Below, piece after piece: positions 1 to 38,399 of a stretch of DNA of 38,399 bases. The translations under genes and the position numbers were made by a program. The stretch's first letter is position 1, and each line of letters opens with the position of its first letter. Below the pieces are notes generated by a model. It ran no database searches. It was not told where the DNA came from and worked only from the letters and a program-made list of their open reading frames with translations. Origin of the DNA: Planctomycetota bacterium (lineage in GTDB: Bacteria; Planctomycetota; UBA1135; UBA2386); NCBI GenBank assembly GCA_016794565.1, contig JAEUHQ010000101.1, positions 1 through 38,399 of the forward strand. The letters are read 5' to 3'.

Positions 1-47
1 CGGCACCGACGATTGCAACGGGCCGGTCCGCCGACCATCATCCGGCG

Positions 48-1034
48 ATGCGCCGCGGGTTCGCCGTCCTCGCCATGCTGTCGCCGCTTTGCGGCCAGGA
101 ACGACCGGCGCCGCCGGCGCCCCCGATCCTCGTCGACACCGTGATCGCCACGGTGAACGACAGCGCGATCATGCACAGCGAGCTGATGACGCTGACCGCG
201 GGCCGCATCCGTACCCTGCAGGCCAGTGGCCGCCGACTCGCACCCGCCGACTACGAAGCGGCGTACGACGAGGAGCTGCAGCGCCGCGTCGAGTGGTACA
301 CGTGGGCGCAGGCGGCGAAGACGTTCGGCGTGGTGGCGCCCGAACTGGTCGAGTCCCAGGTGCAGCGCGATCTCGAGCAGGTCGAGCAGGATCAGGTGCG
401 CGACCTCGGCAGCTACCAGGCGTGGAGCCGCGCACTGCAGAACAAAGGCCAGACGTGGCCGACCTACGCGCGCGAACTCCGCGTCGACAAGATGGCCGAC
501 ATCGCGCAGGACATCTCGGTCGGCATGCGCATGCAGCGCCAGGCGAACCTCTACGTCACGCCGCGCATGCTGCGCGACACGTTCAGCAAGCACCGCGAGC
601 TGTTCGTGCACGACGCCAAGGCGGCCGTCGCGATCGTGATGTTCGTCGGCCAGGACGCCGAAGCGAACGCCCGCACCGCCGCCGCCGCGTGGCGGACCGA
701 AGACGTGACCAGCCGCGCCCTGGCCCGGCGCTTTCCCGACACGATCGCCCTCGACGAGACCGCAGCGAGCGACCTCGTGCCCGCCCTCTCCTCGTTCGCA
801 CTCGCAGGTCCGCTCGACCGTGTGTCGGATCCCCTGCCGCGGGACGGCGGCGGCTTCCAGGTGGCGAAAGTCGTGCGGTTCGTGCCCGCGCGGAACGGCA
901 AGTTCGAGGATCGGGACGTGCAGGACCAGCTCCGGGACCTGTGCCAGCGCCAGGTCCGCATCGAGTTCGAGTCGCAGGCGATGCAGCGCGCCAAGCAGCG
1001 GACCCTGGTCTGGTACGCCCGACCGCCCCGCTGA
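48..1034 (+). CDS. SurA-like periplasmic chaperone / peptidyl-prolyl isomerase-family protein
   Basis: A 328-residue protein with a short hydrophobic N-terminus (residues 2-16) that looks like an export signal; a Cys at residue 15 could make it a lipoprotein. A SurA-type N-terminal chaperone segment follows, beginning with the family phrase VDTVIATVNDSAIMHSEL near residues 29-46, then a helical Gln/Glu/Arg-rich region to about residue 190. The C-terminal third could be a degenerate parvulin domain, but I cannot identify its catalytic residues. SurA proteins escort unfolded outer-membrane proteins through the periplasm. The ATG at 48 is the first available start, and genes further upstream are outside the window. 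It reads in the same direction as the two toroid genes but is separated from them by about 300 bases. The family call is fairly good; isomerase activity is uncertain. Confidence 0.75.
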   Translation: MRRGFAVLAMLSPLCGQERPAPPAPPILVDTVIATVNDSAIMHSELMTLTAGRIRTLQASGRRLAPADYEAAYDEELQRRVEWYTWAQAAKTFGVVAPELVESQVQRDLEQVEQDQVRDLGSYQAWSRALQNKGQTWPTYARELRVDKMADIAQDISVGMRMQRQANLYVTPRMLRDTFSKHRELFVHDAKAAVAIVMFVGQDAEANARTAAAAWRTEDVTSRALARRFPDTIALDETAASDLVPALSSFALAGPLDRVSDPLPRDGGGFQVAKVVRFVPARNGKFEDRDVQDQLRDLCQRQVRIEFESQAMQRAKQRTLVWYARPPR

Positions 1035-1330
1035 GGCGCGGCGGGATCCGGTCGGCCCGCCCGATCCCCTCCGCCTTCCGGGCGACCCGCTCGTTGCGGC
1101 ACTCGCCTCCGCCCGCTCTACTTTCCGCCCCCTCTCCCTGAACCTGGCCCCCGGCTGCGTCGTTGCCCGCGAAGTGCTGGTGGGTTTCGGCGCGACCGTG
1201 AGCGCCGGGACCGAACCGCTTCGAACCGCCCAGTCCCGAATCGTCCCGTCCCGCCGCTGTCGCACCGACGGCCAGGCAAAGCCCCGCAGATCTCTTCGAA
1301 CCGGCCTCTCCGACCGGACCACTTCCGACC
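1035..1330 (+). other. 296-base intergenic region with weak terminator and promoter candidates
   Basis: No gene is visible. Just after the SurA-like stop there is a short inverted repeat (GGCGGG at 1040-1045, CCCGCC at 1056-1061) that could be a weak terminator; no T-tract follows. TTGCGG at 1094-1099 and TACTTT at 1119-1124 resemble -35 and -10 boxes, but the 19-base spacer is long. CTTCGAACCG occurs twice (1219-1228 and 1294-1303). None of these is strong on its own. Confidence 0.3.
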
Positions 1331-2866
1331 ATGGCCCATCTCGACCCGACCAAGATCAAAGTCGAATCCCACGCGCTCCCAGTCTGGGAGACGGAGGAGA
1401 CCTTCCAGGACATGATGGCCGAACAGCTGCGGCACGCGCCGTGGCTCGTGCTGTCCGCCGTGATCCACGTGGTCATCGGCCTTCTGCTGTTCGTGCTGAT
1501 CCCGCCGGAGGAGAAGAAGAAGATCGAGAACAAGGTCGAGATGACCGACACGACCCAGCAGGAGGTCGTCGAGCCGCCGCCGCCTCCCCCGCCGGAGACG
1601 AAGACCGAGGAGACGGTCGAGACACTCGAAGTCACCGAGACGCAGGTGACCGAGAAGACCGAGCAGGCGTTCGACAACGTCGAGAGCGACTCGACCGCGA
1701 AAGAGTCGGCCTTCGACAGCAACCAGTGGAACAGCGCAGTCGGCCTCGGCGGCGGCGCCGGCGGTCGTTACGGCGGCCGTGGCGGCGGCGGCAAGGGCGG
1801 CGGCAAGGGCGGCAAGTCCTACGCAGAGGCGATCGACGCCGGCCTCAAGTGGTTGAAGGACCACCAGGACGAAGACGGCAAGTGGGACTGCGACCAGTTC
1901 ATGAAGCACGACACCGAGGGTGAGCCGTGCGACGGCGCCGGCAATGCGGTGCACGACGTCGGCGTCACCGGCCTCGCGCTGCTCGCCTTCCTCGGCGACG
2001 GCAGCACGATGCGCTCGGGCCCCTACCGCGACGTCATCAAGAAGGGCGTCATCTGGCTGAAGAACCAGCAGGATCCGTCGACCGGCCTGTTCGGCACCGC
2101 GACGTCGCACGACTTCATCTACAACCACGCGATCGCGGCGTACGCGATGTGCGAGGCGTTCGGCCTGTCCAACTACCAGCTGCTGAAGGACACCGCGCAG
2201 AAGGGCATCAACTACCTCGAGTCGCACCGCAACCCGTACTCGGTCTGGCGCTACCAGCCGCGCGACAACGACAACGACACGTCGGTCACCGGCTGGTGCA
2301 TCATGGCCTACGAGTCGGGCGAGTTCTTCGGACTCACGATCAACAAGGACGCGCTGAAGTACTCCGCGGTCTGGCTCGACCAGGTCTCGGATCCGACCGG
2401 CCTGCACGGCTACACGAAGCAGGGCGAGCACAGCTCGCGCAAGCCCGGCGACCACGGCACGCGCTTCCCGATCGAGAAGGGCGAAGCGATGACCGCCGTC
2501 GGCCTCTTCGCGCGCTTCTTCATGGGTCAGGACCCGAAGGAGAAGCCGATCATGAAGGCCGCCGCCGACCTGATCCTCAGCAAGCCGCCGCTGTGGGACG
2601 CGAAGGCCGGCACGATCGACGAGTACTACTGGTACTACGCGACCTACGCGCTCTTCCAGATGGGCGGCAGCCACTGGGAGACGTGGAAGAAGAAGCTCGA
2701 GCCCGCGCTGACCAAGAGCCAGCACCGCGACAAGGCGAAGAAGAACTACTACGGCTCGTGGGACCCGATCGGGTGCTGGGGCGAAGACGGTGGCCGCGTC
2801 TACATGACGGCGATCATGGTCCTCACCCTCGAAGCGAACTACCGCTACACGAAGCTCGTGCGCTGA
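1331..2866 (+). CDS. Membrane-anchored squalene-cyclase/prenyltransferase-fold protein with TonB-like N-terminus (copy 1)
   Basis: 511 residues. An amphipathic N-terminal stretch precedes one transmembrane helix (about 37-58), then a run of seven prolines (82-88) inside a Pro/Glu/Thr/Val-rich linker, as in TonB periplasmic arms. A Gly-rich hinge (about 138-163, GGGKGGGKGGK) follows. From about residue 165 the protein is an alpha/alpha-toroid of the squalene-hopene cyclase/prenyltransferase type. It shows QW-like repeats (HQDEDGKWDCD, QQDPSTGLFG) and aromatic-rich motifs (GWCIMAYESG, DEYYWYYATYALF). The DxDD catalytic acid motif of squalene-hopene cyclases is not visible, so terpene cyclisation is not supported. 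The domain probably faces the periplasm and binds or modifies an unknown substrate. It is a tandem paralogue of the next gene, with near-identical C-terminal halves. Confidence 0.8.
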   Translation: MAHLDPTKIKVESHALPVWETEETFQDMMAEQLRHAPWLVLSAVIHVVIGLLLFVLIPPEEKKKIENKVEMTDTTQQEVVEPPPPPPPETKTEETVETLEVTETQVTEKTEQAFDNVESDSTAKESAFDSNQWNSAVGLGGGAGGRYGGRGGGGKGGGKGGKSYAEAIDAGLKWLKDHQDEDGKWDCDQFMKHDTEGEPCDGAGNAVHDVGVTGLALLAFLGDGSTMRSGPYRDVIKKGVIWLKNQQDPSTGLFGTATSHDFIYNHAIAAYAMCEAFGLSNYQLLKDTAQKGINYLESHRNPYSVWRYQPRDNDNDTSVTGWCIMAYESGEFFGLTINKDALKYSAVWLDQVSDPTGLHGYTKQGEHSSRKPGDHGTRFPIEKGEAMTAVGLFARFFMGQDPKEKPIMKAAADLILSKPPLWDAKAGTIDEYYWYYATYALFQMGGSHWETWKKKLEPALTKSQHRDKAKKNYYGSWDPIGCWGEDGGRVYMTAIMVLTLEANYRYTKLVR

Positions 2867-2894
2867 TCGCGGCGCGACGACACGGTCGCCTGCA

Positions 2895-2932
2895 CGCGGC
2901 CCGCGGCACCGATCCCGGTGACGCGGGCCGCG
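2895..2932 (+). terminator. Long GC-rich hairpin after toroid gene 1
   Basis: It lies about 28 bases after the stop codon. Arms GCGGCCCGCG (2896-2905) and CGCGGGCCGC (2922-2931) are perfectly complementary and extend by one C-G pair on the outside. Inside the loop ACCG and CGGT can pair, continuing the stem. There is no downstream T-tract, so it may terminate, attenuate or protect the 3' end. It separates the two paralogues into partly independent transcription units. Confidence 0.5.
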
Positions 2933-3107
2933 CTGCGTACCGCGCCCTCGCGCGTTTTCCGGCCGCACACTGATCCGGAGGCGGCCCGGGCGCGTTGATG
3001 TCGACGACGGTCGCGTCACGCCCCCTCGACGCGATCGCCTGTCAGCCGGACGAAGGAAACCGCGCGCGGCGCGGGCCGGCATCGCACCCACGCTCCGAGG
3101 AACCACC

Positions 3108-4646
3108 ATGTACCGACTGGACCCGACGCAGATCCACGTCGAGTCCCACGCGCTGCCCGCGTGGGAACACGACGCCTCGTTCCACGACACGATGGCCGAG
3201 CAGCTGCGGCGCGCACCGTGGCTCGCGTTGTCGGCCTCTGCGCACGCACTCGCGGCGCTCCTGCTCTGGCTCCTGATCCCGCCCGAGGTCAAACGCGCCG
3301 CGGAGAACTTCGCGAGCATCGTCGACACGACACAGTTCGACGCGGTCGAGCCTCCGCCGCCGCCCCCACCCGAGACGAATCCCGAGGAGATCGTCGAACC
3401 GATCGAAGTCGCCGAGACCACGATCGCGAACGAACCCGACCACGCGTTCGATCAGGTCCCGACCGAATCGAACGCGAAGGAGTCGACGTTCGACGCGGAC
3501 CAGTGGAACGCCGCGATCGGCATCGGCAGCGGCGCCGGCGGCCCGATCGGCAGCGGCCAGGGAAACGGCCCGGGCAGGCGCAGCGGGCCGAACAAGCCGT
3601 TCGTTCCCGACATGCGTGCCGCACTCGACTGGCTGCGCAACCACCAGGACGACGACGGCAAGTGGGACTGCGACCAGTTCATGAAGCACGACCGCGACGG
3701 CGAAGTCTGCGACGGTGCAGGCAACCCGGTGCACGACATCGGCGTCACCGGTCTCGCGCTGCTCGCCTTCCTCGGCGACGGCAGCACCCTGCGGAGCGGC
3801 CCGTATCGCGACGCGCTCAAGAAGGGCGTGATCTGGCTGAAGAACCAGCAGGACCCGTCGACCGGGCTCTTCGGCCGGGCGACGTCCCACGACTTCGTCT
3901 ACGACCACGCGATCGCGACGTACGCGATGTGCGAAGCCTACGGCCTGTCCGACTACCAGATGCTGAAGGACACGGCACAGAAGGGCCTCGACTACCTCGA
4001 AGCGCACCGCAATCCGTACCGCGTGTGGCGCTACCAGCCGCGCGACAACGACAACGACACGTCGATCACCGGCTGGTGCATCATGGCGTACGAGTCGGCG
4101 TCGTACTTCGGGCTCACCGTGAACCGCGAGGCACTGAAGATCTGCGCGTCGTGGCTGGACGAAGTCGCCGACACCTCCGGCCGCCACGGCTACGCGAAGG
4201 CCGGCGATCGCAGCTCGCGCAAGCCGGGCGATCACGGCACGCGCTTTCCCGCGGACAAGAGCGAAGCGATGACCGCCGTCGGCTTGTTCTGCCGCTTCTT
4301 CCTCGGCCAGGATCCGAAGGAGAAACCCGTGATGCGCGCCGCCGCCGACCTGCTCGTCGCCAGACCGCCGGTCTGGGACCCGAAGGCCGGCACGATCGAC
4401 GAGTACTACTGGTACTACGCGACCTACGCGCTCTTCCAGATGGGCGGCAGCCACTGGGAGGCGTGGAAGAAGAAGATCGCCGCGGCCGTGCAGAAGAACC
4501 AGCATCGGGACCCCGCGAAGAAGCACCTGCTGGGCTCGTGGGACCCGATCGGGTGCTGGGGCGAGGACGGCGGACGCGTCTATTCGACCGCGATTCTGGC
4601 CCTCACCCTGCAGGCCACCTACCGCTACTCGAAGATCGTGCACTGA
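3108..4646 (+). CDS. Membrane-anchored squalene-cyclase/prenyltransferase-fold protein with TonB-like N-terminus (copy 2)
   Basis: 512 residues with the same architecture as copy 1. It has an N-terminal motif VESHALPAWE, one transmembrane helix (about 38-58), a proline run with acidic linker and a Gly/Pro-rich hinge. The alpha/alpha-toroid starts near residue 170 with repeats such as HQDDDGKWDCD and QQDPSTGLFG. Identity to copy 1 is highest in the toroid (for example the DEYYWYYATYALFQMGGSHWE segment and the region around GSWDPIGCWGEDGGRVY) and low in the hinge, where copy 1 has GGK repeats and this copy has GNGPGRRSGPNK. This indicates an old tandem duplication with a freely diverging linker. 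No DxDD motif is seen, so enzyme activity is unknown. The ATG at 3108 follows a GAGGAACCACC segment that can act as a ribosome binding site. Confidence 0.8.
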   Translation: MYRLDPTQIHVESHALPAWEHDASFHDTMAEQLRRAPWLALSASAHALAALLLWLLIPPEVKRAAENFASIVDTTQFDAVEPPPPPPPETNPEEIVEPIEVAETTIANEPDHAFDQVPTESNAKESTFDADQWNAAIGIGSGAGGPIGSGQGNGPGRRSGPNKPFVPDMRAALDWLRNHQDDDGKWDCDQFMKHDRDGEVCDGAGNPVHDIGVTGLALLAFLGDGSTLRSGPYRDALKKGVIWLKNQQDPSTGLFGRATSHDFVYDHAIATYAMCEAYGLSDYQMLKDTAQKGLDYLEAHRNPYRVWRYQPRDNDNDTSITGWCIMAYESASYFGLTVNREALKICASWLDEVADTSGRHGYAKAGDRSSRKPGDHGTRFPADKSEAMTAVGLFCRFFLGQDPKEKPVMRAAADLLVARPPVWDPKAGTIDEYYWYYATYALFQMGGSHWEAWKKKIAAAVQKNQHRDPAKKHLLGSWDPIGCWGEDGGRVYSTAILALTLQATYRYSKIVH

Positions 4647-4827
4647 GGCCGGCGCGCGGTCCCGACTCGCACCGGCGCCGACGGCCGCATGTCTCGTTCC
4701 GACACGCTCCTGCGCCACCCTTCGCCCCGGTGTCGCAGGTTGCCTCCGCACCTCGGCCACCCCGTTGGCGACGGGTCTCGATGGCACCGGTTCCGTGGAG
4801 CGGAGCGGGTCTCGCAGAGGGATTTCC

Positions 4828-4856
4828 TGAAGAAGGACTCAAGCGACAGCCGATGG
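4828..4856 (+). promoter_or_regulatory. Candidate sigma28 (FliA) promoter of the flagellin gene
   Basis: GCCGATGG at 4849-4856 matches the sigma28 -10 consensus GCCGATAA at six of eight positions. Upstream, TGAAGAAG at 4828-4835 is a poor match to the TAAA-type -35 and the spacing is about two bases longer than usual. The site is 64 bases before the flagellin ATG. The same GCCGAT box with an AAG at the same offset (19 bases upstream of the box) occurs before the cheY-like gene. A strong Shine-Dalgarno (GAGGAGG, 4910-4916) precedes the flagellin start. Confidence 0.4.
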
Positions 4857-4920
4857 GGTTTCCAACACGGCGCCCGACTCCGGTCGGACGCCACCACGGC
4901 AAAGGAATCGAGGAGGACAG

Positions 4921-5751
4921 ATGGGCCTTCGGGTCAATTCGAACATCGCATCCCTGAACGCGCAGCGCTCGCTGTCGACGACGACCGAGCGCCTGCAGGC
5001 GAACTACCGCCGCTTGTCCACGGGTTTGCGCATCTCCACCGCGGCGGACGACGCCGCCGGCCTCGCGATCTCCGAGCGGTTCCGCGCCCAGATCCGGTCG
5101 ACGAACCAGGCGATCCGCAACGCGCAAGACGGCATCTCCCTCACGCAGACGGGCGAAGGCGCCCTCAACGAGGTGAGTTCCATCCTGATCCGCATGCGGG
5201 AACTCGCGATCCAGGCGAGCAACGGCACGGTGAGCTCCGCTGACCGCATCACCCTGAACGAGGAGTTCTCCAACCTGATCAACGAGATCGACCGCATCGC
5301 GCAGTCGACTACGTTCAACGGCGTTCACCTGCTCGACGGCACGGGGTCGACGCTGACCTTCCAGGTCGGCACCGGTACGACGAACAACATCGACACGATC
5401 CAGCTGAGCACGTCGGACACGCTGGCGTCGACGCTCGGTCTGTCGACGCTGGACATCGGCTCCGCGGGCAACCCGACGCTCGCGGTCTCGCAGCTCGACC
5501 AGGCCGTCAACGCGGTGAGCCGCGTGCGCGGCCAGTTCGGCGCGGCCCAGAACCGCCTCACGACGACGATCGCGAACCTGCAGATCCAGACCGAGAACCT
5601 CAGCGCGGCGGAGTCGCGCATCCGCGACGTCGACGTCGCCAACGAAACGGCAGCGCTCACGCGCAACTCGATCCTGCAGCAGGCGGCGATCTCGATTCTC
5701 GCCCAGGCCAACACGCAGCCGCAGGCGGCCCTGCAGCTGCTGCAACAGTGA
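4921..5751 (+). CDS. fliC: Flagellin
   Basis: 276 residues, a short flagellin made almost entirely of the conserved D0/D1 helices that polymerise into the filament. The N-terminal half carries family signatures (LNAQRSLSTTTERLQ, LSTGLRISTAADDAAGLAISE, RIAQSTTFNGVHLLDG). The C-terminal half has SRIRDVDVANETAALTRNSILQQA and ends in a Gln/Leu-rich heptad helix. The central surface-exposed domain is minimal (about residues 145-190). No signal peptide is expected because flagellin is exported by the flagellar type III system. It stands alone, with a sigma28-like promoter upstream and a strong Shine-Dalgarno. Chemotaxis genes lie at the other end of the window, about 30 kb away. Confidence 0.95.
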   Translation: MGLRVNSNIASLNAQRSLSTTTERLQANYRRLSTGLRISTAADDAAGLAISERFRAQIRSTNQAIRNAQDGISLTQTGEGALNEVSSILIRMRELAIQASNGTVSSADRITLNEEFSNLINEIDRIAQSTTFNGVHLLDGTGSTLTFQVGTGTTNNIDTIQLSTSDTLASTLGLSTLDIGSAGNPTLAVSQLDQAVNAVSRVRGQFGAAQNRLTTTIANLQIQTENLSAAESRIRDVDVANETAALTRNSILQQAAISILAQANTQPQAALQLLQQ

Positions 5752-5794
5752 CGGACGCGGCGCCCGCGTGAGCGCGACGGCGCCGCTCGGTCAC
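5748..5794. terminator. Hairpin shared by the convergent flagellin and rpsT 3' ends
   Basis: The outer arms GTGAC (5748-5752) and GTCAC (5790-5794) pair, and the inner arms GCGGCGCC (5757-5764) and GGCGCCGC (5779-5786) pair perfectly. The structure contains both stop codons (flagellin TGA and the rpsT stop at 5791-5793). It has no T-tract, but its position makes it a likely bidirectional transcription stop or 3'-end stabiliser. Confidence 0.45.
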
Positions 5795-6054
5795 TTCATC
5801 GCGTGGACCGACCGCACAGCGAGGCTCTTGCGCCGCGCGGCGGTGTTCTTGTGGATCACGTGGATCTGCGCGGCCTTGTCGATCGTCTTGCAGACGGCCG
5901 GCAGCATCGCCGTCGCCTTTGCCTTGTCGCCGCTCTCGACGAGGGCCATCAGGCTCTTCATCGCGGACTTCAGACGGGTCATGCGGGCCTTGTTGGCGAG
6001 GCGATTGCGCTCGCTTTGACGGGCGCGCTTCAGTGCTTGCTTGCTGTGGGCCAT
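5791..6054 (-). CDS. rpsT: 30S ribosomal protein S20
   Basis: 87 residues, the typical S20 length. It is a highly basic all-helical protein starting MAHSKQALKRARQSERNRL, with the conserved KSAMKSLMALV segment and a C-terminal HKNTAARRKSLAV that matches the S20 family. S20 binds 16S rRNA at the base of the small subunit and is needed for its assembly. It is transcribed convergently with flagellin. Upstream on the same strand is the TPR gene, 70 bases away. A weak purine-rich segment precedes the ATG. Confidence 0.97.
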   Translation of the reverse strand: MAHSKQALKRARQSERNRLANKARMTRLKSAMKSLMALVESGDKAKATAMLPAVCKTIDKAAQIHVIHKNTAARRKSLAVRSVHAMK

Positions 6055-6124
6055 CTCGGATCTCGGTCTTCTGGTTGGTTCTGGGAAATCGTTGCGGGAG
6101 GACGTCGGGCCGCGGCAGGGACGC

Positions 6125-7456
6125 TCAGGCCTTCATCTGCTCGACCTTCCGCGCGACGTCGCGGAAGCCGATGTCCTGTTCGAGAATGCGGGTGAAGTGG
6201 CGGAGCGCGTCGTCGCGCTTGCCGAGCTCGCTGCAGATGATGCCCATCTCGTAGAGCGCTTCCTTGGCGAGGGCGCCGGAACCGGCGGCCTGCATGGCCT
6301 TGTCGAACTGGCCGAGGGCCAGCTCCGGCATGCTCTTCTGCTGGAACGCCTTGCCGAGCAGGAACTGCGCCTCGACCTTCTTGCGCGGGTCCTTGACGGC
6401 CTGCTGCAGCTCCGCGATCGCGGCGTCGGTCTCGCCCGTGCCGAGCAGGCTCGAACCGAGTTCGAAGCGCGCGCCGAAGTCCGCGGGGTTCCGCTCGACC
6501 TTGCGCCGCGCCTCGGCGACCCGCATCTCGCTCAGCGCCTTGCGGGCGCGAGCCGCCGCGGCCTCGTCGCCGCGCTTCTCGGCCTTCTGGACCATCTGTT
6601 CCTGCACCCGGATGCGCAGATCGCTGGCGAGCGACTGCACCTCGCTGTCGCCGGGCTGCAGCGTCACCACTCGTTCCAGGAGGTCGAGCGCGCCGGTGAG
6701 GTCCTTCGCCATCTCGCGCAGTCGCGCGACGCGGCGCAGCAGTTTCACGTCGTCCGGAGACTCCTGGAGCTTCGGCTCGAGCGTGTCGAGCTCCTGCCCG
6801 ATCTCCTCGGCCGACATCTGCAGGCGCTCCTGCCGTTCGATCTGGCGCTGCTGCTCCTTGTCCTTGATCAGTTCCCGCGAACTCTGGGCGTTCTCGATGC
6901 CCGTGCTGCGCAGCGCACCCTCGGCGGCGAGGTTCTTGCGCGCCTTCAGCGACTCCTGGTCGCGCGGATCCACCTTCAGCGCCGCCTCGTACATCGCGAG
7001 AGCCTGCTTCACCTGCCCCGTCTCGTAGAAGAGGGCACCCGCCGAACGGCAGGCCTCGAGGCAGCGAGGCTCCGCGGTGGCGTACGCTTCGTAGACGGCG
7101 AGCGCCGAACGCCGCAGCCCCGCGCGCTGCAGCGCGGTGCCGAGCTTGAGGTTCGCGCCTTCGGCCATCGGGTCGTGCACGAGGTAGCGCTCGAACGCCC
7201 GCGCCGCCGCGGCATGGCGGCCGAGAAGGCGGCACACGTTGCCGATGAGCAGGCTCGGGCCTCCGACGAGAAGCGCGCTGATCTTCGAAGGCGGCTTCTG
7301 CGCGATCTTCTGGAACAGCGCACGGTGCAGCGCGAGGCGCGCGTCGCCGAAGTCCGGCTGGATCTGCAGCACCTGGTGGTAGATCTGGACCGCCAGCGAG
7401 AAGTTGCGCCGCTTGAGGGCGTCGTTCGCGTTCTCGAGGTACTTGCTCAGGTCCAT
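6125..7456 (-). CDS. Tetratricopeptide-repeat protein
   Basis: 443 residues from the ATG at 7456 (MDLSKYLENANDALKRRNFSLAVQIYHQVLQIQPDFGDARL), which begins directly with a TPR motif. A longer reading starting at 7543 would add an implausible Pro/Arg-rich leader across the divergent promoter region. TPR-like helical pairs run through most of the protein. A charged coiled-coil segment lies in the middle (about residues 175-200, rich in Glu/Gln/Arg/Lys), followed by more repeats (GAMDLLERVV-like and FQQKSMPELALGQFDKAM). There is no signal peptide or transmembrane helix, so it is probably cytoplasmic, acting as a scaffold or in protein interactions. It is divergent from def and upstream of rpsT. 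The specific partner is unknown. Confidence 0.85.
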   Translation of the reverse strand: MDLSKYLENANDALKRRNFSLAVQIYHQVLQIQPDFGDARLALHRALFQKIAQKPPSKISALLVGGPSLLIGNVCRLLGRHAAAARAFERYLVHDPMAEGANLKLGTALQRAGLRRSALAVYEAYATAEPRCLEACRSAGALFYETGQVKQALAMYEAALKVDPRDQESLKARKNLAAEGALRSTGIENAQSSRELIKDKEQQRQIERQERLQMSAEEIGQELDTLEPKLQESPDDVKLLRRVARLREMAKDLTGALDLLERVVTLQPGDSEVQSLASDLRIRVQEQMVQKAEKRGDEAAAARARKALSEMRVAEARRKVERNPADFGARFELGSSLLGTGETDAAIAELQQAVKDPRKKVEAQFLLGKAFQQKSMPELALGQFDKAMQAAGSGALAKEALYEMGIICSELGKRDDALRHFTRILEQDIGFRDVARKVEQMKA

Positions 7457-7490
7457 GGGGCAGGTGCGCGGCCGCGCGGCGGCGGGATGC

Positions 7491-7519
7491 TTGACGGCGG
7501 CGAAAGGGGCGAAGAATCT
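7491..7519 (+). promoter_or_regulatory. Candidate sigma70 promoter for def-ribF
   Basis: TTGACG (7491-7496) is a near-consensus -35 box. After 17 bases GAATCT (7514-7519) is a modest -10 box. The site lies in the 107-base space between the divergent TPR gene and def. A GAGGAGG at 7531-7537 is too far from the def ATG to be its Shine-Dalgarno. Confidence 0.35.
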
Positions 7520-7563
7520 ACCTCCCCCCCGAGGAGGCCGCAACGGCCCGCAACCTGCTCCGC

Positions 7564-8076
7564 ATGGAAGTTCTCGTCTATCCCGACCCCGTCCTGCGCC
7601 GCGGCGGCAAGGCCATCACGACCTTCGACGCCGAGCTCCGCGATCTCGCGGGCCGCATGATGGAGGCGATGTACGAGGAAGGCGGCGTCGGCCTCGCGGC
7701 CCCGCAGGTCGGCATCGAGAAGAAGCTGCTGGTGCTGAACCCGAGCGGCGACCGCAACGAGCGTTCGGGCGAGCGGGTGCTGTGCAACCCGAAGATCACC
7801 CGCAAGAAGGAACGCGAGTTCGGCGAGGAGGGGTGCCTGTCGTTCCCCGGCATCCACGCCGAGGTCGAGCGGTGGATCGCGATCACCGTGACCTACCAGG
7901 ACCTCGACGGCAAGGAACAGGTGCTGCAGACCGACGGCTGGCTCGCGCGCATCGTGCAGCACGAGCTCGACCACCTCGACGGCGTCTTGTTCACCGACCG
8001 CCTCACCGCAGCGGACAAGCTCCGGGTGAAGCCGCAGTTGCAGAAGCTCGAGGAAGAGTTCCGCGCGAGGACGTGA
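7564..8076 (+). CDS. def: Peptide deformylase
   Basis: 170 residues, the usual length. All three family motifs are present: GVGLAAPQ at 41-48, EGCLS at 89-93 (Cys 91 is a metal ligand) and HELDH at 133-137 (two His ligands and catalytic Glu). The enzyme removes the formyl group from the N-terminal methionine of nascent proteins with an Fe2+-type metal centre. It is seven bases upstream of ribF and probably co-transcribed with it. The ATG at 7564 gives the canonical N-terminus (MEVLVYPDPVLRR). Confidence 0.97.
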   Translation: MEVLVYPDPVLRRGGKAITTFDAELRDLAGRMMEAMYEEGGVGLAAPQVGIEKKLLVLNPSGDRNERSGERVLCNPKITRKKEREFGEEGCLSFPGIHAEVERWIAITVTYQDLDGKEQVLQTDGWLARIVQHELDHLDGVLFTDRLTAADKLRVKPQLQKLEEEFRART

Positions 8077-8083
8077 GTCCCGG

Positions 8084-9040
8084 ATGCAACTGATCGAAGG
8101 CCTCTCGGCGCTGCTGGATCTCGACCTGGTCGCGCTGCACGGCGAGACCCCGGCCGGGCGTTCGGTGGTCGCCGTCGGCGTGTTCGACGGCGTGCACCTC
8201 GGCCACCAGCGCCTGCTGCACCAGCTGCTGGAGATGTCGTCGGCGCTGCAGGCGATGCCGACGGTCGTCACGTTCGCGAACCACCCGGATCAGGTGCTGC
8301 ACGGCGAGGCGCCGCCGCTGCTCGTGAGCGTCCCGCACCGGCTGAGGCTGCTCCGGCGCGCTGGCGTGCAACGCCTCGTGCTGCTGCGGTTCGAGCCGCG
8401 CCTGCAGAACATGACGCCGCGCGAGTTCGCGGTGCAGGTGCTGGTGCAGCGACTGCGCGCGCGCGGCCTGCTGCTCGGCTACGACTCGGCCCTCGGCAAG
8501 GATCGTGCGGGCACGCCGCAGTGTTTCCGCGACCTCGGCGGCGAACTCGGCTTCGAAGTGCGCACCGGCGCGCCGTTCGAGGTCGACGGCCAGCCGGTGT
8601 CTTCGACCGCGATCCGCTCGGCGATCGCGCGCGGCGACCTGACGCTCGCCCACCGCTACCTCGGCCGCTACCCCGGCGCGATGGGCACGGTCGTGCACGG
8701 GTCCGCGCGCGGGCGCACGCTCGGTTTCCCGACCGCGAACGTCGCGATCGAAGATGCGGTCGTACCGCCGCCCGGTGTCTACGCGGTCGAAGCGATCGTC
8801 GACGGCGCGACGCACCGCGCCGTCGCCAACCTCGGCACGCGGCCGACCTTCGCGGTCGACCGTGCCCCGATCGTGCTGGAGGTCCACGTGCTCGACTTCG
8901 ACGGCGATCTCTACGGGCGCGAGCTCGAGATCACGTTCCGCCACCGGCTGCGCGAAGAACGGCGCTTCCCCGACGCCGGAGCGCTGCGCGAACAGATCGC
9001 ACGCGACGTCGCCGCGGCGCGCGAACACCTCAAGGCGTGA
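8084..9040 (+). CDS. ribF: Bifunctional riboflavin kinase / FMN adenylyltransferase
   Basis: 318 residues, the usual RibF length. The N-terminal FMN adenylyltransferase domain carries the nucleotidyl-transferase phrase GVFDGVHLGHQ at 32-42 and the later SSTAIRSAIARGD segment near 170-185. The C-terminal riboflavin kinase domain starts near residue 187 and has the phosphate-binding motif GRTLGFPTANV at about 210-220. It makes FMN and then FAD from riboflavin. The flavin supply is relevant to the several flavoproteins in this window, although that link is only circumstantial. Its 3' end overlaps the convergent Cfa gene by 11 bases. Confidence 0.95.
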   Translation: MQLIEGLSALLDLDLVALHGETPAGRSVVAVGVFDGVHLGHQRLLHQLLEMSSALQAMPTVVTFANHPDQVLHGEAPPLLVSVPHRLRLLRRAGVQRLVLLRFEPRLQNMTPREFAVQVLVQRLRARGLLLGYDSALGKDRAGTPQCFRDLGGELGFEVRTGAPFEVDGQPVSSTAIRSAIARGDLTLAHRYLGRYPGAMGTVVHGSARGRTLGFPTANVAIEDAVVPPPGVYAVEAIVDGATHRAVANLGTRPTFAVDRAPIVLEVHVLDFDGDLYGRELEITFRHRLREERRFPDAGALREQIARDVAAAREHLKA

Positions 9041-10307
9041 CGGACCGGGCACCGCCGGCGCGTTCGAAGCGGAGCTGACAAACCCCGAGATTGCGCTCGC
9101 GGAAGCCTGCTTCGCAGTACGCGAAGTAGAAGTCCCACGCGCGGAGCAGCGCGTCGCCGCCGCGTTCGCGGAACGCCCCCGGGTGCATGTGCATCGCCGC
9201 ACGCCAGCGCGCGAGCGTCGTCGCGTAGTGGTCGCCGAAGTCCACCATCTGCACGAGGCGGAAGTCCGTGTTCGCCGCCGCCGCCGCGACGATCGCCGCG
9301 ACCGACGGAATGAAGCTCCCCGGGAAGACGTGCCGCTTCACGTAGTCGACGCTGCGAACGGCTCGCGCGTAGTGCTGATCGCGGATCGTGATCGCCTGGA
9401 GTCCGAAGAGGCCGCCCGGACGAAGGCGGGCGGCGGCGACCCGGAGGAAGGTCGGCAGCCACTTCGCGCCAACCGCTTCGATCATCTCGCACGACAGGAC
9501 CTTGTCGAACGTGCCCTCGAGATCGCGATAGTCGCGCTGCAGCACCTGGACGGAATGCGCGACGCCGGCCGTGCGGGCACGCTCCTTCGCCGCCGCGAAC
9601 TGGTTCTTCGAGATCGTCGTGGTCGTGACGTGGGCCCCGAACTCGCGCGCCGCACACACCGCGAGGCTGCCCCAGCCCGTGCCGATCTCGAGGAGGCGAT
9701 CCCCGGGCGCGAGATCGACGAGACGGCACAGACGCCGCAGCTTCTCGCGTTGCGCGTCCTCGAGCGAGCAGTCGGGTCCCGCGAACCATGCCGACGAGTA
9801 GGTCATCGTCGGATCGAGGAACTGCGCGAACAGCTCGTCGCCGAGGTCGTAGTGCCCGGCGATGTTCCTCGCGCTGCCGATGCGCGTGTTGTCGCGGAGC
9901 CAGTGACCTGCGCGCAGCAGCAGACGGCGAGGCAGCGACAGGAGACCGCGGTCGACGGCGAGCAGCACGTCGCGATCGGCGACGAGGAGTCGGAGGAGAC
10001 GCACCAGGTCCGGCGACGACCAGTGCCCCGCGACGAACGACTCCCCGGCACCCACGCCGCCCGCGCAGGCGAGGCTCGTCCAGAACTCCGGCGATGCGAC
10101 CTCGAGTTCGACCGTGCCGAGTCGACCGCGCACATCGCCGAGTTCGAGCGTGGCCCCTCGTTCGCGCAGGCGGATCGAGCCCGACCGCAGCGTCGCGAGC
10201 CGCTCGAGCACGCGGCGTCGCAGCGCACGTTGCCACCACCGCGGCCTCGAATCCGCGGACTCGCGCGGCCGCGACGCCGCGCCCGCGATCAGGATCGCAT
10301 CACCCAT
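9030..10307 (-). CDS. Cyclopropane-fatty-acyl-phospholipid synthase family methyltransferase (UfaA1/Cfa type)
   Basis: 425 residues. The N-terminal lipid-binding domain (to about 140) is followed by the Cfa signature GHYDLGDELF (151-160). The SAM-binding loop is LLEIGTGWG (205-213), with the acid SCEMIEAVG (272-280). The substrate and bicarbonate-site region includes FPGSFIPS (328-335) and FGDHYATTL (357-365). The C-terminal motif YFAYCEAGF is at 394-402. These are full-length, apparently active Cfa features. The family transfers a methylene or methyl group from SAM to an unsaturated acyl chain of a membrane phospholipid. It is last of four overlapping genes and starts 8 bases inside the DUF1365 gene. 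By synteny with the mycobacterial sigK locus it corresponds to UfaA1. The product could be a cyclopropane, a methyl-branched or a methylene fatty acid; the sequence cannot decide. Confidence 0.9.
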   Translation of the reverse strand: MGDAILIAGAASRPRESADSRPRWWQRALRRRVLERLATLRSGSIRLRERGATLELGDVRGRLGTVELEVASPEFWTSLACAGGVGAGESFVAGHWSSPDLVRLLRLLVADRDVLLAVDRGLLSLPRRLLLRAGHWLRDNTRIGSARNIAGHYDLGDELFAQFLDPTMTYSSAWFAGPDCSLEDAQREKLRRLCRLVDLAPGDRLLEIGTGWGSLAVCAAREFGAHVTTTTISKNQFAAAKERARTAGVAHSVQVLQRDYRDLEGTFDKVLSCEMIEAVGAKWLPTFLRVAAARLRPGGLFGLQAITIRDQHYARAVRSVDYVKRHVFPGSFIPSVAAIVAAAAANTDFRLVQMVDFGDHYATTLARWRAAMHMHPGAFRERGGDALLRAWDFYFAYCEAGFRERNLGVCQLRFERAGGARSVTP

Positions 10308-11061
10308 GGGACCTCCTCTTCTCGGGATGCACGTGGAACGGCGCCCGCTTCCACCAGAGTCGCAGCGCCTCGAAATGGATGCGCGCGATCACGGCGACGG
10401 ACATCACCGGGTACCGCAGCGCGGTGAGCAGCAGGTTCGCCGTCGTCCAAGGTCGCCGGCGCAGAGCCAGCGTGGCATCGAAGACGGTGCGACCGGCGAC
10501 GACGTTCCGCATGTGCACACCGAGCGCCTCGCCCGGCGGCGACAGCGTCCAAACGTAGTCCTGCTCCATCGGCTGGAAGGGGCTCACGTGGAACTCCTTG
10601 CCGAAGCGTGCGCGCAGCGCGCGTCGCCGGGCATCCGCGGCGACGACGTGGTGATGGCGCTGCCGCCACGGCGTGTTCGTGATCTCGGCGAGCGCTGCGA
10701 CGAGACGGTTCGCGGCGTCGAAGCAGTAGTAGATGCTGACGGGGTTGAACGAGAATCCGAACGCCCGCAGGTTGGTCAGGACGCGCACGGGACCGTCGGG
10801 CCGCACGCCCGTCTGCTCGGCGACCGCGTCGCGCACGGCATCGGCCAACGGACGGTCCGCGGGCCCGAAGAAGTCGCGTCGGCGGAACCGGAGCGGCGCC
10901 GGGCGCCGCGCCGACCACCACCAGCGTCCGGCGAACGCCGCGTCCACTTCGTCGAGGTCGAGATAGACGAAGTACAGCGGCATGCGGAAGCGGTGAGGGA
11001 CCGCGTCGTGACGGCGATGCCGCACGCTCCCCGCATAGATCGCCGAGTACTGCACCGTCAT
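10300..11061 (-). CDS. DUF1365 family protein
   Basis: 253 residues from the ATG at 11061, which overlaps the stop of the FAD oxidoreductase as ATGA. The protein shows the DUF1365 pattern: N-terminal YAGSVRHRRHDAVPHRFRMPLY, central LRAFGFSFNPVSIYYCFD (about 98-115), FGKEFHVSPFQPM (about 153-165), and a C-terminal basic helical region. The family's biochemical role is not established. It is repeatedly found between a FAD-dependent amine-oxidase-like protein and a Cfa methyltransferase, and is therefore thought to take part in making modified fatty acids. It is probably membrane-associated. Its position and overlap on both sides imply translation coupling with its neighbours. Confidence 0.9.
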   Translation of the reverse strand: MTVQYSAIYAGSVRHRRHDAVPHRFRMPLYFVYLDLDEVDAAFAGRWWWSARRPAPLRFRRRDFFGPADRPLADAVRDAVAEQTGVRPDGPVRVLTNLRAFGFSFNPVSIYYCFDAANRLVAALAEITNTPWRQRHHHVVAADARRRALRARFGKEFHVSPFQPMEQDYVWTLSPPGEALGVHMRNVVAGRTVFDATLALRRRPWTTANLLLTALRYPVMSVAVIARIHFEALRLWWKRAPFHVHPEKRRSHG

Positions 11062-12347
11062 CTCGTCGCCCCGTCGGTGGCGCGAACACCGAAGTCCGCC
11101 GCGACGCGCAGCGCCGACTGGACGGCATCCTCGTGGAACCCGAAGCCACACCACGCGCCGCAGAACCAGACGCGGTTCGTGCCGTTGACTGCGGCAACGC
11201 GAGCCTGCGCGGCGACGCCGCGCGCGTCGAACACTGGATGGCGGTAGACGAAGCGGCGCAGCACTTTCGCGGGGTCGATCGCATCCGGACGGTTCAGGGT
11301 GACGCAGTGCACGGTCGGCCCCGGGAGCCCCTGCAGGATGTTCATGCAGTAGGTCAGCGTCGCACGACCGTCGCCTCCGCCGAGGTGGTAGTTCCACGCG
11401 GCCCAGGCGCGCCGGCGCGCGGGCAGCAGCCGCGTGTCGGTGTGCAGGACGACGTCGTTCGCCTGGTACGGGATCGCGCCGAGGAGGTCGCGTTCGCACG
11501 CGTCCGCGTCGGCGAGCAGCCGAAGGGACTCGTCGCTGTGCGTCGCGATCACCACGGCGTCGAACTCCGCGACGTGCCCGGCTTCCGTGCGCAGCCGGAC
11601 GCCGTTCGCAGTGCGTTGGATCGAGCGCACGGGATCGCCGGTGTGCACACGATCGGCGAACGGTCGCACGAGCGGTCCCAGGTACGAACGTGACCCGCCG
11701 ACGACCGTGAACCACCGCGGCCGACCGCGAACCTGCAGCATCCCGTGGTTCTCGAAGAAGCGGACGAAGAACCGCGCGGGCATCGCCCGCAGTCGACGCG
11801 GCTCCGCGGACCAGATCGCCGCCATCATCGGCACGAGGTAGTGCTCGGCGAACGCGCGGCCGTAGTGCCCGCTGTCGACGAGGTCCCCGAGCGTCGCGTC
11901 GGTGTCGCGGAGGGACGGCGCGAGGCGGTGGAACCGCAGGATGTCGCGCAGCATGCCCCAGAAGCGAGGCCGCAGGAGGTTGGTGCGCTGCGCGAACAGC
12001 TGCCCGAACGAACTGCCGTTGTATTCGAGCCCGGTCGCCTCGTCGCGAACGCTGAAGCTCATGGTCGACGGCCGAAGCGCAACGCCCAGTCGCTGCAGCA
12101 GGGCGAGGAAGCCGGGATACGTGCGGTCGTTGCACACGATGAACCCGGTGTCGACCGCGAGCGGACTGCCGTCGTCGCCGGGCACCTCGACGGTGTTGGT
12201 GTGCCCACCCACGCGCGTGTCGGCTTCGTGCACGACGACATCGTGAACACGGCACAGGCGCTCCGCGGCGACGAGGCCGGCCACGCCGGCGCCGACGATC
12301 GCGATCCGCTTGCGCCCGGGGCCGAGCAGCGCGCCCGCGCGGCTCAT
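11058..12347 (-). CDS. FAD-dependent oxidoreductase (amine-oxidase/desaturase-like) of the Cfa-DUF1365 cluster
   Basis: 429 residues. The dinucleotide-binding motif GAGVAGLVAAE lies at 19-29, followed by the acidic ribose-binding end HEADTRVGGHTNTVEV and a substrate and second-FAD region (VVIATHSDESLRLL). The C-terminus contains WFCGAWCGFGFHEDAV, typical of this subgroup. Homologues sit beside DUF1365 and Cfa genes in many bacteria, including the mycobacterial sigK locus and the furan-fatty-acid genes of Rhodobacter. There they act on acyl chains, but the reaction is not certain for this protein. The desaturase stop and this start overlap (ATGA at 12344-12347). Confidence 0.9.
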   Translation of the reverse strand: MSRAGALLGPGRKRIAIVGAGVAGLVAAERLCRVHDVVVHEADTRVGGHTNTVEVPGDDGSPLAVDTGFIVCNDRTYPGFLALLQRLGVALRPSTMSFSVRDEATGLEYNGSSFGQLFAQRTNLLRPRFWGMLRDILRFHRLAPSLRDTDATLGDLVDSGHYGRAFAEHYLVPMMAAIWSAEPRRLRAMPARFFVRFFENHGMLQVRGRPRWFTVVGGSRSYLGPLVRPFADRVHTGDPVRSIQRTANGVRLRTEAGHVAEFDAVVIATHSDESLRLLADADACERDLLGAIPYQANDVVLHTDTRLLPARRRAWAAWNYHLGGGDGRATLTYCMNILQGLPGPTVHCVTLNRPDAIDPAKVLRRFVYRHPVFDARGVAAQARVAAVNGTNRVWFCGAWCGFGFHEDAVQSALRVAADFGVRATDGATR

Positions 12348-13249
12348 GGCCGCAGCCGCCGTTCACCGGTGCGCGCACGCGACGGCAGGGGCCGCAGGTC
12401 GTCGACGAGACCGAGCGCCGCCATGACGCGCAGGCCGTAGTAACAGAGGTCGATCTCCCACCAGCGGAACCCCTGCCGCGCCGCACCGGGCGACCAGTGG
12501 TGGTTGTTGTGCCAGCCCTCGCCGAGCGTCAGGAGGGCGAGCACGAACGAATTGCGGCTCTGGTCGCGCGTCGGCCAGGCACGCCGGCCGAGCAGGTGGC
12601 CGAGGCTGTTGACGGACGACGTCACGTGGAAGAGCACGATCGTCGACACGCAGAAGCCCCAGACCGCCATCTGCAGCGCGTTCGTGCCGAGTTCGGGCGC
12701 CGCGTGCTCGAGCCACGCGCCGAGCCCGAGCAGGGCGACGAGCAGCGCCACCGGCACCACCCGGTCGTGCCGGTCGAGCCACCGGAGTTCGGGGAACGCC
12801 GCGAGGTCGCGCACCGCGGCGAGGTCGGTCGCGACGTGCTGCCCCGATGCGAACCAGCCGAAGTGCGCCCACAGGATGCCGTGTGCATGGGGCGAGTGCG
12901 CGTCCCGTTCCGTGTCGGCGTGGCGATGGTGGTTGCGATGGTGTGCAGCCCACCACAACGGGCCGCGCTGCACGGCCGAGGCCCCGAGCAGCGCGCCGAG
13001 GAACTGCACGACGCGACCTGCCCGGAAGGCACGGTGCGAGAAACAGCGGTGGTAGAACGCCGTGATCCCGAACATGCGCAGGAGGTAGAGCGCCACCGCC
13101 GTTCCGACGGCCACCGGACTCCAGCCGACGACGAACACGAGGCCGCACGCCGCGTGCATCAGGACGAACGGCCACACGCGCCGCCAGCGCACGGCTCGGT
13201 CCCCCGCCGCGGACGATGGGACGGCTTCTGCGGTGGCGAGTTCGGTCAC
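12344..13249 (-). CDS. Acyl-CoA/phospholipid fatty acid desaturase (delta-9 type)
   Basis: 301 residues using the GTG at 13249. An ATG at 13321 is possible but lies inside the inverted repeat and adds a low-quality leader. The three di-iron histidine clusters of membrane desaturases are present in order: HRCFSH (67-72), HHRNHH within residues 103-110, and HNNHH (247-251). Four hydrophobic stretches fit two membrane hairpins. The enzyme uses O2 and an electron donor to introduce a cis double bond, the substrate needed by Cfa-type methyltransferases. It is first in a four-gene overlapping operon. The mycobacterial sigK locus, as I remember it, has no desaturase at this place, so it is an addition here. 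Confidence 0.9.
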   Translation of the reverse strand: MTELATAEAVPSSAAGDRAVRWRRVWPFVLMHAACGLVFVVGWSPVAVGTAVALYLLRMFGITAFYHRCFSHRAFRAGRVVQFLGALLGASAVQRGPLWWAAHHRNHHRHADTERDAHSPHAHGILWAHFGWFASGQHVATDLAAVRDLAAFPELRWLDRHDRVVPVALLVALLGLGAWLEHAAPELGTNALQMAVWGFCVSTIVLFHVTSSVNSLGHLLGRRAWPTRDQSRNSFVLALLTLGEGWHNNHHWSPGAARQGFRWWEIDLCYYGLRVMAALGLVDDLRPLPSRARTGERRLRP

Positions 13250-13301
13250 GCGGGTCTCGGGTCGCTGCGGTGAGGCGGTGGGTTCGCACGACGGCGGCAC
13301 C

Positions 13302-13324
13302 CGGATGCACGCCCCGTGCATCCG
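13302..13324. promoter_or_regulatory. Perfect inverted repeat, candidate operator between divergent lipid operons
   Basis: Arms CGGATGCACG (13302-13311) and CGTGCATCCG (13315-13324) are perfectly complementary around a 3-base CCC spacer. The site is 29 bases upstream of the DUF1295 ATG and 52 bases upstream of the desaturase GTG, where a dimeric regulator could control both operons. Half-sites of similar sequence recur before the fasciclin gene. No DNA-binding regulator that would use it is encoded nearby, apart from the ECF sigma factor. Confidence 0.5.
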
Positions 13325-13353
13325 ACCCGACGCGCGGAACGAACCGCCGCCGC

Positions 13354-14160
13354 ATGCCCGGAGCCCCATCGCCCCTCGCCCTCGGCATCGCGGCCACGGC
13401 ACTCGCCGTCGCCTTCGTGGGGCTCCACCGCCGGCAGGTCCGCACCCGGAACGCCACTTCCGTGGACGCAGCGTGGGCGATCGCGATCGGACTGTGCGGC
13501 GCCTGGTTCGCGCTCGTCGCCGAGGGCGCGACCGCCCAGCGCACCCTCGCGGCCGCGATGGCCGTCGCGTGGAGCTCGCGCCTGTCGATCCACCTCCTGC
13601 GCGACCGGGTCATGCGGTGCGACGCCGAAGACGGTCGCTACGCGGCGATGCGTGCGCACTGGGGCGCCTCGGCGAACCGGCGGTTCTTCTGGTTCTACCT
13701 CGCGCAGGCCGGCGCGGCGCTGGTGTTCGCGCTGCCGTTCGCGTGGGTCGCCGCGACTCCGCACGCCGTGCTCGCGTCGCAGTGGTGCGGCGCGGCGCTG
13801 GCGGTCGCCGCGACGTGTGCGGAGGCGGCAGCCGACGGGCAGCTCGCGGCACACCGCGCCGATCCTTCGCAGCGCGGCCGCACGTGCCGCCGCGGCCTCT
13901 GGCGGTGGAGCCGACACCCCAACTACTTCTTCGAGTGGCTCACGTGGTGCGGCGTCGCGGTGGTCGCGCACCCGTTCGCCGGCTGGTGGGCAGCCCTTCA
14001 CCCGGCAGTGATGTTCGTCCTGGTGCGCTTCGTCAGCGGCGTGCCGTTCGCCGAACGGCAGGCGCTGAAGAGCCGCGGCGAGGACTACCGCCGCTACCAG
14101 CGGGAGACGAACACCTTCGTCCCATGGCTCCAGCGGCGCGCCGTGGACAGCGTGCGATGA
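13354..14160 (+). CDS. DUF1295 membrane protein (steroid 5-alpha-reductase/isoprenylcysteine-methyltransferase-like fold)
   Basis: 268 residues from the ATG at 13354. There are about six hydrophobic segments. The C-terminal signature GLWRWSRHPNYFFEWLTWCG, followed by a terminal RGEDYRRYQRETNTFVPWL, is characteristic of DUF1295 and the related steroid 5-alpha-reductase and ICMT folds. These enzymes use NADPH or SAM at a membrane-embedded active site. In the mycobacterial sigK locus a DUF1295 gene sits beside ufaA1, and a reductase role on a methylene or methyl-branched acyl intermediate has been proposed. That role is inference here. Its TGA overlaps the ATG of the next methyltransferase by four bases, so the two are coupled. 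It is divergent from the desaturase operon. Confidence 0.88.
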   Translation: MPGAPSPLALGIAATALAVAFVGLHRRQVRTRNATSVDAAWAIAIGLCGAWFALVAEGATAQRTLAAAMAVAWSSRLSIHLLRDRVMRCDAEDGRYAAMRAHWGASANRRFFWFYLAQAGAALVFALPFAWVAATPHAVLASQWCGAALAVAATCAEAAADGQLAAHRADPSQRGRTCRRGLWRWSRHPNYFFEWLTWCGVAVVAHPFAGWWAALHPAVMFVLVRFVSGVPFAERQALKSRGEDYRRYQRETNTFVPWLQRRAVDSVR

Positions 14161-15194
14161 GCACCCGCACCGAGCGATGGCTCGAACGCGGCCACGTGCC
14201 GGACTGGCTGATCCGAATCGGCATCCGGCGGCTGCTGCGCGCACGGCTCGTTCGGGAATGCGCCGACGACCCGGCGCGCGCCGCCGAGCGGCTGGAACGC
14301 TGGATCGCCGAGTGCAACCGCTCCCCGATCGCGATCGCGACCGACGCCGCGAACACGCAGCACTACGAAGTGCCCGCCGCGTTCTTCGCGACGGTGCTGG
14401 GCACGCACCGGAAGTACAGCAGCGGGCTCTGGACCGCGGGCACGCAGGACCTCGACGGCGCGGAGGCGGCGATGCTCGCTCTCTCGTGCGAACGCGCGGG
14501 CATCGCCGACGGCATGCGCGTGCTCGACCTCGGCTGCGGCTGGGGTGCGATGTCGCTGTGGATCGCGCAGCGCTTCCCGAACTGCGAAGTCGTCGGGGTC
14601 GGCAACTCGGCGAGCCAGCGATCGGACGTGCTCGCGCGCGCCCGCGGGCGCGGCCTCGCGAACGTCGAGATCGTGACCGCGGACGCCAACACGTTCGTCG
14701 CGCCGGGCCGCTTCGACCGGATCGTGTCGATCGAGATGATGGAGCACACGCGCAACTGGCGGGCGCTGCTCGCACGAGCCGCGTCCTGGCTCGAGCCCGC
14801 GGGCCGCATGTTCGTGCACGTCTTCACGCACCGCTCGGTCGGGTATCCGTTCACGGAGGACGGCGACGGCGACTGGATGGCACGTCGGTTCTTCACCGGC
14901 GGCCAGATGCCGGCGGACGCACAGATGCTGCGATTCCAGGATCACCTGCGCGTCGAGGCCCACTGGCGCGTCTCCGGCGAGCACTACCGTCGCACCGCCG
15001 AGGCCTGGCTCGCGAACTTCGACCGCCATCGCGCCGACCTCGAGCCCGTCCTCCGCGCCACGTACGGCGAGCGGGCCGTGGCGATGGGCAACCTCTGGCG
15101 CGTCTTCTTCCTCGCGTGCGCCGAGCTCTGGGGCTTCGCCGGCGGACGCGAGTGGTTCGTGTCGCACTACCGGCTCGCGCGCCGCGATGGATGA
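14157..15194 (+). CDS. Second Cfa-like SAM methyltransferase (coclaurine N-methyltransferase-like subgroup)
   Basis: 345 residues, shorter than the first Cfa paralogue because it lacks the full N-terminal lipid-binding domain. It has QHYEVP (68-73), the SAM loop VLDLGCGWG (122-130), the acid motif SIEMMEHT, and a C-terminal region FFTGGQMPADAQMLRF with HYRRTAEAWLANFD. This version is closer to coclaurine N-methyltransferase-like and UfaM-type proteins than to true cyclopropane synthases, which suggests a methyltransferase of different substrate choice. The ATG overlaps the DUF1295 stop (ATGA, 14157-14160). The convergent B12-sensor gene ends 23 bases downstream. Confidence 0.87.
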   Translation: MSTRTERWLERGHVPDWLIRIGIRRLLRARLVRECADDPARAAERLERWIAECNRSPIAIATDAANTQHYEVPAAFFATVLGTHRKYSSGLWTAGTQDLDGAEAAMLALSCERAGIADGMRVLDLGCGWGAMSLWIAQRFPNCEVVGVGNSASQRSDVLARARGRGLANVEIVTADANTFVAPGRFDRIVSIEMMEHTRNWRALLARAASWLEPAGRMFVHVFTHRSVGYPFTEDGDGDWMARRFFTGGQMPADAQMLRFQDHLRVEAHWRVSGEHYRRTAEAWLANFDRHRADLEPVLRATYGERAVAMGNLWRVFFLACAELWGFAGGREWFVSHYRLARRDG

Positions 15195-15217
15195 CCGCTC
15201 CCCCGGAGCACGGTCGT

Positions 15218-16273
15218 TCACACGAGACGGAGCAGCCGGCGTGCCGCGGCGACTGCACCCGCGGCATCGAGCGCACCCGCGTCCGCACCGACGACCGACC
15301 ACAGGTCTTCGGCGACGCCGAACGGCTCCCCGCCCACGAGGATCGGCACGCGGCGCGGCGGACCGCCCGAACGGATGCGCGCGATCGTCGTCACCAGCGA
15401 TCCGAGCTGCAGGGTCAGGGTCGCCGAGATCGCGATCAGGTCGAACGCACGATCCTGCAGCAGCCACTCGACGTCGCCCGCCGGCATGTTGCTGCCGAGG
15501 TTGTGCACCGCGAAGCCGGCGAGCTGCAGCCGCTGCGCCACGAGTCGCACACCGAAGTCGTGCAGGTTGCCGCCGACACCCATCGTCAGCACCCGCGGCG
15601 CGGACGCGGCCGGTCGCGGCAGACGTTCCTGCAGCATCCAGAGCGTGCGGTCGACGATCGACGAACCGTAGTGCTCGTCCGCGATCGGGATCTCCGCCAT
15701 CAGCCACATGCGCCCGGCCTCGCGCTGCGCGGGGACGATCACGTGGTCGTGGATCGCTTCGACGGCCACGCCGCGATCGAGAGCGCCGCGAACGAGACCG
15801 ATGGCGTCGTCGCCCCGGCCCTCGAGGATCGAGAGCAGGAAGTGCCCCGCGAGATCGCCGTGCGGCGAGGAACGCGACAAGTACGACGGGATCTCCAGTG
15901 GAACCCGCTCGACGCCGGCGCGTGCCGCGTCGACGTGCGGGAGCACGGCCGCCGCCGCCGCGACGGGCAGTTCGTCCGCGAGCGCCGCGCGGATCGCATC
16001 GAGGTTCGCCGGCAGCCAGTCCGCGGTCACGCCGCGGTGGTGCAGCGCAACCGCGTACCACGCGACGGCGTGCCGCAGCAGCGCGGGACGGTCGACCGCC
16101 ACCGACTCGGCCACGTGCAGGATCCGCACTTCGGTGTCGCTCGTCGGGTCGCCGAAGCCCGCCGGCAGGCCGTTCGCGAGCAGGTCGGGGCGAACACGCT
16201 CCATGTGCCGCAGCGCGGCGGCCGCGTACGCGCGGGAGGAGCCGCGCAAGAGGCCGGCAGCGAGACCGTTCAT
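15218..16273 (-). CDS. Stand-alone cobalamin-binding CarH/LitR-like sensor without DNA-binding domain
   Basis: 351 residues from the ATG at 16273 (a GTG at 16282 is the alternative). The N-terminal ~115 residues are helical and contain no MerR-type helix-turn-helix. Residues about 130-215 look like the four-helix cap over B12 and contain W190-x9-E200-H201, the W-x9-EH motif that marks adenosylcobalamin photoreceptors of the CarH group. Residues about 226-350 form the Rossmann B12 fold with GNLHDFG (lower ligand His 238; the usual Asp or Glu two residues earlier is Asn 236), LGSNMP (259-264) and VGGEPF (313-318). CarH from Thermus has a His directly after the Trp (the light-adduct ligand); here it is Leu 191. 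The gene sits inside a sigK-like lipid locus. A light or B12-level sensor acting through protein contacts is my inference. A methylcobalamin-binding protein of another kind is the alternative. Confidence 0.82.
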   Translation of the reverse strand: MNGLAAGLLRGSSRAYAAAALRHMERVRPDLLANGLPAGFGDPTSDTEVRILHVAESVAVDRPALLRHAVAWYAVALHHRGVTADWLPANLDAIRAALADELPVAAAAAVLPHVDAARAGVERVPLEIPSYLSRSSPHGDLAGHFLLSILEGRGDDAIGLVRGALDRGVAVEAIHDHVIVPAQREAGRMWLMAEIPIADEHYGSSIVDRTLWMLQERLPRPAASAPRVLTMGVGGNLHDFGVRLVAQRLQLAGFAVHNLGSNMPAGDVEWLLQDRAFDLIAISATLTLQLGSLVTTIARIRSGGPPRRVPILVGGEPFGVAEDLWSVVGADAGALDAAGAVAAARRLLRLV

Positions 16274-16330
16274 GGAACTCACGCGAAGGTTGTAAGGGTC
16301 GGGACGCGACGAGCTCAAGGCTGCGGCGCG

Positions 16331-16396
16331 TTGCATCCGTTCGCCGACGGGCCACGAACCGATGCACACGCGGCGAACGTTCTGTCGCCGTGCATG
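16331..16396. promoter_or_regulatory. Three GTGCATC-like half-sites in the B12-sensor/fasciclin divergent region
   Basis: TTGCATCCG (16331-16339), GATGCAC (16371-16377) and GTGCATG (16390-16396) resemble halves of the perfect repeat at 13302-13324. The last two form an inverted pair separated by 12 bases. The region is the roughly 150-base divergent space between the B12-sensor and fasciclin genes. Seven-base matches are expected several times by chance in 38 kb, so only the location makes this worth noting. Confidence 0.3.
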
Positions 16397-16423
16397 CAAC
16401 AGGCACACCTGACCCACACGCAC

Positions 16424-17329
16424 ATGATCCGCCTCCCCGCCGTCACCTTCTTCACCCTCGTCTGCGCGACTTCGATCGCGATCGCCCAGGACGGGCGCAG
16501 TCCGAAGGGCCACGTCGTCGACGTGGCCAGCCAGGCCGGCCGTTTCTCGACACTCGTCGCCGCCGTGAAGGCCGCCGGCCTCGCCGAGACCCTGTCGGGC
16601 AAGGGCCCGTTCACCGTCTTCGCGCCGACCGACGAAGCGTTCGCCAAGCTCGGCAAGGACGCGATCGCCGACCTGCTGAAGCCCGAGAACAAGCAGAAGC
16701 TCGTCGCCGTGCTCACCTACCACGTCGTCGGCGCGAACCTGCCGGCGGCGAAGGTCGCGGGCCAGAAGTCGCTCGCCACGCTGCAGGGCCAGTCGCTCGC
16801 GGTCGCCGTCGAAGGCAACGCCATCAGGGTGGGTGGTGCGAACGTCACCGCCGCCGACGTGGCCGCGGACAACGGGGTGATCCACGTCGTCGACACCGTG
16901 CTGATGCCGCCGTCCGAACCGAATCTCGTCGAAGTCGCGACGAAGGCCGGCAGCTTCGGGACGCTGCTCACCGCCGCCAAGGCCGCGGGTCTCGCCGACA
17001 CGCTCGCAACCGGGGGTCCGTTCACCGTGTTCGCGCCGACCGACGCCGCGTTCGCGAAGCTCGGCAAGGACACGATCGCCGATCTGCTGAAGCCCGAGAA
17101 CAAGGGAAAGCTCGTGTCGATCCTGAAGCACCACGTGGTCGCCGGCAAGGTCATGGCCGCGGACGCGATGAAGCTGAAGCAGGCGAAGACCATCGGGGAC
17201 ACCGCCCTCTCGCTGCAGAGCGATGGAACCTCCCTGACGGTCGGCGGCGCGAAGGTCGTGACGCCCGACGTCGCCGCGAAGAACGGAGTGATCCACGTCG
17301 TCGACGCAGTCATCCTGCCCGCGAACTGA
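16424..17329 (+). CDS. Secreted protein with two fasciclin (FAS1) domains
   Basis: 301 residues from the ATG at 16424, which gives a clean signal peptide (MIRLPAVTFFTLVCATSIAIA, cut before QDG). An upstream ATG at 16394 is less good. Two FAS1 domains follow, about 30-160 and 165-300. Each has the motif GPFTVFAPTD, then AFAKLGKD, LLKPENK, a histidine-containing HVV strand and the C-terminal NGVIHVVD. The two copies are nearly identical in these motifs, so they arose by internal duplication. FAS1 proteins are extracytoplasmic adhesion or lipid-binding proteins. In mycobacteria the FAS1 proteins MPT70 and MPT83 are the main targets of SigK, and the ECF sigma gene starts 11 bases downstream here. 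Confidence 0.92.
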   Translation: MIRLPAVTFFTLVCATSIAIAQDGRSPKGHVVDVASQAGRFSTLVAAVKAAGLAETLSGKGPFTVFAPTDEAFAKLGKDAIADLLKPENKQKLVAVLTYHVVGANLPAAKVAGQKSLATLQGQSLAVAVEGNAIRVGGANVTAADVAADNGVIHVVDTVLMPPSEPNLVEVATKAGSFGTLLTAAKAAGLADTLATGGPFTVFAPTDAAFAKLGKDTIADLLKPENKGKLVSILKHHVVAGKVMAADAMKLKQAKTIGDTALSLQSDGTSLTVGGAKVVTPDVAAKNGVIHVVDAVILPAN

Positions 17330-17340
17330 CGCAACCCACC

Positions 17341-17991
17341 ATGCCCGACGCGTCGGCGTTCGCCGCGGTGGCGCCGATGCGCGTCTTGATCGACCACGAT
17401 CTCGCCCCTGTAATGCGCGCTCCCGATCGGAAGCGCATGCCGTTGCCCCTGCTCCCAGAGATCGCCGCGGGCGACCCCGCCGCCGTCGACGCCTTCCTGA
17501 AGCGCCATCAGAACATGGTCTTCGGGCTCGCGCGCCGCTTCTGCCGCTCGGCCGAGGACGCCGAGGACGCCACGCAGGAGATCTTCGTGGAGGCGTGGAA
17601 GAGCGCCGGCCGCTTCGACGCGACCGCGGGCAGCGAGACGACGTTCCTCATGACGATCGCGCGTCGGCGCCTCATCGATCGAGCGCGCCGGCAGGGACGC
17701 CGCCCGCCGACCGCGCTCCTGGAGGACGCGGGATCTCTCGCCGAGCAGCCCGGCGCGGATCGCGCGGAACTGCACGAGGAGGTGCGCCTCGCGAAAGAAG
17801 CGCTCGAACAGTTGCGCCCCGAACAGCGGCACGTGCTCGACCTGGCGCTCGGTCAGGGCCGCACGCACCACGAGATCTCCGCCGCGATCGGCATCCCGCT
17901 CGGAACCGTGAAGAGCCACGCGCGACGCGGCCTCATCCGCCTGCGGGAGATGCTGGGCGTCGAGGACCGGAACGAGGGAGGCACCCCGTGA
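17341..17991 (+). CDS. ECF sigma factor, SigK-like (ECF19 group)
   Basis: 216 residues from the ATG at 17341. Internal ATGs at 17377, 17413 and 17437 are possible, and the last gives MPLPLLPEIAAGD, closer to the usual ECF start. Region 2 is NMVFGLARRFCRSAEDAEDATQEIFVEAWKSAGRFD and the region 4 helix-turn-helix is LRPEQRHVLDLALGQGRTHHEISAAIGIPLGTVKSHARRGL. A sigma-3 domain is absent, as expected. Assignment to the SigK type rests on its neighbours (RskA-like anti-sigma, fasciclin, Cfa/DUF1365/DUF1295 genes) more than on sequence. It probably drives these genes under stress once released by the anti-sigma factor. Its stop overlaps the next start as GTGA. Confidence 0.9.
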   Translation: MPDASAFAAVAPMRVLIDHDLAPVMRAPDRKRMPLPLLPEIAAGDPAAVDAFLKRHQNMVFGLARRFCRSAEDAEDATQEIFVEAWKSAGRFDATAGSETTFLMTIARRRLIDRARRQGRRPPTALLEDAGSLAEQPGADRAELHEEVRLAKEALEQLRPEQRHVLDLALGQGRTHHEISAAIGIPLGTVKSHARRGLIRLREMLGVEDRNEGGTP

Positions 17992-18719
17992 GCGAACCCG
18001 ACCCGCGGCTCGAGGCCCTCGCGGAGGCGATCGTGTTCGCGCACGAAGCCGAAGCGGCGCTGCCGGCCCCCGGCGGCGGCGTGCTCGCGCTCGAACGCAC
18101 CGCGGCGCTCGCCGCCGCGGCATTCGCCGGTCCTGTCGCCGTGCCCGAGCGGCTGCAGCGCCGTCTCGCCGCCGCGGGTCTCGCGTTCTGCGCGGAGCGC
18201 GCGAGGGAACTGGCGAAGGACGGCGCAGGGCGAACCGCACCGCGCGGCTCCGCCCGCGGCATCCCGATGTTCCTGCTCGGCGTCGCCGCCGGCATCGTGC
18301 TGTGGTTCGTGCTCCGCGCGGACGCCGAATTGCCGATCGAACGCCAGCGCGACACGCTGCTCGCGACGCGGAACGCGACGCGCTTGCAGTGGAAGGCGGG
18401 ACCGAGCCCGCTGCGCGGGCTGGTCGAAGGGGACGTCGTCTGGAGCCACGACTCGCAGCATGGCTTCCTGCGCTTCCGCGGCCTGCCGCCGCTCGACGAC
18501 GACCACCGGTTCCAGCTGTGGATCGTCGACGGCAACCGCGACGGCGCGCCCGTCGACGGCGGACTGTTCTCGGTCGCCGATGCCGGTGCGGACACGATCG
18601 TGCCGATCCGCGCCGCGCTGCCGATCGGCAGCGCCAAGGCGTTCGTGGTGACCGTCGAACCGCGCGGTGGCGTCGTCGTGTCGAAGCAGGAACACGTCGT
18701 CGCGATCGCGGGCCTCTGA
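17988..18719 (+). CDS. RskA-like transmembrane anti-sigma factor
   Basis: 243 residues from the GTG at 17988, four bases overlapping the sigma gene and preceded by GGGAGG. Residues 1-90 form the cytoplasmic sigma-binding part. The His-x3-Cys-x2-Cys zinc motif of many anti-sigma domains is not present. One transmembrane helix spans about 93-109. The periplasmic part has the RskA C-terminal pattern FLRFRGLPPLDDDHRFQLWIVDGNRDG and VVTVEPRGG. RskA holds SigK at the membrane and releases it after regulated proteolysis triggered by a periplasmic, possibly redox, signal. No Cys is visible in the periplasmic part, so the disulphide-type switch known for SigK would have to work differently. Confidence 0.88.
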   Translation: MSEPDPRLEALAEAIVFAHEAEAALPAPGGGVLALERTAALAAAAFAGPVAVPERLQRRLAAAGLAFCAERARELAKDGAGRTAPRGSARGIPMFLLGVAAGIVLWFVLRADAELPIERQRDTLLATRNATRLQWKAGPSPLRGLVEGDVVWSHDSQHGFLRFRGLPPLDDDHRFQLWIVDGNRDGAPVDGGLFSVADAGADTIVPIRAALPIGSAKAFVVTVEPRGGVVVSKQEHVVAIAGL

Positions 18720-18720
18720 A

Positions 18721-18736
18721 CCGCCGACTCCGGCGG
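18721..18736 (+). terminator. Short hairpin after the anti-sigma gene
   Basis: Arms CCGCCG (18721-18726) and CGGCGG (18731-18736) around a 4-base loop, one base after the anti-sigma stop. No T-tract follows. It would end the fasciclin-sigma-antisigma transcript before the tRNA promoter. Confidence 0.35.
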
Positions 18737-18745
18737 AGAGCGCGC

Positions 18746-18774
18746 TTGCACGGTCCCGGCCCGCTCGCTACCTT
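18746..18774 (+). promoter_or_regulatory. Sigma70-type promoter of tRNA-Phe
   Basis: TTGCAC (18746-18751), a 17-base spacer and TACCTT (18769-18774). The tRNA starts 34 bases after the -10 box. This is the best promoter match seen in the window. Confidence 0.55.
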
Positions 18775-18808
18775 CCCCGCCCTCGCGCGCCCGCGGCGCG
18801 ACCTGGTC

Positions 18809-18884
18809 GGGCAGATAGCTCAGTTGGTAGAGCACAGCACTGAAAATGCTGGGGTCGCCAGTTCAACCCTGGCTCTGCCCACCA
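18809..18884 (+). tRNA. tRNA-Phe (anticodon GAA), CCA encoded
   Basis: The 76-base cloverleaf has acceptor strands GGGCAGA (18809-18815) and TCTGCCC (18874-18880), D-loop AGCTCAGTTGGTAGAGC, anticodon stem CAGCA/TGCTG with loop CTGAAAA (anticodon GAA), and T-loop GTTCAACCC. The discriminator A is followed by an encoded CCA (18882-18884). Confidence 0.97.
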
Positions 18885-18905
18885 GTCTTCCTCCTCGCGC
18901 CCCGC

Positions 18906-19568
18906 TCACCGCCTCCCCGCGCGGCAGAGCATGACGCCGAGCCACGCCTGGCTCACGGCGACGAAGCCGAGGAACGCGAGCGCGAGGCAACGCGAAGCTC
19001 CCGGCGATGCCGTGTGCACGCACGCGGCGGTCACCGCACAACCGACGCCCGCGGCGAACAAGAGCGGGTTGCCGCGCGAGACGAGCGCCTGCCGCGCTGC
19101 CGCGGCGGCCAGGGCGAGCGAACCCGTGAAGAACGCGGCGAACATCGGCGCGAGCAGGCGGAGGTCGGGACCCTGCATGCGCTCCATCACGGGCACCATC
19201 GCGGCACGATCGACGCCGGGCGCGACCATCTCGACGGCGAGCAGGTGCAGCACCGCATCGGCGGCGGAGCCCATCGCTCCGATCAGCAGCAGCGCCGCGC
19301 CCGCGGAGGCGAGGCGCCCGCGCAAGCGGCGCACGAGGCCGAGCGCTGCCGGCGCGTAGCACGCCGCGGACACCAGCTGCAGCACGACCGACGCGCGGAC
19401 GGCGTCTCCGTTCGCGGCGACGCGGCGGAAGATCTCGTGCGTGTCGGTGATGCCGACGCCGGGCATCAGCACCCAGGCGACATGGAACGCGCCGGCAGCC
19501 GCGACGAGAGCCGCGCCGGCGAACGGCAGACGGCCGGGAACGGACTCAGAAGACGACGTCGACGACAC
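18906..19568 (-). CDS. Unknown multi-spanning membrane protein (DUF4386-like)
   Basis: 220 residues from a GTG at 19568, preceded by a GGAGAT about nine bases upstream inside the previous gene. About seven hydrophobic helices of Ala/Leu/Val fill the protein, for example GAALVAAAGAFHVAWVLM and GSLALAAAAARQAL. There is no catalytic motif. The pattern loosely resembles DUF4386-type integral membrane proteins, but I do not recognise the family with certainty. It is the last gene of the efflux operon, overlaps the previous gene by 23 bases and ends just before tRNA-Phe. A role in transport or membrane assembly with the pump is only suggested by position. Confidence 0.75.
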   Translation of the reverse strand: MSSTSSSESVPGRLPFAGAALVAAAGAFHVAWVLMPGVGITDTHEIFRRVAANGDAVRASVVLQLVSAACYAPAALGLVRRLRGRLASAGAALLLIGAMGSAADAVLHLLAVEMVAPGVDRAAMVPVMERMQGPDLRLLAPMFAAFFTGSLALAAAAARQALVSRGNPLLFAAGVGCAVTAACVHTASPGASRCLALAFLGFVAVSQAWLGVMLCRAGRR

Positions 19569-20712
19569 GGCGCAGGATCTCCTCGAAAGGAAACATGGTC
19601 AGGGACAGAGGCGCCAACGGCAGCAGGAGGATCGCGGCGGTGCCGACGACGTCGCCGCGCTTCAGCACGAACGTGCGCATCCGCTCCGCCGCGGCGTTGA
19701 CCCGGTCGAGATCGGCGAGCCACACGAGTTCGCGGCCGGCATCCGCTGCCCGGGCGTCGAACGACTTGCCGCGCAACGACGCGGCGACCTGCGCGACGAC
19801 GGCGCCGTTCTCCCGGACGGAGCGGCTCCGCGCGGCGGCCAGTGTGCCGCGGAAGAAGAGCGTCGGCAGGAACACGATCGCCAGCAGCAGGGCGACGGTG
19901 ACCGCGATCTCGCCGCGGAACTGCACGAGCTGTGCGCCACCGTGCAGGATGCGCGTCGCCAGCATGCCGGCGAGCGGCACGGTGTGCGCGAGCGCGAACG
20001 GAGTGAAGGCGTGCACGCTCTGCGTCACGAAGCCGAGGCCGCCCGCACGATCCGGATGCAGCGGACAGACCTGCAGCGGCAGACGCGACACGCGCCACGC
20101 CACGGCGCACCAGATGCCGAGCCGGTAGTACCAGCGGAACAGCAGGAAGCGCAGGATCGGCAGACTGACGAACGCGTACCACGTCCCGGCCGTCGTCAGC
20201 TTCGCGGTCCCGGAAGCGGGCGTCGCGTACCACGTGACGGCGTCGAAACGGAGCTGCGTGCTCCACAGCCAGTGACCGACGGTCCAGGCCAGCACGAGGA
20301 GCACAGCCTCCGCCGCGAGTGAGTTCCGCCATCGCATCGCCCCCGCGAGGATCGCATCGAAACGCGGCATCTCCGCGGCCGGCACGATGCCGTCCTCGAC
20401 GAAGCGCGCGACGACGCTGCGGATCCGGCGGTGCACGAGGATCTCGGTCCCGAGCAGCAGCGGCAGCGTGCCGAGCAGACGCGTGTGGGCGTCGAGGTCG
20501 GCGAAGAACGGCAGTTCGCGGCCGCCGGAGCCGGCGCACATCGCGAAGATCACGAGCGGCAGCCACGCCAGGATCGGCACCGCGATCATGCGCCGCAGGG
20601 ACACCTCCGACGACGACGCATGGATGCCGCGCCATCGCAGCAGTCGCTGGAACAGGGGCCCGCCCAGCGCGAGCGAGAAGTCGACCGGCGGCGCGGCGCG
20701 GACCCCGACCAC
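19546..20712 (-). CDS. Unknown membrane protein, 388 aa
   Basis: 388 residues from a GTG at 20712 with an excellent Shine-Dalgarno (GGAGGTG, five bases upstream), one base after the end of the monooxygenase gene. Five or six hydrophobic segments are seen: RMIAVPILAWLPLVIFAMC (about 41-59), RLLGTLPLLLGTEILV (about 78-93), AEAVLLVLAWTVGHWLW, AVTVALLLAIVFLPTLFF and VVGTAAILLLPLAPLSLTMF. Between the last two lies a soluble loop with charged helices (ARSRSVRENGAVVAQ, DAGRELVWLADLDR). The family is unknown to me. Conserved spacing with the pump genes suggests co-regulation. Confidence 0.78.
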   Translation of the reverse strand: MVGVRAAPPVDFSLALGGPLFQRLLRWRGIHASSSEVSLRRMIAVPILAWLPLVIFAMCAGSGGRELPFFADLDAHTRLLGTLPLLLGTEILVHRRIRSVVARFVEDGIVPAAEMPRFDAILAGAMRWRNSLAAEAVLLVLAWTVGHWLWSTQLRFDAVTWYATPASGTAKLTTAGTWYAFVSLPILRFLLFRWYYRLGIWCAVAWRVSRLPLQVCPLHPDRAGGLGFVTQSVHAFTPFALAHTVPLAGMLATRILHGGAQLVQFRGEIAVTVALLLAIVFLPTLFFRGTLAAARSRSVRENGAVVAQVAASLRGKSFDARAADAGRELVWLADLDRVNAAAERMRTFVLKRGDVVGTAAILLLPLAPLSLTMFPFEEILRRVVDVVF

Positions 20713-20713
20713 G

Positions 20714-21916
20714 TCACACCTCCGCGGCGGCGCGGCGCGCCAGCCCGGACAGGTTCATCGCGAGGCGGTGACGCACGAACGGCAGCCGTCCCATCACCGC
20801 GAGGCGCACGTTGCGCAGCGCGCGCCCGACGCGCCCCTTCGCCAGCGCCATCCGCGTGAGTCCGGCGCTCAGCGCCAGCACCTTCTGCGCGGCCGGTCGG
20901 CGCAGTTCCTCGTAGCGCTCGAGATCGGCGTCCGAAGCGCGACCGGCGACGACGTCGGCGAGCATCGCGCCGAGCACGCACGCGTCGACGAGGCCCGTGT
21001 TCATGCCCTGGCCTCCGGCCGGGCTGTGCACGTGCGCCGCGTCGCCGACGAGGAAGAAGCGCCCGCTGCGGTAGCGGTCCGCGACGCGATGGTGCACGCG
21101 GAAGCGCGAGCCCCAGACGACCTCGCGAACGCGCCCGCGCGCGAGCCGGGGGCCGCGCTCGTCCAGGAGCGCCTGCACGTCGGCGACGGTCGGCTCCGGC
21201 GGCGCATCGGCCATCGTCGCGACGATGCGGAAGCGGCCGTGCGGCAGCGGAGCGACGACCACGAGGCCCGCCGGCGAGAAGAACAACGACACCTCGTCGC
21301 GTCCTTGCGGCCAGTCCATCGTCACGTCGGCGAGCACGAACGACTCCTCGTAGGCCTCGCCGGAGAAGCCGATCCCGGCCGCCGCCCGTACGACGCTGTG
21401 CATCCCGTCCGCGCCAACCACGTAGCGCGCGAGCACGTCGCGGTGCCCTTCGCCGGAGTGCACGGTCGCGAGCACGCCTTCGGCCGAGTCGACGAGGGAC
21501 GTCACGGTGCAGCCGCGCCCCACCGTTCCGCCCGCGGCGGCGAGTGCCTCGCCGAGAACCGCTTCCGTCTCGTCCTGCGGCAGCATCAGGAGACCGGCGC
21601 GCCGCGTCGGCAGCGCGTCGAACGGGATCGACAACAGTGCTCGATCGCGGTCGCGCACGGCAAAGCGGTCGAGCCAGAGGCCGCGCGCGACGAGTGCGTC
21701 CGCGACGCCGATCCGGTCCAGCACCTCGAGGGTGTGGGCGTGGATCACCGCGGCGCGGGAGGTGTTCTGTCCCGCGGCGAGTTTGTCGACGACGATCGTG
21801 CGGACACCGGCGCGGACGAGGGACGTCGCGAGGGCGAGGCCTGTCGGCCCGGCCCCGACGACGAGGACGTCGGCCCGTTCGGGGCCGCCGACGAGGGTTC
21901 GATCGTGAGCGCTCAC
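20714..21916 (-). CDS. FAD-dependent aromatic-ring monooxygenase (PheA/TfdB-type)
   Basis: 400 residues from the GTG at 21916, which overlaps the pump stop as GTGA and has AGGAGGTGAAG just upstream. FAD motifs are present: GAGPTGLALATSLVRAGVRTIVVDK near residues 19-43, the DG motif YVVGADGMHSVVRAAAG, and the ribityl-binding GDAAHVHSPAGGQGMNTGLVDA. These are the three diagnostic motifs of class A flavin monooxygenases, which hydroxylate phenols, polyketides and antibiotics (for example tetracycline-inactivating enzymes). Its place behind a drug-type efflux pump suggests modification of a toxic or self-made aromatic compound. That link is inference. The substrate cannot be read from the sequence. 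Confidence 0.9.
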   Translation of the reverse strand: MSAHDRTLVGGPERADVLVVGAGPTGLALATSLVRAGVRTIVVDKLAAGQNTSRAAVIHAHTLEVLDRIGVADALVARGLWLDRFAVRDRDRALLSIPFDALPTRRAGLLMLPQDETEAVLGEALAAAGGTVGRGCTVTSLVDSAEGVLATVHSGEGHRDVLARYVVGADGMHSVVRAAAGIGFSGEAYEESFVLADVTMDWPQGRDEVSLFFSPAGLVVVAPLPHGRFRIVATMADAPPEPTVADVQALLDERGPRLARGRVREVVWGSRFRVHHRVADRYRSGRFFLVGDAAHVHSPAGGQGMNTGLVDACVLGAMLADVVAGRASDADLERYEELRRPAAQKVLALSAGLTRMALAKGRVGRALRNVRLAVMGRLPFVRHRLAMNLSGLARRAAAEV

Positions 21917-24900
21917 GACTTCACCTCCTCGACGAGCGACGGCTGGCCCTGCCATCCGCCGCCGAGCGCCGCGTAGAGCCGCACGACCGCGGTGAGGCGA
22001 TTGCGCTGCGTGCGCGCCAGGTCGAGCTCGGCCGCGAACAGCGCCCGCTGCGCGTCGAGCACGTCGAGCTGACCCGTGAGCCCTTCGCGGAAGCGCCGGT
22101 CCGCGAGTTCGTGGGCGCGGCGCAGGTGCGTCACGAGGTCCGCCTGGTGCGCGCCGACGGCGGCGATCTGCCGGTGGTCGACGAGTGCGTCCTCCACTTC
22201 GCGGAACGCCACCTGCACGGCCTTCTCGAAGCGGTGCACCGCCTGCAGTGCACGCGCGGCCGCCGCGTCGTACGCCGCGTCGCGGCGCCCGGCGTCGAAC
22301 CACGGGATCGAGATCGCCGGCCCGAAGCGCCACACCCGGGCGGGACCGCTGAACAGGTCCGACAGCTGCGAGCTCTCGCTGCCGTAGGACGCCGAGAGGG
22401 CGATGTCGGGGAAGCACGCAGCCCACGTCTCGTCCGTGCGGGCGTTCGCGGCCTCGAGCCGGAGCCTCGCCTCCTGCAGGTCCGGCCGCCGCGCGAGCAG
22501 CGTCGAAGGCAGGCCCGGCGGCACGGCGGGCGGCACGGGAACGCTCGCGAGGTCGCGGTTGCGCAGGATCGGCCCGGGGTTCCGCCCGAGCAGCACCGAG
22601 AGGCGGTTCTCGGTCTGCGCGGCGCGGCGCTCCAGGTCGGGGAGCAGCGCGGCAGCGGACTCGACCTCACCGGCGGCACGCGCCACCTCGAGCGTCGACG
22701 CGAGATCCTCCTCGTTGCGACGACGCACGAGGAACAGCGACTCCTCGCGGGACGCCAGCGTGCGCCGTGCGACGGCGATCTCCGCGTCCAGTTCGAGCAG
22801 GTCGAACCAGGCCTGCGCGACGTCGCCGATCAGGCTCGTGATCACGCCGCGCCGCGCCCATTCGGTCGCGAGCAGTTCGGCGCGTGCCGCGGCATCCGCG
22901 CTGGCGAGGCGCCCCCAGAGGTCGACGTCCCAGCGGGCCGTGAAGTCCGACTTCCAGATGTTGCCCTCGTTGTCGACACCCGGCGGCATCGCCGGCACCG
23001 ACTTCGTCGAGGCGCGCACGGCGGAGAACGAGTCGGTCTCGTCGAGCGTCGGCCAGCGCGCAGCACCGGCCTGTTCGGCGAGCGCGCGCTGTTCGGCGAC
23101 GCGCGCCGCGGCGACCGCGACGTCGTCGTTCTCCTCGAGCGCGATCGCGATCAGCTCGCACAGCCGTTCGTCGGAGAACAGCTCCCACCAGCCGCGGTCC
23201 GCGAACGACGCCCCCGCATCCGCGTCCGCGCGCCACGTCGCCGGCGACCCGATCGCCGGCTGCTTCCCCTCGGGGGCCGCGCAGCCGGCGAACGTCGCCG
23301 CCGCCAGCAGCAACAGGACCTGCGTCGCGGCACCGGCCGCACGCAGCTTGGCCGTCGCACGAACGGCGCCGGCGATCGCACGGCGCAGCCAGACCAACGG
23401 CGAGAACTTCGTCCGGACGTCCTCGAAGAGCGAGAAGAACACCGGCGTCGCGAGCAGCGTCAGCAGCAGCGAGAGCACCTGGCCGCCGAAGATCACCGAC
23501 CCGATCGCGCGGTTGTCGCCGGAGCCCGTGCCCTTGGACACGAGGAGCGGCACCATTCCCGCGACGAACGCGACGGTCGTCATCAGGATCGGCCGCAGAC
23601 GGTCGCGGTTCGCCTGCAGCGTGGCCTCGAGCAGCGACAGGCCCTGCGCACGCAGCGCGATCGTGTGGTCGACCTGCAGGATCGCGTTCTTCTTCACGAC
23701 GCCGAACAGCACGAGCAGGCCCAGCGCCGTGTAGATGTTCAGCGACTGGCCGAACAGCAGCAGCGACAGAAGCGCGAACGGCACCGTCAGCGGCAGCGCG
23801 ATGAGGATCGTGATCGGGTGGACCCACGACTCGAACTGCGCGGCGAGGATCAGATACATGAAGACGAAGGACAGCACGAACGCGATCAGGAAGTTGAACG
23901 CGGCGTTCGCCATCTCCTTCGACGACCCGGTCACCCCGGTGCGGTAGCCCGCTTCGAGGTTCATCGCGGCGGCCTCCTGCTGCAAGGCCACGACCGCCGT
24001 CTGCTGCGAGTGCCCGGGCGCGATGTTCGCGGTGATGGTGACCTGGCGCCGGCGGCCGAGCCGGTCGATCTGCGCCGCACCCGACGCCTCGGTGAACGTA
24101 GCGACCTGATCGAGGGAGACCGTGCCGTGTTTGCTCGACGGCACGGCCATGCGGGCGAGACCCGCTTCGTCGGTGCGGTCACCGGACTCCGACCGAGCCC
24201 GCACGTCGTAGCGCTCACCGCCCTCGTCGAAGTCGGTGACCTTGTCGCCGCCGACCATGACCCGAAGCGTGCCCCCGATGTCGGCCATGCGCACGCCGAG
24301 GTCGGCGGCCTTCGCCCGATCGACGGCCACGTGCAGCTCGGGCTTGCCGAGGATCAGAGTCGTGTCGATGTCGATAGCGCCGGGGACCTTGCGCAGCGCC
24401 GCGACCAGCCGGTCGGCGTAGCGGCCGAGTTTGTCGGTGTCGGGACCGCTGACGAAGAACGACACGTCCTTGTTCTCCTTGCCGCCGCCGCTGATCGCCG
24501 CGATCGGCGACACACTGGCGCGCAGCTTCTCACCGGCGAACTCGGGCAACACGCGGTCGCGCACGGCCGCCATCACGTCGAACTGCGACGCCTCGCGGCG
24601 ATCGACCGGCTCGAGTTTCACGAACAGGTTCGCGAGGTTCTGCGTGTGCGCATCGTCGTCGCCGACGAACACGACCGCGTAGGCGACGCCGGGGATGCGC
24701 TCGATGCGCTCGCCGATGCGCCCCGCGATCAACTCGGTCTGCTGCAACGACGTGCCTTCGGGCGCGCGGACCTTGACCTCGAACTGCGACTCGTCGTTCT
24801 TCGGCAGGAAGTCCTTCGCGACCGCCTTGCCCAACGGCACGACGGACACGAGCGACAGCACGCACAGGCCGACGATGACCCAGCGATGCGCCATCGACCA

Positions 24901-26448
24901 GCGCAGCACGCGCACGTAGGCATCGTCGAGCATCGTCGCGAGGCGCCCCGGCTTGTCGTGCCCGTGCTCGCCCGCGACGAGCCAGCGGCTCGCGAGCAAG
25001 GGCGTCAGCGTGAAGGCGACCAGCAGCGAGACCATGATCGAGAAGGCCATGGTCATGCCGAACGAGAAGAGGAAGCGGCCGACGATGCCGCCCATGAAGG
25101 CGACGGGCACGAAGACCGCGACCAGCGACAACGTCGTCGCCAGCACCGCGAGACCGATCTCGCGCGTGCCCTCTCGCGCCGCCTCCATCGCGGACAGCCC
25201 CTTCTCCTTCATCACGCGGTGGATGTTCTCGAGCACGACGATCGCGTCGTCGATCACGATGCCGACCGCCAGCGTCAGGGCGAGCAGCGTCATCATGTCG
25301 AGCGTGAGGCCGAGGGCCTTCATGAGGCCGAACGTGCTCACGATCGACGTCGGGATGGCGATCGCGGAGATGAGTGTCGAGCGCCAGCTGCGCAGGAAGA
25401 ACCACACGACCGCGGCGGCGAGCAGGCCGCCGACGACCAGGTGCTCCTGCACCGTGTGCACCGACGCCTCGATGTACTCCGACTGGTCGCGCACGACCTC
25501 GAGCGAGTACCCGGCCGGCAGGCGCTCGCCGATGTCCGCGAGGCGCTCCTTCAGCGCACGCACGACGGCGACGGTGTTCGTGCCCGACTGACGCCGGATC
25601 GCGAGCACGACGGTGGGCTCGCCCTTCACGCGGCCCGAGGTCTCCGCTTCTTCGCAGCCGTCCTCGACGCGCGCGACGTCGGACAGGCGAACGGGTGACC
25701 CGGCGCGGTCGGCGACGACGAGGTCGCCGAACGCCGCCACCGAGTCGGCCCGCCCTTCGAGCCGCACCGACAGCGAACGGCTCGACTGTTCGAGGCGGCC
25801 GCCGGGCACTTCCTGGTTCTGCTTCGCGACCGCGTCGGCGACCTCGGCAACCGTGAGCCCGTAGGCGCGCAGGCGCACGGGATCGAGCCACAGTTCGATC
25901 TCCCGCAGGCGCGCGCCGACCAGCAGCACCTGGCCGACGCCCGGCAGCGACTCGAGCTCGCGGCGCAGGTTCTTGTCGGCGAACTCGCTGATGTCGCGGA
26001 TCGGGAGGTCGGCGGAAACCGCGACCTGCAGCACCGGCGCCGCGTCGGGATCGACCTTGTCGATGACGGGCGAATCGCAGTCCGGCGGCAGCTCCGTCAG
26101 GATCTGGTTGACCTTGTCGCGCACTTCCTGGGCGGCCGTGTCGAGATCCTTCTCGAGCACGAACTGCACGAACACCTGCGACACGCCCTCGCTCGACACC
26201 GAACGCAGCTCGTCGATGCCGGAGATCGTGTTCACTGCGCGTTCGATCTCGTCGGTGACTTCGGTCTCCATCTCCTCACCGGACGCGCCGTCGTGCCGCG
26301 TCGTGATGGAGACGACCGGCATGTCGACCTTCGGGAAGCGGTCGATGCCGAGCGTGAAGTAGGAGAAGAGGCCGACGACGACGAGCGTCAGCACGAGGAC
26401 CGACCCGAACACGGGCCGCTTGATCGAGATCTCGGCGAGCCATTGCAT
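21913..26448 (-). CDS. RND multidrug efflux transporter fused to its outer-membrane factor (AcrB-OprM type fusion)
   Basis: 1511 residues in one uninterrupted frame. Residues 1 to about 1020 form a complete HAE-type RND pump: N-terminal WLAEISIKRPVFGSVL, the TM4 proton-relay pair D400-D401 in VGIVIDDAIVVLEN, the second set of porter domains and a closing TM12 (LLLTLLATPVFFSLFED). After a basic linker (about 1025-1040) comes a hydrophobic segment VLLLLAAATFAG ending at Cys 1056, a textbook lipobox. The rest (1056-1511) is a NodT/OprM-type outer-membrane factor with WWELFSDERL, ARWDVDLWGRL, LLARRPDLQEA and SIPWFDAGRR motifs. Pump and outer-membrane duct are normally separate genes. Either Lsp cuts the polypeptide at Cys 1056, or pump and duct stay covalently joined. 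It is 6 bases after the fusion-protein gene. Confidence 0.93.
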   Translation of the reverse strand: MQWLAEISIKRPVFGSVLVLTLVVVGLFSYFTLGIDRFPKVDMPVVSITTRHDGASGEEMETEVTDEIERAVNTISGIDELRSVSSEGVSQVFVQFVLEKDLDTAAQEVRDKVNQILTELPPDCDSPVIDKVDPDAAPVLQVAVSADLPIRDISEFADKNLRRELESLPGVGQVLLVGARLREIELWLDPVRLRAYGLTVAEVADAVAKQNQEVPGGRLEQSSRSLSVRLEGRADSVAAFGDLVVADRAGSPVRLSDVARVEDGCEEAETSGRVKGEPTVVLAIRRQSGTNTVAVVRALKERLADIGERLPAGYSLEVVRDQSEYIEASVHTVQEHLVVGGLLAAAVVWFFLRSWRSTLISAIAIPTSIVSTFGLMKALGLTLDMMTLLALTLAVGIVIDDAIVVLENIHRVMKEKGLSAMEAAREGTREIGLAVLATTLSLVAVFVPVAFMGGIVGRFLFSFGMTMAFSIMVSLLVAFTLTPLLASRWLVAGEHGHDKPGRLATMLDDAYVRVLRWSMAHRWVIVGLCVLSLVSVVPLGKAVAKDFLPKNDESQFEVKVRAPEGTSLQQTELIAGRIGERIERIPGVAYAVVFVGDDDAHTQNLANLFVKLEPVDRREASQFDVMAAVRDRVLPEFAGEKLRASVSPIAAISGGGKENKDVSFFVSGPDTDKLGRYADRLVAALRKVPGAIDIDTTLILGKPELHVAVDRAKAADLGVRMADIGGTLRVMVGGDKVTDFDEGGERYDVRARSESGDRTDEAGLARMAVPSSKHGTVSLDQVATFTEASGAAQIDRLGRRRQVTITANIAPGHSQQTAVVALQQEAAAMNLEAGYRTGVTGSSKEMANAAFNFLIAFVLSFVFMYLILAAQFESWVHPITILIALPLTVPFALLSLLLFGQSLNIYTALGLLVLFGVVKKNAILQVDHTIALRAQGLSLLEATLQANRDRLRPILMTTVAFVAGMVPLLVSKGTGSGDNRAIGSVIFGGQVLSLLLTLLATPVFFSLFEDVRTKFSPLVWLRRAIAGAVRATAKLRAAGAATQVLLLLAAATFAGCAAPEGKQPAIGSPATWRADADAGASFADRGWWELFSDERLCELIAIALEENDDVAVAAARVAEQRALAEQAGAARWPTLDETDSFSAVRASTKSVPAMPPGVDNEGNIWKSDFTARWDVDLWGRLASADAAARAELLATEWARRGVITSLIGDVAQAWFDLLELDAEIAVARRTLASREESLFLVRRRNEEDLASTLEVARAAGEVESAAALLPDLERRAAQTENRLSVLLGRNPGPILRNRDLASVPVPPAVPPGLPSTLLARRPDLQEARLRLEAANARTDETWAACFPDIALSASYGSESSQLSDLFSGPARVWRFGPAISIPWFDAGRRDAAYDAAAARALQAVHRFEKAVQVAFREVEDALVDHRQIAAVGAHQADLVTHLRRAHELADRRFREGLTGQLDVLDAQRALFAAELDLARTQRNRLTAVVRLYAALGGGWQGQPSLVEEVKS

Positions 26449-26454
26449 GGCGCA

Positions 26455-27687
26455 TCACTCCCCGGCCGCTTCCGCGGCCACGACGGCGCCGTCGACCAGG
26501 CGCGCTTCCCCTTGGATGGCGACCTTCTCGCCGGCGGCGAGACCACGCACGATCTCGACGAACCCGTCGACCTCGCGCCCCAGCTGCACGAGCCGCTTCT
26601 CGAGCCGCTCGCCGTCGACCACGAACACGTGGTGCACTCCGTCCGCCGTCGCGATCGCGTTCCAGGCGATCACGACGCTCGGCAGCGTCGACGCGGAGTC
26701 GATGCGCGCCGTCGCGAAGGAACCCGGCTGCACTCGCTGCACGACGTTCGGCACCAGCGCCTCCACCGACAGGGCGCGCGACGACGCGTCGAGACCCGCG
26801 CCCACGTGGTCGAGACGGCCCTCGAACACCTCGCCCGGGCGCGAACGCACGGAGAGGCGCACGGTCTGGCCGGGCCGCACCGCGGCAGCCTCGCTCTCGG
26901 GAACCGAGAGCACGACCCGCAGCGTGTCGACGTCGACTAGACGCGCGAGGCGCTCGCCCTTCTTCACGTACTGGCCGGGGTCGACGTACGTCTCCTGCAC
27001 GGTGCCGCACCACGGAGCGCGGACGCACGTGTCGTCGAGCGCCTTCGTCGCCAGCGCGACGCGCGCTTGCTGTGCCTGCAGCGAACGGAACTGCTCGCGC
27101 ATGCGGTCGACTTCCGCGGCGTGTTTCTGCCGCGCGACCTCGAAGTTGGTTCGCTCGACGTCCTGCAGCGACTTGGCGACGGCGCCGTCGGCGACGAGGC
27201 GCTCGTAGCGCTTCGCCTCGCGCTGCGCGCGCTCCATGTTCGCCCGCGCGAGCCGCACGTCGGGCGTCGCCTCGGGATCGAAGTCCCCGTGGACCGCGAG
27301 GCCGAGTCGGGCCTCGATCTGTGCCTGCACGGCTTCCGCCTCGGCGAGGCGGTTGTTCGCGTCGCGCGGGTCGAGTTCGACCAGCACGGCGCCGGCCGCG
27401 ACGCGCTGGCCGCGCTCGAGCGACGCCTTCACGACGCGTCCCTCGGCTTCGCTGCACACGTCGATCTCGGCGAACGCACGCAGTTCGCCCGTCACGACGA
27501 GCTGCTTCGGCAGGAGCCGCTCCTCGGCGAGCGTCCACGCGACGTGGATCGGCGCGTCGGCCATCGCGATGGCCGGCGACGCCGGGGTTGCGGCCGTGGC
27601 GTTGCCACAGCCGGTCGCGGGAGCGAACACGCTCGCCACGAAGAGGGGAATGCGCAGGGCGCGCAGACGGGAAACGGGACGGGTCAC
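26455..27687 (-). CDS. RND efflux membrane-fusion protein (AcrA/MexA family lipoprotein)
   Basis: 410 residues. The signal peptide runs to a lipobox-like ATGC at about residue 27, then a flexible Ala/Thr/Pro-rich stretch. A lipoyl-like half (VTGELRAFAEIDVCSEAEGRVVKASLERGQRVAAGAVLVELDPRDA) leads into a long alpha-hairpin (about 110-215, rich in Arg, Glu, Ala, Gln). The second lipoyl half is TCVRAPWCGTVQETYVDPGQYVKKGERLARLVD, and beta-barrel and membrane-proximal domains follow (SVRSRPGEVFEGRLDHVGAG, FVVDGERLEKRLVQLGREVDG). The family forms the periplasmic ring that couples pump and outer-membrane duct. Its ATG overlaps the stop of the small upstream gene by four bases. Confidence 0.92.
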   Translation of the reverse strand: MTRPVSRLRALRIPLFVASVFAPATGCGNATAATPASPAIAMADAPIHVAWTLAEERLLPKQLVVTGELRAFAEIDVCSEAEGRVVKASLERGQRVAAGAVLVELDPRDANNRLAEAEAVQAQIEARLGLAVHGDFDPEATPDVRLARANMERAQREAKRYERLVADGAVAKSLQDVERTNFEVARQKHAAEVDRMREQFRSLQAQQARVALATKALDDTCVRAPWCGTVQETYVDPGQYVKKGERLARLVDVDTLRVVLSVPESEAAAVRPGQTVRLSVRSRPGEVFEGRLDHVGAGLDASSRALSVEALVPNVVQRVQPGSFATARIDSASTLPSVVIAWNAIATADGVHHVFVVDGERLEKRLVQLGREVDGFVEIVRGLAAGEKVAIQGEARLVDGAVVAAEAAGE

Positions 27688-27920
27688 GGGATCTCCTTCT
27701 CTGGGTCGGGTAGTTCGAGGCGCCGGATGCGTTCGTCGATGTGCGCGACGAGGCGCGGGAGGGCGCGGGACGGGACGGCGGCCAACGCGTCGAGCTCGAA
27801 TGCCGACAGGTCGAACCCGGCTTCGCGGCAGGCGCGCCCGGGGTCGTTCGTGAAGGCCCGCCGGAACTGCTCGTCGGTGAGCAGGCGGCCGAGGGCTCGT
27901 TCCACGTCGCGTTGGGACAT
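27684..27920 (-). CDS. Small NHLP/Os1348-like protein (RiPP-leader-like)
   Basis: 78 residues. The pattern MSQRDVERALGRLLTDEQFRRAF, then DPGRACREAGFDLSAFELDALAAV, resembles the Os1348 family of the NHLP (nitrile-hydratase-like leader peptide) clan. Members of that clan form helical leaders for ribosomally made peptides or stand alone. There is no Gly-Gly cleavage site and no Cys-, Ser- or Thr-rich core after it; the C-terminus is PDPEKEIP. It is therefore probably a stand-alone relative and not a peptide precursor. It is the first gene of the efflux operon, and its stop overlaps the start of the membrane-fusion protein (27684-27687). I see no good Shine-Dalgarno at its ATG. The family call is moderate. 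Confidence 0.65.
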   Translation of the reverse strand: MSQRDVERALGRLLTDEQFRRAFTNDPGRACREAGFDLSAFELDALAAVPSRALPRLVAHIDERIRRLELPDPEKEIP

Positions 27921-28024
27921 GCAGCGGACAAGGCGAGCCCCGTGCCGCGGCGCGACGGATTCTTCGAAGCGGCGTCAGCGAGCCTGATTACGGCGATTTC
28001 CGACGCCGTGACGGGCCGCGCGCA

Positions 28025-28044
28025 GTTGGCGATCGATCGCCAAC
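28025..28044. promoter_or_regulatory. Perfect 20-bp palindrome upstream of the efflux operon
   Basis: GTTGGCGATC (28025-28034) is followed directly by its reverse complement GATCGCCAAC (28035-28044), with no spacer. It lies 105 bases upstream of the first operon gene in the 186-base intergenic region. It is a likely operator for a dimeric repressor such as a TetR- or MarR-type protein, which pump operons often have. No such regulator gene is adjacent. Confidence 0.5.
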
Positions 28045-28073
28045 ACCCAGTCGATACCAGTGCAGGTGTCGAA
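28036..28073 (-). promoter_or_regulatory. Composite motif upstream of the efflux operon, shared with 34822-34859
   Basis: Read on the minus strand the order is TTCGACACC, 20 bases, GTTGGCGAT, with ATCGAC in between. The same three blocks with the same overall spacing occur at 34822-34859 on the same strand. It overlaps the right half of the 20-bp palindrome. The function is unknown; a shared activator or sigma-factor site is possible. Confidence 0.35.
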
Positions 28074-28085
28074 GTATCTACACCG

Positions 28086-28099
28086 CCGCGCCGGCGCGG
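28086..28099 (-). terminator. GC palindrome after the lipoprotein gene
   Basis: CCGCGCCGGCGCGG is a perfect 14-base palindrome eight bases after the lipoprotein stop on the minus strand. It has no T-tract and almost no loop, so it is a weak terminator candidate. Confidence 0.25.
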
Positions 28100-28106
28100 G
28101 GCCTGA

Positions 28107-28936
28107 TCAGATGAAGATCTGGTGGCCGAACAACCACAGCCAGGACAAGAGCAACGTGGAACTCTCGGCCAACGACAGCTGTTCCTCGAGCTGGCCGCGC
28201 AAGACGTTCCAGTCGCCGCTGCGTGAGGGGCCCTCGGTCGACGAGCACACTTTGACGAGCAACTCGCCGTATGGCACCGGCAGCGGCTCGCGTGAGAACA
28301 TCGTCAACCGCCACGGGGATGATTGGATCGCGCAGACGATCGGTCCGTCGGGCGACTCCATTCCCGTCGGCGCTTGCCCCGGACGCGGCAGCAAGAACAT
28401 CAGCTCCGTGGTGTCCGCGGCGACCACGGAGAGGTCACCGAACGGGGCGAGTTCCGTTGCCAAGTCGGTCGCGCCCGCCAGTGCGTCGACCAGCACGTCT
28501 CGCTTCAGCGCGACCAGCACGAACCGGTCTTCGACGACCGCGCACCACAACTCCATGTCGTAGCGATTCCGTTCCGGCGTCGCATGCCAGCACCGAGTCG
28601 AGCCGATCACGAACTCCTTGGTTGCCCATTCGGCGAGGCTGCTCCGGAGTCCAGCGTCGGCTCCGCCGCGAACACCCACGTCCGCGATCCAGATCGTGCG
28701 CGACACACCGATGCCCAGATCCTCCGGGGACTCGAAGTCGCGCCCCGCCGTCACGACGCATTCGGTCGCGAGATCGGTCAGCGGGATCAGCTCGTGTTCG
28801 CACGCGAAGCTAGTCATGCCTTTCGGCACGAAGCGGCCCGCCGCCAGGAACGGCCGGAGCGCCGGCACGTCCTGCCGGGTCTCCGGCGTCGCGCACGCCG
28901 CGAGTGCTCCGAGCAGCAACGCGGTGCGGCACACGG

Positions 28937-28940
<4 letters not shown>
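28107..28940 (-). CDS. Unknown lipoprotein
   Basis: 277 residues from the GTG at 28940, which overlaps the stop of the sigma54 regulator as GTGA. A second GTG two codons later is possible. The N-terminus [16 protein letters not shown] has a short hydrophobic core and a lipobox LAAC at residues 13-16. The mature part is mixed alpha/beta with several Cys (about residues 52, 67, 123, 140), motifs such as [26 protein letters not shown], and a hydrophobic C-terminus ([15 protein letters not shown]). It is not recognised as a known family. Translational coupling with the regulator suggests it takes part in the same signalling or stress response. Confidence 0.7.
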
Positions 28941-31051
<2,111 letters not shown>

Positions 31052-31140
31052 GCGGCGCGGGAGTCTAGCCGACGCGCCTTCCGAAGAACGTCGCCGAGGC
31101 AGATGCAGCGCCTCGTTCCCGAATCCGCCCGCGGGACGTC

Positions 31141-33498
31141 TCAGTCCGCGACGCCGATCCGTTGCAACAGGGCCAGGTAGCGCGGGTCGTCGCGCAGCGA
31201 ATCGAAGAGCGGGTCGAGTTTGATGTAGACGACGCCGGGCGATCGTTCGGCGAGGATCTGGTCGAGGTGGCGGAACGCGGCGTCCTTGTCGCCCATGCCG
31301 GCGCACAACCACGCCCGCACCTCGCCGCGCACGTAGACGCCCGCCGGCATCCGGTCGAGCTGCGCGAGCACCTGGCGCGCCTCGTCGATGCGCCCCATCT
31401 TCCCGAGCACCCAGCCGAGCATCGCGTAGGCGTCCGGCCGCTGCCGGTCGCGCTCGAGGAACGCCTTCGCGTAGCGCAGCGACTCTTCGTAGTTGCGATC
31501 GCGGTGAGCGCACACGAGCGACATCGCCCAGGGCGCCATCGCGCTGTTGCGGTCGAGCTCGAGCGTCTTCTTCGCCTGCTTCTCGGCTGCGTCGAACCGG
31601 CGCGAGTGCTGGTAGACGAAGGCGAGGTCGACGTTGAACAGGTTGGACCGGGGTTCGAGTTCGACGGCCTTCTCGAGACAGGCGATCGCCTCGTCGCCGT
31701 GCCCGCGCGCGACCCAGTACCACGCGAAGTAGTCGAGGGCGAACGTGCAGCGCGGGTTGAGGCGCAGCGCCTCGCGAAAGCCCTTCTCCGCCGTGGCCCA
31801 GTCCCAGTCGACGTGGAACTGCACCGTCGCGATCGCCGCGTGCGCCTCGGCGAGCAGCGGATCCCGCTCCATCGCCTGCACCGCCGCCTTGCGCGCACGT
31901 TCGAACGCGACGCGCGGCTCCATGAAGATGTACGCCGCGGCGATGTAGGCGTCGGCGAGCGATGCGTAGGCGAGCGCGAAGCCCGGGTCGCGGGCGATCG
32001 CGCGTTCGAGACGATCGATGCCGCGCTTCGTGTCGTCGACCGTCCACTCGTGGATCGCGTGCAGGCCTTCGAGGTACTCGAGGTACGCATTCGTGTCCTG
32101 CGTCGGACGCCGGGCGAGCCGCTCCCGCTGCGCCGGCGAGAGCTGCCAGCCGAGCTTCTGCGCGATCTCCTTCAGGATGTCGTCCTGCACGAACAACGGG
32201 TCCTGCCGAACGCCGTAGTTCTGCAGCCACAACGAACGGTTGTGCTTCACGTCGACGAGTTCGACCGTGATGGCGGGCCCGCTCTCGGTGAGCCCGATGG
32301 TGCCGGCCAGCACGGCTTCGACGTCGAGCTGGCGGCCGACCTCGTGCGGATCCACTGCGTCGACCGCGCCGTAGTGCGCGACCGAGCTGAACGGCCGCAC
32401 CACGACGTCGGGCAGTTCGAGCAGGCTGCGGATGATCGTGCGGGAGAGACCGGCGCCGAGCACCTTCGCATTCGCGTCCTGCCCATGATCGATGAGCGGC
32501 AGCACCGCGATCGAGCCGATGCGAAGGGGCGCCGCGGGAGCACTCCCATCGCCACGCATCGCGAACCACACCGCGGCGCCGGCGGCGAGCACGGCGGCGA
32601 ACGCGAGCACGCCGCGGGTCGCAGGCGAACGACGCCCTGACTCCGAACGCACGACGGTCGCCACGGCGCCAGCCGCGTCCGTGTCGGCGAGCACGGCGCG
32701 CAGCGCGAACGCGAGATCGTTCGCCGTCTGGAAGCGCGCTCCCGGCTCCTTCTCGAGGCAGCGCCGGACCACGCGGTCGAACGGGACCGGCGCACCCACG
32801 AGCGGCGGCGCCTCCTCGTGCACGATCGCGACCTGCGTCGCGGCCATCATGTCGCGCACGAACGGATGGCGGCCGGACGCAGCTTCGTGCAGGACGACGC
32901 CGAGCGCGAACAGATCGCTGCGCGCATCGGCCATCTCGCCGCGCACCTGCTCGGGCGCCATGTAGCCGATGGTGCCGAGCATCGCGCCAGCCTGCGTCAC
33001 GCCGAGACCGGGCTCCGCCTCCCACTCGACGCGCGCGATCCCGAAGTCGAGGACCTTCGGCCGGCCATCGACGGTGACGAACACGTTCTCCGGCTTCAGG
33101 TCGCGGTGCACGATGCCCTTGCCGTGCGCGGCGGCGAGCCCTTCCGCGAGTGCCAGACCGATCTCGGCCGCGCGACGCCACGGCAGCGGCGCCGACTGCA
33201 TGCGCTGCCGCAGCGTCTGTCCCTCGAGCAGCTCGGTCACGACGTAGCGCAGGTCGCCCTGCGTGCCGACGTCGTGCAAGACGACGATCGACGGATGCGC
33301 CAGCGACGCGACGGCGCGCGCCTCGCGTTCGAACCGCACGACGCGCACGGGATCCCCGGCCAGCGTCGGCGGCAGGATCTTCACGGCGACGTCGCGGTCG
33401 AGCCGCGGATCGCGCGCGCGATAGACCTCGCCCATGCCACCCGCGCCGAGGGGCGCCAGGATCTCGTACGGGCCGAGGCGGGTGGAGGCTTTGAGCAA
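31141..33498 (-). CDS. Ser/Thr protein kinase with TolB-like and TPR regions (PknB-like)
   Basis: 785 residues from the TTG at 33498. Upstream in frame there is only an Arg/Gly-rich low-complexity leader that overlaps the preceding gene (ATG at 33627). The kinase domain has [13 protein letters not shown] near residues 16-28, HRDLKPEN at about 128 and DFGIAR at about 148, then [15 protein letters not shown] transmembrane helix lies near 295-313. Beyond it is a TolB-like region ([26 protein letters not shown]) that is common in such proteins, and TPRs cover the C-terminal third, including [18 protein letters not shown] and [17 protein letters not shown] repeats. It probably phosphorylates cytoplasmic proteins. 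The sigma54 regulator immediately downstream is the natural candidate target, but that is inference. Confidence 0.88.
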
Positions 33499-33562
33499 GG
33501 GATCCAGGGCGCGAAGGCCGCGGGAGCATACGCAGCGACACCCCCCGCCGCCGCCCCGCGCG

Positions 33563-34540
33563 TCAGCCCGTCGGCGCCAGCGCCTCCGCGCCGGCGCGGA
33601 CGTGGGGCCGCAGGCCGATCGCGACACGCGCCTCGGCGAGCGGCTTCGCCAGCAGCGGCCAGTAGTCCCACTGATGCGTGATGTCGACGCCGCAGCACGC
33701 CCCGCGGTGCACCGCGGCGAGAACGTCGGCCGGATCGAACAGGCCCGTGAAGGCCGGCGCGATCGGCGTCAGCTTCATCCCGTGGTGGAACTGCAGCAGC
33801 ACGAACTGGAGGAACACGAACCCGTCCTCGCGCCGATTCCCCGCCTGGAACGCACCCTGGCGGATCTCCCCCTCGGGCTCGGTGCCGTAGCCGGTGAGCA
33901 CGTGGCCGACGTCGTGGTACGCGACGACCTGCGGGATGCCGCCCAGTTCGCCGGGGAAACCGAAGCCGCGGCTCGTCACGTGCGCCCAGAACTCGCGGCC
34001 GAGCGTTCCTTCCGGCAGGAGACCGAGCTTCTTGTAGGACCAGAGCCGGTCCTTGTTGACGGTGAGCCTGAGCCAGGTGGCGCCGAGGACACGGAGCGGA
34101 CCGAGCAGGCCTTCGCTGCGCCAGGCCTCCTTCATCATCACGCGCATCATCCGGCGCATGGTCAGCATCCGGACACGAAGGCGGCGACCGCGCGCCAGCG
34201 CATCGACGACGCCGACGACGGGGTCGCGGACCTGCAGCACGTCCGCGAGCGCACGAACGTAGTCCGCACACTCGCGCCGAACGGGACGCGAGACCATCGC
34301 CGCGACAGCCGCGAGCTGCACCAGGCGCTTGCGCGGATGGGCGCCAGGGACGACGTCCGCGACGATGCGGGGATCGATCGCGTCGAGGGCATCCGCCGGG
34401 GCCGGGTGTCCGGTGATCGAGCGGAAAGCCTCGAGGAAGGCGAGAGCGTCGGCCGACACCGGGCCGGCGCCGGCGGCCGCGGCGCGCAGCGCGCGGAGAA
34501 CGACGTGAAGTTGCGACGGGGAGAAGACGGCGATGTCCAT
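33563..34540 (-). CDS. Coq4-like protein
   Basis: 325 residues from the ATG at 34540. The second half resembles COQ4, the scaffold and C1-decarboxylation protein of ubiquinone synthesis. The diagnostic metal motif HDxxH-x11-E is exact: H209, D210, H213 and E225 in AYHDVGHVLTGYGTEPEGE. The first ~130 residues are helical and not part of classic Coq4. They loosely resemble a TerB-like domain, which is uncertain. No other quinone-synthesis genes are in the window. It starts a minus-strand series of Coq4-like, kinase, sigma54 regulator and lipoprotein. A role as a metal-binding or lipid-binding accessory is possible; participation in quinone biosynthesis is unproven. Confidence 0.72.
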   Translation of the reverse strand: MDIAVFSPSQLHVVLRALRAAAAGAGPVSADALAFLEAFRSITGHPAPADALDAIDPRIVADVVPGAHPRKRLVQLAAVAAMVSRPVRRECADYVRALADVLQVRDPVVGVVDALARGRRLRVRMLTMRRMMRVMMKEAWRSEGLLGPLRVLGATWLRLTVNKDRLWSYKKLGLLPEGTLGREFWAHVTSRGFGFPGELGGIPQVVAYHDVGHVLTGYGTEPEGEIRQGAFQAGNRREDGFVFLQFVLLQFHHGMKLTPIAPAFTGLFDPADVLAAVHRGACCGVDITHQWDYWPLLAKPLAEARVAIGLRPHVRAGAEALAPTG

Positions 34541-34821
34541 GGCGGGTCGGGTGGTCCGGAGGTTCGTGTTCGGTTGCGGCCGGAAAGCGAGCGCCGTGCC
34601 ACGTCGCACGAACTTCCCCGCCGCTCGCCGGAGCGCGGTGGCGGGCGCTTTCGCGGCGCGGCCTCGCCGAACCCACCGTCGCTCCCAACCTGGCGGCGCG
34701 AACGACTTTGGCGACCCGGCGGCGTTCGCCCGCTGCGCGGGGCCGAGGCGCGCGGCGCACGCTTCGCACCGCGCGCGGCCTTCGCACGCAGGAACCGACC
34801 GCGTCCGACGGGTGATCGAGG

Positions 34822-34859
34822 ATCGCCAACGGGTGTCGATCGGCGCGCAGGGTGTCGAA
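34822..34859 (-). promoter_or_regulatory. Composite motif upstream of the Coq4-kinase-sigma54 genes, shared with 28036-28073
   Basis: Read on the minus strand the order is TTCGACACC, 20 bases, GTTGGCGAT, with ATCGAC between the blocks. Outer-block spacing is identical to the copy at 28036-28073 and both copies face minus-strand operons. Here it is 282 bases upstream of the Coq4-like ATG. Confidence 0.35.
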
Positions 34860-34899
34860 AAACGCGCAACGCCGCGAGCGGGAGAGCGGTGCGGCCCCC

Positions 34900-34925
34900 A
34901 GGAGAACCCCGCAGGGGGAACTCCT
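34900..34925 (+). promoter_or_regulatory. Hairpin covering the Shine-Dalgarno of the SUKH gene
   Basis: AGGAG (34900-34904) pairs with CTCCT (34921-34925), and CCCC (34907-34910) pairs with GGGG (34914-34917). The only good Shine-Dalgarno (GGGGG, 34914-34918) is inside the stem, directly before the ATG at 34927. This could restrict translation or favour the downstream ATG at 34975. Confidence 0.35.
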
Positions 34926-34926
34926 C

Positions 34927-35535
34927 ATGGACAGCCGGCCCATGCCGCGCCGAACAGCGCGTCGGAGACCCCGGATGCTGATCACCGAGAACATCGTCAA
35001 GATCCAGGACCTGTTCGACTCGTGGCGCGAAGCGGGGCACACGAAGCTCGCCAACGGCGTCGAGCTGATCGGCCGCACCGGCGGTGATGACGGCGATCCG
35101 GCGTGGTTGCACGCGCTCTTCCCGGGCCTCGAGCCTGCCGGCCTGGATGCTCTCGAGAAGGAGACCGGCGCGGCACTGCCGCCGCAGCTGCGCGCCTTCT
35201 ACCGGCTGATCGGCGGGATGAGTCTCTTCCACGGCGCGTTCTGCATGTTCGGCAAACGGCGCCGCGGCATCCGCACGGGCATCGCCGCCGTGCAGGTGGG
35301 CGACATCGTCGAACTGAACCACGAGATCGACGTGCTCGGATGGCGGCCGCCGGAAGCGATCGCGTTCGCGGTGAACGGATGGGACCAGTCCGTGCACGTC
35401 GCGGGCATGGGGCGCGACGCACGGGAGATCACGCGCTGCGACCGTGCCACCGGACGCGTTCTCGAGGTCCACGCGTCGATCTACGAGTGCATCCGCGACC
35501 GCCTGTACCGCCTCGACCAGCTGATGCTCGGCTGA
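34927..35535 (+). CDS. SMI1/KNR4 (SUKH) family protein
   Basis: 202 residues from the ATG at 34927; ATG 34975 (MLITENIVKIQD) is a good alternative and starts closer to the domain. The pattern DLFDSWREAGHTKLANG, then PGLEPAGLDALEKETGAALPPQLRAFYRLIGGMSLFHGAFCMFGKR, and the C-terminal half with VQVGDIVELNHEIDVLG and WDQSVHVAGMG, match the SUKH superfamily. These proteins often act as immunity proteins in bacterial toxin systems, or as signalling adaptors. No toxin gene is adjacent, so an immunity role is not supported here. It lies just upstream of chemotaxis genes. Confidence 0.78.
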   Translation: MDSRPMPRRTARRRPRMLITENIVKIQDLFDSWREAGHTKLANGVELIGRTGGDDGDPAWLHALFPGLEPAGLDALEKETGAALPPQLRAFYRLIGGMSLFHGAFCMFGKRRRGIRTGIAAVQVGDIVELNHEIDVLGWRPPEAIAFAVNGWDQSVHVAGMGRDAREITRCDRATGRVLEVHASIYECIRDRLYRLDQLMLG

Positions 35536-35560
35536 GCGCCGGCCCCGGGGAACTCCGGAC

Positions 35561-35589
35561 ACAAGTCGTGCGCGTGCCCGAGCCGATAG
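35561..35589 (+). promoter_or_regulatory. Candidate sigma28 promoter before the cheY-like gene
   Basis: GCCGATAG (35582-35589) is a 7-of-8 match to the sigma28 -10 box, with ACAAGTCG at 35561-35568 upstream. The AAG is at the same offset as in the flagellin candidate. The -10 box ends only 10 bases before the ATG at 35600, which would give an almost leaderless transcript. A weak AGG at 35588-35590 could be the Shine-Dalgarno instead. Confidence 0.3.
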
Positions 35590-35599
35590 GTCACGCGCA

Positions 35600-35968
35600 A
35601 TGAACAAGAGAATCCTCCTCGTCGACGACTCCGCCGTGATGCGGAAGCTCGTGACACGTGCGATCCGACAGACGGGTCTCGGAGTCGACGTCGCCGCCGA
35701 AGCCGGCAACGGCAAGGAGGCACTCGGCATGCTCTCGTCCCAGCAGATCGACCTCGTGTTCTGCGACTGGAACATGCCCGAGATGAACGGCCTCGAATTC
35801 ATCGCGGAGGCGCGCAAGACGCACAAGACGCCGATCGTGATGCTGACGACGGAGGGCACGGCGGAGAAGTCGCAGCAGGCCCTCGCGGCCGGCGCGGATG
35901 CCTACCTGACGAAACCGTTCACGCCTGAAGACCTGCAGCAGAAGCTCAAACTGCTGCTGAAGATCTGA
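35600..35968 (+). CDS. CheY-like single-domain response regulator
   Basis: 122 residues, a receiver domain only. Key residues are present: acidic pair D9/D10, phosphoacceptor D56 in FCDWNMPEMNG, switch Thr in MLTTEG (T83/T84) and Lys 105 in LTKPF. Such proteins carry the signal from CheA to the flagellar switch. It is 10 bases upstream of a CheX/CheC-like gene that could dephosphorylate it, and a methyl-accepting chemotaxis protein follows. CheA and CheW are not in the window. Confidence 0.92.
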   Translation: MNKRILLVDDSAVMRKLVTRAIRQTGLGVDVAAEAGNGKEALGMLSSQQIDLVFCDWNMPEMNGLEFIAEARKTHKTPIVMLTTEGTAEKSQQALAAGADAYLTKPFTPEDLQQKLKLLLKI

Positions 35969-35978
35969 GGGCACGTCG

Positions 35979-36572
35979 ATGACCGCCGCCCCCGCCGTTG
36001 GTCTCGTCGGCAAGCTGAAGGCCATCGGGATCGCCATGCTGCAGCAGGCGCTGACCGACTGGGCGCAGATGACCGGCCTCACCGTGGAGACCGGCGACGC
36101 CAAGGTCCAGAACCTCGCCAAGCGCGCGCAGATCGAGGCCACCATCACCGGCGCAGTGATGCTGGTCGAGACGAAGGTCGAAGGCCGCTGCGAAGGCCCG
36201 TACTTCTTCGTCTTCCCGAACGCCCTGGCCGCGGCGGCCGTTGGCGGACTCGTCATGCTCGCGCCCGGCGTGGTCGAACAGAAGGCCAAGACGGGCCTCG
36301 ACGACGCCGACGTCGAAGCGTTCAAGGAACTCGCCAACCTGCTCTGCGGCTCGTCGAACAACGTGCTCGCCCGTTTGCAGCCAGGCCTCCGCCTCTCGCA
36401 AGGCGTCGCGCACTTGAAGGTCCGCTCCGGCATCCCCGACCTGAAGGTGCACATCGGGGAGATCCCGGACGGCGAGACCGCGTGCATCGCCTGCTCGGTC
36501 AAGGTCGCCGGTCAGGCGTACACCGTGCACCAGCTGCTGCCGCTCGCGCTCGCGCGCTCGATGCTGGCCTGA
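35979..36572 (+). CDS. CheX/CheC-like chemotaxis phosphatase-family protein
   Basis: 197 residues. The segment ALTDWAQMTGLTVETGD starts a CheC/CheX/FliN-like fold. The conserved E-x2-N active-site motif appears as ELAN (117-120) in AFKELANLLCGSSNNVLARLQP, and a later strand contains KVHIGEIPDG. The family removes phosphate from CheY-P. I do not see the conserved downstream Pro at the expected distance, so activity is not certain. FliN/FliY-type switch proteins are the alternative, but the position beside CheY favours a CheX/CheC role. The spacing of 10 bases suggests one operon with cheY. Confidence 0.8.
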   Translation: MTAAPAVGLVGKLKAIGIAMLQQALTDWAQMTGLTVETGDAKVQNLAKRAQIEATITGAVMLVETKVEGRCEGPYFFVFPNALAAAAVGGLVMLAPGVVEQKAKTGLDDADVEAFKELANLLCGSSNNVLARLQPGLRLSQGVAHLKVRSGIPDLKVHIGEIPDGETACIACSVKVAGQAYTVHQLLPLALARSMLA

Positions 36573-36697
36573 GTGCGTAGCGCCGGTCGCCGCGGCGCAC
36601 GGTTCGGCTCCGATTCGAGGGCGGCACCTGCCGAAAAACGAGGGCCCACGCATCGGCAATCCGGGACGGCAGTCCTGCACCGCAACGACCAACAACG

Positions 36698-38399
36698 ATG
36701 AAGCTGCGCTCGCGCCTCACCACCCTGCTGCTCGCCTGCGGAATCGCGCCGATGATCATCTCGGTCGCGATCGCACACCGCAGCGAAGACACGGCCATTT
36801 CGAATCTGGTCGGTCTGGCGGACGAAGCACTGCACCAGGCGGCCAAGGACCGGCTGGTCGGCGAGGTCAATGGCCGCAGCGCCCACGTGAGGACGTACCT
36901 CGAGAGCATCCGCCTCCACGTGGAGTCGATGGCACTCGACCGAGGTACGGGTGAAGCGGTCACGGCGTTCCGCGACGGCTTCGCATCGCTCGCGGCCGAC
37001 AACCAGCTGAACGGCGCGCAGGTCCGGGAGATGAAACAGGCCGCCGCGAACTACTACCGGAGCGCGTTCGCGACCGAGTTCGCCAAGCAGTCGGGCCGCA
37101 CGGCCCAGGTCGACCCGATCCTCGCGCGCGTCGACGACGCGATGGCCGTGGCGCAGAACTACTACATCGCGACCAATCCGAACCCGCTCGGCAAGAAGGA
37201 CATGCTCGACAAGGCAGCGGACGCCTCCAAGTACACCGAGGCCCACGCCGTCTTCCATCCGTGGCTGCACGCCTTCCAGCAGAAGTTCGGCTACTACGAC
37301 GTGTTCCTGATCGATACGACCGGACGCGTCGTCTACACGGTCTTCAAGGAGCTCGACTTCGCGTCCTCGCTGGTGAACGGGCCGTGGGCCGACACCGGCC
37401 TCGGGGATCTGTACCGGCGGATGCAGAGCGCGCCGGACGGCACTTCGGTGTTCGCCGACTTCAAGAGCTACGCGCCTTCGTACGACGCACCGGCTGCGTT
37501 CATCGGGAGCCCGGTGTCGCACGAAGGGAAGCGCGTCGGCTACATCGCGTTCCAGATGCCGATCGATCGCATCAATGCGGTCATGACGGAGACCGCGGGG
37601 CTCGGCCAAACAGGCGAGATCGTGCTCGTCGGTCCGGAACGACAGATGCGTTCGGACTCGCGCCACCAGCCGAAGACCCTGAGCGTCATCGCGTCGTTCC
37701 AGCACCCGGAGACCGGCAAGCTCGACCTGCCGCAGGTCCAGGAGGCGATCGGCGGCAAGAGCGGCGTGGAGGAGACCACGGACAGCGACGGCGGAGTCGA
37801 ACTGTGTGCCTATGCGCCGCTGGAGGTACTCGGCACGCGCTGGGCGGTGCTCGGCAAGATCGAGAAGAGGGAAGTCTTCGCCGCCGCCGCGAAGATGGTG
37901 CAGAGCGGCGAAGAGACGCTGGCGAGTTCGCTGTACTTCCACGCAGCCCTGATCGCCGTCTGCTCGGTCGCAATCGCGTTCATCGCGTGGCTGTTCTCAC
38001 GCCGCCTCGTCGCGCCGATCGACAAGACGGTGCTGGCGTTGAAGGACATCGCCGAGGGCGAGGGCGACCTCACGCGGCGACTCGACGAGAGCCGCGCCGA
38101 CGAGCTCGGCGATCTGGGCAAGTGGTTCAACCGCTTCCTCGGCAAGCTGCAGACCATCATCAAGGACATGGGCGCGAAGGCGCAGAGTGTCACGAGCGCG
38201 TCGACGCAGCTGATGGGCACGGCGACGGCCCTGTCGACCGGAGCCGAACGCACGAAGACGCAGTCGACGCAGGTCGCCGCGGCGGCCGAGCAGATGACCG
38301 CGAACATGAACAACGTCAGCACGTCGAGCGAAGCGATGGCCGCGACGCTGCGCACGGTCGCCGCCGCCGTGGAAGAGATGACCGCCAGCATCGGTGAGG
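36698..38399 (+). CDS. Methyl-accepting chemotaxis protein (3' end truncated by the window)
   Basis: 567 codons are visible and the frame is open at the window end. Transmembrane helix 1 lies at about 7-27. A long periplasmic sensor of about 385 residues resembles a Cache domain (VDDAMAVAQNYYIATNP, FGYYDVFLIDTTGRVVYTVFKE, VGYIAFQMPIDRINAVM, GLGQTGEIVLVGPERQMRSDSRH). Transmembrane helix 2 lies near 413-435, then a HAMP domain (RLVAPIDKTVLALKDIAEGEGDLTRRLDE) and the start of the signalling coiled coil (AAAEQMTANMNNVSTSSEAM). The conserved tip and methylation helices beyond are cut off. It senses an unknown ligand and controls a CheA kinase. It is 125 bases downstream of the CheX-like gene. Confidence 0.92.
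   Translation, partial: MKLRSRLTTLLLACGIAPMIISVAIAHRSEDTAISNLVGLADEALHQAAKDRLVGEVNGRSAHVRTYLESIRLHVESMALDRGTGEAVTAFRDGFASLAADNQLNGAQVREMKQAAANYYRSAFATEFAKQSGRTAQVDPILARVDDAMAVAQNYYIATNPNPLGKKDMLDKAADASKYTEAHAVFHPWLHAFQQKFGYYDVFLIDTTGRVVYTVFKELDFASSLVNGPWADTGLGDLYRRMQSAPDGTSVFADFKSYAPSYDAPAAFIGSPVSHEGKRVGYIAFQMPIDRINAVMTETAGLGQTGEIVLVGPERQMRSDSRHQPKTLSVIASFQHPETGKLDLPQVQEAIGGKSGVEETTDSDGGVELCAYAPLEVLGTRWAVLGKIEKREVFAAAAKMVQSGEETLASSLYFHAALIAVCSVAIAFIAWLFSRRLVAPIDKTVLALKDIAEGEGDLTRRLDESRADELGDLGKWFNRFLGKLQTIIKDMGAKAQSVTSASTQLMGTATALSTGAERTKTQSTQVAAAAEQMTANMNNVSTSSEAMAATLRTVAAAVEEMTASIGE

What the first reader, a model, noticed from the sequence alone, without database searches (positions are those of the whole stretch)
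15218..16273. CarH-like B12 photosensor module without a DNA-binding domain
The protein has the W-x9-EH motif (W190, E200, H201) of light-sensing adenosylcobalamin proteins and the lower-ligand His 238, but no MerR helix-turn-helix. The His that forms the light-adduct in Thermus CarH is Leu 191 here. Placed inside a sigK-like lipid locus beside an ECF sigma/anti-sigma pair, it may signal light or B12 state by protein contact, like a partner-switch or AerR-type regulator. I know of no described system that joins such a sensor to a SigK-type pathway.
Basis: partly seen in the sequence, partly recalled or inferred. Interest (0 to 1): 0.78.

Follow-up and report, generated by a model that had tools for sequence, protein, structure and literature searches.

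The report
Light-sensor protein wired to sigma switch
A planctomycete gene encodes a predicted vitamin-B12 light sensor with a second, phycobiliprotein-like domain, and most of its close relatives keep it beside the same sigma-factor/anti-sigma switch, so it likely tells that switch about light and thereby would turn on genes for the cell envelope.

Summary
The 351-residue protein (15218-16273, minus strand; start likely the GTG at 16282) has W190, E200, H201 and H238, invariant in 58 aligned sequences, and Leu at the place of Thermus CarH His132. The protein is photocobilin-like with the globin first, an order already reported for predicted photocobilins. New is the setting: a SigK-like locus (fasciclin protein, ECF sigma, RskA-type anti-sigma, lipid genes). 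The ECF gene lies nearby in 24 of 30 fetched loci, in several gene orders; in four, anti-sigma and photocobilin genes follow each other within about 2-18 bases. Of 61 genomes, all 31 with the photocobilin have the anti-sigma, against 3 of 30 others. An ECF-type motif (TGCATCC-N15-17-CGAA) precedes the sigma operon in 19 of those 24 loci; in the window's clade the photocobilin gene has its own sigma70-like promoter. Light sensing, chromophores and contact with the anti-sigma are inferred. No heme oxygenase was found to supply biliverdin.

The parts
15218..16282 (-). photocobilin-like gene (pcob); annotated ATG at 16273, likely real start GTG at 16282
   Evidence: start inferred from relatives and promoter spacing
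15890..16273 (-). N-terminal photoglobin/phycobiliprotein-fold domain (residues 1-128), with D46, W72 and R80
15647..15838 (-). four-helix B12-binding_2 domain (PF02607), with W190, E200, H201
15248..15595 (-). B12-binding Rossmann domain (PF02310), with lower-ligand H238
16289..16319 (-). sigma70-like promoter for pcob: TTGAGC-N18-TACAAC, -10 element six bases before the GTG
   Evidence: pattern in 7 of 16 gaps
16332..16358 (+). ECF-type promoter motif TGCATCC-N16-CGAA upstream of fasciclin-ECF-anti-sigma
16424..17329 (+). secreted-type protein with two fasciclin domains
   Evidence: PF02469, two stretches
17341..17991 (+). SigK-like ECF sigma factor
   Evidence: NCBIfam SigK 129 bits, below its cut-off of 226
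17988..18719 (+). RskA-type anti-sigma factor: about 90-residue N-part, one TM (91-109), RskA_C domain; overlaps the ECF gene by 4 bases
13283..13309 (-). ECF-type motif towards desaturase/FAD/DUF1365/CFA operon
13317..13343 (+). ECF-type motif towards DUF1295/CFA2 operon
14157..15194 (+). CMAS-type SAM methyltransferase (cfa2)
13354..14160 (+). DUF1295 protein
12344..13249 (-). fatty acid desaturase
11058..12347 (-). FAD amine-oxidase-family oxidoreductase
10300..11061 (-). DUF1365 protein
9030..10307 (-). CMAS cyclopropane-fatty-acid-synthase family protein (cfa1)

Best explanation
The gene encodes a photocobilin-like protein that is predicted to bind adenosylcobalamin, and perhaps a bilin, as a light sensor, and that likely passes the light signal by direct contact to the SigK-like ECF sigma / RskA-type anti-sigma pair encoded next to it. 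Shown by sequence: globin plus B12 domains, an intact light signature, conserved linkage and co-occurrence with the anti-sigma, an ECF-type motif before the sigma operon, and in the window's clade a separate sigma70-like promoter for the sensor. Inferred, step by step: (1) in the dark AdoCbl holds a head-to-tail dimer through W190 and E200-H201; (2) green light, or red light if the globin carries biliverdin, breaks the Co-C bond and the adenosyl group leaves; (3) with Leu at 191 the light state would be water-ligated, as in SasPcob, not bis-His as in TtCarH; (4) the dimer opens and the freed surface binds the cytoplasmic N-part of the anti-sigma (or the sigma factor), releasing sigma; (5) sigma transcribes its own fasciclin-ECF-anti-sigma operon and, where they carry the motif, the lipid-modifying genes. 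The RskA_C part outside the membrane would remain a second input.
Confidence: 0.5

Rival explanations
1. The protein is a photocobilin-like sensor, but it is an output of the ECF regulon or a feedback part, not the input: sigma is switched from outside through RskA_C, and the photocobilin tunes something else.
For: In L053, L054, L057 and L059 the gene follows ECF and anti-sigma on the same strand with small gaps, with the exact motif upstream of the run in L054 and L059; in L064 and L065 it ends the lipid gene run; in L043, L056 and L060 the exact motif lies upstream of the photocobilin gene itself.
Against: In the window's own clade it has its own sigma70-like promoter and no ECF motif (motif in its direction in 1 of 16 gaps). 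Operon membership is also how anti-sigma factors and sensors are encoded.
Confidence: 0.17
2. It senses cobalamin supply (AdoCbl bound or not), or is a light-blind corrinoid protein, and signals this to the sigma/anti-sigma pair.
For: Light response is untested; N236 replaces the acidic residue of the E/DxH motif; no biliverdin source was found.
Against: W190, E200 and H201, whose counterparts in SasPcob and CarH hold the adenosyl group across the dimer, are invariant in 58 of 58, and so is the Trp of the bilin pocket.
Confidence: 0.17
3. It acts on the lipid-modifying enzymes of the locus (CMAS, desaturase, FAD oxidoreductase) directly, and the sigma genes are only neighbours.
For: The FAD oxidoreductase gene lies near it in 13 of 30 loci and 2 of 17 phylum loci; in L064 and L065 it ends the lipid gene run.
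Against: The sigma gene is nearby more often (24 of 30 and 7 of 17). In the family, DUF1365 is present in three genomes that lack both photocobilin and anti-sigma (G001, G007, G032) and undetected in four that have both (G011, G016, G020, G033; G011 and G033 are only 73% and 56% complete), whereas the anti-sigma never departs from the photocobilin there.
Confidence: 0.1
4. It is a corrinoid methyl-transfer protein of the MtbC/MtgC type.
For: NCBIfam's best profiles are MtgC and MtbC (59 and 50 bits), and a source names some relatives MtbC1.
Against: Those scores are far below the curated cut-offs (370 and 350); none of the neighbours scanned was called a cognate MtbB/MttB-type methyltransferase; the invariant light signature and the globin do not belong to that family (recalled); its closest folds are photocobilins.
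Confidence: 0.04

Closest known systems
Photocobilins (SasPcob 8J2W/8J2X, AbDPcob 8J2Y; PMC10979010, main text read to the Conclusions, supplement not seen)
   Same: B12-binding four-helix and Rossmann domains plus one bilin-type globin; W/EH signature; Asp270 and Trp296 equivalents kept; standalone form acting in trans is described; no His after the signature Trp in SasPcob (Gln).
   Different: Globin is N-terminal here. The paper reports the AdoCbl domain at either end among predicted photocobilins, but in the two characterised ones it precedes the globin. NxH replaces E/DxH. Setting is an ECF/RskA locus, which the parts read do not describe; there SasPcob was predicted to interact with STAS, SpoIIE and PP2C-like proteins.
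CarH/LitR (Thermus, Myxococcus)
   Same: AdoCbl light-sensing module with W-x9-EH and the lower His.
   Different: No MerR HTH; no His132; a globin domain instead.
AerR/PpaA and AppA-SCHIC regulators
   Different: No globin in AerR (recalled); its partner is CrtJ/PpsR (PMC10734443 passages), not a sigma pair.
SigK/RskA of mycobacteria (PMC7509140, introduction and passages)
   Same: ECF sigma co-transcribed with an RskA-type anti-sigma; MPT70/MPT83 among the targets (that these are fasciclin-domain proteins, and that CFA/DUF1365/FAD/DUF1295 genes lie nearby, is recalled).
   Different: The word photocobilin does not occur in that paper (it is not among the three papers); it states that the signal is still unknown. 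Our sigma scores below the SigK curated cut-off.
CarQ/CarR and LitS light-linked ECF systems
   Same: Light releases or induces an ECF sigma factor; CarR is a membrane anti-sigma (PMC8156234 passages).
   Different: CarQ-CarR uses singlet oxygen and plasmalogens, not a B12 protein touching the anti-sigma; in Streptomyces LitR acts by transcription (recalled).

Membership tests
Photocobilin | B12-binding domains (four-helix plus Rossmann) together with one globin/bilin domain | tested here: met
   Pfam, profile match to both halves of SasPcob, fold of both halves
Photocobilin | W-x9-EH motif | tested here: met
   W190, E200, H201, 58 of 58
Photocobilin | E/DxH motif at the lower-ligand His | tested here: not met
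   N236-L-H238 here; N in 41, D in 11, E in 6 of 58; the His itself is invariant. I therefore say photocobilin-like.
Photocobilin | biliverdin pocket Asp270 and Trp296 | tested here: met
   D46 55 of 58, W72 58 of 58
Photocobilin | binds AdoCbl and biliverdin; green and red light photolysis | not testable with these tools
   needs purified protein; no heme oxygenase found
Cobalamin photoreceptor by light signature (SignatureFinder) | GxxW, EH, GxxH, GxxxP | tested here: met
   G187..W190, E200-H201, G235..H238, G260..P264; G235 in 55 of 58, the rest 58 of 58
CarH/LitR | N-terminal MerR helix-turn-helix | tested here: not met
   globin fold in residues 1-125
CarH/LitR | second His (TtCarH His132) for the bis-His light state | tested here: not met
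   Leu191; His in 2 of 58
SigK/RskA system | ECF sigma over the SigK curated cut-off | tested here: not met
   129 bits against 226, second-best profile; called SigK-like only
SigK/RskA system | anti-sigma with one TM and RskA_C domain, encoded with the sigma gene | tested here: met
   PF10099 55.9 bits; hydropathy and 4-base gene overlap
AerR/PpaA | partner is a CrtJ/PpsR-type repressor | not tested
   no search for CrtJ/PpsR was made

The most novel reading that the evidence does not exclude
A cytoplasmic B12/bilin photoreceptor directly unlocks an RskA-type membrane anti-sigma factor, making the SigK-like pathway a two-input gate: light inside the cell, an envelope signal outside. This would be the first B12 photoreceptor known to me to act on an ECF sigma factor by protein contact, and a first identified input to a SigK-type pathway.
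Probability: 0.35. Interest if true: 0.83.

Novelty: new variant of a known kind. Interest (0 to 1): 0.66.

Why it matters
The function of standalone photocobilins is described as less clear, and the signal of the SigK/RskA pathway as still unknown. This locus joins the two in one short, conserved gene group, so both questions become testable with purified proteins and a reporter in a laboratory strain. If true, it adds a direct protein-contact route from a B12 photoreceptor to an alternative sigma factor, and gives optogenetics a small sensor/sigma/anti-sigma set.

Tried and rejected
Hidden HTH in the N-terminus: rejected by two AlphaFold models and fold comparison. Corrinoid methyltransferase protein: rejected by cut-offs and context. 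Cobalamin riboswitch in the window: none at gathering threshold; the only Rfam match is a tRNA. Genome-wide ECF regulon in the window's genome: of 12 exact motif sites I judge only the three in this locus to be in clear promoter position; the other nine were read by rough ORFs only, and one (L068) lies shortly before a possible membrane-protein start. Lipid operons as a universal part of the regulon: not supported. Where they lie apart from the photocobilin gene, the exact motif is within 450 bases upstream at G002, G050 (spacer 15), G059 (spacer 17) and G029 (inside the neighbouring desaturase gene), a T variant at G006 in both directions; none at G005, G008, G013, G014, G021, G027, G031 and G034. 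Among genomes without the photocobilin it is present at G041, which has the anti-sigma, and absent at G007, G032 and G043; G001 and G049 were cut off before the promoter. Whole-model comparison alone does not show the globin match to photocobilins, because the domain order differs; the N-domain had to be folded alone. The first single-sequence search gave the globin match only at 12 bits; the profile made it clear. Wrong-frame entries (two proteins) were repeated correctly. Literature: searches listed no paper whose title, abstract start or the passages I opened join a photocobilin or B12 photoreceptor to a SigK/RskA-type pair; I read only the papers named here. One search (169 papers, 20 listed) listed only unrelated eye and clock papers. 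The photoglobin paper (Schneider 2022, PMC8717448) is not held, so its gene-neighbourhood results could not be checked; this is the main gap in the novelty claim. The mycobacterial SigK promoter consensus that I recall (CCATCC with CCGAAT), which the motif here resembles, could not be confirmed in the library.

Full report
What is there. The open frame at 15218-16273 (minus) encodes 351 residues. Pfam finds B12-binding_2 (residues 146-209) and B12-binding (227-342), nothing in the first 140. The named residues are correct: W190, E200, H201 and H238 are invariant in 58 of 58 aligned sequences: the window's protein, 47 of the other listed homologues and ten loci. Residue 191 is Leu (34 of 58; His in 2). 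All four light-signature elements of the SignatureFinder study (GxxW, EH, GxxH, GxxxP; passages read) are present. Many relatives begin three residues earlier with V or M, and the GTG at 16282 is the likely start.

Known kind, new arrangement. The photocobilin paper (main text read to the Conclusions) already reports predicted photocobilins with the AdoCbl domain at either end, and says that the function of standalone ones is less clear. So the protein architecture is not new. One named motif, E/DxH, is NxH here, which is why I write photocobilin-like.

The neighbourhood. Right of the gene, divergently, lie a two-domain fasciclin protein, an ECF sigma factor (NCBIfam SigK second best, 129 bits, below cut-off) and an anti-sigma with one transmembrane helix and an RskA_C domain; ECF and anti-sigma genes overlap by four bases. 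Left lie CMAS, DUF1295, desaturase, FAD oxidoreductase, DUF1365 and CMAS genes. Of 61 genomes, 31 hold the photocobilin; I fetched one locus from each of the other 30. The ECF gene (>60 bits) lies within them in 24 of 30, in 23 within about 1.5 kb and in L062 at 7.5 kb; the six without are L044 (cut at the contig end), L055, L056, L058, L060 and L061. Arrangements differ: divergent (the commonest), same-strand ECF-anti-sigma-photocobilin (L053, L054, L057, L059, with fasciclin ahead in L053 and L059), and photocobilin ending the lipid gene run opposite ECF-anti-sigma (L064, L065). On the same strand the estimated gap between anti-sigma and photocobilin is 2, 14, 18 and 5 bases in L053, L054, L057 and L059. 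In 17 further loci from the phylum (the 17 listed hits outside the first set that span at least model positions 7-348; 29-37% identity; several on short contigs) 7 have the ECF gene, including a fasciclin-ECF-anti-sigma-photocobilin run with a 34-base gap (L117). Of 20 control stretches of about 20 kb, placed by hand in ten of the same genomes, one has an ECF hit above 60 bits (69) and none an anti-sigma hit.

Co-occurrence. Counted: of 61 genomes, 31 have the photocobilin (one, G033, as a fragment at a contig end) and all 31 have the anti-sigma (G010 only marginally, E 9e-4, at a contig end); of the 30 others, 3 have it (G040, G041, G044). In the family of the window, 26 have both and 8 neither; the 8 are 65-94% complete, so some absences may be gaps. 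Fisher values ignore kinship. DUF1365, a marker of the lipid genes, is less tightly tied.

Promoters. Reading the divergent gaps, I noticed TGCATCC-N16-CGAA. Counted afterwards: of the 16 gaps between divergent photocobilin and fasciclin genes that could be cut out (window included), 16 have it (spacer 15-17) towards the sigma operon, Markov-shuffle mean 0.01, and 1 of 16 towards the photocobilin; the 12 gaps between desaturase and DUF1295 have it in 7 and 8 by direction, a looser form in 12 and 10. Over all 24 ECF-linked loci it precedes the sigma operon in 19 and is missing at L053, L057, L062, L064 and L065; among the 7 ECF-linked phylum loci it precedes a fasciclin gene at L110 only. So it marks the window's clade rather than the whole group. 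In the window's genome 12 exact sites exist (1 for the reversed control pattern), three of them here. Towards the photocobilin, 7 of 16 gaps have a sigma70-like CTTGAG...TWSAAC element; in six of them an in-frame GTG follows 6-8 bases later (in L063 the distance is 0 or 6), which would give a leaderless message (read); this is a sequence reading only.

Reading. The simplest account is a constitutively made light sensor feeding an autoregulated ECF pathway. The sensor has no recognised membrane part, so it would act on the cytoplasmic part of the anti-sigma or on sigma. RskA's N-terminal part is the one that binds SigK, and standalone SasPcob is known to act on another protein in trans. UfaM is light-induced and an FAD oxidoreductase gene lies in a LitR-type gene region in Pseudomonas (passages of PMC9758184), which fits lipid remodelling under light.

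Limits. Nothing biochemical is shown. No PF01126 heme oxygenase is in any of the 31 genomes, PF10615 in 5, so the globin may bind another bilin, an imported one, or none; an adenosyltransferase is present. Where the lipid genes are unlinked the motif is usually absent. Full-length homologues without the ECF link exist. The 2022 photoglobin paper could not be read.

Noticed in passing
21913-26448 (-): One open frame of 1511 aa carries a complete RND permease (ACR_tran, 5-1008) followed in frame by an outer-membrane efflux protein (OEP, two stretches): an apparent permease/outer-membrane-factor fusion with an internal lipobox-like segment.
   Followed up: partly
16280-16320 (-): The -10-like element of the photocobilin gene lies only six bases before the likely GTG start, suggesting a leaderless message; the same at 6-8 bases in L036, L037, L038, L039 and L042.
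   Followed up: partly
18809-18881 (+): A tRNA gene directly downstream of the anti-sigma gene.
   Followed up: no
L153-L157 (G021, G008, G027, G029, G031): In these five genomes, all of one genus (g9), the lipid operon is unlinked from the photocobilin and lacks the motif in its divergent gap, while the fasciclin-ECF operon keeps it: apparent regulon rewiring.
   Followed up: partly
L162 (G034): Here the ECF/anti-sigma pair lies directly beside the lipid genes, while the photocobilin gene is on another contig.
   Followed up: no
L055, L056, L058, L060, L061: Full-length globin-B12 homologues at 33-38% identity in other neighbourhoods; L056 and L060 have the exact motif 222 and 101 bases upstream of the photocobilin gene itself.
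   Followed up: no
P0116: A relative whose N-domain passes the Pfam Phycobilisome cut-off, a possible sequence bridge between phycobiliproteins and photoglobins.
   Followed up: no
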